Of a DNA stretch of 64,000 nt, positions 1-64,000 are shown in pieces. The notes under the pieces were generated by a model. It made no database searches and was not told the origin of the DNA. It worked only from the letters and a program-made list of their open reading frames with translations. The position numbers were made by a program, and so were the translations under genes. The stretch's first letter is position 1. Each line of letters starts with the position of its first letter. The stretch lies in NCBI RefSeq assembly GCF_010894435.1, contig NZ_JAAIXZ010000001.1, forward strand, positions 1,084,322 through 1,148,321, read 5' to 3'. This stretch comes from Pyxidicoccus trucidator. Its GTDB lineage: Bacteria; Myxococcota; Myxococcia; Myxococcales; Myxococcaceae.

Positions 1-1658
1 AAGAAGGTCGTGTACTGCTGGATGCCGCGCAGCGGCTCCTTGAGGTCATGCCCCACCGTGCCGCTGAAGGACTCCAGCTCCGCGTTGGAGCGGGCCAGCG
101 CGCGCGACAGGCGCGACAGCTCCGCCGCGTGACGCAGCACCATGCCGGCCAGCGCTCCCCGGAAGGACTCGGCGGCTGCCACGTCCTCGCGTGTCCAGGG
201 AGCGCTCGCGCCGCGCACCTCCTCGCGCCACGCGGCGAAGGAGCCGCGCGGGTGCAGCCGCGTCTGTCCCGGCTCCGGTCGCGCCGGCTTGTGGGGGTCG
301 CCCGCCCAGATGACGGTGTGAGACACCTCGGGGCGGAACCAGAGGGCGAAGCGGGGCGCCTCGGGGTCCAGCCGCACCGCCAGCAGGCCCGCCGCCACGT
401 CCGTGCGCGCGGCCAGGGGTGGGTAGAGCGCGCCCAGGCGCTCCGTCTGGAAGGTGGCGCCCCGGCCAGCCTCCGCCGCGAGCCACGCGGCCAGGGCCCG
501 CACCTCGGCCTCTCCGGGCGTCTTCCCGAAGAGGAGCGGCGTGTCGCCCGTGGCCCCCTGCGCGTCCGCGTCGAGGACGTCACCGAGCAGCAGCGCCGCG
601 CCGGTGGCGCCGGTGAGCTCCAGCAGCAGCTCGCCATGCGAGTCCAGCGCGACGGGCAGCGAGGGGCCCTCGCCAAGGCGCGTGACGAGCTGGCCCTGGA
701 GGTCCGCGCGGCGGGCGCGGGAGGCGGCCTCGGCACCGCGCTCCTCGGCGGAGAGCTGGAGGGACAGGAGTCGCGCGAGCACCTCGCAGGCCTGGCGCCT
801 TGCGGCGGACACGTGGCGCGGCGAGAGGTGGTGACAGGCGATGAGGCCCCACAGCGCGCCGTCCTTCAGCAGCGACACGGAGAAGGACGCGCCCACGCCC
901 ATGTTGCGCAGGTACTCCAGGTGCACCTCGGACACGCTGCGCAGCGCGGCGCCGGACAGGTCCAGTGGATGGCCGGTGTCCGGCAGCGTGGGCGGCACCA
1001 GCGCCACCGGGCGCGCATTCACGTCCGCGATGAGGCGCAGCGGGTTGCGCGTGTAGAGGGCCCGGGCCTGGACTGGGATGTCGGTGGCGGGGAAGTGCAG
1101 GCCCAGGAAGCCATCCACGTCCGCGCTCCGGCTCTCGGCCAGCACCTCGCCGTGCCAGTCCGCGTGGAAGCGGTACACCATGACGCGGTCGAAGCCGATG
1201 AGCCCGCGCACCCCGTCCGCGGCGGCCTGGAGGAGCGCGGTCGTCCCACGGGCCAGCGCCAGCGGAGACACCAGCTGGTGCACGGCGGACAGTGCGTCCT
1301 CCTCTGCCGTCGCGTCTTCGTCCTCGAGGAGCTCCAGCTCCAGCACCGTCAGGCTGTCGAGGGTGTGCAGCAGCGCGGAGCAGGCGCGGCCTCCCGCCGT
1401 CACCCACACCGGGCCGATGGCGGGGCCGGCGCGCACGCGCCGCAGGGAGTCCGCGTCCAGCACGCGGGTGACGGACTGGCCTCGCAGCGACTCGGGCGGC
1501 AGGCCGAGCAACCCTTCGGCGTTGGCGCTCACCACCACCACGGTGAGGTCCGGCTCACGGAAGGCCAGCAGCACGCCGTGCGGCTGGACACCGCCGAGCA
1601 GGTGGATGGGCTCCCTGTCACATTGCGAGAGGTCCAGCTCAGGCGCGGAGGGACGCAT
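1..1658 (-). CDS. bphP: Bacteriophytochrome sensor histidine kinase, 5' part (runs off the window)
   Basis: Red/far-red photoreceptor kinase; only the first 552 residues are present because the gene leaves the window at base 1. Seen: N-terminal segment with Cys13 followed by DREPIHLLGGVQPHG, the usual chromophore-attaching cysteine context of bacteriophytochromes; a PAS-GAF-PHY length of sequence; the GAF signature FPATDIP; a later CHH pair near the expected bilin-contacting histidine; and near the truncation an H-box GHDLKEPLRGI of a HisKA domain. The ATG at 1658 overlaps the end of the heme oxygenase gene by 20 bases in another frame, so the two are co-transcribed and biliverdin supply is coupled to receptor synthesis. 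The cut removes the ATPase domain and any receiver. The family is secure; signalling output is unknown. Confidence 0.9.
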   Translation of the reverse strand, partial: MRPSAPELDLSQCDREPIHLLGGVQPHGVLLAFREPDLTVVVVSANAEGLLGLPPESLRGQSVTRVLDADSLRRVRAGPAIGPVWVTAGGRACSALLHTLDSLTVLELELLEDEDATAEEDALSAVHQLVSPLALARGTTALLQAAADGVRGLIGFDRVMVYRFHADWHGEVLAESRSADVDGFLGLHFPATDIPVQARALYTRNPLRLIADVNARPVALVPPTLPDTGHPLDLSGAALRSVSEVHLEYLRNMGVGASFSVSLLKDGALWGLIACHHLSPRHVSAARRQACEVLARLLSLQLSAEERGAEAASRARRADLQGQLVTRLGEGPSLPVALDSHGELLLELTGATGAALLLGDVLDADAQGATGDTPLLFGKTPGEAEVRALAAWLAAEAGRGATFQTERLGALYPPLAARTDVAAGLLAVRLDPEAPRFALWFRPEVSHTVIWAGDPHKPARPEPGQTRLHPRGSFAAWREEVRGASAPWTREDVAAAESFRGALAGMVLRHAAELSRLSRALARSNAELESFSGTVGHDLKEPLRGIQQYTTF

Positions 1659-2247
1659 GGCCTGTCTCCCGCAGCAACCACGTCCCGAAGGCGTCGAAGG
1701 TGTCCTGTGCTCCCTTCACCGTGCGCGCATCGAAGTCGGCGGAGGCCGCCTGGGCCGCCGCGTCGGTGAGGGCCTGGCCGAAGGCGCGCCACCGGGGGCC
1801 CACCTCCTCGCCATAGGCACGGAAGAAGGCGAAGTCCCCCACCGATGCGTCGGCGAAGTGGCGCTTCAGGTGACGGAGGATGAGCTGACCTCCGAGGGTG
1901 GAGCCCTCCAGCACGTAGAAGCAACCGAGCGCCTCGGGCACTCCGGACAGCGGCGGCAGGTGCGGGCAGCGGGGCAGTTGGGCCAGCGAGGCGGCGTCAT
2001 GGCCGAGCGCGCGCAGGTCCTCCTCCAGCAGGGGCACCTTCCAGCGCTCGTGCGTACGCAGGGCGGGCACGGCTTCCGTCAGCCGGGCGGAGAGCTCCCC
2101 TTCCAGCGGGACATAGAAGCCATACAGGGCTTCCAGGTGGCGTCGGTAGTCGCCAGGCGTGAGGCCCGGCTCCATCAGCCGAACCGCGGCCTCGGTGCGC
2201 TCGTGGTGGGGGCGCGTCTCCGTCTTCAATCGCTGCAGCAGGGACAA
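1639..2247 (-). CDS. bphO: Biliverdin-producing heme oxygenase (BphO type)
   Basis: Predicted cytosolic heme oxygenase of 202 residues, opening heme to biliverdin, the chromophore used by the phytochrome encoded immediately downstream. Seen: an N-terminal helix with the TRPHHERTE motif carrying the candidate proximal heme histidine (residues 14-15), a helical body, and the glycine-containing distal-helix region around YVLEGSTLGG. Length is normal for bacterial BphO proteins. The only start left after an in-frame TGA at about 2262 is TTG at 2247, with a weak ribosome site, so translation may be limited. The last 20 bases overlap the phytochrome start. BphO-BphP pairing is a known arrangement, which strengthens the call. 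Confidence 0.9.
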   Translation of the reverse strand: MSLLQRLKTETRPHHERTEAAVRLMEPGLTPGDYRRHLEALYGFYVPLEGELSARLTEAVPALRTHERWKVPLLEEDLRALGHDAASLAQLPRCPHLPPLSGVPEALGCFYVLEGSTLGGQLILRHLKRHFADASVGDFAFFRAYGEEVGPRWRAFGQALTDAAAQAASADFDARTVKGAQDTFDAFGTWLLRETGHASLRA

Positions 2248-2452
2248 GGTGTTTGGAAGATGGCCTCAACCCTGCACGGGGGGAACCGATTTGCTTGGTC
2301 AACTGTCCACCCGGTTACCTCCGCATCACCCTGACGCACGGTTGGAGGGGCCCACAGGGGCGGAGTGTTCACCGGGCGCGTGGGGGCTTGGGACTCCGCG
2401 CGGGCCCTGTGCGCCCGTCAGGAACCCGGGCCGCCATCCGACCCTCGGGGCC

Positions 2453-3265
2453 ATGCGAATCCTGACACTCGACACGGTGCCGGCACAGACCTGGCCCTAC
2501 CTGTCCGCGGCACCGCGCGGCGGAGCGGAGATACGACACTTTCCATTGCTGCGCGGCACGGTGGACGCGCTGCCGGAGGACCTGGAGGCGCTGCTGGTGC
2601 TGTCGGACCTGCAGGGCGTGGCGACGCATGCGCTGCATGACGGCGCCGTGGCGCTGCTGGGCGAGGTGCTGGCGGACACGTTCGCGTCGCTGGGGGAGCT
2701 GGGGGAACTGCCCCTGCCGGCGCATACGGGCGTGGTGCTCGCGGGGGACCTGTACTCGGATGCGAGCGCGAATGTACGCGGGGCCTCGGGGGATGTGCGG
2801 TCCGTGTGGAAGGCCTTCGCGGCGCACTACCGCTGGGTGGTGGGCGTGGCGGGGAATCACGACACGTTCGGCAGCGCGCGCGAGCAGGAGCGCTTCAAGC
2901 AGCAGCCTGGGGTGTACCTGCTGGATGGCGAGGCGGTGGACGTGGATGGGCTGCGAGTGGGGGGCGTGGGCGGCATCATCGGTCGGCCGGACAAGCTGGG
3001 GCGGCGCGAGGAGGAGGAGCACCTGGGGTTGATGCGCGAGGTGCTGCGCGACGAGCCTGAGGTGCTCGTGCTGCACGCGGGTCCGGATGTTCCTGGCACG
3101 GATGTTCGTGGCAGTGCGGTCATCCGCGAGGTGCTGGAGCAACGGGAGGGCTTGCTGGTCGTGTGCGGGCACGCGCACTGGGAGGAGCCGCTGGCCGTGC
3201 TGCATGGGGGGACGCAGGTGTTGAACGTGGACAGCCGGGCCGTGCTGCTCCAGCGGGGCGGGTGA
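2453..3265 (+). CDS. Calcineurin-like metallophosphoesterase
   Basis: Predicted cytosolic metal-dependent phosphoesterase of 270 residues; the substrate cannot be read from sequence. Seen in order: LVLSDLQG near the first metal site, LAGDLYSD, VAGNHDTF (the GNHD signature), LVLHAGPD, and VCGHAHWEE (the GHxH metal site). The first site has D-L-Q rather than the usual D-x-H. The ATG at 2453 is chosen because it starts the first beta strand (MRILTLDT) directly; the reading frame upstream is not protein-like. It is divergent from bphO and followed 37 bases later by the SitA-like gene, with no sign of functional linkage. It could act on nucleotides, phosphoproteins or phosphodiesters. Confidence 0.8.
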   Translation: MRILTLDTVPAQTWPYLSAAPRGGAEIRHFPLLRGTVDALPEDLEALLVLSDLQGVATHALHDGAVALLGEVLADTFASLGELGELPLPAHTGVVLAGDLYSDASANVRGASGDVRSVWKAFAAHYRWVVGVAGNHDTFGSAREQERFKQQPGVYLLDGEAVDVDGLRVGGVGGIIGRPDKLGRREEEEHLGLMREVLRDEPEVLVLHAGPDVPGTDVRGSAVIREVLEQREGLLVVCGHAHWEEPLAVLHGGTQVLNVDSRAVLLQRGG

Positions 3266-3302
3266 GTCGCTGCATTTCCGTGGAGCGGTATCGTCCGGGG
3301 AT

Positions 3303-4767
<1,465 letters not shown>

Positions 4768-4772
4768 GGCAG

Positions 4773-4798
4773 GCCCCCGGCACCGAATGGCCGGGAGC
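4773..4798. terminator. Hairpin between convergent genes
   Basis: CCCGGC at 4776-4781 pairs with GCCGGG at 4790-4795 across an 8-base loop, and three flanking bases on each side extend the stem past a mismatch. It lies between the stop of the SitI-like gene and the stop of the minus-strand protease, so it could serve both. No clear T tract. Confidence 0.4.
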
Positions 4799-4814
4799 CC
4801 CTCTCACCCACGCC

Positions 4815-7403
4815 TCAGCGGCAGAAGCCGTCCGCGGCGCAAGTCCTGCCCGTGGCGCAGGTCAGCCCTGTCCCGATGCAGCTCGGCTGGCACGCGCCCA
4901 CGCCCGTACCGTCGCTGTAGCAGCGGTAGTCGGCGCGGCAGTCACCCTGCCCCGTGCCCACCTGCTGCGTGCACGTCTCGCGACACGCCCGCGTGCCCGT
5001 GCCCACCGTGTAGCACTTGGAGCCCGCCGCGCAGGCCGCGCTGGAGCAGTCCTGCGAGCAGTAGCCTCCCGGGTAGTTCGTCAGGCAGTAACCCCCGGGG
5101 CACTGCGCATCACCCGTGCACGCACCGCCCACCTCCAGCTCCGGGTCGTCGTCCACGGGCGCCAGCGGCAACAGGTCGTAGCTGATGTTCTCGAGCGTCC
5201 GATTGTCCGCCAGCACCAGCGGCTCGAACGAGTCCAGGTTGCGCCAGAAGCCGGTGCGCTCGCTCTCCTCGAAGATGTCCCCGTCCTGGTCGTCGTCGAT
5301 GGTCGCCAGCGAGTAGTACGTGCGCGGCACCAGGTTGATGGAATACGCGTAGTTGGCCGAAGCACGCGCGAAGGTGATGGCCTCCTCCGCCACCTGCCAC
5401 TCGCCCCTCGCGTCCTGCCATACGAAGGCGATGATGGCGTCCAGGTCCTGCGTGGACCCCACGCTGAGCTTCACCTCCACCGTCGCCGAGCCCACCGCGC
5501 CCGCCGCGTTGGAGCCCGCCAGGTTCAGCGTCATCACGTAGTCCCCGTCCGGCAGCCCCGCCGCGTCCACCGCCACGTTCACCGCGGCCGAGCCGAACGC
5601 CGGCACCGACACAGAGGCTCCACCCGGGAACGTCACCCTGCCCGCCTCGGGCCCCGAGGCGCTGGCCGTCACCGTCAGGTCTCCGCCCTGACGGCCGCCC
5701 ACGTTGCTCAGTGAGACCTGCTGAACCCCACTGCCCCGGAAGAAGAGCGAGGCCGTGGCGACGTTCAGCTGCGGAGGCAGCGTGTCCGGATTGAGGTTGG
5801 CCACCCGGGCCAGCGCGGACCGCGCGTTGATGAGGCCCGAGCCACATCCACCCGAGCACTGCGCGGCCGGAATGGCGGTGGCCGTGGCCTTCAGCGTGGT
5901 CTCCGCCATCACCGCCGTGAGGCTCGTCCCCGCCCGCTGAGAGGCCGCCGCCATCAGCGCCACCACGCCCGCCACGTGCGGCGCCGCCATGCTCGTCCCC
6001 TGCAGGAAGAGGTAGGCCGGCTGGTTGTTCTCGTCACGCGCGGTGGACAACACCCCGTCCGGGTAGGTGTCGCCGTTGAGGTCCTCGCGCATCTCGCCGC
6101 CCGAGGCCATGACGTCCACCCTCGCCCCGAAGTTGGAGAAGCTGCTGCGACGGCCCGAGAAGCCCGTGGAGCCCACGCAGATGATGCTGTCCTGGTTGCA
6201 GGGCGTGCTGTTGCTGGCGTCCACGTTCTCGTTGCCCGCGGCGATGACGAAGATGGAGCCGCGCCCGATGCCCGCGTTGATGACCTCCTGGTAGATCTGC
6301 TGCGGCGGCGCCGAGCCGCCCAGACTCAGGTTCACCACCTTCGCGGGGTTGGCGTTGGGCGGCACGCCCGTCACGGCGCCGCCGGTGGCCCAGTTCATGG
6401 CCGCCGCGATGTCGAAGCTGGTGCCTCCCCCCTTGCCCAGCACGCGCACCGGGAGGATGCGCGCATTCCACGCCACGCCTGCCACGCCGCTGGTGTTGTT
6501 CGTCTGCGCGGCCACCGTGCCCGCCACGTGCGCGCCGTGCCACGAGGAGCCACCGCTGGGCTCGTCACGGCCCTCGTCCAGCGGGTCGGCGTCACGGCCG
6601 TTGAAGTCCCCAGCGATGCTCGGGTCCTGAATCATGTCGTAGCCCGGCACCCGGCGGCCATCCAGGTCCGGGTGCGGGATGATGCCGGTGTCGATGACCG
6701 CCACCACGACACCCGTCGCGTCCGACTCGATGTCCCACGCGGCCGGCAGGTTGATGGTGGGGTAGTGCCACTGGACGCTGTAGCCGTTGTCGTTGGGGAC
6801 CTTCAGCTTGTACATCCGGATATTGCGGTCCGTGTAGCGCACGCCCGGGAGCGCCGCGAGCTGCGCCACCAGCGTGCGCGTCTCCTCCGCCGTCACCGCG
6901 TGGCCGTCCAGCGCCTCGAAGCCCACCAGGTGCAGGTGCTCACTGGCGTAGCCCTTGTGCACCGCGCGGTAGCCGGGGAGCTTCGCCGCCGTCAGCACGT
7001 GCTCCGGCGACAGGCCCGAGTCCTCGAAGCGCAGGATGACGTCGCCCGGAATCGTGGGGTCCGTCGTCGGGATGCGCGCCAGCGGCGGCGCCCCCAGCGG
7101 CGGCGGGACGATGGGCAGCCCCGGGTCCGTCACCACCGGGCCGGGCTTGCGCAGCCGCATGCCCCGCACCTGTTCCTTCAGCTTCGTCAGGTCCGCCTGG
7201 CTCAGCGGCGAGTGGACGACGCGGGAGGCGCCGCCCTCGGCGGACTCGTCACTGCTGCGGAACGGCGTCAGCTGCCCCCGGATGACACCCGTGGCTTCCG
7301 GGTTGCCCGCGTCGGGACGATTGGGACGGTCATCGTCATCGTCCTCGTCCGGGCAGCCAGTGGCGGTGAGCAGCAGAAGACCCAGCAGCAACAGACGGCG
7401 CAT
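4815..7403 (-). CDS. Secreted subtilisin-family (S8) serine protease with cysteine-rich C-terminus
   Basis: Exported peptidase of 862 residues, probably a lipoprotein or secreted enzyme used in predation or nutrition. Seen: signal peptide ending at Cys17 (TATGC, a weak lipobox), an acidic tract, a propeptide-like region (about 110-200), then the catalytic domain with Asp238 (AVIDTG), His289 (WHGAHVAGT), oxyanion Asn391 (AAGNEN) and Ser471 (GTSMAAPH). After about residue 560 there are beta-rich segments, and the last 100 residues are cysteine-rich with repeated C-x(5-7)-C-x(4)-C spacing. The start at 7403 is chosen for the signal peptide and the GAGGGGG upstream; a longer frame to 7577 adds sequence without homologous character. 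Intact triad, so presumably active. Confidence 0.88.
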   Translation of the reverse strand: MRRLLLLGLLLLTATGCPDEDDDDDRPNRPDAGNPEATGVIRGQLTPFRSSDESAEGGASRVVHSPLSQADLTKLKEQVRGMRLRKPGPVVTDPGLPIVPPPLGAPPLARIPTTDPTIPGDVILRFEDSGLSPEHVLTAAKLPGYRAVHKGYASEHLHLVGFEALDGHAVTAEETRTLVAQLAALPGVRYTDRNIRMYKLKVPNDNGYSVQWHYPTINLPAAWDIESDATGVVVAVIDTGIIPHPDLDGRRVPGYDMIQDPSIAGDFNGRDADPLDEGRDEPSGGSSWHGAHVAGTVAAQTNNTSGVAGVAWNARILPVRVLGKGGGTSFDIAAAMNWATGGAVTGVPPNANPAKVVNLSLGGSAPPQQIYQEVINAGIGRGSIFVIAAGNENVDASNSTPCNQDSIICVGSTGFSGRRSSFSNFGARVDVMASGGEMREDLNGDTYPDGVLSTARDENNQPAYLFLQGTSMAAPHVAGVVALMAAASQRAGTSLTAVMAETTLKATATAIPAAQCSGGCGSGLINARSALARVANLNPDTLPPQLNVATASLFFRGSGVQQVSLSNVGGRQGGDLTVTASASGPEAGRVTFPGGASVSVPAFGSAAVNVAVDAAGLPDGDYVMTLNLAGSNAAGAVGSATVEVKLSVGSTQDLDAIIAFVWQDARGEWQVAEEAITFARASANYAYSINLVPRTYYSLATIDDDQDGDIFEESERTGFWRNLDSFEPLVLADNRTLENISYDLLPLAPVDDDPELEVGGACTGDAQCPGGYCLTNYPGGYCSQDCSSAACAAGSKCYTVGTGTRACRETCTQQVGTGQGDCRADYRCYSDGTGVGACQPSCIGTGLTCATGRTCAADGFCR

Positions 7404-7473
7404 ACGGACAGACCCCCTCGAGACACAGTCGTGGGGGCACCCTACCATCGCGCCTGCGATTGAGAGCCGAATC

Positions 7474-10400
7474 TCAGCTCGCCAGCACCTCGCCGCTTCC
7501 GCCCTCCGTGTCATCCCCGGCGTTGCCGTCGGCCTCGTCCTCCAGCTCATCGACGCCGCGAGGAACGCCGTCCACATAGGTGACGACGTTGCCCGGCATT
7601 GCCGGCACGCGCGGGCCCGGTGTCACCACGCCCGTGAGGTTGAGCGGGTCCACTCCGGAGAGCTGCACCCGCACACCCGACGGGGCCTGGCGACGCACCG
7701 CGCGCGCCATGTCCACCGCCTCCGGCAGCGCGAACTGCTCGCCCACGAAGCCCGCCACGAAGCGCCCACCGCGCACCTCGCCTCGTGCCTCCATGCGCCG
7801 GTACACGAAGAGCAGCTCGCGCCACGTGGGCGCCAGCGCCTCGCGCATGACCAAATCCCTCCAGACGATGCCGTAGCGCTGGAGGAACAGTCGCGCCAGC
7901 GACTCCATCACCTCGTCCGCGGGCTTCGGCTCGGCCGGGGCCAGCAGGCTCCAGCGCCCGGGGCCGCCGCGCTGCAACAGCTTCTGCCGCTTGCGGTGCG
8001 CAGGGCTCTGGAGGATGCGCAGGTTCTGCACCGCGTCCGCCGTCACCAGCCCGCGCGCCACCAACTCCCACAGCGCGTCCTCCACCTCGGCGGGCAGCCG
8101 CCGCGCACGCGACACCAGGTCCTGGAAGAAGCACGCGCCCCGCCGCTCCAGCACCGTCACCACGTCCTTCGCCGGCACGCTCAAGTCCGGCGGCGTCCAC
8201 ACGTCCCCGTCCGCCAGGACGGCATGGGGCCGCGCCGCGGTGAGCATCCACTCCAGGTCCTCGCGCAGCGTGAAGGTCAGCGGCGCGTTGCGCGTGGGCG
8301 AGGCTCGCGAGCGCGGCGGCGGAGCGGGCTCCACCTCCACCGGCGCCCCACGGCGCGGGCCCGGCGGCGGCTTCGCGTCCTTCATCGTCAGCCGGCCCCA
8401 GGCCACCTCGCCCGCGTAGCAGGCCCGCTCCAGCATGTCCGGCGTGTACCCGCGCATGCGCACCGGCAGCAGGAAGCGCTCCCATGCGGAAGCCGGCGCC
8501 TCGTAGCCCTGCAGCAGCTTCACCGCCTTGAGCAGGCCCGTGGAGCCCCGCAGCGCGTCCACGTCCTCCAGGTGGTGCCACCGGAAGAGGAAGCGCATGA
8601 AGTCCTGCGCGCTCAGCGGCTCGATTTCCCGGCGCAGCCGCCCCACCGTCATCCGGTGGATGCGCTGGAGCAGGCGCCTGTCACACCACTCCAGCGGCGG
8701 CATCTCTCCGGGGGCGAGCGGCGCCTCCAGCGGACGGAAGCGGCCGCGCAGCACGGAGCCCTGGGACTCCAGCGCGTGCAGCGCCACATTCACCTCGTCC
8801 TCGGTCAGCACGGTGAGCCGCGCCAGTTCCGTCACGGTGGTGGGGCCCAGCATCTCCATGCGCCCGCGCACCACCTGGAAGATGGCGGCGTCGCGCTCCA
8901 CCGGTCTGTCGTACTCCAGCACCGGCAGCGGCGGCTGCGTCACCGCATCCGGGAAGAGCGCCCGCACCGCGTTGCCCCGCTCGGCGGAGACGAGGAAGCG
9001 GCCCGCGGGCAGCTCCAGCCACGCCACCCGCCCCTGCTTGAACAGCGGCACCTCCAGCCCTCGCGGCACCTCGTGCGCGTGCACCAGGATGAGCTGCAGG
9101 AGCGCGTCGTGCAGCTCGTCCTCGTCGCGCATCGGCGGCGCGGCGTCCTCCACCACCGTGGCAATCGCCGCGGCATCCAGCGCGCCGAAGGCCGCCGCGT
9201 CCTCGGCGGGCATGGCGCGGCGCAGGGCCACGTTGCGCACGCGGCGCTCCTCGGCCGGCGCGTCGTCCAGGAAGGTGTACGGCTGGCTGTGAATCATCGC
9301 GTGCGCGAAGACGCTCGGCTCCGGCACGTCGCGCGCCTCCAGGCGGATGCGGCCGTCGCGCATGCGCCGCAGCACCTCGCGCAGGCCGTCGACGTCCATG
9401 GCCTCGCGCAGGCAGTCGTCCATCGTCTGCTTCACCAGCGGGTGGTCCGGCAGTTCAATATCACCGCCCCCGTGGTTGTCCTGGCAGCCCACCTGCGCGG
9501 GGAAGACGGCGGCGAGCAAATCCTCGCTGCGCGCGCGCTGGAGGTTGGGCGCCACGCGCTTGCCCGACATGAACCGGTGCAGCGCCAGCGCCCGCGTGGC
9601 CACCCAGCGGAAGCGCGTGCCGAAAATCGGCGCCTGCAACACCGCCTGCACCAGCACCTCCTCCACGTGGTCCGGGTGGAGGAAGTCGAAGATGTCCGCC
9701 AGCGGGAAGGAGTGCTGCTCGCCCAGCGACAGGAGGATGCCGTCCTCGGTGGCCGCCGCCTGCAGCTCGAAGTCGAACGAGCGGCAGAAGCGCTTGCGCA
9801 GCGCCAGCCCCCACGCGCGGTTGATGCGGCTGCCGAAGGGCGCGTGGATGATGAGCTGCATCCCGCCCGCCTCGTCGAAGAAGCGCTCGGCCACCACCGT
9901 GGTGTGGCTGGGCACCGCGTCCAGCATCTTCTTGCCCAGCCGCAGGTAGCCCATCAGCGCGTCTACCGCGGGCGGCGGCATGCGCAGCTCCTTCTCCAGG
10001 AAGGCCTGCGCGTCCTCGCGCTTCAACAGCTCCTCGCGCAGCCGGCCCACCTGGGCGGACAGCTCGTCCGTGCGCCCCGGCGCCTCGCCGCGCCAGAAGG
10101 GCACGTTGGGCGGCGCGCCGCGTGCGTCCTCCACCACCACCGTGCTGCCCATCACCCGCTGAATCCGCCACGCCGTGCTGCCCAGCAGGAAGATGTCCCC
10201 GGGCGACGACTCCACCGCGAAGTCCTCGTCCAGCGTCCCCACCACCTTGCCCTCGGGCTCGGCGGTGACGCTGAAGGTGAAGGTGTCCGGAATGGCGCCG
10301 CCGTTGGTGAGCGCGGTGATGCGCACGCCACGCCGGCCCTTGAGGCGCTGATTGACGCGGTCTCTGTGCAGGTGGATGCCCGCCCGGCCCCGCGCGGCGG

Positions 10401-11817
10401 CGATGCCCTCCGACAGCACCTCCAGCACGCCCTGGTACTCCTCCCACGTCAGGTCGCGGTACGGGTACGCGCGCTGGTAGAGGCTGAAGAGGGCGCGCTC
10501 GTCCCACTCCTCGCAGGCGCACGCGGCGACAATCTGCTGCGCCAGCACGTCCAGCGGCTTCTGCGGAATCCGCACCGCGTCCAGGTCACCTTCGTGCACG
10601 GCGTTGAGGAGCGCGGCGCACTCCATCAACTCGTCGCGCGTCATCGCGAAGACGATGCCCTTGGAGATGGCGGCCTTGTGGTGGCCCGCGCGGCCCACGC
10701 GCTGGAGCAGCACGGCGATGGCGCGCGTGCTGCCGAGCTGCACCACCAGGTCCACGTTGCCCACGTCGATGCCCAGCTCGAGCGACGCGGTGGCCACCAT
10801 GGCGCGGAGCTGCCCGGCCTTCAGCTTCTCCTCCGCCGCCAGGCGAATCTCGCGCGACATGCTGCCGTGGTGGGCCGCCACCGTGCCCTCGCCCAGCCGC
10901 TCACCCAAATCGTGCGCCACGCGCTCCGCCATCTTCCGCGTGTTGACGAAGATGAGCGTGGTGCGGTGCTGCCCCGTCAGCTCCACCAGCCTGTCGTAGA
11001 CCTGGCCCCACATCTCGTGGGTGGCGAGCGAGGACAGCTCCGCGTCCGGAATCTCCAGCGTCAAGTCCCAGGGGCGCAGGTGGCCCACCTCCACGCGCTT
11101 GCACTCACGGTGGGAGGCGCCGGTGAGAAAGCCGGCGATGGCGTCCAGCGGCTTCTGCGTGGCGGACAGGCCGATGAGCTGCGGGCGGACCTCGGTGAGC
11201 GCCTTGAGCCGCTCCAGCGACAGCGCGAAGTGGCTGCCCCGCTTGTCGCGCGCCAGGGCGTGGATTTCGTCCACGATGACGGTGCGCACCTTGCGCAGCG
11301 TGGCGCGGGCGCGCTCGGCGGTGAGGTAGAGGTAGAAGGACTCCGGCGTGGTGATGAGGATGTGCGGCGGCCGGCGCACCATCTGCGCGCGCTCGGAGGC
11401 GGACGTGTCCCCGCTGCGCACCTGCACCCGCAAGTCCTGAGGCGTGTAGCCCTCCGCGCGGGCGCGGGCGAGCAGCTCCTCCAGCGGCTGGAGCAGGTTC
11501 TTCTGCACGTCGTTGCCCAGCGCCTTGAGGGGCGACACGTAGAGCACCTGCGTGCAGTCCGGCAGCGTGCCCTCCACCGCGAGGCGGAAGAGGGAGTCCA
11601 GCGCCGCGAGGAACGCGGTGAGCGTCTTGCCGCTGCCCGTGGGCGCGGCGATGAGCACGTCCTGGCCGGCCTGGATGAGCGGCCAGCCCTCCACTTGAGG
11701 GCGGGTGGGCTCGCCCAGACGCTCGGCGAACCAGCGCCGCACCACGGGGTGGAACGGGGCCAGCGCGGGATGCGCCGCGCACTCGGCGGCGAAGTCGAGG
11801 CTGATCTGCGGGGGCAT
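7474..11817 (-). CDS. lhr: Lhr-type superfamily 2 ATP-dependent helicase
   Basis: Large helicase-related protein of 1447 residues, predicted to unwind DNA or RNA-DNA hybrids in repair. Seen: Walker A APTGSGKT near residue 60, DEAD/DEAH-type motif II as VIVDEIHA, helicase motif III LSATQKP, a C-terminal helicase half with motif VI VGRAGHHK, then the long winged-helix and C-terminal extension characteristic of Lhr. The length matches full-length bacterial Lhr (about 1400-1500). ATG 11817 is preferred because it starts the conserved N-terminus and follows GGAGAG; the longer frame to 11958 has no conserved character. It is separated from the downstream protease by 70 bases with no evident link. 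Confidence 0.92.
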   Translation of the reverse strand: MPPQISLDFAAECAAHPALAPFHPVVRRWFAERLGEPTRPQVEGWPLIQAGQDVLIAAPTGSGKTLTAFLAALDSLFRLAVEGTLPDCTQVLYVSPLKALGNDVQKNLLQPLEELLARARAEGYTPQDLRVQVRSGDTSASERAQMVRRPPHILITTPESFYLYLTAERARATLRKVRTVIVDEIHALARDKRGSHFALSLERLKALTEVRPQLIGLSATQKPLDAIAGFLTGASHRECKRVEVGHLRPWDLTLEIPDAELSSLATHEMWGQVYDRLVELTGQHRTTLIFVNTRKMAERVAHDLGERLGEGTVAAHHGSMSREIRLAAEEKLKAGQLRAMVATASLELGIDVGNVDLVVQLGSTRAIAVLLQRVGRAGHHKAAISKGIVFAMTRDELMECAALLNAVHEGDLDAVRIPQKPLDVLAQQIVAACACEEWDERALFSLYQRAYPYRDLTWEEYQGVLEVLSEGIAAARGRAGIHLHRDRVNQRLKGRRGVRITALTNGGAIPDTFTFSVTAEPEGKVVGTLDEDFAVESSPGDIFLLGSTAWRIQRVMGSTVVVEDARGAPPNVPFWRGEAPGRTDELSAQVGRLREELLKREDAQAFLEKELRMPPPAVDALMGYLRLGKKMLDAVPSHTTVVAERFFDEAGGMQLIIHAPFGSRINRAWGLALRKRFCRSFDFELQAAATEDGILLSLGEQHSFPLADIFDFLHPDHVEEVLVQAVLQAPIFGTRFRWVATRALALHRFMSGKRVAPNLQRARSEDLLAAVFPAQVGCQDNHGGGDIELPDHPLVKQTMDDCLREAMDVDGLREVLRRMRDGRIRLEARDVPEPSVFAHAMIHSQPYTFLDDAPAEERRVRNVALRRAMPAEDAAAFGALDAAAIATVVEDAAPPMRDEDELHDALLQLILVHAHEVPRGLEVPLFKQGRVAWLELPAGRFLVSAERGNAVRALFPDAVTQPPLPVLEYDRPVERDAAIFQVVRGRMEMLGPTTVTELARLTVLTEDEVNVALHALESQGSVLRGRFRPLEAPLAPGEMPPLEWCDRRLLQRIHRMTVGRLRREIEPLSAQDFMRFLFRWHHLEDVDALRGSTGLLKAVKLLQGYEAPASAWERFLLPVRMRGYTPDMLERACYAGEVAWGRLTMKDAKPPPGPRRGAPVEVEPAPPPRSRASPTRNAPLTFTLREDLEWMLTAARPHAVLADGDVWTPPDLSVPAKDVVTVLERRGACFFQDLVSRARRLPAEVEDALWELVARGLVTADAVQNLRILQSPAHRKRQKLLQRGGPGRWSLLAPAEPKPADEVMESLARLFLQRYGIVWRDLVMREALAPTWRELLFVYRRMEARGEVRGGRFVAGFVGEQFALPEAVDMARAVRRQAPSGVRVQLSGVDPLNLTGVVTPGPRVPAMPGNVVTYVDGVPRGVDELEDEADGNAGDDTEGGSGEVLAS

Positions 11818-12037
11818 GCGCACTCTCCAGGAACAGCCTGAACACAGGTGCAGCCCGTCGTCAACGCGGCGCCACTGCACCCGGGGGCTACGTGCTACCC
11901 GCACGCCTGGAGGGCACAGCTCCCGACATGCATGGGGCAAACCCTGAACACGCGTCACCTCGCGGACGGGCGCGCGGCGGCGGGTGTCACCTACTCTCCA
12001 TGTGCGGCGACGCGGCGCGGCGGGACGAGAGAGTCGA

Positions 12038-13558
12038 ATGCACCTTGCGTGCTACCTCCTTTCCCAACCCCCAATGGTCTCCTCCAGCCGCTACGCGCTC
12101 GAAGCGCTCAATCCCGATGGCTTCCTCGCCCTGCGTCCCGACGGAGGCAGCGCCGAGGCGCCCACGGACTTCCTCTGTGACTACGCCAACCCCGCCGCCG
12201 AAGCGCTGCTGGGCCCGGGGCTGAGCGGACCACCGCTGCTCGCGAGCCGGCCCGCGCTGGCCGGAATGCTCGCGCCGTGGACGGCCACCCTCGTCACCGG
12301 CGCGCGCACCGAGCACTCCTTCGGCTGGGGCGAGGGCGAGACGGCACGCCAGGTGCGCGCGCGCACGGCGCGCATGGAGGACGGCCGCCTCGCGGTATGG
12401 CTGGCGGACATCACCGAGGAGGCGCGCTTCGTCGTGGAGGCGGAGGCCTTCGAGGAGCGGATGAGCGCCTACGTCGAGTGCATGCCGGACGCCTTCCTCG
12501 CGCTGGACGCGGGCTTCAGGGTGCGCCACGCCAACCGCGCGGCGGAGAAGCTGCTGGGCTCCAGCCGGGACGAATTGCTGGGCCGCATGCTGTGGGACGC
12601 CTACGCGGAGGAGCCCGAGTCCACCCTGCGCCGCCAGCTCCAGCGCGCGCTGAGCGGCGGACGCACCGTGGAGTTCGAGGAGTGCCTTGCCCCCACGCGG
12701 GTCCACTGCCGGGTGACGGCGGTGCCCACGTCGGGCGGATTGCTGGTGTACCTGGCCGACATCACCGCGCGCCGGCGCACCGAGGACACCCTGCGGCGCA
12801 CCAGCGCCCTCTTCAACGCCGTGCTCCAGGGCTGCACGGACGCCATCTACACGAAGGACCTGGCGGGCCGGTACACGCGCATCAACGCGGCCGGCGCGAA
12901 GCTGATGGGCAAGCCGGTGGAGGAGGTGCTCGGCCACACGGACGCCGAGCTGTGGCCGGAGGAGGCGCGCACCACGGCCTCGCATGACCGCGAGGTGCTC
13001 GCCTTCCGCCACACCTTCACCTACGAGGAGGCGCAGCGCGGCCCCAAGCCTCGCGTGTGGCTGTCCACCAAGGGCGTGCTCAAGGACGACACCGGCGCGG
13101 TGTTCGGCCTGTTCGGCATCAGCCGCGACATCACCGACCGCAAGGCCATGGAGGAGGCGCTGCGCCGCAACGAGGCGCGGATGCTCCAGGCGCTGTCCGC
13201 CGCGTCGCTGACGCTCTTCGACTTGCGGCTGCCCGAGGGCACGCTGCACTGGGAGCGCAACGCGGCCTCGCTCTTCGGACAGGCGGAGCTGCCGGTGGAG
13301 GAGCCGCTGGGCACGTTCCTGTCCCGCCTCCACCCTGAAGACAGGCTGGGCGTGGCGGAGCGGCTGGCCCGCTGCGCCGAGTCCCCCGGCGAGGTGGTGC
13401 TGGACTACCGCGTGGTGCTGGCGGACGGACAGGTGCGGCGGCAGGCACTGCGGGCCCGCTCACGCGCGGAGGACGGCCGCATCGGCCGCGTGCTCGGCGT
13501 GCTGGCGGACATCACCCACCGGCAGCCTGGTGCCAGCGGCGTCATCCAGGCGGCCTGA
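12038..13558 (+). CDS. Multi-PAS domain sensory protein without catalytic output domain
   Basis: Predicted cytosolic signalling protein of 506 residues built from about four consecutive PAS/PAC units. Seen: repeated PAC endings (WLADITEEA, YLADITARR, FGISRDITDRK, LGVLADITHR) and PAS cores such as GCTDAIYTKDLAGRYT. No histidine kinase, GGDEF, EAL or HTH domain follows; the protein ends soon after the last PAC. It may therefore act as a partner of separate kinases. Start choice: ATG 12038 follows GAGAGAG; ATG 12074 is an alternative with a poorer ribosome site. It is divergent from the helicase gene and convergent with the DUF2378 gene. Ligand unknown. Confidence 0.75.
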   Translation: MHLACYLLSQPPMVSSSRYALEALNPDGFLALRPDGGSAEAPTDFLCDYANPAAEALLGPGLSGPPLLASRPALAGMLAPWTATLVTGARTEHSFGWGEGETARQVRARTARMEDGRLAVWLADITEEARFVVEAEAFEERMSAYVECMPDAFLALDAGFRVRHANRAAEKLLGSSRDELLGRMLWDAYAEEPESTLRRQLQRALSGGRTVEFEECLAPTRVHCRVTAVPTSGGLLVYLADITARRRTEDTLRRTSALFNAVLQGCTDAIYTKDLAGRYTRINAAGAKLMGKPVEEVLGHTDAELWPEEARTTASHDREVLAFRHTFTYEEAQRGPKPRVWLSTKGVLKDDTGAVFGLFGISRDITDRKAMEEALRRNEARMLQALSAASLTLFDLRLPEGTLHWERNAASLFGQAELPVEEPLGTFLSRLHPEDRLGVAERLARCAESPGEVVLDYRVVLADGQVRRQALRARSRAEDGRIGRVLGVLADITHRQPGASGVIQAA

Positions 13559-13628
13559 GTCACGCGAGCGCGCCCGGGTGGCGCGGCACGTTCCTGGCTG
13601 GCCCTGGTTCCGGCGGAGTGAGTGAAGC

Positions 13629-14222
13629 TCAGGCGTGCGGGCTGACCACGGCGACGGGGCCGCGGGCCACGCCCTTTGCCCAGGTGAGACGGAAGGTGGC
13701 GGCGGTGCCGTCGAAGGCAATCGGCTCCACCTGCACCTGCCCCGCGCCCGCGCACTTCAGCGTCTCCGCGAGGAAGCCGGCGGCGAAGTACGGGTTGTCC
13801 GCCGTCACGTCCTTCATCCACAGCGTGGCCGAGTCCTGCGTGGACTCCTCCACGCGCACCTCGTTGAAGTTGTTGCCGGCCCGGACGTTGTAGGGCACCC
13901 GCTCCAGCGTGCGCCGGGGGCCCAGGTGGGTGACGAGCGACATGCTGGAGCGGCCCGCCGACGTCTGCCGGAAGCCCTGCAGGTAGCGCGCGCCCAGCTC
14001 GAAGCACGCCTCGTGCGGGAGCAGGCCGGGGTAGATGTCCTGCGCGGCCACCCTCAGGAAGGAGCGCCACTGGTCCACCGTGTAGTGCGGGCGGAGCGGC
14101 TCGGACAAATCCAGGCCCACCGCCTTCAGGCGCTGCCGGCCTTCACGGGTGAGGTGCGGCCCCAGCGCGCGCACGAAGAGGGCTTCCACGGACTGAGCGA
14201 AGATGAGCTTCTCGGACGCCAT
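13629..14222 (-). CDS. DUF2378 / TIGR02265 family protein
   Basis: 197-residue protein of a paralogous family abundant in Myxococcus; function not established. Seen: the N-terminal pattern SVEALFVRALGPHL, a central segment with Y-x(2)-DQWR and AGRSSMSLVTHLGPRRTLERVP, and a beta-rich C-terminal part typical of a small ligand- or lipid-binding fold. No signal peptide or membrane segment. The downstream position relative to a REC-PAS-kinase gene (15749-14289, same strand, 66 bases apart) suggests co-transcription with it. Family recognition is confident; no role is assigned. Confidence 0.75.
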   Translation of the reverse strand: MASEKLIFAQSVEALFVRALGPHLTREGRQRLKAVGLDLSEPLRPHYTVDQWRSFLRVAAQDIYPGLLPHEACFELGARYLQGFRQTSAGRSSMSLVTHLGPRRTLERVPYNVRAGNNFNEVRVEESTQDSATLWMKDVTADNPYFAAGFLAETLKCAGAGQVQVEPIAFDGTAATFRLTWAKGVARGPVAVVSPHA

Positions 14223-14288
14223 GACCAGAACGTGGCAACAACCCTGTCCAAGGGCGAGGCTCGACGCACCGCATCCGTCAGGTGGTCA

Positions 14289-15749
14289 TCATCGGGGCAG
14301 ACGCACCGTGAAGGTGGTGCCACCCGGCGCACTGGAGGCAACCTCCACGTCCCCGCCGTGGCCACGGACAATCTGGGAGGCAATGTAGAGCCCCAGCCCC
14401 AGGCCCGCCGCCGAGCCCCCTTCGGACCGGGGCTTGCGGCCCCGGCGCCACGCGCTGAAGACGTGCGGCAGCTCCTCGGCGGGAATGGGCGCTCCCAGGT
14501 TGTGGACGCGCAGCACCGCGCCCTCCGGGCCTCCCTCCGCATGGACTGTCACGGGGCTCTCCGCCGGGCTGTACTTCAGCGCGTTGGCCAGCAGGTTGCC
14601 CAGGGCCTGCTCCAGCCGGTCCCCATCCCAGTCGCCCCGGCCGTCCCCCAGCACCTCCAGCTGCACCTGGCGCCCGGGGTGGCTGGCGCGCAGCTCGTCC
14701 ACGGTGCGGCGCGCCACGTCGAACAAGTCACACGGCGCGCGCAGCACGGGGATGCCGCCGCCCAGCCGCGCGCGGGCGAAGTCCAGCAGCTGACGAATCA
14801 TCCGGTCCATCCGGTCCGCGCTGGTGAGGATGCGGTGGGTGAGCTGCGACTGGCGCTCGTCCAGCCCGCCCCGGCGCTGGAGCTGCTGCGCGGACATGGA
14901 CAGGGCGTTGAGCGGGTTGCGCAGGTCGTGCCCGAGCATGCCGATGAACTGCTCGCGGAACTCCTCCGCGCTGCGCTCCTCGGTGACGTCGCGCGCGGAG
15001 GACATCACCGCCGCCACCTGACCGTCGGGGCCCACCGCGGGTGACACCACGAAGGCGTAGTGCCGGGGCCCCCGGTCCGAGGACACGGTGATGGAGCCCC
15101 GCTGCACCTGCCCCGTGCGCAGCGCGTCCTCCAGCAGGCGGATGTAGGACGCCAGCGAGGGGTCCTTCGCGAGCATCTCCGCGGGCGTCAGCCCCGGGCC
15201 GTGCGCGGAGTGGCTGCCCCGCGCCGCGTACAGGGCCTGATTGGCGAACACCACGCGCCCGGCGCCGTCATAGAGGACGATGGGGTCCGCGGCGCTGGAG
15301 ATGGCCAGCTCCAGCAGCCGGCGCTGGTGCTCCACCTCCTGCGAGAGCGCCCGCACCTCGCGCTCGGCCTTGCGCAGCCGCAGCAGGGCGTGCACCTGGG
15401 CGACCAGCTCCTCCGGGTCCACCGGCGCCACGAGGTAGCCGTCCGCGCCATGCTCCAGGCCCTGCGCCCGGTCGCCCGGCCCCACGGCCTGCGCCGACAG
15501 GTGCAACACGAGCACATTGTGGGTGCGTGGCGCCGCCTTCAGCCTTCGGCACACCTCCAGCCCGCTGATGTCCGGCAGGCGCACGTCGAGGATGACCAGG
15601 TCCGTGTGCTCGTCCGCGAGCGCCAGCGCCTCATGGCCGGTGCTGGCCTCCACCACGTGGAAGCCGGCCAGCCCCAGCACGCGCGAAGTCACGTACCGGC
15701 TGGCGGCGTCGTCGTTGACGTTGAGGATGACCGCGGGCTTGGAAGTCAT
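14289..15749 (-). CDS. Soluble hybrid sensor kinase (REC-PAS-HisKA-HATPase)
   Basis: Cytosolic histidine kinase of 486 residues with an N-terminal receiver. Seen in order: receiver about 5-122 with Asp55 as phospho-acceptor (VILDVRLPD), a coiled linker about 125-145, a PAS domain about 146-255, HisKA with H-box GMLGHDLRNPLNAL (His274), and HATPase with the N box (NLLANALKYS) and GLGLGLYIASQIV. The receiver lacks the usual lysine before the last proline (VAPVDPEEL), so its phosphorylation response may be altered. No transmembrane segment. Probably co-transcribed with the DUF2378 gene downstream. Its output partner is not in the window. Confidence 0.88.
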   Translation of the reverse strand: MTSKPAVILNVNDDAASRYVTSRVLGLAGFHVVEASTGHEALALADEHTDLVILDVRLPDISGLEVCRRLKAAPRTHNVLVLHLSAQAVGPGDRAQGLEHGADGYLVAPVDPEELVAQVHALLRLRKAEREVRALSQEVEHQRRLLELAISSAADPIVLYDGAGRVVFANQALYAARGSHSAHGPGLTPAEMLAKDPSLASYIRLLEDALRTGQVQRGSITVSSDRGPRHYAFVVSPAVGPDGQVAAVMSSARDVTEERSAEEFREQFIGMLGHDLRNPLNALSMSAQQLQRRGGLDERQSQLTHRILTSADRMDRMIRQLLDFARARLGGGIPVLRAPCDLFDVARRTVDELRASHPGRQVQLEVLGDGRGDWDGDRLEQALGNLLANALKYSPAESPVTVHAEGGPEGAVLRVHNLGAPIPAEELPHVFSAWRRGRKPRSEGGSAAGLGLGLYIASQIVRGHGGDVEVASSAPGGTTFTVRLPR

Positions 15750-15888
15750 TCGCGCGCCCTATCTAACGCAAGTCCTCGCCCGACACGGAATGTCTGCTTC
15801 CCCGGCAGGCGAGCCGCCGTCGGCACGGGGCCTGCAAATAGTTCCGAGACGCTCCCACGAAGCGCGGTTTCGGAGTAGTGAGAGCCGC

Positions 15889-16851
15889 ATGCGTCCTCCC
15901 TGTCGCCCCCTTCCCGCGGATGGTCGCTTCCTCCAGGCCGTGGGCCCCACCCCGCTCGTTCCCGTCCGCCTGGACGCGGAAGGTCCCACCATCTGGTGCA
16001 AGCTGGAGTTCCTCAACCCCAGCGGCTCCACGAAGGACCGCATCGCGCGGTACATGCTGGAGAAGGCGTGGCGGCTGGGGGAGCTGTGCCCGGGCGGCGA
16101 GGTCATCGAGGCGTCCAGCGGCTCGACGAGCATCGCCCTGGCGCTGGCCTGCGCGCAGATGGGCCTGCGCTTCACCGCGGTGATGCCGGAGGGCGTCACC
16201 GGAGAGCGCCTCATCACCATCCGCGCCTACGGCGGTGACGTGGTGCTGGTGCCACGCGAGTCGGGCGTGCGCGGCGCGATTGCGCGGGCCGAGGAGCTGG
16301 CGCTCGAGCGCAAGGCCTTCGCCCCGCGCCAGTTCGAGAACCCGGACAACGCCGAGGCGCACCGGGTGTGGACGGGGCAGGAAATCCTGTCGCAGGTGCC
16401 GGGCGGGCTGGTGCACGGCGTGGTGAGCGGCGTGGGCACGGGCGGCACGGTGGTGGGCCTGTACCAGGCCTTCGCGGAGGCGGGCTGCGCGGTGACGGCC
16501 TTCGTGGCGAGGCCCATCGCCGGGCTGGGCTGCGACATCGAGTGCTGCAGCTTCAGCCCCCGCGTGCCGGGCGTGGTGGACGGCATCTCCAAGCTGTACC
16601 GCGACGCGGACATGCCGGGGCGCGTGGAGCTGGACGTGTCGGACGAGCTGGCCATGGGCACCGCGCGCGCGCTCATCCGCCGTGGCTTCCCGGTGGGCCC
16701 CTCCTCCGGCCTCAACTACGCGGCCGCCGTGGAGGCGGCGAAGCGGCTGGGCCCGGGCGCGCAGGTGGTGACGGTGTTCCCGGACCGCATGGAGCGCTAC
16801 TTCTCCACCGAGCTCATCCAGCAGACGCCCCTCACGCGCGGTGCGGCCTGA
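15889..16851 (+). CDS. PLP-dependent cysteine synthase / cystathionine beta-synthase family enzyme
   Basis: Fold-type II PLP enzyme of 320 residues. Seen: the Schiff-base lysine in NPSGSTKDR (Lys49), a phosphate-binding glycine loop GVGTGGT near residue 185, and GPSSGLNYAA near the C-terminus, which contacts the PLP ring nitrogen. The substrate-binding loop reads SSGSTS (76-81), where typical cysteine synthases have SGNTG; Ser79 replaces the asparagine, so substrate or reaction may differ from O-acetylserine sulfhydrylation. ATG 15889 starts just before the conserved fold. It is divergent from the REC-PAS kinase, and a strong hairpin follows the stop. CysK, CysM or diaminopropionate-synthase-like roles remain open. 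Confidence 0.8.
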   Translation: MRPPCRPLPADGRFLQAVGPTPLVPVRLDAEGPTIWCKLEFLNPSGSTKDRIARYMLEKAWRLGELCPGGEVIEASSGSTSIALALACAQMGLRFTAVMPEGVTGERLITIRAYGGDVVLVPRESGVRGAIARAEELALERKAFAPRQFENPDNAEAHRVWTGQEILSQVPGGLVHGVVSGVGTGGTVVGLYQAFAEAGCAVTAFVARPIAGLGCDIECCSFSPRVPGVVDGISKLYRDADMPGRVELDVSDELAMGTARALIRRGFPVGPSSGLNYAAAVEAAKRLGPGAQVVTVFPDRMERYFSTELIQQTPLTRGAA

Positions 16852-16865
16852 CTCACGGGTGGTGA

Positions 16866-16895
16866 GGGCTCCGGGGGCCGAAAGGCCCCGAGCCC
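16866..16895 (+). terminator. Strong GAAA-loop hairpin after the PLP enzyme
   Basis: A stem of about 12 base pairs, GGGCT...AGCCC outside and CGGGG/CCCCG inside, closed by a GAAA tetraloop, starts 15 bases after the stop at 16851. It has no long T run, as is common in GC-rich genomes. Confidence 0.6.
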
Positions 16896-16969
16896 GCCTG
16901 GGCGAGCAACTTCCTGGGACTGGGAGCGATAATCCCCGGAAGGTCTTCCCACTTTCCGAGAGCGCCCCC

Positions 16970-17821
16970 ATGAGCGTCCGCCTCCCCCCTGTCTCCACCG
17001 CGAAGACTTCCCGCACCGCGCCGGCCGCGCAGGCCAGCAAGGCCGCTGCCGCCACTGTCACCGCGCCTCCCGCCGGCCTTCGCAAGGGGGCCGAGGGCCC
17101 CAAGGTGAAGCAGCTCCAGGACGCGCTGGTGAAGCTGGGCTACATGACGAAGGCGCAGGCGGCCACCGGCCCCGGCATCTTCGGACTGAAGACCGAGGCG
17201 GCCGTGAAGAAGTTCCAGGCCGACAAGAAGCTGCCCACCACCGGCTACTACGGTGAGCTGACCCACGCGGCGATGAAGAAGGCGCTCGCCAACGTGGACG
17301 GGCCGGTGAAGCCGCCGCCCACCCAGCCGGGCAAGTTCCCCAAGCCGCCCGTCATCAGCGCGCCCTCGCCCAACCAGAACGAGCGCGGTGGGAAGGACAT
17401 CGACACCATCGTCATGCACCACACCGCCTCCAACAACGGCGCGGCGGACCTGGCGTGGATGCGCAACCCGAAGAGCGAAGTGTCCGCGCACTACATGATC
17501 GACCGCGACGGGAAGATCTACCAGCTCGTCGGCGACGAGAAGCGCGCGTGGCACGCGGGCAAGGGCGAGCTGCATGGCGTGCCCAGCGACATCAACAGCC
17601 GCTCCATTGGCATCGAGCTCGTCAACGACGGCAGCGGCAAGACGGCCTTCCCCGACGCCCAGTACAAGGCGCTCATCCAGCTCACCGGCCACCTGAAGCA
17701 GAAGTACAACGTGCCGATGAAGAACATCGTCGGCCACGCCGATGTCGCGGTGCCCAAGGGCCGCAAGAACGACCCGGCGCCCAACTTCGACTGGAACCGG
17801 CTGCGCAACGGCGTCTCCTGA
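16970..17821 (+). CDS. N-acetylmuramoyl-L-alanine amidase (Amidase_2) with peptidoglycan-binding domain
   Basis: Peptidoglycan-cleaving zinc amidase of 283 residues. Seen: a peptidoglycan-binding type 1 domain about 37-105 (GAEGPKVKQLQDALVKLGY, TGPGIFGLKTEAAVKKFQA), a Pro-rich linker, then the amidase domain with zinc histidine in DTIVMHHTAS, YMIDRDGKIYQLV, WHAGKG, GIELVND, and the second zinc histidine and acidic ligand in IVGHADVAVPKGRKNDPAPNFDW-type sequence (His near residue 264, Asp in DPAPN). There is no recognisable signal peptide: residues 1-36 are Ala/Thr/Pro-rich without a hydrophobic core. It may be an endolysin-like enzyme released by lysis or exported by another route. Confidence 0.85.
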   Translation: MSVRLPPVSTAKTSRTAPAAQASKAAAATVTAPPAGLRKGAEGPKVKQLQDALVKLGYMTKAQAATGPGIFGLKTEAAVKKFQADKKLPTTGYYGELTHAAMKKALANVDGPVKPPPTQPGKFPKPPVISAPSPNQNERGGKDIDTIVMHHTASNNGAADLAWMRNPKSEVSAHYMIDRDGKIYQLVGDEKRAWHAGKGELHGVPSDINSRSIGIELVNDGSGKTAFPDAQYKALIQLTGHLKQKYNVPMKNIVGHADVAVPKGRKNDPAPNFDWNRLRNGVS

Positions 17822-18170
17822 GCCGCGCTTCGCCGCACTGAGCGGAATCGAATCAACTTGGCCGGGCCGGGGACCTCCCCGTGCCCGGCCTTGCTGTCTT
17901 CAGCTCCCTGGAAGGGTCGGCGGCTCGCGCGCCCGAGGGGTGCCCCCGAGGGCAGGCCGGTGTCGAAAGCCGGGATGCTGCGCCCTTCGGAGTGACGTGA
18001 ACCCGACCCGGGGCCCCACCGGACGATGCGCCCGCTCCCGTGCCAGCGCCATGTGCTTGGCCAGGATGGCGGCAGCGCTCATCCGAGCGCCACCTGAGAA
18101 GGAGTTGGCCCGTGGGCTTCATGAGAGTGCATCAGCTCGGTCTGGCCGGAGCCCGGCGGGCGGCGGCGCG
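17822..18170. other. Intergenic interval, amidase to amidohydrolase
   Basis: 349 bases without a supported gene. It holds a terminator-like hairpin (17860-17890) and a possible 20-codon leader ORF at its right end. Minus-strand frames of 60-89 codons here (for example 17900-18082) have no recognisable protein character and were not called. Confidence 0.5.
17860..17900 (+). terminator. Terminator after the amidase gene
   Basis: GGCCGGG at 17860-17866 pairs with CCCGGCC at 17884-17890, with further CGGGG/CCCCG pairing inside and a short internal mismatch, followed by a T-rich stretch (TTGCTGTCTT). This has the form of an intrinsic terminator. Confidence 0.65.
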
Positions 18171-18174
18171 ATGA
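18112..18174 (+). CDS. Possible 20-codon leader ORF, uncertain
   Basis: A GTG at 18112 preceded by AAGGAG seven bases upstream opens 20 codons, ending in a TGA that overlaps the ATG of the amidohydrolase at 18171 as ATGA. The amidohydrolase itself has only a weak ribosome site, so this small frame could drive its translation by coupling. The peptide is basic at its end (RRAAAR) and has no recognised family. Chance occurrence is quite possible. Confidence 0.25.
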   Translation: MGFMRVHQLGLAGARRAAAR

Positions 18175-19505
18175 GCCCTTCCGCACCGGGTTCCGCGGGA
18201 GCGCCCCAGGCCCGGCCGTCAGGGCCCGCCATCCTGCTCCAGAACGCCCGCATCTTCGACAGCAGGAGCGGGACGCTCTCGGCGCCAGCTCACGTCCTCG
18301 TGCGAGGGAACACCGTCGAGAGAGTCTCGACCGCGCCCATTCCCGTGGAGCGCGGAACCCAGACCACGGTCCTCGACTGCGGAGGCCACGTGTTGCTGCC
18401 GGGGCTCATCGATGCACACTGGCATGCGATGTTCGCCACGGTTCCGATGGCCGTCGCGATGACCGCGGACATCGGCTACATGAACCTGGTGGCCGGGTGG
18501 AATGCCGAGCGGACCCTGCTGCGCGGCTTCACGAGCGTGCGTGACGTAGGCGGCCCGGTGTTCGGCCTCAAGCGGGCCATCGACGAGGGCGTCGTCGCGG
18601 GGCCGCGCATCTACCCGTCGGGTGCGTTCATCTCCCAGACGGGGGGACACGGTGACTTCCGCATGATGTCCGAGCTGCCCCGGGACGCCTCCGGGCACCT
18701 GAGCTACACGGAGCAGCTGGGGGCCGCCGCCATCGCTGACACGCCGGACGAGGTGCGCCTGCGCGCCCGCGAGCAGCTGATGCGCGGTGCCAGCCAGCTC
18801 AAGCTGATGGCGGGCGGTGGCGTCTCCTCGCACCACGACCCGCTCGACGTCACCCAGTACACCGAGCCGGAGCTCCGTGCCGCCGTGGAGGCCGCCGAGA
18901 ACTGGGGCACCTACGTCACCGTCCACGCCTACACGCCGAAGGCCATCCAGCAGGCCATCGCGGCCGGCGTGAAGTGCATCGACCACGGGCATCTGGCCGA
19001 CGAGCCCACGGCGAAGCTGATGAAGGAGCGGGGTATCTGGTGGAGCCTCCAGCCGTTCCTCGACGACGACGACGCCATCCCGCAGACGACCGAGGCCCAG
19101 CGGGTGATGCAACGGCAGGTCACCTCCGGAACGGACAACGCGTACCAGCTGGCGAAGAAACATGGCGTCCGGCTGGCCTGGGGCACCGATGTGCTCTTCG
19201 ACCCGAAGCTGGCCGAGCGTCACGGCGCGCTGCTGGCGAAGATGACCCGCTGGTTCACACCCGCGCAGGTGCTGACGATGGCCACGGCGGACAACGCCGC
19301 GCTGCTGGCGCTCTCGGGGCCGCGCAACCCCTACCCCGGCAAGCTCGGCGTGGTCGAGGAGGGCGCGCTCGCCGACCTCCTGGTGCTGGGTGGAGACCCG
19401 CTGAAGGACCTCAAGCTGTTCGAGGACCCGGAGCGGAACCTGCTGGTCATCATGAAGGACGGCAAGCTCTTCAAGAACCGCCTCTCCTCCGCCCAGGAGA
19501 GGTAG
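18171..19505 (+). CDS. Metal-dependent amidohydrolase (imidazolonepropionase / prolidase-like)
   Basis: Amidohydrolase-superfamily enzyme of 444 residues. Seen: N-terminal beta domain, the HxH metal site DAHWHAM (His83, His85), a candidate carboxylated lysine in QLKLMAGGGV, later metal histidines in VTVHAYT and CIDHGHLAD, and the catalytic aspartate in LAWGTDVLF, followed by the C-terminal beta segment ADLLVLGGDPL. The pattern matches the subgroup containing Xaa-Pro dipeptidases and carnosinase-like enzymes annotated as imidazolonepropionase-related; the true substrate is not readable. No signal peptide. The start is at ATG 18171, overlapping a possible leader ORF stop. It is followed after 99 bases by the RND operon, with no functional connection visible. 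Confidence 0.82.
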   Translation: MSPSAPGSAGAPQARPSGPAILLQNARIFDSRSGTLSAPAHVLVRGNTVERVSTAPIPVERGTQTTVLDCGGHVLLPGLIDAHWHAMFATVPMAVAMTADIGYMNLVAGWNAERTLLRGFTSVRDVGGPVFGLKRAIDEGVVAGPRIYPSGAFISQTGGHGDFRMMSELPRDASGHLSYTEQLGAAAIADTPDEVRLRAREQLMRGASQLKLMAGGGVSSHHDPLDVTQYTEPELRAAVEAAENWGTYVTVHAYTPKAIQQAIAAGVKCIDHGHLADEPTAKLMKERGIWWSLQPFLDDDDAIPQTTEAQRVMQRQVTSGTDNAYQLAKKHGVRLAWGTDVLFDPKLAERHGALLAKMTRWFTPAQVLTMATADNAALLALSGPRNPYPGKLGVVEEGALADLLVLGGDPLKDLKLFEDPERNLLVIMKDGKLFKNRLSSAQER

Positions 19506-19604
19506 CGCGTGGCCTGGGGCCGGGCCTGGTGCGCCTCCGCGAGTCGCACCCCTCGTGAAGCCTCACCGCGCGTTCCGTCCGGAAGCGTGGTAGGAACGGC
19601 CCCG

Positions 19605-19919
19605 GTGCTACGAATCTGGCTCTGCCTCAGCCTGCTGCTGTTCGCCCCGAGCGTGGGGGGCCTGCTGCCCACCCTGGCGGGCGTGGCGGGTGAGGTGTGC
19701 ACGCAGTCCTGCGAGGATGACGACGCGCAGGGACAGTGCGCGCCCGACTGCGTCGACTGCACCTGCTGCGCCCATGTGCGCTCCGTGGCCGCGCCCATTC
19801 CCATGCCCTCGCTCGCGCCGCGAGTGGACCGGCCGTCGCGCTTCGCGCACGAAGAGGCCGCGCCGTCCTCCGCCGACGTGGGCGACATCCTGCACGTCCC
19901 CATAGCCGTCCTCGCGTAG
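19605..19919 (+). CDS. Small exported cysteine-rich protein heading the RND operon
   Basis: 104-residue protein from GTG 19605 (TAGGAAC upstream). Seen: an N-terminal hydrophobic segment (WLCLSLLLFAPSVGGLLPTLAG) acting as signal or anchor, then a compact cysteine cluster with eight cysteines in about 25 residues (VCTQSCEDDD, QCAPDCVDCTCC), then a Pro-rich tail. It lies 101 bases before the efflux outer-membrane gene, on the same strand. The cluster suggests periplasmic metal binding in support of the pump; this is inference from context. No family recognised. The longer frame from 19509 would bury the hydrophobic segment internally, so the GTG is preferred. Confidence 0.55.
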   Translation: MLRIWLCLSLLLFAPSVGGLLPTLAGVAGEVCTQSCEDDDAQGQCAPDCVDCTCCAHVRSVAAPIPMPSLAPRVDRPSRFAHEEAAPSSADVGDILHVPIAVLA

Positions 19920-20020
19920 GCCGCGTCCGCAGCCTTCCGTTCGCATGCGTCCGCCAGGACGGGTGTGCCTTCGCGGCATGCCCGTGCCTGACGCTCGCCG
20001 ACTTCCGCGAGGTCTTCCCC

Positions 20021-21256
20021 GTGTCCCATCGTCTCGCGACGGCCGCCCTCGGGCTTGCCGTCGTCCTGCTGCTGCCACGCTCCGGCGTGGCGCAGCCCTC
20101 CTCCGAGCTGTCCCTTGAAGAAGCCCTCGCCCTGGCCCGCCAGCGCGCCCCCGCGCTGCTGGAGGCCCGGGGCCGCGTTGCCGAGGCCCAGGGCCCCGTG
20201 GCCGGCGCCGCGCCCCTGCTGGCCGACAACCCCACCGTTCAGGTGGAAGCCGGGCCACGCACCCTCGCGGATGGAGCGCGGGGGCTGGAGCTGGCCGTGG
20301 GGCTCGTGCAGCCCTTCGAGCTGGGCGGCAAGCAGGGCGCCCGCCGCGAGTCCGCGCGCGCCGGACTGGCCCGGGAGACGGCGAACCAGCGCGACACCGA
20401 GCGCCGCGTGCTGGGCGAGGTGGCCTCCACCTTCCTGCGCGCCCTGCACGCGCGCGAGCGGCTGAGGCTGGCGCGTGAGGCCGAAGCGGCCGCCACGCGC
20501 ACGGCGCAGTCCACGCAGCGGCGCTTCGAGGCGGGGGACGTGCCCGTGGTGGACGTCAACGTGGCGCGCGTGGCGCTGGCGAGAGCCCGTGCGGACGTGG
20601 CGGGCACGGAGGGAGACGCGGCGTCCCTCCTTTATATGTTGCGCGCGCTGCTGGGAGTCGGGCTCGCGCAGCCCCTCGGCGTGCGGGGTGAGCTGCGCGC
20701 CCTGGCCGTGCAGCCGGTGACTCCGCCGGAGCGTCCGGCGGAAGAGCGTCCGGACCTCGTCGCGCTGGAAGCAGAGCTGGCGCAGGCCGAGGCCGAGCTG
20801 CGCCTGGGCCGGCGCGGCGCCTGGCCCGACGTGCAGGTGGGCGTGCGCTACCAGAACGAGGTGGACGAGTCTTCCGTCCTCGGCACCCTCGGCGTGCCGC
20901 TGCCCCTCTTCTCGCGAGGCCAGGAGGCGAGCGTGACGGGCGAGGCCCGCGTGCGCCGCCTGCGCGGTGTCTTGGAGGCGGCCCGCTCCGCGCGCGACGT
21001 CCAGGTGGAGGCGGCGCGCGTACGGCACCAGAAGCGACAGGAGGCGCTGGAGTTGCTGGAGCGCGAGGCGCTGCCCCTGCTCGCCGACAACGAGTCCCTC
21101 GCCGCCAAATCCTACGAGGCCGGGGAGATGGGGCTCGCCGAGTTCCTCCTCGTCCGCCGCGACACGCTCGAAGCCCGCACCGCCCATGTCGACAGTCTCC
21201 TCGAGGCCGCGCTCGCCCGTGTGCAGCTCGCCGTCGAGACAGGAGCCCTTCCATGA
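20021..21256 (+). CDS. Outer-membrane efflux protein, TolC/CzcC family
   Basis: Outer-membrane channel component of 411 residues for a heavy-metal RND pump. Seen: signal peptide ending around SGVAQ, two repeated helical OEP halves with typical LSLEEALALARQRAP and ERPDLVALEAELAQAEAEL patterns, and long heptad-rich coiled helices. GTG 20021 follows a GAGG and gives the signal peptide; the upstream part of the longer frame is not protein-like. The stop overlaps the next gene (ATGA), so the C-B-A order is translationally coupled. Confidence 0.85.
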   Translation: MSHRLATAALGLAVVLLLPRSGVAQPSSELSLEEALALARQRAPALLEARGRVAEAQGPVAGAAPLLADNPTVQVEAGPRTLADGARGLELAVGLVQPFELGGKQGARRESARAGLARETANQRDTERRVLGEVASTFLRALHARERLRLAREAEAAATRTAQSTQRRFEAGDVPVVDVNVARVALARARADVAGTEGDAASLLYMLRALLGVGLAQPLGVRGELRALAVQPVTPPERPAEERPDLVALEAELAQAEAELRLGRRGAWPDVQVGVRYQNEVDESSVLGTLGVPLPLFSRGQEASVTGEARVRRLRGVLEAARSARDVQVEAARVRHQKRQEALELLEREALPLLADNESLAAKSYEAGEMGLAEFLLVRRDTLEARTAHVDSLLEAALARVQLAVETGALP

Positions 21257-22446
21257 AGCCCGCCCCCATCCTGCTGGCCACGCTGCTCCTGTTGACTGCC
21301 TGCAAGTCGGAGGCTCCGAAGCACGAGGAGGACCACGCGCACGAGGAAGGCAAAGGGGCCGAGCCCCACGGCGAGGGTCATGACGAGACGAGCGTGCACA
21401 TCGCCGCGGAGATGATGCGTGACTTGCGCGTCACCACCGCCCGCGTCGGCGAGCGCCCTGGCGGCGAGAGCGTCACCGCCCTGGGCGAGCTGACGTTCAG
21501 CGAGAATGCCTACGCGGAGGTGGCCTCGCCCATCGCCGCGCGCGTGGGCACCATCTTCGTCACCACCGGCCAGGAGGTGAAGCAGGGCGACAAGCTCGCG
21601 GAGCTGCGCAGCCCCGAGCTGGGCAAGGCCCGCGCGTCGCTCCAGGCGGCCCAGGCCCGCGCCACCGCCGCGAGGCAGGCCGCCGAGCGCAAGCGCACCC
21701 TCGCCGAGGAGCGCATCGTCGCGCAGAAGGACGTTCAGGCCGCTGAGGCCGAAGCCGCAGCCGCCGACGCGGAGGTCGCCTCGGCCCGGGCGGAGCTGGT
21801 GTCCCTGGGCGCGAGCGAGGACGAGCTGCGCGGCGGGCAGGGCGCGCCGGGCTTCGTGCTGCGCTCGCCGCTCTCCGGCACCGTCATCGAGCGCGACGCA
21901 CGGATGGGGCAGATGGCGGACCCCTCCCAGCCGCTCTTCCGCATCGGGGACCTGTCCTCGCTGTGGCTCATCGTCCATGCCTTCGAGCGCGACGCTGTGC
22001 GCATCCAGCGCGGCGCCCAGGCGCGCGTCACCTTCGCGGCCTTCCCGGGGCAGGAAATCGCGGCCAAGGTGGGCCACGTGGGGCAGCGGGTGGACGCGGC
22101 CTCGCGCACCATCCCCGTGCGGCTGGAGCTGGACAACCGCGACGGGCTGCTGCGCCCGGGAATGTCCGCGTCGGCCTTCGTGCCGCTGGGCGACGCGGGC
22201 GCGCCCATCACCACCGTCCCGGCGGCGGCGCTCCAGCGGCTGGAGGGCGGCTGGGTGGCCTTCCTGCCCACGGCCACGCGCGGCGTGTTCGAGCGGCGGG
22301 AGGTGGGGCGCGGCCGCACGCTCGGCGGCGAGGTGGAGGTGCTCTCCGGGCTGAAGGCCGGGGAGCTGGTGGTGGTGGAGGGCGCGTTCCTCCTCAAGGC
22401 GGAAGCGGAGAAGTCGAGCGGTGGAGGGGAAGCCCATGCGCACTGA
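21253..22446 (+). CDS. RND efflux periplasmic adaptor lipoprotein, CzcB/CusB family
   Basis: Membrane-fusion protein of 397 residues linking pump and outer-membrane channel. Seen: lipobox LLTAC (Cys17), a His/Glu-rich metal-binding-like stretch (about 23-48, with HEEDHAHEEGK and HGEGHDE), barrel-sandwich halves around VASPIAARVGTIFVTTGQEVKQGDKL, a coiled-coil hairpin (about 120-190), a lipoyl-like return segment and a beta-barrel domain. The N-terminal histidines suggest direct capture of divalent metal in the periplasm. It overlaps the genes on both sides by a few bases. Confidence 0.87.
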   Translation: MKPAPILLATLLLLTACKSEAPKHEEDHAHEEGKGAEPHGEGHDETSVHIAAEMMRDLRVTTARVGERPGGESVTALGELTFSENAYAEVASPIAARVGTIFVTTGQEVKQGDKLAELRSPELGKARASLQAAQARATAARQAAERKRTLAEERIVAQKDVQAAEAEAAAADAEVASARAELVSLGASEDELRGGQGAPGFVLRSPLSGTVIERDARMGQMADPSQPLFRIGDLSSLWLIVHAFERDAVRIQRGAQARVTFAAFPGQEIAAKVGHVGQRVDAASRTIPVRLELDNRDGLLRPGMSASAFVPLGDAGAPITTVPAAALQRLEGGWVAFLPTATRGVFERREVGRGRTLGGEVEVLSGLKAGELVVVEGAFLLKAEAEKSSGGGEAHAH

Positions 22447-25400
22447 GGGCCAGGCCTCTCTCGTGGAGCGCATCTTGCGCGCGTCCTTCGCCCGGCCCGG
22501 CCTCACGGTGGTGCTGGCGCTGGCGCTCTCCGCCTTCGGCGCGGTGGCGCTCCAGGGCCTGCGCCGCGACGTGTTCCCGGACCTGTCCGCGCCCATCTTC
22601 AACGTCATCGTCCAGAACGCGGCCATGGGCGCCGAGGAGCTGGAGACGGCCGTGGCCATCCCCATGGAGGTGGCGCTGGCGGGCCTGCCGGACGTGCGCC
22701 GCATCCGCTCCACGTCGCAGCTGGGCGTGACGCAGGTGACGGTGGAGTTCGAGCCGGACGCCGACTACTTCCGCAGCCGGCAGTACGTCGCGGAGCGCGT
22801 GGCCCAGGCGCAGGCGGAGCTGCCGCCGGGCACGGACGCGCCGCTCGTCTCCAGCCTCACGGGCCGGCTCAACGAGGTCTTCGAGTTCACCCTGGAGGCG
22901 GAGCCCGGCGCGGCGGACCTCATGACGCTGCGCGATTTGGCCGAGTTCGAGGTGAAGAACCGGCTGCTCGCCGTCCCCGGCGTCGCGGGCGTGGAGCGGC
23001 TGGGCGGCTACCTGCGCCAGTTCCAGGTGCAGCTGGACCCGGACCAGATGGTGGCCCGCGGCGTCAGCCTGGACGACGTGGAGCACGCGCTGGAGGGTGC
23101 CAACCTCAACGCCTCCGGCGGCTTCGTGGTGCAGGGCCCCATCGAGTGGACGGTGCGCGCCGTGGGCCGCGCGCAGACGGTGGAGGACCTGAGCGGCACG
23201 GTGGTGTCCCTGCGCCAGGGCACGCCCGTGCTGCTGGGCGACGTGGCGGACGTCCGCGAGGCGCCCGCCGTGCGACGCGGCATCGCCCACCGACTCAAGG
23301 GCGAGGTGGTGAGCTGCCGGGTCATCAAGCAGTTCGGCGGGGACACGGAGCGGGTGGCCGCGGGCGTGCGCGATGCCATCACAGACTTGCGCAAGACGCT
23401 GCCTCCGGGCGTGCAGCTGCGCATCGTGTATGACCAGTCGGAGCTGGTGGACTCCGCGCTCGGAGGCGTCAGCCGGGCGATTCTGCTCGGCGCGCTCCTG
23501 GTGGTGCTCGTCCTCTTCGGACTGCTGGGAGACTGGCGCGCGGCGCTCATCGTCACGCTCACCCTGCCCCTGTCCCTCGCGCTGGCGGGCATCCTGCTGA
23601 AGGCGGCGGGCATCGGCATCAACACCATGACGCTGGGCGGGCTCGCCATCGCCGTGGGCCTGCTGGTGGACGCGGCCATCATCGTCACGGAGAACATCGT
23701 CCATGACTTGCGCGAGGGCGCGGGACGGCGGCCCCGGCGCGAGGAGGCGCTCGCGGCCTCGCTGGAGGTGGGCCGGCCCATCGCCTTCGCCACCCTCATC
23801 GTCGTGTCCGTCTTCATTCCGCTGTTCGCGATGACGGGCATCGAAGGGCGCATGTACCAGCCGCTCGCGGCGGCCGTGGTGGCGTGCCTCGCCGCGTCGC
23901 TGGCGCTGGCCCTCACGCTGGTGCCGGTGGCCTCCGGCCTCTTCCTCCGCGCGCCGAAGCCGGGCCAGCCGGAGGACGTGTGGCTGGTGCGGAAGGTGAA
24001 GGCCGTCTACGCGCCGCTGCTGGAGCGCTGCATGCGCCGGGCGGGGTTGGTGCGGCTGGTGGCGCTCGCCGTCACCGTGCCCGCGCTGGGACTGTCCTTC
24101 GCCGTGGGCAGCGACTTCATGCCCCGGCTGGACGAGGGCGCGCTGCTGCTCCAGACGGTGCTGCCCCCGGAGGCGTCGCTGGAGGAGGTGGACCGGCTCA
24201 ACCACCTGATGGAGGACGTGCTGCTGGAGTTCCCCGAGGTGGAGGACGTCGTGCGCCGCACCGGCCGCGCCGAGCGCACCGAGGACCCGATGCCGCACAC
24301 CATCTCCGACGTGCTCGTGGTGCTGAAGAAGGAGCGGGGGCGCTCGCTGGAGCAGCTGGAGTCGGACATGCGCGAGGCGGTGGAGAAGGTGCCCGGCCTG
24401 ACCACCCTCTTCACCACGCCGCTGGGCATGCGCATCGACGAGGGCCTGGGAGGGAGCCCCGCGGACATCTCCGTGCGCATCTTCGGTCCGGAACTGGAGG
24501 TGCTCGCCGGACTGGCCGAGCGGGCCCGCACCGTCATGGCAAAGGTGGACGGCGTGGAGGACCTGCGCGCGGAGCAGCTCAGCGGGCTGCCGCAGCTTCG
24601 CATCACCGTGAATCGCGCCGCGGTGGCCCGCGTGGGGCTCACGCCCGGAGACGTCATCCGCGCGGTGCGCGTGGGGCTGGTGGGCCAGGAGTCGTCACAG
24701 GTGTGGAAGGGCCAGCGGCGCTATGACCTGGTGCTGCGGCTGGCGGACCACCGGCGGGGAGATGCCACCGCCATCCGGAACCTCCTGGTGGACGGACATG
24801 ACGGGACGCGAATCCCCCTGAATCAGCTCGCGCAAATTGAGGAGACGTTCGGCGCGGGCAGCATCCGGCGCGAGGCGGGCAGCCGACGCATCGCCGTGGA
24901 GGCCGGCGTCTCGGGGAGGGACCTGGGCAGCACCGCGACCGAGGTGCGTGAGCGGCTGGCGGCGGAGCTGAAGCTGCCCACGGGATACTTCCTCGACGTG
25001 GGTGGCAAGGTGGAGAGTCAGGAGCGCGCCGCGAAGTCCCTGGTGGTCGCCATCGCGGTGGCGCTGCTGGCGGTGTTCATCCTGCTGTACCTCGCGCTGG
25101 GCTCGCTCTCGGAGGCGCTGGTCATCGTCGCGACGCTGCCGGATGCCTTCGTGGGCGGCATCCTCGCGCTGCTCATCGCCGGAGAGACGTGGAACGTGTC
25201 CAGCCTCGTGGGGCTCATCGGCCTGTTCGGCATCGCCGTGCAGAACGGGCTGGTGCTGGTGGCGCAGACCAAGCTCCTCATGGAGCGGGGCCGGCCCTTC
25301 GCCGAGGCCCTGCAGGAGGCGAGCATCAGCCGCGTGCGGCCCAAGCTGATGACGGCGAGCACCGCCATCCTGGGGCTGCTGCCCCTGCTGGTGCTGCCGC

Positions 25401-25564
25401 TGCACGGCACGGAGGTGGAGCGGCCTCTCGCGGTGGTGATGGTGGGCGGGCTCGTCACGTCCACGCTGTTCACCCTGCTGGTGCTGCCCACGTTCTATGC
25501 CTTCGTACACGGGCTGCGGGAGCGGCTCGGACAGCGGCTGGCGGCGCGGAAGGCGGAGTCCTGA
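22436..25564 (+). CDS. Heavy-metal RND efflux pump, CzcA/CusA family
   Basis: Inner-membrane proton-driven transporter of 1042 residues. Seen: N-terminal TM1, two large periplasmic loops, and the TM4 segment AVGLLVDAAIIVTENIV, which holds the conserved acidic residue of heavy-metal RND proteins, followed by LREG. The TM4 motif departs from the DFG...DGAVV form of classic CzcA, so the metal (Co/Zn/Cd versus Cu/Ag) is not assigned. ATG 22436 is preferred over GTG 22421 because GGAGGGG sits just upstream; it overlaps the adaptor gene by 11 bases. A bidirectional hairpin follows the stop. Confidence 0.9.
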   Translation: MRTEGQASLVERILRASFARPGLTVVLALALSAFGAVALQGLRRDVFPDLSAPIFNVIVQNAAMGAEELETAVAIPMEVALAGLPDVRRIRSTSQLGVTQVTVEFEPDADYFRSRQYVAERVAQAQAELPPGTDAPLVSSLTGRLNEVFEFTLEAEPGAADLMTLRDLAEFEVKNRLLAVPGVAGVERLGGYLRQFQVQLDPDQMVARGVSLDDVEHALEGANLNASGGFVVQGPIEWTVRAVGRAQTVEDLSGTVVSLRQGTPVLLGDVADVREAPAVRRGIAHRLKGEVVSCRVIKQFGGDTERVAAGVRDAITDLRKTLPPGVQLRIVYDQSELVDSALGGVSRAILLGALLVVLVLFGLLGDWRAALIVTLTLPLSLALAGILLKAAGIGINTMTLGGLAIAVGLLVDAAIIVTENIVHDLREGAGRRPRREEALAASLEVGRPIAFATLIVVSVFIPLFAMTGIEGRMYQPLAAAVVACLAASLALALTLVPVASGLFLRAPKPGQPEDVWLVRKVKAVYAPLLERCMRRAGLVRLVALAVTVPALGLSFAVGSDFMPRLDEGALLLQTVLPPEASLEEVDRLNHLMEDVLLEFPEVEDVVRRTGRAERTEDPMPHTISDVLVVLKKERGRSLEQLESDMREAVEKVPGLTTLFTTPLGMRIDEGLGGSPADISVRIFGPELEVLAGLAERARTVMAKVDGVEDLRAEQLSGLPQLRITVNRAAVARVGLTPGDVIRAVRVGLVGQESSQVWKGQRRYDLVLRLADHRRGDATAIRNLLVDGHDGTRIPLNQLAQIEETFGAGSIRREAGSRRIAVEAGVSGRDLGSTATEVRERLAAELKLPTGYFLDVGGKVESQERAAKSLVVAIAVALLAVFILLYLALGSLSEALVIVATLPDAFVGGILALLIAGETWNVSSLVGLIGLFGIAVQNGLVLVAQTKLLMERGRPFAEALQEASISRVRPKLMTASTAILGLLPLLVLPLHGTEVERPLAVVMVGGLVTSTLFTLLVLPTFYAFVHGLRERLGQRLAARKAES

Positions 25565-25575
25565 GCACGGGGCGC

Positions 25576-25605
25576 GGGCGTGGAAGGAACGTTCATTCCA
25601 CGCCC
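25576..25605. terminator. Bidirectional terminator between convergent genes
   Basis: A perfect ten-base-pair stem, GGGCGTGGAA (25576-25585) with TTCCACGCCC (25596-25605), and a 10-base loop, lies between the pump gene stop (25564) and the stop of the minus-strand secreted protein (25629). Confidence 0.7.
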
Positions 25606-25628
25606 GTGCCGTGAGGCCGGGGCTTCGG

Positions 25629-26519
25629 TTACCTCGCGTTGGCGACGACGTCCTCGCGGACCTTGCTGACGATGCCCTGCCAGTTGCCGTTGGCACCGTG
25701 GCCGAAGGCCTCACCGTCATCGCGGAACTTCACCGAGTGGTAGCTCCACTTGGCGAAGCCACCCTCGGTCGTGCCAGAACCCAGCGTCAGGTCGTTGCAG
25801 AACCAGTCGGACGGGTTGCAGTAGGCCCCGCCCGCGCTGCCCGCGATACCGCCCGTGGAGTGGTAGGACACCGCGTCGTCGTCCTGACCGGGGAGGAGGC
25901 CCGAGTAGAACGTCCCCTTCGAGCCAGCGAACATGTAGAACCAGATGCCGCGCGTGGTGTTGTGGTTGTACATCGCGCGCGCCGTGGTGGTGACCAGGTC
26001 ACCGACGATGGCGTCGCTCGTGGCCCACTCCCCCTTGTCCGCCAGCTCGCTGCCGCCACCCGCGCCGGACGCCACGTCCACCCACTTGATGTTCCAGCCC
26101 ACCTGCGTGGTGCCATCCGTGTTGCCACACACGCCGCTGGAGTTGGGGACCGCGTTCTTCTTGTAGCGCGCGGAGCCGCCGTGCAGCGACAGCGCGTAGC
26201 CAATCTGCAGGTCACCCGCGCTGTGCACGGCGATGTAGCACCAGTTCGTTCCGGTGCAGAAGCAGTCGAGCGCATCGCGGACGCGGGAGTTCTGCCCGCC
26301 AATCCGCTGCCGCCCGTCCCAGTTGACGGCCTTCTTGTTCACACCGGCCGCCGTGGAGCTGGGACCCCAGTTGGAGAAGTCGGCGTAGTTGCCGGCCTGC
26401 GTCCCGCCGGAGTTCTTCCCGTGGATCCACAGCGTGTAGTTGGTGGCCAGCGCGGGTGACGCGGCAAGCAGGAGGACAGCGACCGAGGCAACACATGCCG
26501 TGCGGACGGAGAGCAACAT
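25629..26519 (-). CDS. Secreted protein of unknown function, possible alpha/beta-hydrolase
   Basis: 296 residues with a Sec signal peptide cleaved near Ala25 (SPALA). No family recognised with confidence. Features compatible with a serine hydrolase: an oxyanion-like HGKNSGG early (33-39), a nucleophile-elbow-like VHSAGD (Ser100), an acidic patch GQDDDAVSYHS (Asp213-215), and late histidines (His261 in SYHSVK, His274 in FGHGANG). Six cysteines occur in pairs (CFC, CYI, CNPSDWFC), suggesting disulfides. ATG 26519 follows GGAG at normal spacing. It is divergent from the copper-type lipoprotein operon and separated from it by a 457-base regulatory interval. A secreted lipase or esterase role is a guess. 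Confidence 0.5.
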   Translation of the reverse strand: MLLSVRTACVASVAVLLLAASPALATNYTLWIHGKNSGGTQAGNYADFSNWGPSSTAAGVNKKAVNWDGRQRIGGQNSRVRDALDCFCTGTNWCYIAVHSAGDLQIGYALSLHGGSARYKKNAVPNSSGVCGNTDGTTQVGWNIKWVDVASGAGGGSELADKGEWATSDAIVGDLVTTTARAMYNHNTTRGIWFYMFAGSKGTFYSGLLPGQDDDAVSYHSTGGIAGSAGGAYCNPSDWFCNDLTLGSGTTEGGFAKWSYHSVKFRDDGEAFGHGANGNWQGIVSKVREDVVANAR

Positions 26520-26694
26520 GACGACTCCAGGGGATTGCGAGGGGACACCCCGACGGGGGCGGGGTGCCGGGAACGCTACCAGCACGCGAGCGTCGGGGTC
26601 CTCAGCGCGGAGTCCTTTTCAGCTCTCACGGGCATGGGTCAAACCGACCCACCCGGGTGTGCTCTCAGGGAGGAGTCACCAGGTGGTGAGCCCC

Positions 26695-26724
26695 GGAGGC
26701 GCCACGTGTCACATGTATCGATGA
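26695..26724 (+). promoter_or_regulatory. 30-base element shared with 30152-30181
   Basis: Comparing base by base with 30152-30181 gives 23 identities of 30, centred on CGTGTCAC followed by TGT and TCGA. Both copies lie on the + strand upstream of copper-context lipoprotein genes. It could be a promoter or activator site; the regulator is unknown. Confidence 0.4.
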
Positions 26725-26832
26725 GCGCATCCGGGCCACACGTGCCGGCTTCCGTCCCTTGAAACCTGTTGGCCAGGACCCTGTTGGCAGCACGCCTCGT
26801 GAGCAGGTGAACACCCGGCCCCCGCGCGGCGC

Positions 26833-26859
26833 ATCACAGTGTGATGACCGGAGTTACAC
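26833..26859 (+). promoter_or_regulatory. Composite operator candidate ATCACAGTGTGAT-N7-GTTACAC
   Basis: A 13-base palindrome (26833-26845) is followed after exactly seven bases by GTTACAC (26853-26859), ending 117 bases before the lipoprotein start. The minus strand at 44421-44395 has GTCACAGTGTGAC-N7-GTCACAC upstream of the second RND operon. Identical spacing argues for one regulator acting on both operons. Confidence 0.5.
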
Positions 26860-26976
26860 GTCCGTCGTTGGCGGCAGCCTCCGTCACATCGTCGATTCGT
26901 GGGGTTGCATCGGGGGACCGCATGGTCCGGGACTTGCTCAACGGGGGCTGTCCCGCGCCGCCTCACGAGGTCCGTC

Positions 26977-27192
26977 ATGCGCCGAATCGGTTGTGTCCTC
27001 GCAAGCCTGCTCATGCTCACCGCCTGCGCTTCCGAGCCTCGGAGATTGCCCTCCGCGGTGGACCCGTCGAACCCGGATGCGCCCGAGGCCCCAGTCGCCG
27101 AGCTTCCAAGCTCGCTCGTCGCTCCCCATGCGTCCGACGCAGGACAGCCTCCATCCACTCCCTCCGGCCATGAGCATGGAGCGCATCCGTGA
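26977..27192 (+). CDS. Small lipoprotein heading the multicopper oxidase operon
   Basis: 71-residue predicted lipoprotein, lipobox MLTAC (Cys17), then a Pro/Ala-rich mature part ending in a His-rich tail (GHEHGAHP). ATG 26977 follows CGAGG. Its stop overlaps the GTG of the TolC-like gene by four bases, so it is the first gene of a coupled operon with an outer-membrane channel and a multicopper oxidase. The histidine tail fits periplasmic copper binding; no enzymatic domain fits in this length. Family not recognised beyond similarity in style to myxobacterial copper-operon lipoproteins. Confidence 0.6.
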   Translation: MRRIGCVLASLLMLTACASEPRRLPSAVDPSNPDAPEAPVAELPSSLVAPHASDAGQPPSTPSGHEHGAHP

Positions 27193-28631
27193 GCGCACGC
27201 GGACTCCTCTGCCTGGGACTGCTCGCGAGCGGCTGTGCGTCCATCCAGAAGGAGCGCGGCCATGCCGAAGTGGCGGCACTCGTCGAGGAACGGCTCGGCC
27301 GGAAGACGCGCTGGAACCAGGGGACGCCCGAGGATGCCGAGGTCGCCCGGCATCTCGATACGCTCCTCATGGAGGACCTCACCTCGGACCGAGCGGTGGA
27401 GGTGGCGTTGCTCAACAACCCCTCTCTTCAGTCCACGTACGAGGACCTGGGCGTGTCCCAGGCTGACATGGTGCAAGCGGGGCTGATCAGCAATCCGTCC
27501 CTCAGCGGAAGCATCGGCTTCCCCATCGCCGGAGTCGGCGTCTCAGAGCACGAGTTCTCCCTGGTGCAGGAGTTCATGGATATCTTCACCCTGCCCCTGC
27601 GCAAGCGCGTGGCCACTGAGCAGTTCATGGCCGACACCCTGCGCGTGGCGCACGAGGCCCTCGCCACCGCGGCCGAGGTGCGCAAGACGTACAGCGAGGT
27701 GCAGGCGCGCCAGCAGCTCGTGGAGCTGCGCCGCATGGTGCTGACGGCGGCGGAGGCGGCGGCCGACCTCGCGACCCGGCAACGCGAAGCGGGCAACATC
27801 ACCGAGCTGGACCTGGCCAGCGAGCGCGCCAGCGCCGAGGAAGCCCGGCTCGACCTGGCACAGGAGGAGCTGTCGCTGGTGGAGGACCGGGAGCACCTCA
27901 ACCGCTTGCTGGGACTCTGGGGACCACGCACTCAGTGGAAGGTCTCCGAGCAGCTTCCGGCACTGCCTTCCCAGGAGGCCTCGCTGGAGCGGCTGGAGTC
28001 ACTCGCCATCCGGCAGCGCCTGGACATCGACGCGGCGCGGAAGCAGGCCTCGCTCTTGTGGAACGCGCTGGAGCTGGCGCGGAGCACGCGCTACTTCGGG
28101 CGCGTCGAGGTGGGGGTCCACACGCACCGGGACGCGGACGGGCCTCGCCTCTTCGGGCCCACCCTGACGCTGGAGCTGCCCATCTTCGACCAGCGCCAGG
28201 CCCTCATCGCCAAACTGGAGGCCCAGCACCGCCAGGGCGAGCGGCGGCTCATGGAGCTGTCCATCAATGCCCGCTCGGAGGTCCGCGCTGCGCGCGCCCG
28301 GCTGCTGTCCCTGCGCATGATGGCCGAGCGCTACCAACGGGTGGTGCTGCCCCTGCGCGAGAAGGTCGTCGAGCAGGCCCAGCTCCAGTACAACGGCATG
28401 CAGCTTGGCCTCTACGCACTGCTCGCCGCGAAGCGGGAGCAGGTGGAGGCCTACCGCTCCTACATCGAAGCCGTGCGCGACTACTGGATGGCGCGCGCCG
28501 AGCTGGAGCGACTCGTGGGGGGACGCCTTCCCGGACAGACGACGCAGCCCTCACCACCCGAGACACAGCCCGACCACGGCCAGCCCCGTGACGGCGGCAC
28601 GGAGACTCCCCATGAGCATGGACCCCAGTGA
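27189..28631 (+). CDS. TolC-family outer-membrane lipoprotein of the copper oxidase operon
   Basis: 480-residue outer-membrane factor. Seen: lipobox ASGC (Cys16), two OEP halves beginning around SDRAVEVALLNNPSLQSTYED and SLERLESLAIRQRLDIDAAR, long heptad helices, and a Pro/His-rich C-terminal extension (TPHEHGPQ) reminiscent of the preceding lipoprotein tail. No matching RND pump or adaptor is adjacent; instead a multicopper oxidase follows with a 20-base overlap. It may serve one of the two RND systems nearby or act as a copper-storage and export channel. Start GTG 27189, coupled to the upstream stop. Confidence 0.8.
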   Translation: MSARGLLCLGLLASGCASIQKERGHAEVAALVEERLGRKTRWNQGTPEDAEVARHLDTLLMEDLTSDRAVEVALLNNPSLQSTYEDLGVSQADMVQAGLISNPSLSGSIGFPIAGVGVSEHEFSLVQEFMDIFTLPLRKRVATEQFMADTLRVAHEALATAAEVRKTYSEVQARQQLVELRRMVLTAAEAAADLATRQREAGNITELDLASERASAEEARLDLAQEELSLVEDREHLNRLLGLWGPRTQWKVSEQLPALPSQEASLERLESLAIRQRLDIDAARKQASLLWNALELARSTRYFGRVEVGVHTHRDADGPRLFGPTLTLELPIFDQRQALIAKLEAQHRQGERRLMELSINARSEVRAARARLLSLRMMAERYQRVVLPLREKVVEQAQLQYNGMQLGLYALLAAKREQVEAYRSYIEAVRDYWMARAELERLVGGRLPGQTTQPSPPETQPDHGQPRDGGTETPHEHGPQ

Positions 28632-30096
28632 TACCGGGCAGGCAGCCGACGACAGCACCGAGCCCCAGGAGCGCACGGAGGGCATTGCAGGCCCCCTGAC
28701 GCGGCGGAGCATGCTGGCCACGGCGGGCGCCACGCTCGCGGGCGGTGCGCTGCTGCTCAGGGGCGCCACGGCCCAGGCGCAGTCGGACGTCCCGGGCGCT
28801 CGCAAGCCTCGCGAGGGCTCCGCGGCGGACACCGGCCGGCGGTATGCGCGACAGGACTGGCAGGCTCCGGGAGTGCCGGGCCGGGACTACCGGCCCGTCG
28901 TCGTGCCCAACGGCACGAAGCTGCCCTGGAAGGCGGTGGACGGCGTGAAGGTCTTCCATCTCGTGGCGGAGGAGGTGGAGCACGAGTTCGCTCCCGGCCT
29001 GAAGGCCTTCTGCTGGGGCTACAACGGGCAGGTGCACGGGCCCACCATCGAGGTGGTGGAGGGAGACCGGGTCCGCTTCTACGTCACCAACCGGCTGCCC
29101 GCGGCCACCACCGTGCACTGGCACGGCATCCTGCTGCCCAACGGCATGGACGGCGTGGGCGGCCTCAACCAGAAGGCCATCGCCCCGGGCGAGACGTTCC
29201 GCTACGAGTTCACCGTGCGCCAGTCGGGCATGGGCATGTACCACTCGCACCATGACGAGATGACGCAGATGGCGCTGGGCATGGCGGGGCTGTTCGTCAT
29301 CCACCCGCGCCGGCCCGTGGGTCCTCGCATCGACCGGGACTTCGCCATCCTGCTGCACGAGTGGCGCATCGACGTCGGCACCCGGCGGCCGAACCCGAAC
29401 GAGATGACGGACTTCAACGTGCTCACGATGAACGCGAAGGCCTTCCCGGGCACGGAGCCGCTCGTGGTGCGAAAGGGCGAGCGCGTGCGCATCCGCCTGG
29501 GCAACCTGTCCGCGACGGACCACCACCCCATCCACCTGCACGGCTACCAGTTCCGCATCACCGAGACGGACGGTGGCCGCCTCGCCGAGTCCGCGCAGTG
29601 GCCGGAGACGACGGTGCTGGTGCCCGTGGGCAGCACGCGCACCATCGAGTTCGTCGCGGACGAGCCCGGCGACTGGGCCATGCACTGCCACATGACGCAC
29701 CACCTGATGAACCAGATGGGCCACGAGTTCCCCAACATGATTGGCGTGAAGCCGGGCGGGCTGGACGCGAAGGTGCGCACGCTGCTGCCGGGCTACATGA
29801 CCATGGGCCAGACAGGCATGGGCGAGATGGTGGACATGGGCATGGCCGTCCCGGCCAACTCGATTCCCATGATGGGCGGCAAGGGCAAGCACGACACCAT
29901 CACCATGGGTGGCATGTTCACCGTGCTCAAGGTGCGCGAGCGGTTGGACGGCTACGGGGACCCGGGCTGGTACGAGAATCCGCCCGGCACGCTCGCGGTG
30001 GCGGCGAGCACGGACGAGCTGCGCCGGGACGGCATCGACGTGAGTACGACACCGGCGGCCGAGCCCGGCTCACCGGATGGCACCCGGCGGGGGTGA
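28612..30096 (+). CDS. TAT-exported multicopper oxidase, CopA/CuoA-like
   Basis: Periplasmic copper oxidase of 494 residues, expected to oxidise Cu(I) to less toxic Cu(II). Seen: twin-arginine signal with RRSMLATAG (Arg31-32) and a hydrophobic stretch, then cupredoxin domains with the four copper-ligand clusters HWHG, HSHHDEM, HPIHLHG and HCHMTHH. A methionine-rich segment near the C-terminus (GYMTMGQTGMGEMVDMGM, then MMGGK) resembles Met-rich Cu(I)-binding inserts of CueO and CopA. The start at 28612 follows GGAG and lies inside the end of the TolC-like gene. All ligands are present, so an active enzyme is expected. Substrate preference (copper versus phenolics) is inferred from context. Confidence 0.9.
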   Translation: MSMDPSDTGQAADDSTEPQERTEGIAGPLTRRSMLATAGATLAGGALLLRGATAQAQSDVPGARKPREGSAADTGRRYARQDWQAPGVPGRDYRPVVVPNGTKLPWKAVDGVKVFHLVAEEVEHEFAPGLKAFCWGYNGQVHGPTIEVVEGDRVRFYVTNRLPAATTVHWHGILLPNGMDGVGGLNQKAIAPGETFRYEFTVRQSGMGMYHSHHDEMTQMALGMAGLFVIHPRRPVGPRIDRDFAILLHEWRIDVGTRRPNPNEMTDFNVLTMNAKAFPGTEPLVVRKGERVRIRLGNLSATDHHPIHLHGYQFRITETDGGRLAESAQWPETTVLVPVGSTRTIEFVADEPGDWAMHCHMTHHLMNQMGHEFPNMIGVKPGGLDAKVRTLLPGYMTMGQTGMGEMVDMGMAVPANSIPMMGGKGKHDTITMGGMFTVLKVRERLDGYGDPGWYENPPGTLAVAASTDELRRDGIDVSTTPAAEPGSPDGTRRG

Positions 30097-30151
30097 TGGC
30101 GCCAGGGCCGTCACTCACGAACAGGGATGGGAAGCGAGAGCGCTGAAACCG

Positions 30152-30199
30152 GGGGGCGCTCCGTGTCACCTGTGTCGACGGGTTCGCCCGTGCGACACA
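30152..30199 (+). promoter_or_regulatory. Shared element overlapping a GTGTCG/CGACAC inverted repeat
   Basis: 30152-30181 matches the element at 26695-26724. Its right part enters a near-perfect inverted repeat (30171-30199), TGTGTCGACGGG with CCCGTGCGACACA, differing by one inserted base. It lies 107-154 bases before the decarboxylase-like gene. It could be an operator, or a terminator for the oxidase operon, though no T tract follows. Confidence 0.4.
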
Positions 30200-30305
30200 T
30201 GCCGACATCCGGACCGTGACGCCCCGACGTCTCGCTGTGAGTTGCGGTGGAGCGCGAGGTATACGCGCCACTCCGGGCCACCGGCCCGCACAAGGAGAGA
30301 CGGTG

Positions 30306-31103
30306 ATGAGATACGGGCTCCTGCCCTCGTTGGTGACGGCGGTCTTCCTGCTGGCCTGCCGTACCGGAGGCCCAACCACCGCACCGGCCTCTCCCCCCGC
30401 GAGTCCCACGGTCCACCGCGCATCCGTGAATCCGCCGGTCGAGGTTCACGGCGCCCTGCGCGAGATGATGCATGAAGGACGCACAGGGGCCGTGGTGGAA
30501 GTCGCTCGCGCCACGGGCTCGCCAGACTCGCTCGCCGTGGGCGCGCTGGCGGGGCTCGCGGGAGAAGTCACGGTGCTCGACGGCGAGGCGTGGCTTTCCT
30601 ACGCGGAGGCCGACGGGACGGCGCGCACGGTGCGCACCCGTGCTCCTTCCGACAGCGCCGCGCTGCTCGTGGTGGGACGCCTGCCGGAGGCGCAGTGGGT
30701 GACGCTCGAGGAGGATCTTCCCCTCGCCGCGCTGGCCGACCACATCGCCGCGCTCGCCCGGGAGCGAGGCGTGGACACCTCGCGCCCCTTCCCCTTCTCC
30801 GTGGAAGGGCCGCTCCAGAACCTGGCGTGGCATGTGGTGGATGGACGCAAGCTGCACGGCGGCCCGTCATCGCACCAGGCTCACGCCGCCGCCGGAGTGC
30901 AGGGCCAGCGCGCCAGCACCACCGGCGTGCTGGTGGGCTTCTACTCCTCCCAGCACCACGGCATCTTCACGCACCACGACAGCGACACCCACGTGCACGT
31001 CGTGCTCGCGGAGGAGAACGCCTCGGGACACGTCGATGGCGTCACCGTGGGACGGGGCGCAAGGCTGAGGCTGCCGGCGCCCTCGGCTCCCGCCCCTCGA
31101 TGA
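30306..31103 (+). CDS. Lipoprotein with alpha-acetolactate decarboxylase-like domain
   Basis: 265-residue predicted lipoprotein: lipobox LLAC (Cys18), short linker, then a domain resembling acetolactate decarboxylase (AlsD/BudA). Seen: LAGLAGEVTVLDGEAWLSY, matching the early D-G-E segment of that family, and the metal-site region DTHVHVVLAEENASGHVDG with His229, His231 and His242 in the H-x-H...GH pattern of the zinc site. Additional histidines (217, 218, 223, 224) cluster just before. Cytosolic AlsD makes acetoin; here the protein is exported and sits between a copper oxidase and a Rieske oxygenase, so a different substrate or a metal-binding role is plausible. ATG 30306 follows AAGGAG by eight bases. 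Confidence 0.65.
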   Translation: MRYGLLPSLVTAVFLLACRTGGPTTAPASPPASPTVHRASVNPPVEVHGALREMMHEGRTGAVVEVARATGSPDSLAVGALAGLAGEVTVLDGEAWLSYAEADGTARTVRTRAPSDSAALLVVGRLPEAQWVTLEEDLPLAALADHIAALARERGVDTSRPFPFSVEGPLQNLAWHVVDGRKLHGGPSSHQAHAAAGVQGQRASTTGVLVGFYSSQHHGIFTHHDSDTHVHVVLAEENASGHVDGVTVGRGARLRLPAPSAPAPR

Positions 31104-31106
31104 GTG

Positions 31107-31130
31107 CGGCCCTCCCGAAAGGAGGCCGCC
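31107..31130. terminator. Hairpin between convergent genes
   Basis: GCGGCCCTCC pairs with GGAGGCCGC (one bulged C) across a CGAAA loop, between the stops at 31103 (+) and 31169 (-). A good GC-rich terminator form. Confidence 0.55.
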
Positions 31131-31168
31131 CTTGCGAGTGAGCGGCCCGTCCCCAGGGTGAAGCGGCT

Positions 31169-32260
31169 TCAGGTGCGCATCTTCAGCCGCGTCTCGTGGA
31201 CGGCGTCTCCGACTGCGCCGGGCTTCTCCTTCTCCGCGGCGCGCAGCAGGCGGAGGATGCCGGGCCCGAGCACGTCAATCTCGGTGGACGCGTACGTCTC
31301 CGTTCCGAAGCGGCGGATGGTCTCCGTCTGGAGCTTCAGGATGCGCACGTCCTGGCTGAAGATGTGGAGCGCCACGGGCATGGCCAGCGGCAGCACGGCG
31401 CGCGTCAGCCAGCGCGGCAGCGGCAGGCGGAACGTCACCACCGCGTACACCAGGGTGTCCCACTCGGACACCGGCGTCATCGCCGAGGTGACCATGATGT
31501 GGCTGCCCTCGCCGATGCGGTACTCCACCTGGGCGATGGAGGGCATGAGGAAGCGGTCGAAGTGCTGCACCACGCCGCCGCCAGGCGCCAGCAGCTTGCC
31601 CACGATGCCGCTGGGGCGCGGCTCGCCGATGTACTCGGCCTCTACCTTGTCGGCGCTCCTGCGCACCACCACTTCGATTTCGTTGCGCTTCTCCTCGGTG
31701 CGGAACAGGCCGCCGTGGAGGTACGCGGTGTGCGGCACATCCAGCGTGTTCTCCAGCGTGGAGTGCAGCGAGCCGGGAGCGCGGAGGATGCGGCGCACGG
31801 TGGTGTACTCGCGCGCCTCCAGCAGCGGGAAGCGGTAGGGCTCCGTCGTCGGCTCGACGCCGGGCGTGGAGTAGACCCAGACGAAGCCGTCCTGCTCGCG
31901 GGTGGCGTGGGCGCTGGCGCAGCGGGCGCGCGCGCCGGGCTCGCCGAGGAAGCCGGGAATGGCGCGGCACTGCCCCGCTCCGTCGAAGCGCCAGCCGTGG
32001 TAGCCGCACTGGAGCTGGCCTTCCTTCACGCGGCCCAGGGACAGCGGCACGTTGCGGTGCGGGCAGCGGTCCACCAGGGCCGCGGGCTTGCCACCCTCGC
32101 CCCGGAAGAGCACCAGGGGCGTGCCCTGGAGCGTCCGCGCCAGCGGCTTGCTGCCCAGCTCGCGCGAGGCGCAGAGAATGAACCAGGCATTCGGCAGGTG
32201 GACGACGGAGACGTGACCTGTGGGCGCACCGGGGGTGCGCGCCTCCTCGCGGGAGCTCAT
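31169..32260 (-). CDS. Rieske [2Fe-2S] non-heme iron oxygenase
   Basis: Predicted ring- or sterol-hydroxylating-type oxygenase of 363 residues. Seen: Rieske cluster ligands CPHRNVPLS and CGYHGWRF in the N-terminal domain, and the mononuclear iron motif ENTLDVPHTAYLH in the catalytic domain. The C-terminal region has a hydrophobic stretch (LTRAVLPLAMPVALHIF), as in membrane-associated relatives acting on lipids or sterols. ATG 32260 is chosen over a TTG at 32299. Neighbouring genes concern copper, with no partner reductase nearby, so the electron donor must be elsewhere. Substrate not assignable. Confidence 0.85.
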   Translation of the reverse strand: MSSREEARTPGAPTGHVSVVHLPNAWFILCASRELGSKPLARTLQGTPLVLFRGEGGKPAALVDRCPHRNVPLSLGRVKEGQLQCGYHGWRFDGAGQCRAIPGFLGEPGARARCASAHATREQDGFVWVYSTPGVEPTTEPYRFPLLEAREYTTVRRILRAPGSLHSTLENTLDVPHTAYLHGGLFRTEEKRNEIEVVVRRSADKVEAEYIGEPRPSGIVGKLLAPGGGVVQHFDRFLMPSIAQVEYRIGEGSHIMVTSAMTPVSEWDTLVYAVVTFRLPLPRWLTRAVLPLAMPVALHIFSQDVRILKLQTETIRRFGTETYASTEIDVLGPGILRLLRAAEKEKPGAVGDAVHETRLKMRT

Positions 32261-32350
32261 GGAGGGCAGTCTAGCCGATGCGCGGAATGAGGTCCCCAAG
32301 GGAGGCAGAGAGCAGGCGGCCCCCCGAGCCCAGGCACACGTCCCCGCCGG

Positions 32351-34921
32351 CTACAGCTCCAGCTTTCGCAGTCGGAGCGCGTTGACGATGACCGACACCG
32401 ACGAGAGGCTCATCGCCGCGCTGGCGAAGATGGGGCTGAGCAGCAGGCCGAAGAAGGGGTACAGGACGCCCGCCGCCAGCGGCACACCCAGCAGGTTGTA
32501 GATGAAGGCGAAGAAGAGGTTCTGCCGGATGTTGCTCAGCGTCCCCTGGCTCAGCCGCCGCGCCCGGGCGATAGCCCGCAGGTCGCCCTTCACCAGCGTG
32601 ACGCCCGCGCTCTCCATCGCGATGTCCGTGCCCGTGCCCATGGCGATGCCCACGTCCGCCTGCGCCAGCGCCGGCGCATCGTTGACGCCGTCGCCCGCCA
32701 TGGCCACCACGCGCCCCTCCCGCTGGAGCTTCCGCACCGCGTCGCCCTTCGCGTCCGGCAGCACCCCGGCGATGACCTCGGTGATTCCGAGCCGCCGCGC
32801 CACCGCCTCCGCCGTGGTGCGGCTGTCGCCGGTGAGCATCACCACGCGCAGTCCCTCGTGACGCAGCAACTCCAGCGCCTCCGGCGTGGACGCCTTCACC
32901 GGGTCCTCCACGCCGAGCAGTCCCACGAGCCGCCCGTCCGCCGCCACCAGCACCACTGTCTGTCCCTCCGCGCGCAGAGCCTCGGCGAGCGCACCCAGCT
33001 CCCGCTCCGCCGTCGGCCCGTGGGTTCCTGGCGCCACCGGGGCTCCCTCCGCCCCTAGGGTACCGGCCCGTGGAGCCAGGACGCCCGCGTCCACGCCCCG
33101 CGCCGTCATCAGCGCCACGTTGCCCAGCGCCACCTCGGCCCCGTCCACGCGGCCGGTGACGCCCTGGCCGGTGTGCGAGCGGAAGTCCTCCACCGTGGTC
33201 AGCGACACGCCCCGCTCCTTCGCACCGCCGACGATGGCCGCGGCCAGAGGGTGCTCGCTGCCGCGCTCCAGGCTCGCCGCCAACCTCAGGAGACGTGCCT
33301 CATCGAAGCCCAGCGCCGGCACCACCGACACGAGGCGCGGCTTGCCCTCGGTGAGCGTGCCCGTCTTGTCCACCACCAGCGTGTCCACCGCCTCCAGTCG
33401 CTCCAGCGCCGCCGCGTCGCGGATGAGCACGCCTGCCTGCGCGCCCCGCCCCGTGCCCACCATGACGGACATGGGTGTGGCCAGGCCCAGTGCGCACGGG
33501 CAGGCGATGATGAGCACCGCCACCGCGTTGACCAGCGCGTGCGCCAGCCTCGGCTCCGGGCCCCACACGCCCCACACCACCGCCGTCACCACCGCCACCG
33601 CGATGACCACCGGCACGAAGACGGCCGCCACCTTGTCCACCAGTCGCTGAATCGGCGCGCGGGTGCGCTGCGCCTCGCCCACCCGCTGGACGATGCGAGA
33701 CAGCAGCGTGTCCTTCCCCACCCGCTCCGCGCGCATCACCAGCGAGCCGGTGCCATTCACCGTGCCGCCCGTCACCTTGTCGTCCGGCACCTTCTCCACC
33801 GGCAGGGACTCGCCCGTCACCATGGACTCGTCCACCGCGCTGGCCCCCTCCAGCACCACGCCGTCCACCGGCACCTTCTCGCCGGGCCGCACGCGCAGCC
33901 TGTCACCAACATGGACGAGCGTGAGCGGCACATCCTCCTCGTGCCCGTCCTCGCGAAGCCGCCGCGCCACGGCCGGCGCGAGACTCAGCAGCGCGCGCAG
34001 GGCGCCAGATGTCGCATGCCGGGCGCGCAGCTCCAGCACCTGCCCCAGCGCCACCAGCGTGACGATGACGGCGGCGGCCTCGAAGTACAGCGGCGCCGAG
34101 CCCCCGTGCCCGGTGCGCAGACCGTGCGGCAGCGCCGAGGGGAACAGCGTGGCGAAGACGCTGAAGAGGTACGCCGCGCCGGTGCCCAGCGCGATGAGGG
34201 TGAACATGTTGAGGTGCCGGTTGCGCACCGATGCCCAGCCCCGCTGGAAGAAGGGCCAGCCGCCCCAGAGCACCACCGGAGTGGCCAGCACGAGCTGCGC
34301 CCACGCCATCACGGACGCGGGCACCGCGTGCTGCACGGGCTGGCCCGGAATCATGTCCGACATGGCGAGCACGAGCAGCGGCGCGGTGAGCCCCAGCCCC
34401 ACGCGGAAGCGCAGCCGCATGGACTGCAGCTCTGGGTCCGGCGCTTCCTCGGGCAGCACCGTGCGCGGCTCCAGCGCCATGCCACAGATGGGGCAGCTCC
34501 CCGGCCCGTCCCGCACCACCTCCGGGTGCATGGGGCACACGTACTCGACGCGGGCCTCCAGCACGGGTGGGGACTCGGGCTCCAGCGCCATGCCGCACTT
34601 GGGGCACGCGCCCGGGTGGTCCTGGCGGACCTCCGGGTCCATGGGGCACACGTACATCGTCCCTGGCGCCGGGGGCGGCTCGGGCTCGGTGGGTAAGGGC
34701 GAGAGGAAGCGCGCCGGGTCGGCGCGAAAGCGCTCGCGGCACTTCGGGTTGCAGAAGAAGTAGCGGCGGCCCTCGTGCTCCAGGCTGCCGCCCTTGGGAG
34801 CGTGCGGGTCCACCTTCATCCCGCAGACCGGGTCGATGGCGTGCGCCTCCTCGCTCGTGGGGGGAGGCGGCGTGTGCCCTGAGTGTGCGTGCCGATGAGG
34901 GTGCGAATGGGGGTGGGACAT
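32351..34921 (-). CDS. Copper/silver-type P1B ATPase with YHS and two CPM/CGM heavy-metal domains
   Basis: Inner-membrane cation-exporting ATPase of 856 residues. Seen: His-rich start ([14 protein letters not shown]), a YHS domain about 30-73 (DPVCGMKV ... [11 protein letters not shown]), then two successive heavy-metal-binding units (YVCPMDPEV...[10 protein letters not shown] and YVCPMHPEV...[10 protein letters not shown]), followed by the transport core with CPC in [34 protein letters not shown] and [10 protein letters not shown]. There is no classic CXXC HMA domain. A Gly/Ala/Pro-rich insert lies in the nucleotide domain after [14 protein letters not shown]-type ATPases export Cu(I) or Ag(I). 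AAAGGAG lies upstream of ATG 34921. Confidence 0.93.
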
Positions 34922-35113
34922 GGGGTTCCAAGCTCCTTTCGCCAGGGCGAACGAAGCACCCCGCCGGCTCTTACAGCGGGCTCCTTCCAGGAGAGGTAAC
35001 CGTCATCCCCCACGAAGGAAGGGCCCTGCCCGCCTGCGGGGCTCACCCAGGCGGCCCGAACGCGAGCCGCCCCGCTTGCCCCCTGGGCAGGCACGAAGCA
35101 TCCCGAGTCGGCC

Positions 35114-36133
35114 TCACGCGGGCGGGAGCTCGTTGTAGCCCGCATCGCCGTAGGGCTTGAGCCGCTCCAACCAGAGAGCCTCCAGCACGAGCAGCTCCTC
35201 CTTCGGGTCCGCGCCGGGCTCCTCGGAGGGAGGCAGGACGTCGAGCACGTCGAAGGAGAAGCTGTCGGCGCCGTAGCGCTTCCAGTCCTCCAGCAGCGCG
35301 GGGATGCGCGGCATGCCGGTGGTCAGCTCGAAGCGGATGCGGTTGAGCGCGCCGGGGAGATTGAGGCTGGACCCGACCAGGACCTTGCCATTGGCGTGGT
35401 TGCGGACCGCGAACACGCCCATGGTCGGAGGCTTCTCCTTGTAGGCGCGCTTCAGCTCGGCACGACTCGACTTGCCGCCACTCGGCTGCGACGGGGTTTC
35501 CACGGGAGCTTCATCAGAGGACATGGGAGCCTTCCTGGGTGAGGGAGAGGGAGTGCGCTTCATCGCGCGAGGAGGTGGGGCCAGACGGGCGAGCCGCACC
35601 GCGAGCCGGTCATGGGCAGCCCGGTCGAGCGGCGCCACCCAGTCGGGACCTGCCAGCGCCCAGTCAGCGTCGGCGAGGTCCACACCCAGCGTCGTGAGGA
35701 GGCTGGCCTCGCAGACGAAGAACTGCCGGCGGAAGGGAAAGAGGTAGCCCCCGTCCGCCCGAAGTGAAGCGAGCGCCTCCTCGTAGGAGGAGAACCAGCG
35801 GTTGAGGAAGAGGCCCCCGACGCGGGACAGCAGGGCCTCGAAGTCCACACCGGGCGTGGCGTCCTCCTCGCGTGCGTCCTTGAGCTCTGCCCACGACGCG
35901 AACCCCTGCTCGCGGGCGATGACCGCCAGCGCGTGCTTGCGCTGCACCGAGTCCCTCCGAGCGAGCAGCTCGCCGGGTGACAGGGCCGCGAAGACGGGCA
36001 GCGCGCGCAGCCGCTCAGCCGCCCGGCTGGCGCGCGACGTGTCTGACGAGCACAGCTCCTTGAGCAGGAGCGATGCGCGGACCTTGCATTCCTGGAGGGA
36101 GAGTGGCGCGGCGGTGCGCGAGACGGTTCCCAT
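35114..36133 (-). CDS. GIY-YIG-like domain protein with N-terminal helical region
   Basis: 339-residue protein in two parts. Residues 1-190 are helical and include QRKHALAVIAREQGFASWAELK, a motif I associate with a small domain found next to glyoxalase- or ankyrin-type proteins. Residues 191-225 form a Pro/Ser-rich linker with two internal methionines that could start a shorter product. Residues 228-335 look like a GIY-YIG nuclease: GVFAVRNHANGKVLVGSS in place of the GIY...YIG strands, an arginine in LNRIRFEL, and a glutamate in LVLEALWLE. The tyrosines of the classic motif are missing, so activity is doubtful. ATG 36133 is preferred; the longer frame to 36259 adds unconserved residues. Confidence 0.6.
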   Translation of the reverse strand: MGTVSRTAAPLSLQECKVRASLLLKELCSSDTSRASRAAERLRALPVFAALSPGELLARRDSVQRKHALAVIAREQGFASWAELKDAREEDATPGVDFEALLSRVGGLFLNRWFSSYEEALASLRADGGYLFPFRRQFFVCEASLLTTLGVDLADADWALAGPDWVAPLDRAAHDRLAVRLARLAPPPRAMKRTPSPSPRKAPMSSDEAPVETPSQPSGGKSSRAELKRAYKEKPPTMGVFAVRNHANGKVLVGSSLNLPGALNRIRFELTTGMPRIPALLEDWKRYGADSFSFDVLDVLPPSEEPGADPKEELLVLEALWLERLKPYGDAGYNELPPA

Positions 36134-36313
36134 GGCAAGTCCCTGGCATACGGCCCTTACCCGAGAAATGGGCCGTGGAAGGAACTCAGCGAGAACTGTC
36201 GAACTGCCGGGAGAAACGAGGGTGACGTCGTCTTTTTCGGGCCAGGCGCCCCTCGGCACCTGCCGGAGAGTTAACGAGGGGCCGGGGTCGCCGGCAAGGC
36301 CTTTCTCATCCGC

Positions 36314-36886
36314 TCACGCGCGGGACTTCTTGCACGAGCAGTCCAGGCAGCCGTGCGTGGCGCACGTCCCACAGCTCCGCTCGAGCTGCTTCTTCAGCGC
36401 CTGCCGGGCGCGGTGCAACCGCACGCCCGCGTTGTTGGCGGTGATGCCCTCCTCCTTCGCCACGTCGGTCACGCCGCGCTCCTCCAGGTCCACCTTGCGC
36501 ACCAGGTCCGCGTACTCGGGCTTGAGGGTGGGCAGCAGCTCGCCGACGCAGGCGCAGACAGTCGCCTTCAGCTCCGGGTCGTCGGTGGCCTCCGTGGCCT
36601 CGCGGGCCTCGCGCTCCAGCGCGCGTCCTTCCGCGGCCTGCTTGCGGTAGTGGTCCACCAGCGCGTTGCGCAGCAGCCGGTAGAACCACGTCACCGCGCC
36701 CTCGCCGTCTCGCAGCGCCCCGCCCTTCTCCAGCGTCTTCACGAAGGCCGACTGGAGGATTTCCTCGGCCACCGCCCGGCTGCCCACGCGCCGCTCCAGG
36801 AACGACAGGAACTGGCGATGGTTGCCCACCAGCGCGCCCACCACGTCCTCTCCCGCCGCCTCCATGTCCTGCTGCGCCCCGCTCAT
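36314..36886 (-). CDS. CorE-type metal-responsive ECF sigma factor
   Basis: ECF sigma factor of 190 residues. Seen: region 2 about 20-85 (EEILQSAFVKTLE, VTWFYRLLRNALVDHYRK), a CXC pair in the linker (Cys111, Cys113), region 4 about 115-168, and a C-terminal cysteine-rich tail with Cys172, 175, 180, 183, 185 and His178. The linker CXC plus the Cys/His tail is the hallmark of the CorE group (ECF44) of Myxococcus, which sense copper or cadmium/zinc directly without an anti-sigma factor. It is the last gene of the RND operon and overlaps the cupredoxin lipoprotein by ATGA. Autoregulation of this operon is inferred. Confidence 0.87.
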   Translation of the reverse strand: MSGAQQDMEAAGEDVVGALVGNHRQFLSFLERRVGSRAVAEEILQSAFVKTLEKGGALRDGEGAVTWFYRLLRNALVDHYRKQAAEGRALEREAREATEATDDPELKATVCACVGELLPTLKPEYADLVRKVDLEERGVTDVAKEEGITANNAGVRLHRARQALKKQLERSCGTCATHGCLDCSCKKSRA

Positions 36887-38037
36887 CGCACCACCAGCGT
36901 GCCCTTCATCATCTGCATGCCGCAGGAGAAGGGGAACGTCCCTGCCTTGTCCGGAACGAAGTCCACCACCGTCTCCGACAAGCCGGGCAGCGGTCGCTTC
37001 ACGCCGAAGTCGGGGATGAGCAGCTCGTCCCCACACCCGCCCGAGTCCTTGCGCACGAAGCGCAGCCGCGCCGGCACGCCCTGCTTCAGCGTCACCTCGC
37101 TCGGCTGGTAGCCGCCCTGCACGGTGATGGTCACCTCCTGCGCCGCCCCCGCCTTCACCTCCGCTCCGGCGGGTGGAGGAGCCTTCGCCGCATCCACGGG
37201 CGTCAGCATGAAGCCGATGAAGTACTCCGGCTCATCCGGCATGGGCAGGCGCACCGTCACCTCGCGCTCACCGTCAGCGGGAGGCAGCTTCCCGGTGAGG
37301 AACTCCCCCGTCGTCCCCGGGAGCAGCGGCGCGGAAGCACCGACTGCCTCCAGCGTGCCCTTCTTCCCCGTCAGTGGCAGCGGTTGGCGGAAGGCATCCG
37401 TCACCCAGACGCGCACCTCGCCGGACTTCAGCGACAGCACCTCCAGGTGCGTGTCCCCGCTCATCGCGACGATGCCGCCGTGCAGGGGCGTGTGGTCGTG
37501 CGCCTGCATCTGCGTGGGAGAAGCGCCCTCCGGCCCGTGCCCGTGCGCCTCCAGGTGCGCGGAGAAGCGCGCCACCTCCGGCTTCCCGTCCCGCACCACC
37601 GTCACCACCATCGTCAGATGGTCGTCCGAGTGCTCCGGCCCCTGGCCCGCCAGATGGTCGCCCGAGGGCGTCAGCTTCACTTCCGGGTAGCCGCCCTTCG
37701 CCACCTTCACCGTGCCGCTGGCGCCATCCACTGGACGCACCTGGAGGTCCTCGTCCAGCAGGTAGACGCGATACGTGCCTCCCCGTGCCGCCACCAACTC
37801 CATGTGTCCGCGCGGTGTGGCTTCCACCAGGCCGCCATGCGGCGAGATGTGGGCATGAGGCGCTGCCTCGGCGTGAGCATGGGGCGCCCCGCCACCGTGC
37901 GAGTGCGGCGCTGCCTCGTCGTGCGGCTTTGACGGAGTGGCGGCCCTCGGAGCCTGTGCCTCAGCGGGTGCATCCTTCTTGCTGCACGCGGCCACCAGCC
38001 CAAGGGCCATCACCGCCGCGATGATTCGCTTCCCCAT
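36883..38037 (-). CDS. Cupredoxin-domain lipoprotein, histidine-rich
   Basis: 384-residue lipoprotein, lipobox LVAAC (Cys18), start ATG 38037 after GGAGG. Seen: a His-rich segment about 34-75 (HSHGGGAPHAHAE, HAHISPHGG), two beta-rich repeats containing HGG-type turns (about 70-150 and 190-265), and a C-terminal cupredoxin domain about 305-384 with ITVQGGYQPSEVTLKQG, the metal-side Cys in DSGGCGDELL and FSCGMQMMKG. Such domains bind copper on the periplasmic or outer-membrane face and may hand metal to the RND pump. It lies between pump gene and sigma factor in the operon. Confidence 0.8.
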   Translation of the reverse strand: MGKRIIAAVMALGLVAACSKKDAPAEAQAPRAATPSKPHDEAAPHSHGGGAPHAHAEAAPHAHISPHGGLVEATPRGHMELVAARGGTYRVYLLDEDLQVRPVDGASGTVKVAKGGYPEVKLTPSGDHLAGQGPEHSDDHLTMVVTVVRDGKPEVARFSAHLEAHGHGPEGASPTQMQAHDHTPLHGGIVAMSGDTHLEVLSLKSGEVRVWVTDAFRQPLPLTGKKGTLEAVGASAPLLPGTTGEFLTGKLPPADGEREVTVRLPMPDEPEYFIGFMLTPVDAAKAPPPAGAEVKAGAAQEVTITVQGGYQPSEVTLKQGVPARLRFVRKDSGGCGDELLIPDFGVKRPLPGLSETVVDFVPDKAGTFPFSCGMQMMKGTLVVR

Positions 38038-38072
38038 CGAACATCCTCCAAAGTTCCTCACGGTGCCCGCCT

Positions 38073-41000
38073 TCACAGCGAGCCCGCGAGCCGCTCCGCC
38101 GGAGGTGCTGCCTCCGGGAGAGCGGTGTCCTCTTCGGCGCGCGCCGCCGCCTTGCGCGCCAGGTAGCGCTCCAGGGCTGGACGCCCGAAGCGGAAGAACA
38201 CGGCCGGCGTGACGAGCAGGTCCAACAGGGTGGAGCTGATGAGCCCCCCGAGGATGACCGTCGCCACCGGGTGCAGAATCTCCTTACCGGGCGCCCCCGA
38301 CGCGAGCGCCAGCGGCACCAGCGCCAGCCCCGCCGTCAGCGCCGTCATCAGCACCGGAACCAGCCGCTCCAGCGAACCACGGAGCACCAGGTCCTTGCTG
38401 AACACCTCGCCCTCCACCTCCACCAGGTGCAGGTAGTGGGAGATGAGCATGATGGTGTTGCGGCTGGCGATGCCACACAGGGTGATGAAGCCCACCAGCG
38501 TGGCCACCGACAGCGACTGCCCGGTGAGCACCACCGCTGTCACGCTGCCCACCAGCGCCAGGGGGATGTTGAGCATCACCTGGAGCACCAGCCGCACCGA
38601 GCGGAAGTGCGCGTACAGCACCAGGAACATGCCCGCCAGCGACAGCAGGGACAGCAGGGCGATGAGCCGCGTGGCGGACTGCTGGCTCTCGAACTGGCCC
38701 TCATAGGTGATGAAGGCACCGGGCGGCAGCGACACCTGCGAGGCCACGCGCTCGCGGACCTGCTCCACCGCGCCGCCGAGGTCCCTCCCCGCCACGTTCG
38801 CCATCACCACGATGCGCCGCTGCAGGTGGTCATGGTGGATGACGTTGGGCCCCTGTGACTCCACCACTTCCGCCACGGCTGCCACCGGGACCCGTGCTCC
38901 CGAGGGCGTGTCCACCAGCGCCCGCCGGAACGCCTCCGCGTCCACGCGTGAGCGCTCGTCGTACCGCACCAGCACGTCGAAGGTGCGCTGGCCCTCCAGC
39001 ACCTGCCCCACCACGATGCCGTTGAACGCCTTCTCCAGTTGCTCCGCCATGGCGCCGGGCTGCACGCCCAGCCGCGCCGCCTCCTCGCGCTTGAGCCGCA
39101 CCTGGAGCTGCGGAATCAGCGTCTGCTGCTCCACCTGCAGGTCCACGATGCCCGGCACGCCCGCCATGACGGACCGTATCTCTTCCGCCTTGCCGCGCAG
39201 CACGTCCAGGTCCTGCCCGAACAGCTTCACCGCCACCTGCGCGCGGATGCCCGACAGCAGGTGGTCCAGCCGGTGGGAGATGGGCTGCCCCACGGACACG
39301 GACATGCCCGGAAGCTGCGTGAGCCGCTCGCGAATGTCTCCGAGCACCACCTCCCGCGCGCGCCCGTCCTCTTCCTTGAAGTCCACGTCCAGCTCCGAGT
39401 AGTGGACGCCCTCCGCGTGCTCGTCCTGCTCGGCGCGGCCGGTGCGCCGGCCCACCGTCTTCACCTCGGGCACGCCCGCGATGAGGCGCTCGGCCAGCAG
39501 CCCGAAGCGGTTGGACTCCTCCAGCGACGTGCCCGGTGGCGCCACCAGAGTCACCGTGGCGGTGCCCTCGTTGAAGGGGGGAAGGAAGGAGCGACCCAGG
39601 AAGGGCACCACCGCCGCCGCCCCGAGCACCAGCACCGCCGCGCCCGTCATCACCGGACGGGGATGCGCCAGCGCGACCTCAAGCACCCGCTGCGCCCGCG
39701 CCTTCAGCCAGCGCACCAGCGCGCTGTCCCCATGCTCCAGGAAGCGCCCCTTCGGCAGCAGGTACGCGCACAACGCCGGAGTCACCGTGAGCGACACCAG
39801 CAGCGACGCGAGGATGGACACGATGTACGCCACGCCCAGCGGGGCGAAGAGCCGTCCCTCGATTCCGCCCAGTGCGAACAGCGGGACGAACACCAGCACC
39901 ACGATGAGCGTGGCGAAGACGATGGAGCCGCGCACCTCCGACGACGCCTTGAAGATGACGCGCAGCGTGGACTCCGGCTGGGGCTTCGCCCGGTTCTCCT
40001 TGAGCCGCCGGTACACGTTCTCCACGTCGACAATCGCGTCGTCCACCAGCTCGCCGATGGCCACGGCCAGGCCGCCCAGCGTCAGCGTGTTGATGGACAG
40101 GTCGAACGCCTTCATCACCAGCGCGGTGATGACCAGGGAGAGGGGAATCGCGGTGAGGGTAATCGCCGTGGTGCGCAGGTTGACGAGGAAGAGGAAGAGC
40201 ACCACCACCACCAGCAGCGCACCGTCGCGCAGGGCCTCGCTCACGTTGCCGATGGCCGAGCGGATGAAGTCCGCCTGCCGGAAGAGCGTCTCCACCCGCA
40301 CGTCCTCGGGCAGCGTGGCCCGCAGCTCCTTCAGCGCGGCATCCACCTTGCCGGTGAGCTCCAGCGTGCTGGCCCCGGGCTGCTTCTGCACCGCGAGGAT
40401 GACCGCGGAACGACCGTTCATTCCGCCGTCGCCCCGCTTCACCGCCGGCCCCACCACCACCTCGGCCACCTGCGACAGGCGCACGGGCACGCCGTCCCGC
40501 ACCGCCACCACCGTGCCGGCCAGGTCTTCCACGGACGCGCTGCGCGCGAGGTTGCGGACCAGGTACTCGCGGCCGCCCTTGTCCACGAAGCCGCCGGTGG
40601 TGTTGCCCTGCGACAGGCCCGCAGCGCGCTCCACGTCCTCGAAGGTGAGTCCGAAGGCGAGCAGCTTCTCCGGGTCCACCTTCACCTGGAACTGCTTCAC
40701 CCCGCCGCCCAGCACCGTCACCTGGGCGATGCCCGGAATCGTCAGCAGGCGCTGGCGGAGCGTCCAGTCCGCGAGCGAGCGCAGCTCCAGCTGCGACGTG
40801 CGCTCGCCCTCGCTCTGCACGCCGAGCAGCAGGATTTCGCCCATGATGGAGGACACCGGCGCCAGGTGCGGCGTCACGTCGCGAGGCAGCCGCTCGCGCG
40901 CCACCTGGAGCCGCTCCGACACGAGCTGCCGGTCCAGGTAGATGTCCGTGCCCCAGTCGAACTCCACGTAGACGATGGACAGACCCACGCCCGACGACGA

Positions 41001-41249
41001 GCGCACGCGTTGCACACCCGGCGCCCCGTTCATCGCCGTCTCAATCGGCGTGGTGACGAGCGTCTCCACCTCCTCCGGGGACAGGCCACCCGCCTCCGTC
41101 ATCACCGTCACGGTGGGACGGTTGAGGTCGGGGAACACGTCCACCGGCAGGCTCGTGACGGCCCAGCCGCCGTAGAGCAGCAGCGCCACCGCCGCCAGCA
41201 CGACGAACAGCCGGTGCCTCAGCGCGAGGAGGATGACGCGGTCAATCAC
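38073..41249 (-). CDS. Heavy-metal RND efflux pump, CzcA/CusA family (second system)
   Basis: Inner-membrane proton-driven transporter of 1058 residues. Seen: TM1 near residues 14-33, porter domains, and TM4 with VAIGELVDDAIVDVENVYRRL carrying acidic residues of the proton relay, which differs from the other pump in this window (AVGLLVDAAIIVTEN). The two systems are therefore diverged paralogues, not a recent duplication. GTG 41249 overlaps the adaptor stop by four bases (GTGA). With a CorE-like sigma and a cupredoxin lipoprotein in the same operon, copper or cadmium/zinc is the likely load, but the sequence does not settle which. Confidence 0.9.
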   Translation of the reverse strand: MIDRVILLALRHRLFVVLAAVALLLYGGWAVTSLPVDVFPDLNRPTVTVMTEAGGLSPEEVETLVTTPIETAMNGAPGVQRVRSSSGVGLSIVYVEFDWGTDIYLDRQLVSERLQVARERLPRDVTPHLAPVSSIMGEILLLGVQSEGERTSQLELRSLADWTLRQRLLTIPGIAQVTVLGGGVKQFQVKVDPEKLLAFGLTFEDVERAAGLSQGNTTGGFVDKGGREYLVRNLARSASVEDLAGTVVAVRDGVPVRLSQVAEVVVGPAVKRGDGGMNGRSAVILAVQKQPGASTLELTGKVDAALKELRATLPEDVRVETLFRQADFIRSAIGNVSEALRDGALLVVVVLFLFLVNLRTTAITLTAIPLSLVITALVMKAFDLSINTLTLGGLAVAIGELVDDAIVDVENVYRRLKENRAKPQPESTLRVIFKASSEVRGSIVFATLIVVLVFVPLFALGGIEGRLFAPLGVAYIVSILASLLVSLTVTPALCAYLLPKGRFLEHGDSALVRWLKARAQRVLEVALAHPRPVMTGAAVLVLGAAAVVPFLGRSFLPPFNEGTATVTLVAPPGTSLEESNRFGLLAERLIAGVPEVKTVGRRTGRAEQDEHAEGVHYSELDVDFKEEDGRAREVVLGDIRERLTQLPGMSVSVGQPISHRLDHLLSGIRAQVAVKLFGQDLDVLRGKAEEIRSVMAGVPGIVDLQVEQQTLIPQLQVRLKREEAARLGVQPGAMAEQLEKAFNGIVVGQVLEGQRTFDVLVRYDERSRVDAEAFRRALVDTPSGARVPVAAVAEVVESQGPNVIHHDHLQRRIVVMANVAGRDLGGAVEQVRERVASQVSLPPGAFITYEGQFESQQSATRLIALLSLLSLAGMFLVLYAHFRSVRLVLQVMLNIPLALVGSVTAVVLTGQSLSVATLVGFITLCGIASRNTIMLISHYLHLVEVEGEVFSKDLVLRGSLERLVPVLMTALTAGLALVPLALASGAPGKEILHPVATVILGGLISSTLLDLLVTPAVFFRFGRPALERYLARKAAARAEEDTALPEAAPPAERLAGSL

Positions 41250-42520
41250 CTGCCGCCTCCCCTCGCCATGCGCAGCGCCGCCACGCCGCCCACCACCACG
41301 CGCTCGCCCGTCTTCAGGCCCTGGCGCACCTCACGCCACTCGCCGTCCCGTCCACCGAGCCCCACCGGCCGCAGCTCGAACGCCTCGGGCGCGGTATGGA
41401 CGAAGACGAAGGCGCGGCCCTCCTCCTCCACCACCGCCGCCGCGGGCACCGCCAGCGCGTCGCGTCGGCCACCCTCGCCGATGGCCACGTCCACGAACAT
41501 GCCGGGCCGCAGCCGGCCGTCCCGGTTGTCCGCCTCGAACAGGACGCGCACGCTGCGCGAGGACTCATCCACAAGTTGGCCCACGTGGTACAGCCGCGCC
41601 GCGAAGTGCTGGCCCGCGTACGCGGGCGTTCCCACCAGCGCGCCGGATGCGCCCTCCACCCGCGCCACGTCGCCCTCGTACACGCGCGCTTCCACCCAGA
41701 CGACAGAGGCGTCCAGCACCGCGAACAGGGGCCGCGCCGGATCCACCTGCTCACCCACCGTGGCCCGGGCCTCCACCAGCACGCCGTCGATGGGCGCCAC
41801 CAGCGGGAAGCGCGCCGTGCCCTGGCCCTGGCGCGCGCCGGACAGCACGTCGCGCGCGGCCTTCGCGCGGCCCAATTCCTGCTCCGCCGTGCTCGCGGAG
41901 AGCCGTGACTGCTGCACTTCCTTCTCGGCCACCACGCCCTGCAGTGACTCCAAGCGCGTGAGGTCTCGCCGGGCCTGCTCCAGCGCCGCCTGCGCGCGGG
42001 ACACCTCCGCCTCCGCCTGGATGTAGCCCGTCGACAGGCCCGTGGCCTCCGAGGTGGAGAGGCTCTGCTGCACCAGCGCCAGCACCTCGCCGCGCTTCAC
42101 GCGCTGCCCCACCAGCGGCACCGACGCGCCCGACGCCAGCACGCGGCCCGGCACCGGCGCGGACACCTGCGCGTAGCGGTCCGTGCGCGGCACCACCTTG
42201 CCCGGAGCCACCAGTCGCGACTCCAGCGGCCGCACCGCCGCGCGCTGCGTGCGCACCTCCAGGAGGAACTGCGTCTCCTTGGGCACGGTGAAGGCCACGC
42301 CGGGGACAACGGGCTGCTGCTGCGTGGCCGGAGCCTGGGCGTGGCCCTCGTGAGCGTGGGCCCGAGGGCTCGCGAGCAGAACGAGACATATAAAGGATGC
42401 GGGCCACAAAAGTGGGCTGAACACCGACCCCGGCAACCTCGCACCCACACGGCGCCAGGAGCCCGCTGAGCCAGCACCAGCGCGGCGCGCGGAAGAACCC
42501 GGAGCCCTCGACCCGCTCAT
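41246..42520 (-). CDS. RND efflux periplasmic adaptor, CzcB family (second system)
   Basis: Membrane-fusion protein of up to 424 residues. Seen: a hydrophobic segment about 36-60 (LLWPASFICLVLLASPRAHA) acting as signal, then HEGHAQAP, barrel-sandwich parts around VSAPVPGRVLASGASVPLVGQRV, a coiled-coil hairpin (about 150-215) and the beta-barrel domain. ATG 42520 lies eight bases after the preceding stop; it places about 35 Arg/Ser-rich residues before the signal, so a downstream GTG may be the true start. Unlike the first system's adaptor it is not a lipoprotein and has only a short His motif. Confidence 0.85.
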   Translation of the reverse strand: MSGSRAPGSSARRAGAGSAGSWRRVGARLPGSVFSPLLWPASFICLVLLASPRAHAHEGHAQAPATQQQPVVPGVAFTVPKETQFLLEVRTQRAAVRPLESRLVAPGKVVPRTDRYAQVSAPVPGRVLASGASVPLVGQRVKRGEVLALVQQSLSTSEATGLSTGYIQAEAEVSRAQAALEQARRDLTRLESLQGVVAEKEVQQSRLSASTAEQELGRAKAARDVLSGARQGQGTARFPLVAPIDGVLVEARATVGEQVDPARPLFAVLDASVVWVEARVYEGDVARVEGASGALVGTPAYAGQHFAARLYHVGQLVDESSRSVRVLFEADNRDGRLRPGMFVDVAIGEGGRRDALAVPAAAVVEEEGRAFVFVHTAPEAFELRPVGLGGRDGEWREVRQGLKTGERVVVGGVAALRMARGGGR

Positions 42521-42528
42521 CGACTCGC

Positions 42529-43083
42529 TCACAGCATCCCCCGCTTGCGACGCGACACCCACCAGGCACCCGCCGCCACCATCAGCGCCACGCCGCCCGC
42601 GATACCCCAGCCGAGCTCCGCGCCGTGGTGAGCGTCATCGTCGTGCGCCTCTTCATGCTCCGCCTCCACGTGCACCGTCCCCAGCGCCAGCACGTCCACG
42701 GCGTCGCCCCGGGTCACCGTCGCGACGGCGGCCAGCTCCACCTCAGGCGCCAGCTCCGCCTCGACCACGTAGATGCCGGGCGACTCCATCCTCGGCACCA
42801 GCGACTGCACGGCGGCTCCCGTCAGCGTCAGCTCCACCTGGGCGCCGCTCACGGGTGCGTTCGTCGCGCTCTCCGCCACCAGCACGCGCACCGGCGTCTT
42901 CGGGCCCTCGGCGTGCTCCGGGTGCTTGAGCACCACCTCGAACACGTCTCCCGTCGCCGCCAGGACGTGCACCGCTGCGCCCGGGGTGGACACCTCGGGT
43001 GCCTTCCCGTGCGGCGCGCCCTCGTGTGCTCCCGCCACCAGAGGCAGCGCTACCAGCGGCAGCATCCACAGCATCCGTCTCAT
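42529..43083 (-). CDS. Membrane-anchored periplasmic protein inserted in the RND operon
   Basis: 184-residue protein: signal peptide (MLPLVALPLVAGA), histidine-containing start HEGAPHGK, an immunoglobulin-like beta domain about 35-135 (VFEVVLKHPE, TPVRVLVAES, PVSGAQVELTLTG), an acidic His-rich stretch (HEEAHDDDAHHG) and a C-terminal transmembrane segment (WGIAGGVALMVAAGAWW) with a basic cytosolic tail. Starts and stops are coupled to both neighbours (ATGA with the TolC-like gene). It probably binds metal or assists the adaptor in the periplasm. Family not recognised with certainty; similar small proteins occur in other CzcCBA operons. Confidence 0.65.
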   Translation of the reverse strand: MRRMLWMLPLVALPLVAGAHEGAPHGKAPEVSTPGAAVHVLAATGDVFEVVLKHPEHAEGPKTPVRVLVAESATNAPVSGAQVELTLTGAAVQSLVPRMESPGIYVVEAELAPEVELAAVATVTRGDAVDVLALGTVHVEAEHEEAHDDDAHHGAELGWGIAGGVALMVAAGAWWVSRRKRGML

Positions 43084-44315
43084 TGCGGCACCCCTCCCGT
43101 GGGCAGCCGACCTTCCGCACGCAGCAGCGCGGTGCGCGCGCGGGCCAGCTCCGCCGCCGCGTCCACGGTCTCCGCTCTCGCGGCGAAGGCCCTGTCCCGC
43201 GCGAGCAGCAGGGCGTCCAGGCCCAGCTCTCCCGCCTCGTAGGCGCGGCGAACCAGCTCCAGGTTGCGCTCGACCGAAGGCCGGGCCGTGTTCAGCGCCG
43301 TGTGCGCCGCTCGCGCGGCTTCGAACGCGCTTCGGGCCACGGCGGACTCCGCCTCCACCTCGCGCTCCCGTGCCACCCGCTCCGCCTCCCGCGCCGAGCG
43401 CCGCGCTCGAGCCTCCGCCAGCTCTCGCTGGTTGCGCTCCCACAAGGGCAGCGGCACCGACAACCGCGCCACCAGCAGGTGCTCGGTGTGCAGGTCGGAG
43501 ATGGCGCCGTGCGACTCGGGGCGCCGCTCACGCTCGTAGCCCACGCCCAGCGTCGGGTCCGGGAAGCGCTCGCGCCGCAGCAGCTCCACCTCCGCCTTCG
43601 CCGCGACCTCCTCCGCCCGCGCCGCCTGAAGCTCGGGACGCTCGTTCAGGAGAGGTGACGACGGAGCCTCTACCAGCACAGACACGCTCAGCGGAGCCGC
43701 CGCCGGACGACCCAGTCTGCGGTTCAGCGCCGCGCGTGCCGCATCCGACTCCGCCCGCGCCAACGCCGCCCGGGCTTCCGCACGCGCTCGCTCCAGCGTC
43801 GCGCCGTTACGGTCCAGCTCCGACACGTCTCCCGCCGCGAAGCGACGCTCCGTCGCCGCCTCCAGCTCCCGGGACAGGCTCAGCGCCTCCTCGGCGAGCC
43901 GCGCCCGCGCCTCGCGCCGCTCCAGCTCCACCGCCGCGCCCACCGCCCCCGCCGCCGCCTCCAGCACCGCCGCGCGCCTCCGTGCCCGAGCCGCGTCCAG
44001 CGAGGCGTCTGCCCGTTCCACGCGCAGGCCGCGCTGCCCCGCCACCTCCACCGTCTGACTCAGCATCATCTCCACGCGCAGCTCACCCTGGTCTCCGGTG
44101 AGCACGTCGCTGGCGGCCTCCACCTCCAGCTGCGGATTGTCCCGAAGCCACCGCCCGTCCGCCGAGCGCACGCCCTCCGCCGAGACCTCCTCCGCCCGCG
44201 CCGCCGCCACCTCGGGGCTGCGCTCCACCGCGTCGGACACCACGCGCTCCAACGTCCAGACCTCCGCGGGAGCGGCGGCCAGCATGAGCGACAGGGCGGC
44301 GGACACGGCGAGCAT
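43080..44315 (-). CDS. Outer-membrane efflux protein, TolC/CzcC family (second system)
   Basis: 411-residue channel protein, first gene of the second RND operon. Seen: signal peptide (LAVSAALSLMLAAAPAEV), OEP repeats starting LERVVSDAVERSPEVAAARAEE and LLNERPELQAARAEEVAAKA, long heptad-rich helices. ATG 44315 is supported by GAAGAGG upstream; the longer frame to 44528 runs through the regulatory region. The stop overlaps the following gene by four bases. The promoter region contains a composite palindrome (44395-44421) shared with the copper oxidase operon. Confidence 0.85.
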   Translation of the reverse strand: MLAVSAALSLMLAAAPAEVWTLERVVSDAVERSPEVAAARAEEVSAEGVRSADGRWLRDNPQLEVEAASDVLTGDQGELRVEMMLSQTVEVAGQRGLRVERADASLDAARARRRAAVLEAAAGAVGAAVELERREARARLAEEALSLSRELEAATERRFAAGDVSELDRNGATLERARAEARAALARAESDAARAALNRRLGRPAAAPLSVSVLVEAPSSPLLNERPELQAARAEEVAAKAEVELLRRERFPDPTLGVGYERERRPESHGAISDLHTEHLLVARLSVPLPLWERNQRELAEARARRSAREAERVAREREVEAESAVARSAFEAARAAHTALNTARPSVERNLELVRRAYEAGELGLDALLLARDRAFAARAETVDAAAELARARTALLRAEGRLPTGGVPQ

Positions 44316-44394
44316 GTCCTCTTCCCAACGCAAGTCGCGTACCCACCTGCGGCCCAGTGATTCCGCATACCTGCGAGGCGCGAACGGCCCCCAG

Positions 44395-44421
44395 GTGTGA
44401 CCGTCGCCGTCACACTGTGAC
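44395..44421 (-). promoter_or_regulatory. Composite operator candidate GTCACAGTGTGAC-N7-GTCACAC
   Basis: On the minus strand a 13-base palindrome (44421-44409) is followed after seven bases by GTCACAC (44401-44395), 79 bases before the TolC-like start. It matches the element at 26833-26859 in palindrome, centre base and spacing. The inner GTGTGAC/GTCACAC pair is also an inverted repeat. Confidence 0.5.
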
Positions 44422-44564
44422 GTGCCGGGAAGGACCCTGAACGTCTCCCCACCAGGGGAGCAGGCGCGTTGAGGTGGAGGAAGGACCACGAAACAGGCCC
44501 AACGGCTCGGATGCGTAGGGACACGCAAGGGATTGACAGACGTTCAAGACACGTCTATCCACTG

Positions 44565-44665
44565 TCTCAACATCAAGAGCGGCCTTCGCCTCGCGGCGGT
44601 GGCCCGACAACCTGGAGTCGGACCTCCAAGGTGTCCAAACGATGCGGCTCGCGGAGAAGAACCTC
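44565..44665 (+). ncRNA. SAM-I/SAM-IV-clan riboswitch candidate
   Basis: Conserved blocks in the right order upstream of methionine-pathway genes: ATCAAGAGC (44572-44580), GGCCCGA (44601-44607), CAACC (44608-44612), a P3-like hairpin with ACCT/AGGT and GGAG/CTCC pairing (44610-44632, one bulged A), then AGGTG and CCAAAC (44629-44640) and a GCG/CGC hairpin (about 44644-44653). These match the S-adenosylmethionine aptamer core in primary sequence. The P2 part looks different from classic SAM-I, so a SAM-IV or I/IV variant is more likely. It ends about 330 bases before the aspartokinase start. Pairing was judged by eye only. Confidence 0.6.
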
Positions 44666-44995
44666 CCCGGGCAATCCAAGAGTCCGGAGCAGAGGCCACC
44701 CCTCAGCTTCGGTGAGAGAGGACCCCCGTGGTTCCATCCACCTGCGCCGCATCCCTGAACGCCCTCGCTGACCGCGTCACGTCGTGCCCCGTACGGGCCG
44801 CGTGCATGCGTCACGCTCGAATGCGCCGGCCCGGCGGCCACCGCTAGTCCGCGTCCGCCAGGGCCTCACCTCCCTCCTCCCCTTTCATGCCGTGGGCGCT
44901 CGTGCGCCGCGACGGGCCTTCGTGTGCCCGGAGCGCGGGCTCGTGTCTGCCTTTGACTGTCTTCAGGGCCGAATGCGCCCCTCCGAGGTTCGCAG

Positions 44996-47497
44996 ATGAG
45001 CAGCGCTCCCTTCCAGGTGATGAAGTTTGGCGGTTCCTCCGTGGGCTCTCCCCGGCGGCTCCGGCAGGTCGTCGAGCTGATTGGAAAGCACGCGAAGCAG
45101 GGCCCTCTGGCCGTCGTGGTCTCCGCGATGGGTGACACCACCGACTGGCTGATTGAAGCGGCGGACCTCGCCACGAAGGGCGAGCTGGAGGGCGCGCTCA
45201 CGGGAGTGGCGCGCATCGCCCACCTCGCCAAGACGAACGCCGCCGCGCTGCACCCGGAGCAGTCCACTGCGCTCGCGGCGCGGGTGGACACGCTGCTCGC
45301 GCCGCTGCACCAGCTCCTCCAGGGCATCTCCCTCACCCGCGAGTGCTCGGCGCCGTCGAGAGACAGGGTGCTCTCCTTCGGTGAGCTGGTCTCCGCCACG
45401 CTCCTCGCGGAGCTGCTGACGGCGGCGGGCACCGAGGCCACCTTCCGCGACGCACGGCAACTGCTGGTGACGGATGACCGGTTCGGCGCGGCGCGGGTGG
45501 ACGTGCCTCGGACGCGCGAGCGACTCCAGGGGGCGGTGGGGGCGTGGCGGGGCTCGGTGCCCGTCCTCCCCGGCTTCATCGCCGCGACGCCGGACGGGCG
45601 CACCACGACGCTGGGCCGCAATGGCTCCGACTACACGGCGGCGCTGGTGGCCCAGGGCATTGGCGCGACGGAAGTCACGGTGTGGACGGACGTGCTGGGC
45701 CTGCACACGGCCGACCCGGACCTGGTGAGCGACGCGTACCCCGTCGCGCACCTCACGCATGGAGAGGGACTGGAGCTGGCGGCGGTCGGCGTCCGCATGC
45801 TGCACCCGAGGACGATGATTCCGCTCATCGAGGCGGGCATCTCCCTGCGCATCCGCAACACGATGCAGCCGGAGCACCCGGGCACGCTCATCGACGCCAT
45901 CGGCTCTCGCGACGGCCAGCGCCCCACGTGTATCGCCACGCGTGAGGACCTCGCCCTGCTGGGCATCGAGGTGCGCAAGCTGTCCGACCAGTTCCAGCTC
46001 GGCGAGCGCGTGCTGGCGGCGCTGCGCGAGGCGCAGGTGACGGTGTGGCTGTCGGCGCAGTCGGCGAATGGCCAGTCCCTCGCCGTCGTCGTCCCGCGCC
46101 CGGACGTGGCCCGCGCGCAGTCGGCGCTGGAGGGCGAGCTGTCCCAGGAGCTGGCGCGCAACGAGGTGGAGCCCCTCGCCATCCGCCAGCCGGTGACACT
46201 GTTAACGCTGGTGGCCGAGGCGATGGGCCATGGCGTCAACGTGGCCGGGCGCTTCTTCAGCACGCTGGGAGCGGTGGGCGTCAACGTGCGAGCCAGCGCC
46301 CAGGGCGCCAGCTCGCGCTCCATCTCCTGCGTCGTCGACGCGGCCGAGACGGCCATCGCGGTGCGCACCACGCACGCGGCCTTCAATCTGGCCCACCAGC
46401 AGGTGAGCCTGTTCCTCCTGGGCCGGGGCACCGTGGGCGGGCAGCTCCTGGCGCAGCTCCGCGCGCAGCAGACGCTGCTCAAGGACCGGCACGGGATTGC
46501 CCTGCGCGTCGTCGGCCTCGCGGACAGCCGCCGGGCCCTGTTCGACCCGGCGGGCCTGCCGCTCGAAGGGCTGGAGGAGCGGCTCGCACGCGTGGAGCCC
46601 ACGGACACGGAGGCACGCACGCTGGCGCCACTGCTGGACGAACTGCGGCGGCTGCCGGTGCCCATCCTCGTGGACTGCACGGCCGCGAGCGGCATCGAGT
46701 CCCTCTACACGGCCGCGTTCCAGCGTGGCATCCACGTGGTGGGGGCCAACAAGAAGCCGCTGGCGCTGCCCTGGAATGACCGCGAGGCGCTCCTGGCCGA
46801 GGCCCGGCGCCACCACGTGGCGTACCACTACGAGACGACGGTGGCGTCCAGCCTGCCGGTCATCGACACGCTCGCGAACCTCGTCCGCACGGGCGACACG
46901 GTGCGCCTCATCACCGCGTCGCTGTCCGGCAGCCTGGGCTTCATCTGCAACGAGCTGACGGCCGGCGTGCCCTTGTCGGTGGCGGTCCGCACGGCGCGCG
47001 AGCGGGGCTTCACGGAGCCAGACCCGCGCGAGGACCTGAGCGGCACGGACGTCGCGCGCAAGGCGCTCATCCTCGCCCGGGAGCTTGGCCTGTCGCTCTC
47101 CCTGTCCGACGTGGCGCTGGAGCCGTTCGTCCCCGCCGAGCCCCAGGCCGGCACCTCCGTGGACGCGTTCCTCCAGGGGCTGAAGTCACTGGACACGGCC
47201 TACGGAGACCGCGTCACACGCTGCCGCCACGCCGGCACGGTGCTGCGCTACCTGGCGCGCATCGACCCGTCGAAGGTCGGCACCAGCTCACCCGTCATCC
47301 GCGTGGGGCCCGTCGCCGTGGAGGCGGGCCAGCCCGCGGCGGACCTGCGTGGCTCCGAGTCCTTCGTGTCCTTCACCACCACGCGCCACAGCGACTTCCC
47401 GCTCACCGTCCGGGGCGCGGGCGCCGGAGGCGCGGTGACGGCCTCGGGCGTGCTGGCCGACATCCTCCGCATCTCCCAGACGCTGCGCGGCCGCTGA
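44996..47497 (+). CDS. Bifunctional aspartate kinase / homoserine dehydrogenase
   Basis: 833-residue fusion catalysing the first and third steps from aspartate to homoserine, precursor of methionine and threonine. Seen: aspartokinase with MKFGGSSVGSP (residues 9-19) and GRNGSDYTA, ACT regulatory domains about 305-455, and homoserine dehydrogenase from about 465 with the NAD(P)-binding LLGRGTVGGQLL, VGANKKPLA and YETTVASSLPVI. The length is close to ThrA and MetL of enterobacteria. The downstream genes and the riboswitch candidate suggest the enzyme serves methionine synthesis (MetL-like role), but feedback specificity cannot be read. Confidence 0.92.
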   Translation: MSSAPFQVMKFGGSSVGSPRRLRQVVELIGKHAKQGPLAVVVSAMGDTTDWLIEAADLATKGELEGALTGVARIAHLAKTNAAALHPEQSTALAARVDTLLAPLHQLLQGISLTRECSAPSRDRVLSFGELVSATLLAELLTAAGTEATFRDARQLLVTDDRFGAARVDVPRTRERLQGAVGAWRGSVPVLPGFIAATPDGRTTTLGRNGSDYTAALVAQGIGATEVTVWTDVLGLHTADPDLVSDAYPVAHLTHGEGLELAAVGVRMLHPRTMIPLIEAGISLRIRNTMQPEHPGTLIDAIGSRDGQRPTCIATREDLALLGIEVRKLSDQFQLGERVLAALREAQVTVWLSAQSANGQSLAVVVPRPDVARAQSALEGELSQELARNEVEPLAIRQPVTLLTLVAEAMGHGVNVAGRFFSTLGAVGVNVRASAQGASSRSISCVVDAAETAIAVRTTHAAFNLAHQQVSLFLLGRGTVGGQLLAQLRAQQTLLKDRHGIALRVVGLADSRRALFDPAGLPLEGLEERLARVEPTDTEARTLAPLLDELRRLPVPILVDCTAASGIESLYTAAFQRGIHVVGANKKPLALPWNDREALLAEARRHHVAYHYETTVASSLPVIDTLANLVRTGDTVRLITASLSGSLGFICNELTAGVPLSVAVRTARERGFTEPDPREDLSGTDVARKALILARELGLSLSLSDVALEPFVPAEPQAGTSVDAFLQGLKSLDTAYGDRVTRCRHAGTVLRYLARIDPSKVGTSSPVIRVGPVAVEAGQPAADLRGSESFVSFTTTRHSDFPLTVRGAGAGGAVTASGVLADILRISQTLRGR

Positions 47498-47536
47498 CCC
47501 CTTCCCATGTCTCCACCGAAAGCAGGAGCCCCTTCC

Positions 47537-48664
47537 ATGAAACTCGCCACCGCGCTCGTCCATGCGGGCGTGCGCCGGGACCCCACTACGGGCGCGGTCG
47601 CCGTCCCCATCTACCAGTCCGCCACCTACCAGCACCCCGCGCTCGGCCAGTCCACCGGCTATGACTACTCGCGCACGAAGAACCCCACCCGCTCCGCGCT
47701 GGAGGACGCACTGGCGCAATTGGAGGGAGGCAGTCGGGGCCTCGCCTTCAGCTCCGGCATGGCGGCGCTGCACTGTGCGCTCCAGCTCTTCGGGCCGGAG
47801 GACCACCTCATCCTCACGGAGGACCTCTACGGCGGCACGTACCGGCTGGTGGATCGCATCCTCCACGTCCCCTACACCTTCGTGGACACCACGCGCCCGG
47901 AGGCGGTGCGGGCCGCGCTTCGTCCCAACACCCGCGCCATCCTGGTGGAGTCCCCCACCAACCCGCTGATGAAGACGGCGGACCTCCCGGCCATTGCACG
48001 CATCGCGCACGAGGCCGGGGCGCTGCTCATCGTCGACAACACCTTCCTCACGCCGTGGCTGCAGCGGCCTCTGGAGCTGGGCGCGGACCTCGTCGTGCAC
48101 AGCGCGACGAAGTACCTCGCCGGGCACAACGACGTGGTGGCGGGCGCGCTGGTGGTGAAGGACACGGCGCTGGCGGAGCGCCTCACGTACCTCCAGAACG
48201 GCATCGGCGCGATTCTGGGTCCGCAGGATTCGTACTTCGTGATTCGCGGCCTGAAGACGCTGGCCCTGCGCATGGAGAAGCACCAGGCCAACGCGCGCGA
48301 GGTGTCGGAGTGGCTGAGCACACACCCGCTTGTGGACCAGGTCTTCTATCCGGGCGTGGGCGGCATGCTGTCCTTCACCGTCACCGACGCGGCCCTGGTG
48401 CCCGGGGTGCTCGCCTCCGTCCAACTGTGCCTCTTCGCCGAGTCGCTCGGCGGCGTCGAGACGCTCATCACCTATCCGACGACCCAGACCCACGCCGACA
48501 TCCCCGTCGCGCGCCGGGAGCAACTGGGTATCTCCGACCGACTGCTACGCCTCTCCGTGGGAATCGAGGACTGTCATGACATCGTTGCCGACCTTGCCCA
48601 GGCGTTCGAAGGAGCCCGCCGTGCGTACCCGCTTCGCGACGCGCTTGCTGCACACGGGTCATGA
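47537..48664 (+). CDS. Cys/Met-metabolism PLP enzyme (cystathionine gamma-synthase / beta-lyase type), first copy
   Basis: 375-residue fold-type I PLP enzyme. Seen: YDYSRTKNPTRSALE phosphate-contacting segment, SSGMAALH, and the PLP lysine in VVHSATKYLAGHNDVV, with the arginine-containing end HTHADIPVARRE-like region. ATG 47537 follows AGGAG by eight bases. It lies 39 bases after the aspartokinase stop and overlaps the next paralogue by 44 bases, so the three form one operon. With a second similar enzyme next to it, the pair probably performs cystathionine synthesis and cleavage; which copy does which is not determinable here. Confidence 0.87.
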   Translation: MKLATALVHAGVRRDPTTGAVAVPIYQSATYQHPALGQSTGYDYSRTKNPTRSALEDALAQLEGGSRGLAFSSGMAALHCALQLFGPEDHLILTEDLYGGTYRLVDRILHVPYTFVDTTRPEAVRAALRPNTRAILVESPTNPLMKTADLPAIARIAHEAGALLIVDNTFLTPWLQRPLELGADLVVHSATKYLAGHNDVVAGALVVKDTALAERLTYLQNGIGAILGPQDSYFVIRGLKTLALRMEKHQANAREVSEWLSTHPLVDQVFYPGVGGMLSFTVTDAALVPGVLASVQLCLFAESLGGVETLITYPTTQTHADIPVARREQLGISDRLLRLSVGIEDCHDIVADLAQAFEGARRAYPLRDALAAHGS

Positions 48665-49733
48665 GACCGACCCCGCCACCGGCGCGGCGGCGGTGCCCAT
48701 CTACCAGGTGTCCATGTTCGACCAGCCGGGGCTCGACCAGCCCGGCGAGTTCGACTACGCGCGCTCGGGGAATCCCACGCGCAAGGCGCTCGAGGGCGTG
48801 CTCGCCGAATTGGACGAGGCGCACGCCGCCTTCGCCTTCGGCTCCGGCATGGCCGCCATCTCTACGGTGCTGATGCTCTTCAGCGCGGGCGACCACCTGG
48901 TCGTCACGGACGACTGTTACGGCGGCACCTACCGGGTGCTGACGCGCGTGTTCAGTCGGTTCGGCCTCAAGGCCACCTTCGTGGACACGAGCGACCCGGA
49001 CGCCGTGCGCGCCGCCATCCGCCCCAACACCAGGGCGCTGCTGGTGGAGAGCGTCAGCAACCCGTTCCTCCGGCGTACCGACATCACCGCGATGGCCATC
49101 ATCGCTCGGACGTGTGGGGCGCTGCTCATCGTCGACAACACGTTCCTGTCGCCATACGTGTCGCGGCCGCTCACCGAGGGCGCGGACATCGTGGTGCACA
49201 GCGCGACGAAGTATCTCGGGGGGCACAGCGACGTGGTCGCAGGGACGGTGGCGGTGAAGACGCCCGCGCTCGCGCAGGAGGTGTACTTCCTCCAGAACGC
49301 GGTGGGCGCGGTGCTCGGGCCGCAGGACTGCTTCCTCCTCCAGCGCGGCATCAAGACGCTGGGGGTCCGCCTGGAGCGGCAGGTGCGCACGGCGGCGGCG
49401 CTCGCCCGCTGGCTCAAGGACAGGCCCGAGGTGCGCGAGGTCTTCTACCCGGGCGCCGGCGCGGTGGTGTCGTTCCGGCTGGACAGGGACGAGTGGGCGG
49501 CACCGTTCGTGGAGGCGCTGCAACTGCCCCTGCTCGGCGTGTCGCTGGGAGCGGTGGAGAGCATCGTCACGGTGCCTGCTCGCCACTCCCATGCGTCCGT
49601 GCCGGCAGCCGAGCGGCAGCGGCGCGGCATCACCGACGGGCTCATCCGCTTCTCGGTGGGGCTGGAGGACCTGGAGGACCTTCAGGAGGACCTGTCGCTC
49701 GCGCTGGGACAGGCGGTGCGCGTGGCGGCGTGA
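48621..49733 (+). CDS. Cys/Met-metabolism PLP enzyme, second copy
   Basis: 370-residue paralogue of the preceding gene. GTG 48621 is chosen because AAGGAG lies just upstream and the product begins VRTRFATRLLHTG, as in the family; an ATG at 48576 has GAGGA upstream and is the alternative. Seen: FDYARSGNPTRKALE, GSGMAAIS, and the PLP lysine in VVHSATKYLGGHSDVV. The start sits inside the first copy (44-base overlap), which enforces co-translation. Differences from copy one around the active-site entrance (YQVSMFDQPG against YQSATYQHPA) suggest different substrates. Confidence 0.87.
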   Translation: MRTRFATRLLHTGHETDPATGAAAVPIYQVSMFDQPGLDQPGEFDYARSGNPTRKALEGVLAELDEAHAAFAFGSGMAAISTVLMLFSAGDHLVVTDDCYGGTYRVLTRVFSRFGLKATFVDTSDPDAVRAAIRPNTRALLVESVSNPFLRRTDITAMAIIARTCGALLIVDNTFLSPYVSRPLTEGADIVVHSATKYLGGHSDVVAGTVAVKTPALAQEVYFLQNAVGAVLGPQDCFLLQRGIKTLGVRLERQVRTAAALARWLKDRPEVREVFYPGAGAVVSFRLDRDEWAAPFVEALQLPLLGVSLGAVESIVTVPARHSHASVPAAERQRRGITDGLIRFSVGLEDLEDLQEDLSLALGQAVRVAA

Positions 49734-49897
49734 GCAGCAGGTCGTGTTGACACGCACCCTGCAATTCATTACCTGAAGGGCCGATGCTCATTTCCGTCGC
49801 CACGTTCGGGTCCTGTCGCGGAGGCATGTGTTGCCATGCCCCCACGGGTCCGTCCTGTCGCGCGCGCTGAGCCTCCCTCACGCACCTCGCGTCGTCC

Positions 49898-49940
49898 GGC
49901 CCGTTACCCGCCTCCCGGGAACGGGCCGTTCCTTTTCCCG
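49898..49940 (+). terminator. Intrinsic terminator after the methionine enzyme operon
   Basis: GGCCCGTT (49898-49905) pairs perfectly with AACGGGCC (49920-49927), with extra CCCG/CGGG pairing possible in the loop, followed by a T-rich stretch (GTTCCTTTTCCC). It separates the enzyme genes from the transporter, or attenuates read-through into it. Confidence 0.65.
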
Positions 49941-50006
49941 CTCCCGCCATGGCCGGAGGCGGGTCCCCTCATCCAGTCGTGGCGGCATGCCACCCAGGAG
50001 TCTCGG

Positions 50007-50198
50007 ATGTATCGCAGCACCCACGAAGACGCGGAGCGCTCCGCACCTCCGCGTCCTGAAACGAGTCCCGTCAGCCCTCTCCGCGACGACACGCAGCCGG
50101 CCAGGCTGGCGGACCTTCCACGGCTTGAAAGGCACCCCGCCAGCTTCCACTCGACGGTGGTGACACGCGGGCTCCGCCGGCAGGTGCGCCGTGCTTGA
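50007..50198 (+). CDS. Small ORF preceding metN, possible leader or coupled peptide
   Basis: 63 codons from ATG 50007 with AGGAG six bases upstream, one of the better ribosome sites in this region. The product is hydrophilic, Arg/Pro-rich (MYRSTHEDAERSAPPRP start, QVRRA end), with no signal or known domain. The stop overlaps the GTG of the transporter ATPase by eight bases, suggesting translational coupling. Third-position GC is moderate to high. It may be a regulatory leader or a short unknown protein. Confidence 0.4.
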   Translation: MYRSTHEDAERSAPPRPETSPVSPLRDDTQPARLADLPRLERHPASFHSTVVTRGLRRQVRRA

Positions 50199-51177
50199 GC
50201 TCCGAGGCGTCAGCAAGGTGTACGGGCAGGGTGGACAGGAGGTGCCAGCCCTGCGGAACGTGTCGCTGCGGGTTGAGTTCGGAGAGGTGTTCGGGCAGAG
50301 CGGCGCCGGCAAGTCCACGCTCATCCGCTGCCTCAACCTCCTGGAGCGTCCCACGTCCGGCGAGGTGCGCGTGGACGGGCGGGACATGCTGGCGCTCGAC
50401 CCCGAAGCACTCCGCGTGGCGCGTCAAGGCATCGGGATGATCTTCCAGCACTTCAACCTCTTCTCCTCGCGGACGGTGGCCGGCAACGTCGCCTTCCCGC
50501 TGGAGGTGGCGGGCTGCTCCCGCGCGCACATCCGCGAGCGCGTGGAGGAGCTGCTCTCTCTGGTGGGACTGTCCGACAAGGCGGAGGCGTACCCCTCGCA
50601 GCTCTCGGGCGGGCAGAAGCAGCGGGTGGGCATTGCCCGGGCGCTGGCGCCGCGCCCGCGCGTCCTGCTGTCCGACGAGGCCACGTCCTCGCTGGACCCG
50701 GAGACGACGCGCTCGGTGCTCGCGCTGCTGCGGGACATCAACCGTCAGCTCGGGCTGACCATCCTGCTCATCACCCACCAGATGGAGGTGGTGAAGTCCA
50801 TCTGCGACTCGGTGGCCGTGCTGGAGCGCGGCCGGGGGGTGGAGCAGGGCAAGGTCGTGGACCTCATCGCCCGCCCCGGCACCCGGTTGCGCGAGCTGTG
50901 CTACCCGCCCTCGGTGACTCGGGACAGCGCCACGGCGCCGGGAGGACACAGGGTGGAGCTGTCCCTGGTGGGCGAGCACTCCACGCGGCCCATCCTCACC
51001 ACGCTGGCGCGGCGCTTCGGCGTGGACGCGTGGTTGCTGGAGGGCTCGATGGAGCGCGTGGGGGAGACCCGGGTGGGCCGGCTCCTCTTCGAGCTCACGG
51101 GTCCACCGGAGGCGGTGAACGGAGCGCTGGGCTTCCTCCACGAGCAGGGCCTGACGCCGGGGGTGCCGCGTGTCTAG
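50191..51177 (+). CDS. metN: D-methionine-type ABC transporter ATP-binding protein MetN
   Basis: Cytosolic ATPase of 328 residues energising methionine import. Seen: Walker A GQSGAGKST, Q-loop FQHFNLF, signature LSGGQKQR, Walker B VLLSDEATSSLDP, H-loop LITHQME, and a C-terminal regulatory ACT-like domain about 245-325 (VELSLVGEHSTRPILTTLARRFGVD) that in MetN binds methionine and inhibits transport. Immediately before Walker A the protein reads GEVFGQSGAGKS, whereas relatives usually read GEVFGVVGxSGAGKS: three residues appear missing from the first beta strand. The P-loop itself is complete. GTG start coupled to the upstream small ORF. Confidence 0.9.
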   Translation: MLELRGVSKVYGQGGQEVPALRNVSLRVEFGEVFGQSGAGKSTLIRCLNLLERPTSGEVRVDGRDMLALDPEALRVARQGIGMIFQHFNLFSSRTVAGNVAFPLEVAGCSRAHIRERVEELLSLVGLSDKAEAYPSQLSGGQKQRVGIARALAPRPRVLLSDEATSSLDPETTRSVLALLRDINRQLGLTILLITHQMEVVKSICDSVAVLERGRGVEQGKVVDLIARPGTRLRELCYPPSVTRDSATAPGGHRVELSLVGEHSTRPILTTLARRFGVDAWLLEGSMERVGETRVGRLLFELTGPPEAVNGALGFLHEQGLTPGVPRV

Positions 51178-51829
51178 CGAGCTGCTGCGCTCCCTGTGGG
51201 TGGCCACCGGCGAGACGCTCTACATGACGTCGGCGGCCGCGGTGCTGGTGCTGCTGGCGGGCCTGCCGCTGGGCGTGCTGCTGGTCATCACGGACCGGGG
51301 TGGACTGTGGGAGCGACCGGCACTGAGCCGCGTGCTGGGAACTCTCGTCAACGTGGGCCGCTCCGTTCCCTTCATCATCCTCATGGTGGCCATCGTTCCG
51401 CTCACCCGAGTGCTGGTCGGCACCACCATCGGCACCACGGCGGCCATCGTCCCGCTGGTGGTGGCGGCCATTCCGTTCATGGGGCGCGTGGTGGAGCAGG
51501 GCCTGCGCGAGGTGGACTCCGGACTGGTGGAGGCCGCCGTCGCCATGGGCGCCACCCGCCGCCGCGTCGTCTTCGGAGTGCTCGTCCCGGAGGCCCTGCC
51601 TTCGCTCGTACGGGGCACTGCGCTGATGGTCATCAGTCTGCTCGGCTACAGCGCCATGGCTGGCGCCGTGGGCGGCGGTGGGCTGGGCGACCTGGCCGTG
51701 AAGTACGGCTACATGCGCTTCCGCACCGACGTCATGCTGGGCTGCCTGGTGGTGCTGCTGGTGCTGGTGCAGCTCGTCCAATGGCTCGGTGACGGGCTGG
51801 CCTCTCGCTTCGAGCGCACCTCGTCCTGA
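51170..51829 (+). CDS. metI: Methionine ABC transporter permease MetI
   Basis: 219-residue inner-membrane permease with about five to six transmembrane segments (for example TSAAAVLVLLAGLPLGVLLVI and LGCLVVLLVLVQLVQWL) and the permease EAA-type loop VEAAVAMGATRRRVVFGVLVPEALPSL that contacts the ATPase. The length is typical for MetI. GTG 51170 overlaps the MetN end by eight bases. It forms the transport channel of the MetNIQ system together with the lipoprotein gene downstream. Confidence 0.92.
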   Translation: MSSELLRSLWVATGETLYMTSAAAVLVLLAGLPLGVLLVITDRGGLWERPALSRVLGTLVNVGRSVPFIILMVAIVPLTRVLVGTTIGTTAAIVPLVVAAIPFMGRVVEQGLREVDSGLVEAAVAMGATRRRVVFGVLVPEALPSLVRGTALMVISLLGYSAMAGAVGGGGLGDLAVKYGYMRFRTDVMLGCLVVLLVLVQLVQWLGDGLASRFERTSS

Positions 51830-51889
51830 ACCTTCCTTCCGTGCCGTGGCCATGGGTGCCGCGTGCGAATCCTCCTGGAGTCCTCAATC

Positions 51890-52711
51890 GTGAAACGTTC
51901 CCTTGTCTTCCTTCTGCTGTCCGCCGCCGTGCTGCTGGCCGGCTGCAAAGCCCCCACTTCCGAGGCGCCTCCAGCTGATGGCGTCCGCACCCTGAAGGTG
52001 GGCGTCAACCCGGTGCCGCACGGAGAAATCCTTCGCGCCGCGGTGCCCGTGGCCCTGCGCGACGGAGTACGCATCGAGGTGGTGGAGTTCACCGACTACG
52101 TGCAGCCGAACATCGCGCTGTCGGATGGCCAGCTCGACGCCAACTACTTCCAGCACGTGCCCTACCTGGAGCGCTTCAGCGCGGACCGGAAGCTGTCGCT
52201 GAGCAGCGTGGGTCCGGTCCACCTGGAGCCGCTGGCGCTCTACTCCACGAAGTACCGCCAGCTCGCGGAGCTGCCCGAGGGCGCGCAGGTCACGATTCCC
52301 TCCGACCCCAGCAACGCGGCCCGCGCGCTGCGGCTGCTGGAAGCGCAAGGGCTGGTCCGACTGCGAGAGGGCGCGGGCGCCGCCGCCACCGTGCAGGACG
52401 TGGTGGGCAACCCGCGCCGGCTGGAGCTGCGTGAAATCGACGCGGAGCAGCAGCCGCGCACGCTGGAGGACGTCGCCGCCGCCGTCATCAACGGCAACTA
52501 CTTCCTGGAGGCGCGGAAGCACCTCGAGCTGAAGGCGAACGTCCTCGCCAGCGAGTCCCCGAAGGAGAACCCGTACGCCAACGTGCTCGCCGTGAAGAAG
52601 GGCGATGAGGCGCGGCCCGAGGTCCAGGCGCTGGTGCGGGCGCTCCACTCCGAGGAGGTGCGGAGGTTCATCGAGTCCCGGTACGGAGGCGCGGTGATAT
52701 CGGCGTTTTGA
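51890..52711 (+). CDS. metQ: Methionine-binding lipoprotein MetQ (NlpA family)
   Basis: 273-residue substrate-binding lipoprotein. Seen: lipobox LLAGC (Cys19) and the NlpA-family pattern LKVGVNPVPHGEILRAA, FTDYVQPNIALSDGQLDANYFQHVPYLE, and NGNYFLEARKHLELKANVLASE. GTG 51890 follows GGAG by nine bases and gives the clean signal peptide; GTG 51863 would add nine residues. The anchor is expected in the periplasm-facing membrane leaflet. It completes the metNIQ operon, 60 bases after metI. Confidence 0.92.
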   Translation: MKRSLVFLLLSAAVLLAGCKAPTSEAPPADGVRTLKVGVNPVPHGEILRAAVPVALRDGVRIEVVEFTDYVQPNIALSDGQLDANYFQHVPYLERFSADRKLSLSSVGPVHLEPLALYSTKYRQLAELPEGAQVTIPSDPSNAARALRLLEAQGLVRLREGAGAAATVQDVVGNPRRLELREIDAEQQPRTLEDVAAAVINGNYFLEARKHLELKANVLASESPKENPYANVLAVKKGDEARPEVQALVRALHSEEVRRFIESRYGGAVISAF

Positions 52712-52746
52712 ACGAAGCAGGCGCCTCTCGACATGCATCCGCGCGG

Positions 52747-55700
52747 CTACTCCGACGCTTCCCCTTCGCCCCCCTCGCTTTCCCCCGGGTCGATGACGTC
52801 CTGCTCTCCGTAGAACGTGGACGTATCGACCGTGAGGCTGCTGGTTGTGAGAGAGCCATCCGCGTGCTGCTCCACCGTGAAGTCAAAGGGGAAACTCTCC
52901 GCGAGGCTGTCGTCGCCGACCATGAGATCGACTCCCACCTGACCACCGCCGGAGATGAGGCGGCGGGATTCAACAATCCCTCCTGGCTGGTCCCAGGTCA
53001 CATCGACGGAAGTGATCTGGACATTGCCCATTTCCAGGAGCTCACCCGGCGTTTCCCCGGAATAGAGTCGGTCGCTCAGCAACTCTTGGAGCTCGACGTC
53101 GCTCGGAGGCGGGGGGAACGATGACGTGCGTCCCTGCACTTCCTGCAGACCCCGCAGGAGGATTGCGCTCAGCCGGGCCCGCAGCTCGCGTGCCTGCACC
53201 TTCTGCCCCAGCGACTCGAGGATGTCGGCGAGGCTCCCCATTGCCCCACGCGTTAGCAGATGTTCCTCGCCAAGGAACTCCTTGAAACGAGACACCACCC
53301 TCTCTTCGAGAGCATGAGCAGGGGCGGGTTCTCCCATGGCGACCAGCGTGGCTGCCAGCTGGGATTCGGCGATGAGCGTATCAAGGTGGTCGAAACCGAA
53401 GGACTGGTGAAGCGTCGCGATTGCATCTTCCAGGAGGGCCCGCGCGGACCGGTGGTCGCCTGCGTGCTGAAGCACTTCCGCGAGCTGGGTCATCACCACC
53501 GCCGTCTGCGGGTGTCGGCCTTCATGGATGTGCCGCGACATGTCCAGGGCGAGTTCAAGCTGGATTCTCGCGCTCTTCAAATCATCCATTTCGAAAAACA
53601 CCGCGCCCAGGTCCATCAGGGCCACGACCAAGGCAGGGTCCGACGTCGATCTGATGCTCTCGCGAAGCGCGCTGAGCCGCTGTTCACAATGGTACCTAGA
53701 TTGGGAGTAATTGCCTTCGGCTCGCTCGACTGCGGCCATGCAGCCCAGCGCGTCGAGTGTCACGCGCGCATCGGCGCCGAGGGCCTCGGCAGCGTGCTCG
53801 TGAGCTTCCCCCGCGAAGAACCACGCTAACGAAAGGTCGCCCTTGGTCAACAGGAACTGACCCACACAGACGCCCAATTCCACGAATCGGGCTTTGTCGA
53901 GCTCGGGCAATGCAACATCACCCAACCTCTTGAAGACCTCTTGCGCATGCGGCAGACAGGCCCGCAGCACCGGCCAACGGGTCAACTCCCTCTGTGAGTC
54001 GGGGTTCATGAGGGTCAGCAGGCCCTGGCAGATTCGCATGAGTTCAGGTGTCGCGTCGGGGAACCTGTCGCGAAGGAACCCGGCCAGAAGCGGATGATTT
54101 AATCGAAGAGTTTGGATGCCCTCCTCCATTGCCATGGAGATGAGCCCCCTCTGCGCCAGGACTGGCGTTATCGCAATCAGGTTGGCATCGGTAGCCTCGA
54201 ACACCGAAACGGGAATTGGCGTCGGCGCGAATTGAGCGAGGACCCTCGCAAGCCACTTCGCCTGTTCTGACAACTCCTCGTAAATCGCCGTGAATTCTTC
54301 GACGACACTGCGGAATCCGGAGGGTGTACCTGGAGATAGGACACTCGCCTGCTCGTCAAGGAACTCCACGGCTCGCTTCTTGAGCCTAGCTAGCAACGAC
54401 TCCGGCTCTACGTTTCCTGCCCGCAGGCTCGCATTGAGCACCGTGAGCGCCAGGGGTAGGTTCCCTACCTGGTCAGCAATTTCCTTCCAAGTCTCTTGGG
54501 GCTGGCGGTCGCTCTCGATTCCGTACGTCAGGAGCGCGACGGCCGCATTCGAATCGAGTACGTCCAACTGGAGCTTTGTAGAGACGCCGTACCCCGCGCC
54601 TGCATCTCTGAGCGTTGCAAGCACCACGATGAAATCGGTGCTGGGACAGTACCAGGAGAGCGGCCTGGAGCGCCTTTCAGGATGCTGTGTTGGAATGTCA
54701 TCCACGACATAGAGGATCCGCGCTCGCTGGCCTTCTTCCCGCAGCGCACCGGCAAGCTCGCGACGAACATTTCGCCCTTCGCGCAGGAAAGATTCCAGCT
54801 CAGGTGCCTTTGGTCGAAGCACCCTGAGGATACCGTGCAACCGGGCCTCGAGTTGGTCGTCGCTGACACTTGCATCGACCCAGAAGACACCTCCGGGGTA
54901 GCTGCTCGGTCCGAACCGCTGGAGGTATTCGAGCGCGAAGCGGGTCTTCCCAACTCCAGCGCCCCCCTCCACCAATACAGTCCTCGATGGGCCGTGAAAC
55001 GTGAGCATGTCATCGAGCTGCCAGAGCGTGCTGGCACGGCCGACGAACGTCTCTCCTAGCAATGGAGAAATCGTGACGGGATGATGTCGGACGCGCCCCA
55101 GATCCTCGCGAGGAGGAAGGTTCCATGCTTCCCACAAGATGTCCTGAATGTCGGCATCCGAGACTCCCATGGTTCGGAGCCGCTCACGAATCCGAGGAGG
55201 CTTTGAAGCAAGCCGCATCCTGATGAGCGCGGCGATACCATTCACGTCGTCCGCTCGGGGCCACTGAATGTTTCTCAGCTCGATGGGTAGATGCTGGAAA
55301 GCCCTCTTGAGGTCTCGGTCGGCGGAGACAACGATAATGTGCTCCAATGCGGCTTCGCGCACTTCGCGTGTGCTCTTACTGGGCAAGCGGGTGTAGGGCA
55401 GGAGTGCGATACGCAGCTCCCGTCGGGAGAATTCGTTGGTCCAATAGGCCTCCCCGGCAACCACGATGACCACGCTTGCATCGAGGAGTGATTCGCCAAC
55501 GGCGCTACTCCACGTATCTCCAACAAGTGGAGGAGCGGCAAACGCCACTTCGGGGATAAGCGGCGACAGGATGGTTCTCAACGATTGGTGATCCAGCCTC
55601 GCAGGCGAGAGGAATACTCGGGCACGCGTCGCGAACGAAGGAGCCGCGCTCGTCTCCTGCTCCAGCACCGTCGTCAGTTCCCAGCGCTGCCCGTTCACAG

Positions 55701-56547
55701 CCCGGAACTGGAGCCGCTCCACGGCTCCCGGGAGAGGAACATGTGCCCCCGGCTCGGCCGCAACCAGCGTCCGGTGTTGCTGGCCGGCCTCTTCCCACGC
55801 CAGCTCCAGGAGCGGAGGGTGGGTATCGGGCAGCTCGAGTCGATGCCCTTCCTGCGCTTCGGGAGGGAGGAAGGAGATTCTCTCCGGCTCTCGCAGGAGC
55901 CGCACCGGCACGCCTGAGAGCTCATCCAACACCCGCCATGACCGAGCCGGCAGCCGCGCCGGAAGCGCGCCGTTGACACGGAGCCAGGTGCCATCGACCC
56001 GGGAAATGGTGGCCAACGAGAGCAGTGCCCCAGTCTCGGAGCGCTGGGCTCGCTCCGGCAGTCGGGGCAGCGCCCGCAGCGCCCACCGCGCGATTCCCAC
56101 GGCGCGACTGGGGCTCGACAGCATGGCCGTGAGCGCCGAGCCCAGCTCACGGTTCAGCGCCTCCTCGGAATGCCCGGCCAGCGCAGCCCATGTCACCTTC
56201 TCCTCCAGGGCCGCTGCGGGAGGGATAAATGGGTGGAAGCTCCGGGTCAGCCTCCAGGCGGCATCCAGCCGCGCGGGATTCCTCGCAAGCCGCTCCCTGA
56301 GCAGTTCGGCAACCTCCCTTCGGAACACGAACCCACCCGCGCCCGAGGACTCTACCAGTTGCCCGAACCACAGGTCCGCCTCCACCCCGACGCCCAGCTT
56401 CGGAGCGAAGACGAGCCGCGCCTTCCGCAGCAGCGCAGGCTCCACGCGTACGGCGAGCGACAGCACCTCCGCGAGCAGACCGAGTCCGGGAGACAGCCTC
56501 TCCGCCTGAGCGAGCAGGGTCTCGGCGCGCTGGCGTGGCTCGTTCAT
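52747..56547 (-). CDS. Large STAND protein: VMAP-like N-terminus, divergent TIR, NB-ARC NTPase, TPRs
   Basis: 1266-residue cytosolic protein, last gene of the conflict cassette. Architecture from the translation: 1-290 region with EPALLRKARLVFAPKL and GIARWALRALPRLPER, resembling N-terminal modules of vWA-MoxR-associated proteins; about 308-440 TIR-like fold with RARVFLSP and the helix NEFSRREL (Glu377 in the catalytic-glutamate position); NB-ARC-type STAND NTPase with P-loop GGAGVGKT (528-535), Walker B ILYVVDDI (611-618) and GNLPLAL; winged-helix region; TPRs about 885-1130; and an acidic beta-rich C-terminal domain. The ATG overlaps the vWA-like gene stop (ATGA). A sensor/effector switch that oligomerises on ligand is the inferred mode. 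Confidence 0.75.
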   Translation of the reverse strand: MNEPRQRAETLLAQAERLSPGLGLLAEVLSLAVRVEPALLRKARLVFAPKLGVGVEADLWFGQLVESSGAGGFVFRREVAELLRERLARNPARLDAAWRLTRSFHPFIPPAAALEEKVTWAALAGHSEEALNRELGSALTAMLSSPSRAVGIARWALRALPRLPERAQRSETGALLSLATISRVDGTWLRVNGALPARLPARSWRVLDELSGVPVRLLREPERISFLPPEAQEGHRLELPDTHPPLLELAWEEAGQQHRTLVAAEPGAHVPLPGAVERLQFRAVNGQRWELTTVLEQETSAAPSFATRARVFLSPARLDHQSLRTILSPLIPEVAFAAPPLVGDTWSSAVGESLLDASVVIVVAGEAYWTNEFSRRELRIALLPYTRLPSKSTREVREAALEHIIVVSADRDLKRAFQHLPIELRNIQWPRADDVNGIAALIRMRLASKPPRIRERLRTMGVSDADIQDILWEAWNLPPREDLGRVRHHPVTISPLLGETFVGRASTLWQLDDMLTFHGPSRTVLVEGGAGVGKTRFALEYLQRFGPSSYPGGVFWVDASVSDDQLEARLHGILRVLRPKAPELESFLREGRNVRRELAGALREEGQRARILYVVDDIPTQHPERRSRPLSWYCPSTDFIVVLATLRDAGAGYGVSTKLQLDVLDSNAAVALLTYGIESDRQPQETWKEIADQVGNLPLALTVLNASLRAGNVEPESLLARLKKRAVEFLDEQASVLSPGTPSGFRSVVEEFTAIYEELSEQAKWLARVLAQFAPTPIPVSVFEATDANLIAITPVLAQRGLISMAMEEGIQTLRLNHPLLAGFLRDRFPDATPELMRICQGLLTLMNPDSQRELTRWPVLRACLPHAQEVFKRLGDVALPELDKARFVELGVCVGQFLLTKGDLSLAWFFAGEAHEHAAEALGADARVTLDALGCMAAVERAEGNYSQSRYHCEQRLSALRESIRSTSDPALVVALMDLGAVFFEMDDLKSARIQLELALDMSRHIHEGRHPQTAVVMTQLAEVLQHAGDHRSARALLEDAIATLHQSFGFDHLDTLIAESQLAATLVAMGEPAPAHALEERVVSRFKEFLGEEHLLTRGAMGSLADILESLGQKVQARELRARLSAILLRGLQEVQGRTSSFPPPPSDVELQELLSDRLYSGETPGELLEMGNVQITSVDVTWDQPGGIVESRRLISGGGQVGVDLMVGDDSLAESFPFDFTVEQHADGSLTTSSLTVDTSTFYGEQDVIDPGESEGGEGEASE

Positions 56548-57512
56548 GGCTCTACCTCATGGCCTGGACCCACCGCGCGCCGCACTAGGCCAGCCGTCGT
56601 CCCCCGGTCCCAGGGAACGAGGACCATGGCTCTGGCCAGCGAACGTGGCCATCGCCGCCGCTCGTAGGGAACGAAAGCGACGACCGGACACCCGGCGCGA
56701 CGGGCCTTCTCAGCAAATGCCAGCCACTCGGCCGGAAGCGCCCGCTCGAACGAAAGCCGGGGGCCTCCCAGGGCCAGGTTTGACAGCAGCACGATGACCG
56801 TTCCCCGGGCGGGTGGCCGCCAGCGGGGCCATCCCTTCTTCAGGCGCGCACCGCTCCCAGCGCCTCGCGAGGGGCAGCCAAGGAACATCTTCAGGTCCAC
56901 CTGGGGCGACAGGCGATGAATTGCCTCCACCAACGCGGCGCGGTCCATGGCGAACGGCAGCATCCCCTCTCCCACGTCCACCAGCAGTTGGATGCCACGA
57001 CGAAGAGTGGGGACCGGAAGCCGCGGCAGGCACTTCAAGGGCCGGGCCTGCGCGAGCGTCTCCACGGCCTTCGGGACATCCAGCGCACCCTCATGGGCAC
57101 GTGTGGAAAGTGCGGAGGTCAGGATGGCCGTGCGGGCGAGCGGCGCCAGCAGGAACTCGAGTAGAGGGATCTTGCGGTCCGTCGATTCAGGAGGAAGCTC
57201 GGGCTCGGACTCCCACGGCCACGGGAAACCTTCATCCTCGTCACGTGGGAGAGCGCGGAGCTCGAACGGGCGAGACTCGGGGGTTGGACTGGAAGGAGCT
57301 AGGCTCGGGTTCCCGGGCACTTCCGAGGCGGAGGGCCGCAGTGAAGGCTCGGGAGGAAGCTTCAAGGGAGGAACCATTCGCGGCGATGGAACTCGCACGT
57401 CCACGTCGATGACGTGCAGTGCCTTCCTCAACAACTCGCATGCCTCGGAGTCCGGCTTCAGCCGGACGACGCACTCGAGCCGCTCCGCGAAGGAGATTTC
57501 ACCCCGGCGCAT
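56544..57512 (-). CDS. vWA-like protein with degenerate MIDAS (SAV_2336-type)
   Basis: 322-residue protein. Seen: about 40 structured N-terminal residues, a long Pro/Ser/Glu-rich linker (about 42-110), then a vWA-like Rossmann region from about 170: IQLLVDVGEGMLPF (Asp179, Gly181, Gly183 where a MIDAS has DxSxS), TVIVLLSNLALGG, CPVVAFVPYERRRWP and AMVLVPWDRG. The metal site is incomplete, so a scaffold role is likely. Start ATG 57512 abuts the MoxR stop and the end overlaps the STAND start. I associate it with proteins annotated SAV_2336 N-terminal domain-related, which occur next to MoxR ATPases. Confidence 0.65.
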   Translation of the reverse strand: MRRGEISFAERLECVVRLKPDSEACELLRKALHVIDVDVRVPSPRMVPPLKLPPEPSLRPSASEVPGNPSLAPSSPTPESRPFELRALPRDEDEGFPWPWESEPELPPESTDRKIPLLEFLLAPLARTAILTSALSTRAHEGALDVPKAVETLAQARPLKCLPRLPVPTLRRGIQLLVDVGEGMLPFAMDRAALVEAIHRLSPQVDLKMFLGCPSRGAGSGARLKKGWPRWRPPARGTVIVLLSNLALGGPRLSFERALPAEWLAFAEKARRAGCPVVAFVPYERRRWPRSLARAMVLVPWDRGTTAGLVRRAVGPGHEVEP

Positions 57513-58490
57513 CTAGGCCTCCCCCAACTCCGGAGGGTCGACCTTGAGGAGGACAGCGCGTGACAGCTTCTGCCAGTCCTCCGACTTCAGATCATCCTGT
57601 GTCTCGATATCCAGCTTGAGGTCCTTGCACGCCTGGATGGCGTCTAGGAACTCCGCAGTGCTGGGCTCGCGGATGCCCCGCTCCCTGGCGGCCTCGCGCT
57701 CCTGGACGAGCCACTCCGCGAGCCGCTGGTAGAGCCTGCTCCCCTCAGCCCCATGGTGCCTCATGGCGATGTCGACGAGCTGCGCCTGGGTATGCGCCTC
57801 CAGCTTCATGCGCACGCACCTGCGGATGAAGGCCGGGGGAAGGTCCCTTTCACCATTCGTGGTGACAACCAGCAGCAAGGGACGTTGTGCGCGAACGAGA
57901 ACGCCCGTCTCATCCACCGTGAACTGGCCGGAGCCCAGCGGCACCAGCAGGTCGTTCGGCACGTCGGGCTCTGCCTTGTCTATCTCGTCCAGTAAGACCA
58001 CTGCGGCGTTCTTCGGCTTCTTTCCAGTGGACCGCCCCGGGTTGGGGAGCGGCTTCTCCTGGCTCCCCTCCATTCCCCGCTTGCTCGCGCCAACAGGGTC
58101 GAACGCCCACCAGAGCACGCCGGGAGTCACGTAAGCAGGCTTCGGTGGGAGCGTCTTCTCCCGCACCTGGGCATCGTGCAGGCGCCGGAGGGAGTCGAAT
58201 TCCCAGAGAAGGTCCCTGGCAGTCGTCCGAGATGTGATGACCTGCTCCAGGTACCACCAACCCAGCTTCCGGGCGATGCTGGGGGCCAGGGACGACTTGC
58301 CGGAGCCCGGGGGACCCTCGATCAACAGGGGCCGTCCGGTGGCCAGTGCCGCGTTCACCAGGAGGATGATGTCCCCCGTGTAAGCGTAGATGCTCCCATC
58401 GCGGCGGTCTCTGGCCCCCGAGTTGGCCTTCGGCATCCGCGCCGATCCGGCGTCGGCGTCAGGATTGAAGAAGACCTTGTCGAACTTCAT
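57513..58490 (-). CDS. MoxR-family AAA+ ATPase
   Basis: 325-residue AAA+ protein. Seen: Walker A GPPGSGKSS (59-67), Walker B VVLLDEIDKAEPD (164-176), sensor-1 VVTTNGERDLP (Asn212), arginine-finger region FIRRCVR (223-224), and a helical lid with a long charged C-terminal part. MoxR proteins act as chaperone-like remodelers of vWA partners. Here the vWA-like protein starts on the next base after the stop. Segment ITSRTTARDLLWEFDSLRRL is typical of MoxR members in conflict cassettes. The gene begins 33 bases after the TIR gene stop. It likely controls assembly or release of the effectors. Confidence 0.85.
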   Translation of the reverse strand: MKFDKVFFNPDADAGSARMPKANSGARDRRDGSIYAYTGDIILLVNAALATGRPLLIEGPPGSGKSSLAPSIARKLGWWYLEQVITSRTTARDLLWEFDSLRRLHDAQVREKTLPPKPAYVTPGVLWWAFDPVGASKRGMEGSQEKPLPNPGRSTGKKPKNAAVVLLDEIDKAEPDVPNDLLVPLGSGQFTVDETGVLVRAQRPLLLVVTTNGERDLPPAFIRRCVRMKLEAHTQAQLVDIAMRHHGAEGSRLYQRLAEWLVQEREAARERGIREPSTAEFLDAIQACKDLKLDIETQDDLKSEDWQKLSRAVLLKVDPPELGEA

Positions 58491-58523
58491 CTGATGCTCC
58501 TTCGCTGTGCCTGACGTGTGGGA

Positions 58524-59732
58524 CTAGCCGTCCTGGGTACCGAGCAACCCAACGATATTGTTGTACCGATCACTGGCCTCTACCTCCTCCTCCGGTGCGA
58601 GTTCCGGGAGCGGCTCCACGAGGTCTGGAAGCTGCTCGATGGGAAGTGCTCGCTCCCCGGTGTGGAGCAAAAATGTCACGCTGGGGAACTCCAACGAGAG
58701 CTGCGCCAACTCCTCGGGACTGGGAACCGGCGGCAGCAGGGTGGCGTAGAGACTGAGCTTCTGCCGCTTGAGATAACCCAGAGCGTCCTTCGGAGTCTTG
58801 AGGCGGGGGCGCCTGGCCATCAGGTACTTCGCGATTTCATCGGCCACATGCGCAACGCGGTTCTCGCTGCTCGTCTCGGAAATGGGGCACATCTCAAAGG
58901 CCGAATCCGGCCAGAGGGCCCGACGCACGTACATCCGCGCGGTGAAGTCGGCGAAGTAGAGCCCATTCAGTGCCGCCATCTGGCGAGGTGCCCGCCGGAG
59001 GCTCCCGGCGGCCTCGTGTCTCACCCACAGTGGGGCAAGGAGCTCCACCAAGGACTCAAGCCCGTTGACACGGATGTTGATCAGCTCGCGGATGCTCTGT
59101 TCCGCACCGGCCAAGCCGCTGCTGAGCACGCGGCGGGCGATTTCGGTGGCAATCTCGGCAATGCCCTTCTGCCGGGTCCAGATGCTGATACCCAGCCCGA
59201 GCCTGGCGACCAATTGCTTCAGCCGCATGTCCCCGAAGGCGTCCAGTTCCATAGCGATGTTGTCGGCGAGGGAGTCCACGACCGTCCTGTGGCCTACCCG
59301 TCCGCTTGCCGGACCGAGCAGTTGGACGATCTTCTCGAGGAGCTGTTCGGTCGTGGTGAGCTTGACGCTCTGGATGTCGGCGATCGCTGATGGCGCGAAG
59401 CGCCTTCGGGTGAGGTGTTCCGGCGTTACTGCGTCGAAAAGAACGGGAATGAGCTTGAAGCCCTCATCCAGGTGACACCGGATACTGAGGATGCCCGTCT
59501 CGTAGAGCACATAGTGGTGCGTCAGGGTGGACTCAGAGAAAAGGATGACGGCCGCATGGCTCTCCGCCAGCGCCACGCGAATCCCCTGCTCCCACTTGTC
59601 CCCGGGCGAGATATCCCACCTGTCGATGAACGGCTCGTAGCCAGCGGCCTTCAGTGCGTTTCCCAGGGCGTGGCAGAGCGCGACCGCCGCAGCATCCTTC
59701 GAGCTGTAACTGATGAAGACCTGGGTGGCCAT
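58524..59732 (-). CDS. TIR-domain effector protein
   Basis: 402-residue cytosolic protein, first gene of the cassette. Seen: N-terminal TIR domain about 3-140 starting TQVFISYSSKD, with WDISPGDKW, the strand AAVILFSEST and helix THHYVLYE (Glu78 in the place of the NADase catalytic glutamate). The remainder (about 150-360) is helical without a recognised family and ends in an acidic Pro-rich tail (LPELAPEEEVEASDRYNN). Prokaryotic TIR domains often hydrolyse NAD+ or make cyclic ADP-ribose variants in antiphage defence. An effector role here is inferred from that and from the MoxR/STAND neighbours. Confidence 0.8.
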   Translation of the reverse strand: MATQVFISYSSKDAAAVALCHALGNALKAAGYEPFIDRWDISPGDKWEQGIRVALAESHAAVILFSESTLTHHYVLYETGILSIRCHLDEGFKLIPVLFDAVTPEHLTRRRFAPSAIADIQSVKLTTTEQLLEKIVQLLGPASGRVGHRTVVDSLADNIAMELDAFGDMRLKQLVARLGLGISIWTRQKGIAEIATEIARRVLSSGLAGAEQSIRELINIRVNGLESLVELLAPLWVRHEAAGSLRRAPRQMAALNGLYFADFTARMYVRRALWPDSAFEMCPISETSSENRVAHVADEIAKYLMARRPRLKTPKDALGYLKRQKLSLYATLLPPVPSPEELAQLSLEFPSVTFLLHTGERALPIEQLPDLVEPLPELAPEEEVEASDRYNNIVGLLGTQDG

Positions 59733-59889
59733 TGCGCGTTCGCTCAGTGAGACGGGACTGTAGGACCACGCTCACCCAGGAACAACGAACAGGGCGACCG
59801 CGGTGTGCCATTTCGTGCCGAGTCCCTGGCGTACAACCCGGCAAGAGGTATGTTGGAAGCACCTCTGGATTCAAGCGGATGGCGAGACC

Positions 59890-61307
<1,418 letters not shown>

Positions 61308-61311
<4 letters not shown>

Positions 61312-62768
61312 GCCATGGCCTCCTGTACGGGCGACGCGGGCGGCAGCCGCAGCGTGAAGCGCGCACCTCCCAGCGGGCCCGTGTCCGCTTCAATCCGCCC
61401 GCCGTGCGCCTCGGCGATGGCCTGGCTCACCGCGAGCCCCAGCCCCGTTCCCGACGGCTTCGTGGAGAAGAAGGGCTCGAAGAGGCGCGGCCGGTCCTCC
61501 GGCTTCACCCCGGGTCCCGAGTCCGACACCGCCACGCTCGCCCCGCCGTCCGGAGTCGCGTCGATGCGCAGCGCCACCGTGCCGCCCTGCCCCGCCGCCT
61601 CCGCCGCGTTCTTCACCAGGTTGAGCAGCACCTGCCTCAGGCGCGGCGGCCACGCCCAGGCGGAGGCGGCTCCCTCCACGCGCACCTCCACGTCGCCCAG
61701 CTTCGAGGACTCGCTGAGCCGGGCCACCACCTCCTCGCAGACCTCGCGCAGGGGCACGCGCTCCACGGGGCCGCGGCCCGGACGAGAGAGGTCGAGCAGT
61801 CCCTCGACGATGTCCTGGCAGCGCACCGCCTCCTCCTCCACCACCTTGAGGTCCTCCGCGAGCGCCCCTTCCGCCTTGCGCTGGAGCAGCCGCACATACC
61901 CGAGGATGACGCCCAGCGGGTTGTTGATTTCGTGCGCCACGCCCGCCGCCAGCCGGCCGATGCCCGCGAGCTTCTCGTGCTGGACGAGCTGGGCCTGGTG
62001 CGTGCGGAGCGCCTCCGTCATCCGGTTGAACTGGGCGGCGAGCTGCCCGAGCTCGCCCGGGTCGTCCTCCGGGATGCGGGTGTGCAGGTCGCCGCGAGCC
62101 AGTCGCGCCGCGCCCTCGGAGAGCCGCGCCACAGGGCGTGCCACCGAGTTGCCGATATAGAAGCCCACGCCCACTGCGAACAGCGTGGCCCCGCCGAGGA
62201 ACAGCATGGCCCACCGGAAGCTCGCGTGCTCCACCGCGCCCACGTGCGCCTCGAAGGAGCCGATGGAGGTGTCGAAGCGCTGCGCCAGTGCATCCGCGCG
62301 GGCCTGGATTTGCGACACGAGGTCCAGCGCGCGCCCGTGCGCCGCGGTGACGGCGGCCTGGTCCTTCGCGAGCACGGCGGGCAGGAGCGTGTCGCGATAG
62401 AGCTGGTCCAGCGCGTCGCCGTTCTGCTGGATGTCCGCGACCCACGTTTGCTCCTGTGCGTCGCGCGCCTGCTCACGGAGCTTGCGGGTGAGCGCCTCCA
62501 CGCGGGCCCGCGCTTCGTCGTGGAAGCGCACATGGCTGGCATTGCCGAGGATGATGGTGTGCGCCAGGTGCGCGTATTGGTCCCTCACGGCGGTGGCCAG
62601 CTCCAGCGCGTCGCGGACCCGGCCACCCGCCTCGCGGAGGGCATGCGAGCCGTCGTGGATGTCCGTCAGCCGGGCGAGCGCGAAGCCGGACGCGGCCGTG
62701 AACAGCGCCACCAGCGCGCCGAAGGCCAGGAGCAGCTTGCGAGTGGTGGAGCCGGAGGTGGAGAGCAT
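61308..62768 (-). CDS. Membrane sensor histidine kinase, partner of the NtrC-type regulator
   Basis: 486-residue kinase. Seen: TM1 about 10-32, a helical extracytoplasmic sensor about 33-185 resembling four-helix-bundle ligand domains, TM2 about 186-210 (FRWAMLFLGGATLFAVGVGFY), HAMP about 211-262, HisKA with GVAHEINNPLGVILGY, and HATPase with NLVKNAAEAAG and GTGLGLAVSQAI. The HEINNPLG form is typical of NtrB-like kinases that serve sigma-54 activators. The start codon lies just downstream of CCTATATAGAG on the minus strand, which may be a promoter -10 but would leave a very short leader. Confidence 0.92.
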
Positions 62769-62903
62769 CGCGCTCTCTATATAGGGGAGTCAGGGGCCGG
62801 GCTGCTCACTGTGTGTCGGAGTAGGTGCCCTCCGGGGTGGGTCCGAGACGGAGATGCCCCCGATAGGCTCGTCCGGCTGCTTCCTCTGTCCGGGGGAACG
62901 CCG

Positions 62904-63119
62904 ATGCGCTGGCCGTCCACGTGGGTCTGTACGCTGTCACTTGCAGTGCTGGGGTGTCCCGAAATGCACAGGCCAGGAGGCCTTATCGATCAGGCTGCAC
63001 ACAAGGACGTGCTGGAGAGCATCCCCGAGCGTTGCACAGCGAAGGACCGCAGGGATTACTGCGAGGGGGGCAGGGAAAACAGCGCGATATGCCGTGAGAT
63101 GTGTGGCGAGGTCGAATGA
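62904..63119 (+). CDS. Small cysteine-containing lipoprotein
   Basis: 71-residue protein with signal peptide and lipobox AVLGC (Cys18), then a short mature region with four further cysteines (ERCTAKDRRDYCEGG, SAICREMCGE) that can form two disulfides. ATG 62904 follows GGGGGAA. It overlaps the next gene by four bases (ATGA), so the pair is coupled. No known family; the Cys spacing resembles a single unit of the repeats in the following protein. It is divergent from the kinase gene. Confidence 0.55.
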   Translation: MRWPSTWVCTLSLAVLGCPEMHRPGGLIDQAAHKDVLESIPERCTAKDRRDYCEGGRENSAICREMCGEVE

Positions 63120-64000
63120 GCTGGCGCACGACACTTGGGGCCTTCGTTGGGTTGCTGCTCCCCCTTCCCCTGGTGCTGCTCCTTGGCAGCACATTGCGCA
63201 TGGGCATGCCGGAGCAGCAGTGGGTGGATGGACGGAGGATCAGCCCCGTACTCGCCGCCGAGGAACGAGCGCGCCTGCAGACGTATCACCGAGACTGTGC
63301 ACTGAGTTCCGAGTGCGAGTCCCCCCTTGGCTGCCTGCTGGATACCCGGGCCGGAGCCCAATACTGCAGCGACAGTCAGTGCCTGACGGATGTGCAATGC
63401 CAGGATGAGCAGATCTGCAGGACCCTGACGACCTCCGGGGGAGGACCGCTTGTCCGCATCTGCGTCCCGGTGGGCCTCCGCAAAGAAGGTGAGCAGTGCG
63501 TCGAGATTGGGAGAGAGCTGGACGACGCATGTGGTCCCGGGCTCGTGTGCGGCGGAGAAGACGGATTTTGCGGTCGCCCGTGCAGGAAGGAGGACGCAAC
63601 CAGTTGCCCAGAGGGCTTCTTCTGCGCGGACACGGAGCTCGAACCCCTGTGCCTTCCCACCTGCGAAAAGGCAGGGTGCCCCGAAGGCCAGCACTGCATC
63701 CAGTACGGAGACGGTGCCTCCGCCTGCGCGAAGGTCTACGGCACCAACTGCCGGCAGACCCCGTGCGCTGGCAACCAGGAATGCCTGCTGAACCACGAAA
63801 CGAGTCACACCGCCACGGTGTGGATGCGGTGCAGGCAGTCGTGCCGCGAAGACCCAGCCTCCTGCCCCCCCGGACTCATCTGCAACGGCTGGAGCTGCCA
63901 CCCACCGTGTGAGCCCGAAGGCCCCAACACCTGCGCGGACGGCTACAGCTGCCAGAAGGACCGCCCCACCCGCCCCTGGGTCTGCCTCCCGGATTGGTGA
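63116..64000 (+). CDS. Membrane-anchored cysteine-rich repeat protein
   Basis: 294 residues, complete, with its stop at the last base of the window. Seen: an N-terminal hydrophobic segment about 9-30 (AFVGLLLPLPLVLLLGS) as signal or anchor, then from residue 55 about 30 cysteines in repeats of the type CGPGLVCGGEDGFCGRPC and CPEGQHC, likely disulfide-rich and extracytoplasmic. The last 100 residues of the subtilisin-type protease at 4815 show a similar style (CPGGYC, CSQDC), a modular Cys-rich type common in myxobacterial exported proteins. Function unknown; adhesion or stabilisation is a guess. Confidence 0.65.
   Translation: MSWRTTLGAFVGLLLPLPLVLLLGSTLRMGMPEQQWVDGRRISPVLAAEERARLQTYHRDCALSSECESPLGCLLDTRAGAQYCSDSQCLTDVQCQDEQICRTLTTSGGGPLVRICVPVGLRKEGEQCVEIGRELDDACGPGLVCGGEDGFCGRPCRKEDATSCPEGFFCADTELEPLCLPTCEKAGCPEGQHCIQYGDGASACAKVYGTNCRQTPCAGNQECLLNHETSHTATVWMRCRQSCREDPASCPPGLICNGWSCHPPCEPEGPNTCADGYSCQKDRPTRPWVCLPDW

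Follow-up and report, generated by a model that had tools for sequence, protein, structure and literature searches.

Which factor reads the composite motif that stands in front of two separate metal operons in the stretch of 64,000 nucleotides of the Pyxidicoccus trucidator genome analyzed here (hereafter, the window)? The initial annotation described the two copies as identical and offered two readings: a common regulator, or the promoter of a CorE-like sigma factor encoded within the second operon, with GTYACAC as a -35-like box. The identity of the copies was borne out, as those at 26833–26859 (plus strand) and 44421–44395 (minus strand) are exact 27-mers with the same centre base, G, and equal N7 spacing, and annotation of both operons gave the gene contexts that had been described for them. 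When the window was searched for RTYACANTGTRAY-N7-GTYACAC with up to three mismatches, two matches were found, vs. 0.03 expected, and none of 100 shuffled sequences contained two. In a scan of the whole 12.67-Mb genome, copies with no mismatch were present only at these two sites, with no random scatter; the next-best matches were three sites with three mismatches, the same number as in a reversed-pattern control (three). The palindromic core, GTGTRAY-N7-RTYACAC, was likewise found exactly only at the same two places. Since these are the sole two copies in the genome, the motif marks two operons and is not a random or general element.

Read 5' to 3' toward the operon, the motif consists of three half-sites, RTYACA-N-TGTRAY-N7-RTYACAC. 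Positions 7–27 form a 21-bp inverted repeat, GTGTRAY-N7-RTYACAC, which the first half-site abuts. The 13-bp palindrome noted previously is the junction of this outer half-site with the inverted repeat, and the motif appears better read as three half-sites, of which the last two make up the 21-bp palindrome, than as a 13-bp palindrome plus a lone box. In operator 1 (26833–26859, plus strand), the half-sites are ATCACA (26833–26838), TGTGAT (26840–26845) and GTTACAC (26853–26859), and the palindrome, GTGTGAT-N7-GTTACAC, spans 26839–26859. Operator 2 (44395–44421, minus strand) reads GTCACA-G-TGTGAC-N7-GTCACAC, and its palindrome, GTGTGAC-N7-GTCACAC (44415–44395), has perfect 7-bp arms. Both are predicted enhancers for the response regulator CorR, described below. 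In an alignment of 48 sites, most positions of the three half-sites were invariant or nearly so, while the N7 spacer and the flanks were variable. We do not claim a fourth half-site, which would complete a symmetrical four-arm enhancer, as matches to the left arm were weakly above chance (3.35/7 in distant loci and 2.76 in closer loci, with a null value of 2.13).

Operon 1 (26977–30096, plus strand) encodes a small lipoprotein with no Pfam match (26977–27192), an outer-membrane efflux protein (OEP; 27189–28631, PF02321) and a multicopper oxidase (28588–30096, PF07732/PF07731). Operon 2 (44315–36314, minus strand) starts with another OEP (43080–44315, PF02321, with its ATG at 44315), followed by a small membrane protein (42529–43080), whose gene, read from the sequence and with an uncertain start, probably belongs to the operon, a CusB/CzcB-type membrane fusion protein (MFP; 41246–42562), a CusA/CzcA-type RND heavy-metal pump (38073–41249, over the TIGR00914 cut-off), a cupredoxin-domain protein (36883–38076, PF13473) and the CorE-like ECF sigma factor (36314–36886). 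The sigma factor resembles CorE (PMC3107203) and CorE2 of M. xanthus. Its CAC linker fits the CXC pattern, the four invariant cysteines of the Cys-rich domain are present, and the C-terminal CGTCATHGCLDCSC matches the spacing of CorE Cys181, 184, 189, 192 and 194, making five of the six CorE-domain cysteines. Unlike CorE, to which it is 59% identical, it has no equivalent of Cys206, and its nearest M. xanthus-type homolog is found at another locus (83%).

The context of the motif was surveyed in loci from about 30 myxobacterial genomes. It preceded one of the following: (a) the OEP–MFP–RND–cupredoxin–sigma operon, whose first gene begins about 80 bp beyond the motif; (b) the sigma gene directly, at seven loci with no RND genes in the operon; (c) the lipoprotein–OEP–multicopper oxidase operon; or (d) corS and the cuoA/Cus region. 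Operator 1 is conserved in front of its operon at 21 loci, and operator 2 at 12 RND-operon and seven sigma-operon loci. In M. xanthus-type genomes (e.g., G006, L062), the gene order matches that of the published curA operon (curA, cuoA, corS, corR and onward), and the motif lies between curA and cuoA and again between cuoA and corS. The M. xanthus genes curA, cuoA, corS and copA are copper-induced and depend on CorSR, of which CorR is a predicted sigma-54 activator (PMC3707914). At four Corallococcus loci (L142, L165, L170 and L183), we also observed a second CorE-like sigma gene, 54–58% identical, immediately upstream of the oxidase-operon operator.

The window encodes, about 16 kb from the motif, a counterpart of this system, an NtrC-type two-component pair (59890–62768, minus strand) that is absent from the initial annotation. 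With the M. xanthus-type CorR as query, the best match in the genome was the product of 59890–61311 (minus strand), at 68% identity vs. at most 48% for more than 60 other activators; in the reciprocal search in G006, the CorR of the curA operon was the sole match below 1e-135. This CorR ortholog, the proposed binder of both operators, has a receiver domain (PF00072), a sigma-54 AAA+ domain (PF00158) and a Fis-type helix-turn-helix (PF02954), and its translation contains the GAFTGA loop. The recognition helix is near-identical in the window CorR and the M. xanthus type; the recognition region, AAERAGMERESLHRLLKR, is identical in the two and unlike that of other activators. The CorS ortholog (61308–62768, minus strand) is a HAMP histidine kinase with 56% identity to the M. 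xanthus-type CorS, sensor region included. With CorR about 66–68% identical to the characterised type, the signal specificity could differ. No operator was found upstream of corS in the window's own corSR or in its closest relatives, unlike in the M. xanthus-type and distant loci.

The motif and CorR occur together. Within the genus, the motif was present in 24 of 24 genomes with CorR and in none of the three without it (G016, G018 and G025). Among 100 genomes, 32 had both the motif and CorR, one had only the motif, 19 had only CorR and 48 had neither, although these counts are inflated by related sequences and the P values are not independent. Motif matches in G065, which lacks CorR, were treated as chance, as a control match was found in the same genome and no metal genes lie nearby. 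Of another 22 CorR loci, most of them from distant families, 13 contained a degenerate form of the composite (score of at least 15; shuffle P of 0.0008 per locus) about 15–245 bp before corS; in several distant CorR genomes no recognisable site was found. When about 85,000 species were scanned for exact matches, the search yielded 47 stretches. Those in Myxococcus, Pyxidicoccus, Corallococcus, Hyalangium and Myxococcaceae MAGs adjoin the copper genes described here; those outside the myxobacteria, being single and with no copper-operon linkage beyond weak matches, were treated as chance. Two genomes (G010 and G026) carry two CorR types, about 85–92% and 68% identical to that of the window, and have four sites, two beside each type. 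The recognition helices of both types are identical in these genomes, and cross-talk is expected.

A GG-N10-GC element resembling the sigma-54 promoter TGGCAC-N5-TTGC was found at most 120 bp past the operator at 46 of 46 sites, in all four operon classes. The corresponding values were 19% for Markov shuffles, 15% for random DNA, 5/46 for the upstream side and 10/46 for the opposite strand. The genome carries one rpoN. In front of operon 1, the predicted promoter, TGGTCCGGGACTTGCT (26923–26938, plus strand), has GG at -24 and GC at -12 (26936–26937), and the centre of the palindrome lies about 100 bp upstream of the predicted +1. In front of operon 2, the predicted promoter is GGGTACGCGACTTGCG (44329–44344, minus strand), with the -12 GC at 44331–44330; its -24 box, GGGTAC, departs from TGGCAC, and the palindrome is centred about 87 bp upstream of the predicted +1 (around 44318). 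This predicted start falls about 3 nt before the ATG (region 44313–44344), a distance that suggests nearly leaderless mRNAs. Relatives show the same distance of about 3 nt, as does L034, in which the sigma gene comes next.

The element keeps a fixed spacing from the operator, starting 51–53 bp past it in the RND/sigma operons and 72–75 bp past it in most oxidase and corS promoters. Three oxidase promoters, that of the window among them, have a spacing of 61–64 bp; these shorter spacings (the window's own, G012 and G020) seem to have arisen by separate losses of about 10 and 12 bp, one helical turn. The series 51–53, 61–64 and 72–75 is suggestive of a rough phasing of operator and promoter on the DNA helix, with P of about 0.06 from only three independent classes. 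In G063, G074 and G089, the sigma-54 element is on the side of the divergent Cus genes. At L095 (G089) and L130 (G074), corS and the Cus-type efflux genes diverge from an interval that contains the operator; the element lies toward the efflux genes, and the enhancer at these loci might serve the divergent pair.

Alignment also revealed a conserved, IHF-like block between operator 1 and its promoter, GATTCGTGGGGTTG (26894–26907, plus strand). Here and at the equivalent positions in relatives, the block reads ATTCG-N5-TTG, with TTCAG-N4-TTG before corS and GGAATC before the RND operon. It may serve as an IHF site or as a second element of the promoter.

Taken with the synteny of the motif and corS, the co-occurrence with CorR and the sigma-54 elements strongly support the common regulator proposed at the outset, with the CorR encoded at 59890–61311 as the candidate. 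The proposal that GTYACAC is the -35 box, and the motif all or part of a promoter, read by the CorE-like sigma at 36314 did not fare as well. It has in its favor that the sigma gene lies within one of the two operons and that CorE-type sigmas control copper genes in M. xanthus (PMC3107203). However, we rejected it because motif and sigma each occur without the other: G016, G018 and G025 keep a CorE-like sigma (82–83% identity) and have neither motif nor CorR, while the more distant G063, G074, G080 and G089 carry both motif and CorR and no such sigma. Moreover, CorE-type promoters have a -35 box carrying AAC in the coding orientation and a G in the -10 at 16–18 nt (PMC3107203), and AAC is absent from both GTCACAC and GTTACAC in the operon orientation. 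With its three half-sites, the motif also exceeds a -35 box in length and symmetry, and no common -10 at a constant distance was apparent by eye, whereas the GG-N10-GC element is constant. We consider this reading very improbable, and the sigma at 36314 is probably subject to this regulation, not the factor that exerts it.

The candidacy of CorR could also be challenged from within the class of sigma-54 activators, of which the genome encodes more than 60, as CorR binding is deduced only from co-occurrence and synteny. A regulator co-evolving with CorSR, such as a different enhancer-binding protein or a repressor whose gene lies elsewhere, might bind the motif instead. However, in several families the motif immediately precedes corS, and there the neighbouring regulator gene is corR; the four sites in the two-CorR genomes are divided evenly between the CorR types. 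In addition, the M. xanthus-type genes beside the motif are genetically dependent on CorSR (PMC3707914). A separate regulator is thus an unlikely explanation. The repeats might instead be bound by an OmpR-type copper response regulator, similar to CusR or CopR, that activates a sigma-70 promoter, and OmpR-type CusSR/CopRS are the commonest copper two-component systems. Against this, OmpR-type activators do not typically show a 20-bp direct spacing and a 21-bp palindrome about 87–100 bp from the predicted start. The regulator that co-occurs with the motif carries a sigma-54 AAA+ domain, and none of the 46 sites lacks a sigma-54 element, so that we give this explanation almost no credence.

We therefore return to CorR, and judge it very likely that both composites are upstream activating sequences through which it switches on the two copper-detoxification operons from sigma-54 promoters. 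Weighing against this are the lack of an operator before the window's own corS, the distant CorR genomes in which no site was recognised and, for operon 2, the very short predicted leader and the divergent -24 box. In the mechanism that we propose from the sequence comparisons, periplasmic copper, the presumed signal, would be sensed by CorS, leading to phosphorylation of CorR. Dimers of CorR would then bind GTGTRAY-N7-RTYACAC plus the abutting half-site and, by looping out the 50–75 bp of intervening DNA, would open the sigma-54 polymerase at the -24/-12 element. Activation would yield the lipoprotein–OEP–multicopper oxidase and the OEP–MFP–RND–cupredoxin–CorE-like sigma operons; the metal specificity of the response is likewise presumed. 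Because operon 2 ends in the CorE-like sigma gene, the pathway would feed a second, metal-requiring sigma factor, made under CorR control and itself metal-gated, which would constitute a cascade. The cascade is supported by the loci where the operator stays with the sigma gene and the pump genes are absent, suggesting that the sigma itself is the selected target of the operator. On balance, we favor, with less assurance than for CorR binding, an arrangement in which a copper two-component system acts via sigma-54 directly above a metal-gated CorE-type ECF sigma, with a three-half-site operator unique to two operons. If so, a single promoter switch would place two sigma classes in series and couple periplasmic metal sensing by CorS to cytoplasmic sensing by the Cys-rich domain of the sigma.

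The system in the window resembles CorSR and curA of M. xanthus (PMC3707914) in the domain layout of the regulators (66–68% identity for CorR and 56% for CorS), the sigma-54 promoters, the copper-gene neighbours and the same composite operator before cuoA and corS. It differs in that the window's corSR lies outside a curA operon, with its own promoter without an operator, and in that the targets are the lipoprotein/OEP/oxidase and RND/cupredoxin/CorE-like sigma operons. It also differs from the CorE systems, as the window sigma appears to be a target of CorR and sigma-54 and not the factor that reads the motif.

The enhancer site of NtrC has the form TGCAC-N7-GTGCA. Like the enhancers of the NtrC family, the operators have palindromic half-sites about one turn apart, lie 80–110 bp upstream of a GG-N10-GC promoter and appear to show indels of about one helical turn; they differ in the sequence of the half-site, RTYACAC, and in the additional half-site that abuts the palindrome, so that three of four possible arms are present. 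ZraSR of E. coli is a metal-linked NtrC-type two-component system, and CorSR likewise pairs a metal-stress kinase with a sigma-54 activator. ZraR is a detectable relative of CorR (394 bits with the NCBIfam model), but the cut-off for ZraR, 760 bits, is far higher, and the targets and the operator differ.

CorSR, the sigma-54 control of copper genes and the CorE sigmas were already known from M. xanthus. No binding sequence for CorR turned up in the open-access literature searched. The following appear to be new: the sequence of the operator, its occurrence at just two operons, which operon is the second target, and the cascade from sigma-54 to a CorE-type sigma that this arrangement implies. 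The motif provides a candidate DNA target for CorR, a sigma-54 activator so far known only genetically, with a predicted regulon of just two operons in one genome. It predicts a two-sigma cascade, from sigma-54 to a CorE-type sigma, in metal resistance, and makes the unexplained wiring between CorSR and CorE-type sigmas approachable by a simple reporter test. It also sets right the obvious first assumption, that the ECF sigma encoded nearby reads the motif.

Two neighbouring regions were also observed. Directly downstream of corR, 52747–59732 encodes a TIR protein, a MoxR-like AAA ATPase, a protein of unknown type and an NB-ARC/TPR protein of 1266 aa, with lower third-position GC. The region has the look of a TIR/NLR-type cluster for defence or signalling that was inserted here, and its PADLOC matches were weak. 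Adjoining the sigma gene, in relatives as well, 35114–36259 encodes a conserved protein with no Pfam match, the C-terminal part of which resembles a GIY-YIG nuclease by eye (MGVFAVRNHANGKVLVGSS...).

Follow-up and report, generated by a model that had tools for sequence, protein, structure and literature searches.

A predicted AlsD-fold lipoprotein beside a multicopper oxidase belongs to a separate clade with an altered metal site

In the window analysed here, i.e. the whole stretch of 64,000 nucleotides, a gene directly downstream of a multicopper oxidase gene encodes a lipoprotein-like protein that resembles acetolactate decarboxylase (AlsD), which raises the question of what such a protein would be doing in the cell envelope. 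The original prediction, made from the sequence, was that an AlsD-type protein had been repurposed, either as a metal binder or as an enzyme for an external substrate. Throughout, “H-type” is the name we give to the separate clade to which the protein belongs, in which a histidine occupies the position of AlsD Arg145.

A predicted lipoprotein with an AlsD fold

The gene is real: an ATG at 30306 opens a 265-amino-acid ORF on the forward strand, and its dN/dS (0.22–0.32 in pairwise comparisons of three orthologues) indicates purifying selection, at a level near that of the neighbouring multicopper oxidase (0.26–0.28). The N-terminus consists of a short hydrophobic signal whose last residues are LLAC, which makes Cys18 the likely lipidation site by motif rule. 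The lipobox that had been read ahead of the domain is thus retained in the present analysis, with a cysteine at this position in all three Myxococcus orthologues, including the VGC and PAC of two close ones (81% and 71% identical proteins, respectively). Between 29900 and 31300, neither a sigma-70-like promoter nor a terminator was detected, an Rfam search of 22000–42000 at the gathering threshold gave no match, and neither did a plasmid search.

Functional assignment relied on both sequence- and structure-based approaches, which agree on AlsD. A single Pfam family, PF03306 (AAL_decarboxy), was recognised in the window protein (E 8.1e-10, 38.8 bits vs a cut-off of 25), and all 33 H-type proteins scanned matched the same family at E 0.01, while none of the 33 matched PF08925 (PTD012/DUF1907) at that threshold. 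Profiles built from the clade and compared to the PDB reached AlsD with best E-values of 8.4e-4 (7 rows), 1.7e-5 (13 rows), and 3.5e-9 (33 rows), with only AlsD entries below E 0.1. An AlphaFold2 model built from eight sequences (pLDDT 78.6, pTM 0.76) matched AlsD structures in the first 14 rows of a Foldseek search (best E 2.5e-11, TM 0.60), followed by PTD012 (4.3e-5) and AF0104 (7e-4), and VIA-align of this predicted model yielded Z-scores of 20.2–21.6 for AlsD entries over ~200 residues, 13.3 for PTD012, and no more than 8.2 for any remaining entry. Structure prediction, which had been proposed as a check on the AlsD-likeness first noted, hence points to an AlsD fold and not to an unrelated one, since the predicted model and the independent sequence profiles both reach AlsD.

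Three groups of known proteins can be compared to the H-type clade. AlsD itself (ALDC; PF03306, TIGR01252; PDB 4bt2, 1xv2, 6inb, 5xne) shares with it the fold, the HxH...GH metal triad, a Glu65 equivalent, and often an export signal. PTD012/C11orf54 (DUF1907; PDB 1xcr) shares the fold at a greater distance than AlsD, and its sequence was not reached by the clade profiles up to E 10. According to a commentary (PMC12435205), it is a 3-dehydro-L-gulonate decarboxylase, mostly eukaryotic but also found in some bacteria, with a zinc ion held by three histidines that can be likened to the H-type triad. Finally, PPC/DUF296 and AF0104-like proteins (PDB 2h6l, 2dt4, 3hwu) have a similar half-domain fold (Z 7.6–8.2), to which about half of the H-type protein aligns, and no sequence match to them was seen. 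Both characterised families of the fold, AlsD and PTD012/C11orf54, are decarboxylases of 2-hydroxy-3-oxo acids.

Table 1. Coordinates in the window of the H-type gene, its predicted functional residues, and the surrounding copper genes.
Feature	Position	Strand	Size or basis
H-type AlsD-like lipoprotein gene	30306..31103	+	265 aa
Predicted signal peptide and lipobox LLAC, lipidation Cys18	30306..30359	+	Sequence; fits crude lipobox rule
Glu87, equivalent of AlsD Glu65	30564..30566	+	4bt2 alignment; E 38, Q 1 of 39 H-type
His176, WHVVDG motif, AlsD Arg145 position	30831..30833	+	Alignment to 4bt2
T-H-H-D loop (222-225) ahead of metal triad	30969..30980	+	H-type row counts
Putative metal-site His229 and His231 (HxH), AlsD His194 and His196	30990..30998	+	Alignments
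Putative metal-site His242 (AlsD His207) and acidic Asp244	31029..31037	+	MAFFT census
CusB/CusA-type heavy-metal RND pump genes	21253..25564	+	
TolC-type outer-membrane efflux gene	27189..28631	+	PF02321; overlaps oxidase start
Multicopper oxidase gene, directly upstream of H-type gene	28612..30096	+	Pfam Cu-oxidase domains
Rieske/VanA_C oxygenase gene, convergent with H-type gene	31169..32299	-	
Copper-type P1B ATPase gene, HMBD and YHS domains	32351..34921	-	
ECF sigma factor gene, Cys-rich tail, CorE-like	36314..36886	-	PF04542, PF08281
His-rich protein with cupredoxin domain	36883..38076	-	PF13473

Departures from the canonical active site

In AlsD, the structural literature identifies Arg145, Glu65, and Glu253 as residues that matter for catalysis. 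Their counterparts were mapped by alignment, with HMMER to PDB 4bt2 and with MAFFT across 39 H-type rows and 12 canonical ones. The H-x-H...GH pattern of the original prediction (H229, H231, H242) was found where it had been placed and aligns with the AlsD metal triad: the first position is His in 37 of the 39 H-type rows, Tyr in one, and a gap in one, and the other two are each His in 38 with one gap, the gapped row (L050) being ended by its contig edge. The D-G-E segment had been misplaced, as the equivalent of the AlsD LDGE is L84-A85-G86-E87 and not D92-G93-E94, where residue 94 is variable. Four extra histidines were indeed located just upstream of the triad, at 217, 218, 223, and 224. 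The surrounding loop, a THH element that sets H-type proteins apart from AlsD, is variably kept, with T222 in 34/39, H223 in 31/39, H224 in 25/39, and H217 in 13/39 H-type rows.

Other differences from AlsD are fixed across the clade. The Arg145 position is His in 39/39 H-type rows vs Arg in all 11 canonical rows long enough to include it (the twelfth is a fragment). Residue 244, two past the third triad histidine, is Asp in 32 H-type rows, Glu in 6, and a gap in one, i.e. acidic in 38/38 readable rows, whereas it is Leu in 11/11 canonical rows. The C-terminus of the window protein lies 23 residues past H242, and those of H-type proteins about 16–29 residues past the third histidine (a value of 8 for L056 is a pattern artefact, ~19 by eye), compared to at least 47 in complete canonical rows. 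Canonical C-termini mostly end near a V-E or I-E motif (9/10 by eye, L069 lacking it), which we equate with Glu253 by spacing, and the tail bearing this residue is absent in the H-type clade. The exception, L069 (1300-2241, from Myxococcus G022), is itself a canonical-type exported AlsD that keeps Arg145.

Judged by these residues, the protein at 30306-31103 is not a canonical AlsD. It could nevertheless be conceived as a working acetolactate decarboxylase in the envelope, clearing acetolactate that leaks out once the iron-sulfur dehydratase in the branched-chain amino-acid pathway is poisoned by copper, given that it keeps the AlsD fold, the metal triad, and Glu65, that the source genome holds no other PF03306 gene (12.67 Mb in 136 contigs searched), and that copper damages iron-sulfur dehydratases of this pathway. 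We consider this very improbable: the clade-wide replacement of Arg145 by His and loss of the Glu253 tail argue against it, and so do a score of 16.4 bits to TIGR01252, the NCBI equivalog model of true acetolactate decarboxylases (cut-off 180.65), and the other H-type carriers, which lack a copper context. The strictest H-type columns, among them the triad, the Glu65 equivalent, His176, and the acidic residue 244, look more like a catalytic site that has been rearranged than like a metal sponge.

Extent of the H-type clade

A profile built from 13 H-type rows recovered 26 further ones at 90.8–264 bits and gave canonical AlsDs only 12.5–29.7 bits, and a 100/100 branch separated the 38 H-type rows of a tree (the fragments L048 and L050 left out) from its 11 canonical ones. 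Six loci (L034 and L070-L074) were dropped as copies of loci already counted. Members were found in Planctomycetota, Acidobacteriota, and Myxococcota, the phyla on which sampling was centred. In the Myxococcota sample, 6 of 195 genomes matched the first profile, one of them weakly, and 5 of 297 genomes matched in the Acidobacteria-centred sample. The Planctomycetota-centred sample included 36 genomes out of 294 with a PF03306 match, 10 high-scoring and canonical and 26 low-scoring, and 23 of the latter (all but G511, G686, and G720) were confirmed as H-type from sequence. Searches of open-licence PubMed Central titles and abstract openings returned no description of a non-canonical AlsD clade or of an AlsD-like lipoprotein, so that, as far as these searches show, the H-type clade is undescribed in that literature.

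Export had been taken as a sign of repurposing, on the premise that AlsD is normally cytosolic. This argument was rejected, as most canonical AlsDs from these phyla are exported as well: a crude rule detected an N-terminal lipobox or hydrophobic segment in 8/10 canonical and 27/33 H-type rows, several of the six H-type misses resembling, by eye, lipoproteins or start-choice errors.

A number of H-type genes have unusual architectures or surroundings. The domain is fused to a Polyketide_cyc2 domain in two membrane-anchored proteins (L016 2295-3506 and L017 1161-2387) and to a BLH-phosphatase-like domain in a genome from the Planctomycetota sample (L091 8403-9797). At another locus (L015), divergent H-type lipoprotein paralogues (11207-11983 on the reverse strand and 12509-13300 on the forward strand) surround a MarR-like gene, and the pair adjoins a gene for a MauG-like di-haem peroxidase (names assigned by eye).

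Such fusions would suit a binding-only protein with neither enzymatic nor metal role, e.g. a sugar-acid sensor or a periplasmic binding lipoprotein, as would the loss of ligands in at least one member, L014, where Tyr replaces the first triad His and Gln the Glu65 equivalent. The near-invariance of the triad, with His in 37, 38, and 38 of 39 rows, one of which is ended by a contig edge, speaks against this function, which we regard as improbable.

A copper neighbourhood specific to Myxococcus

On gene content, the neighbourhood of the H-type gene in the window is a genuine copper cluster, in which a CusBA-type pump, TolC, the oxidase, and the H-type gene are followed on the opposite strand by the Rieske gene, the P1B ATPase, the ECF sigma factor, the cupredoxin protein, and a second pump (Table 1). 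The tail of the ECF sigma factor (CGTCATHGCLDCSC) resembles that of CorE of M. xanthus but has five Cys, and it may sense a different metal from CorE, for which six Cys are reported (PMC3107203). In M. xanthus, copper induces genes of these types through CorE and CorSR (PMC3107203, PMC3707914). Several genomes carry next to their CorE-like gene an oxidase paralogue, 63–66% identical to the window oxidase, instead of the window-type oxidase. In addition, a small lipoprotein-like ORF of about 70 aa at 26980-27192 on the forward strand (MRRIGCVLASLLMLTAC..., C-terminus GHEHGAHP), for which no Pfam match was found, overlaps the start of the TolC gene. Further away, a row of genes on the reverse strand (52747-59732) includes by eye a MoxR-like AAA ATPase, large genes adjoining it, and a gene for a TIR-like protein, and is possibly a conflict or defence system.

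Within the genus, an oxidase orthologue is present in 25 of 27 genomes (E 1e-100) and the H-type gene in three (G000, G004, G021), in every case immediately 3′ of the oxidase gene. The Rieske/VanA_C gene adjoins the oxidase in many Myxococcus genomes, and directly follows it in 10 genomes without an H-type gene. G004 and G013 share 94% DNA identity as far as the stop codon of the oxidase gene, where G004 has ~1 kb extra, and then 96% in the Rieske gene; this clean break indicates that the H-type gene was gained or lost cleanly at the oxidase-Rieske site. The spacer between oxidase and H-type gene spans 209 bp in the window and roughly 70–90 bp in the other two carriers, lengths that make co-transcription plausible. 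In G021, the H-type gene lies beside the oxidase, and neither Rieske nor P1B ATPase genes were found in 3.4 kb downstream.

Outside of Myxococcus, this association disappears. We searched 31 H-type loci, two of them from Myxococcus and several shortened by contig ends, for nine copper-cluster proteins with tblastn. The oxidase, TolC, and P1B ATPase turned up solely in the two Myxococcus loci, and these three and the Rieske gene were near 0 of the 29 non-Myxococcus loci. Among the copper-cluster proteins, L078 had the RND pump only; neither in this locus nor in L077 was the H-type ORF itself picked up. No neighbour outside Myxococcus was shared by more than four loci. The copper cluster of the original prediction is thus real in the window, and the link to the oxidase holds in all three Myxococcus carriers, but neither is a trait of the family. 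Being limited to Myxococcus, the copper link cannot define the function of the family, and the idea that the entire clade serves copper handling was rejected.

The main rival to an enzymatic function follows from this context, because Myxococcus copies adjoin the multicopper oxidase and carry extra histidines. The protein would then be a copper- or zinc-holding lipoprotein which has lost catalysis, and whose pocket and His-rich loop (proposed ligands H176, H190, H193, H217, H218, H223, H224, H229, H231, and H242) bind Cu or Zn in the envelope as a metal buffer serving the neighbouring oxidase and efflux pump. This is consistent with the conserved position at the oxidase 3′ end, kept in G021 even with the Rieske and P1B ATPase genes missing from the 3.4 kb downstream, with the additional loop histidines, and with the absence of both Arg145 and the Glu253 tail. 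We nonetheless deem it rather unlikely, given that oxidase, TolC, or copper ATPase genes are absent from the surroundings of non-Myxococcus H-type genes, that H217, H223, and H224 are not strictly kept, and that Glu87 and Asp/Glu244 are stricter than the extra histidines, which fits catalysis.

Discussion

Judging from its lipobox motif and its predicted structure, the window protein has the AlsD/PTD012 fold and is exported and anchored in the membrane. Our preferred reading, to which we assign a probability of about 45%, is that it is a decarboxylase-type zinc enzyme acting outside the cytoplasm on a substrate other than acetolactate. His229, His231, and His242 would most likely hold a single ion, zinc or a similar divalent metal, in a pocket that Glu87, His176, and Asp244 would line. 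Once loaded with metal, this pocket would bind a 2-hydroxy-3-oxo (beta-keto) acid via its carboxylate and hydroxyl and decarboxylate it to an enediolate, as in the two characterised families, with His176 standing in for Arg145 and Asp/Glu244 possibly providing the acid that Glu253 provides in AlsD. The substrate would probably be a different keto or sugar acid, encountered outside the cytoplasm; since no metabolic neighbour recurs, this substrate class is drawn from analogy with the fold. In the few Myxococcus species that carry the gene as the last, 3′-most member of a TolC-multicopper oxidase unit, the H-type protein may clear an oxidised product of the oxidase or of copper stress. Importantly, however, the loss of both Arg145 and Glu253 could instead reflect a loss of catalysis, and the His-rich loops could serve in metal holding.

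For the clade as a whole, we tentatively propose that H-type proteins could form a family of AlsD/PTD012-fold enzymes whose metal site has been rewired (His for Arg145, Asp/Glu244 for Glu253), acting on extracytoplasmic 2-hydroxy-3-oxo acids, oxidised sugar acids for example, and recruited in Myxococcus to a copper-oxidase unit against copper-driven oxidation products. The initial idea of repurposing is supported on different and stronger grounds than those first noted, namely the clade-wide replacement of Arg145 by His and the missing Glu253 tail, while two of its premises, that export is unusual and that copper neighbours point to the function, did not hold for the family.

Overall, the Pfam name “alpha-acetolactate decarboxylase” covers proteins in at least three phyla with fixed metal-site differences from every canonical row examined. 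If our reading is correct, calls of the acetoin/butanediol pathway and AlsD annotations would be wrong for the H-type clade, and the fold, with two known activities on similar substrates (acetolactate and 3-dehydro-L-gulonate), would gain a third family. The residue set H176, D244, and E87 would then offer a handle on how this fold changes substrate.
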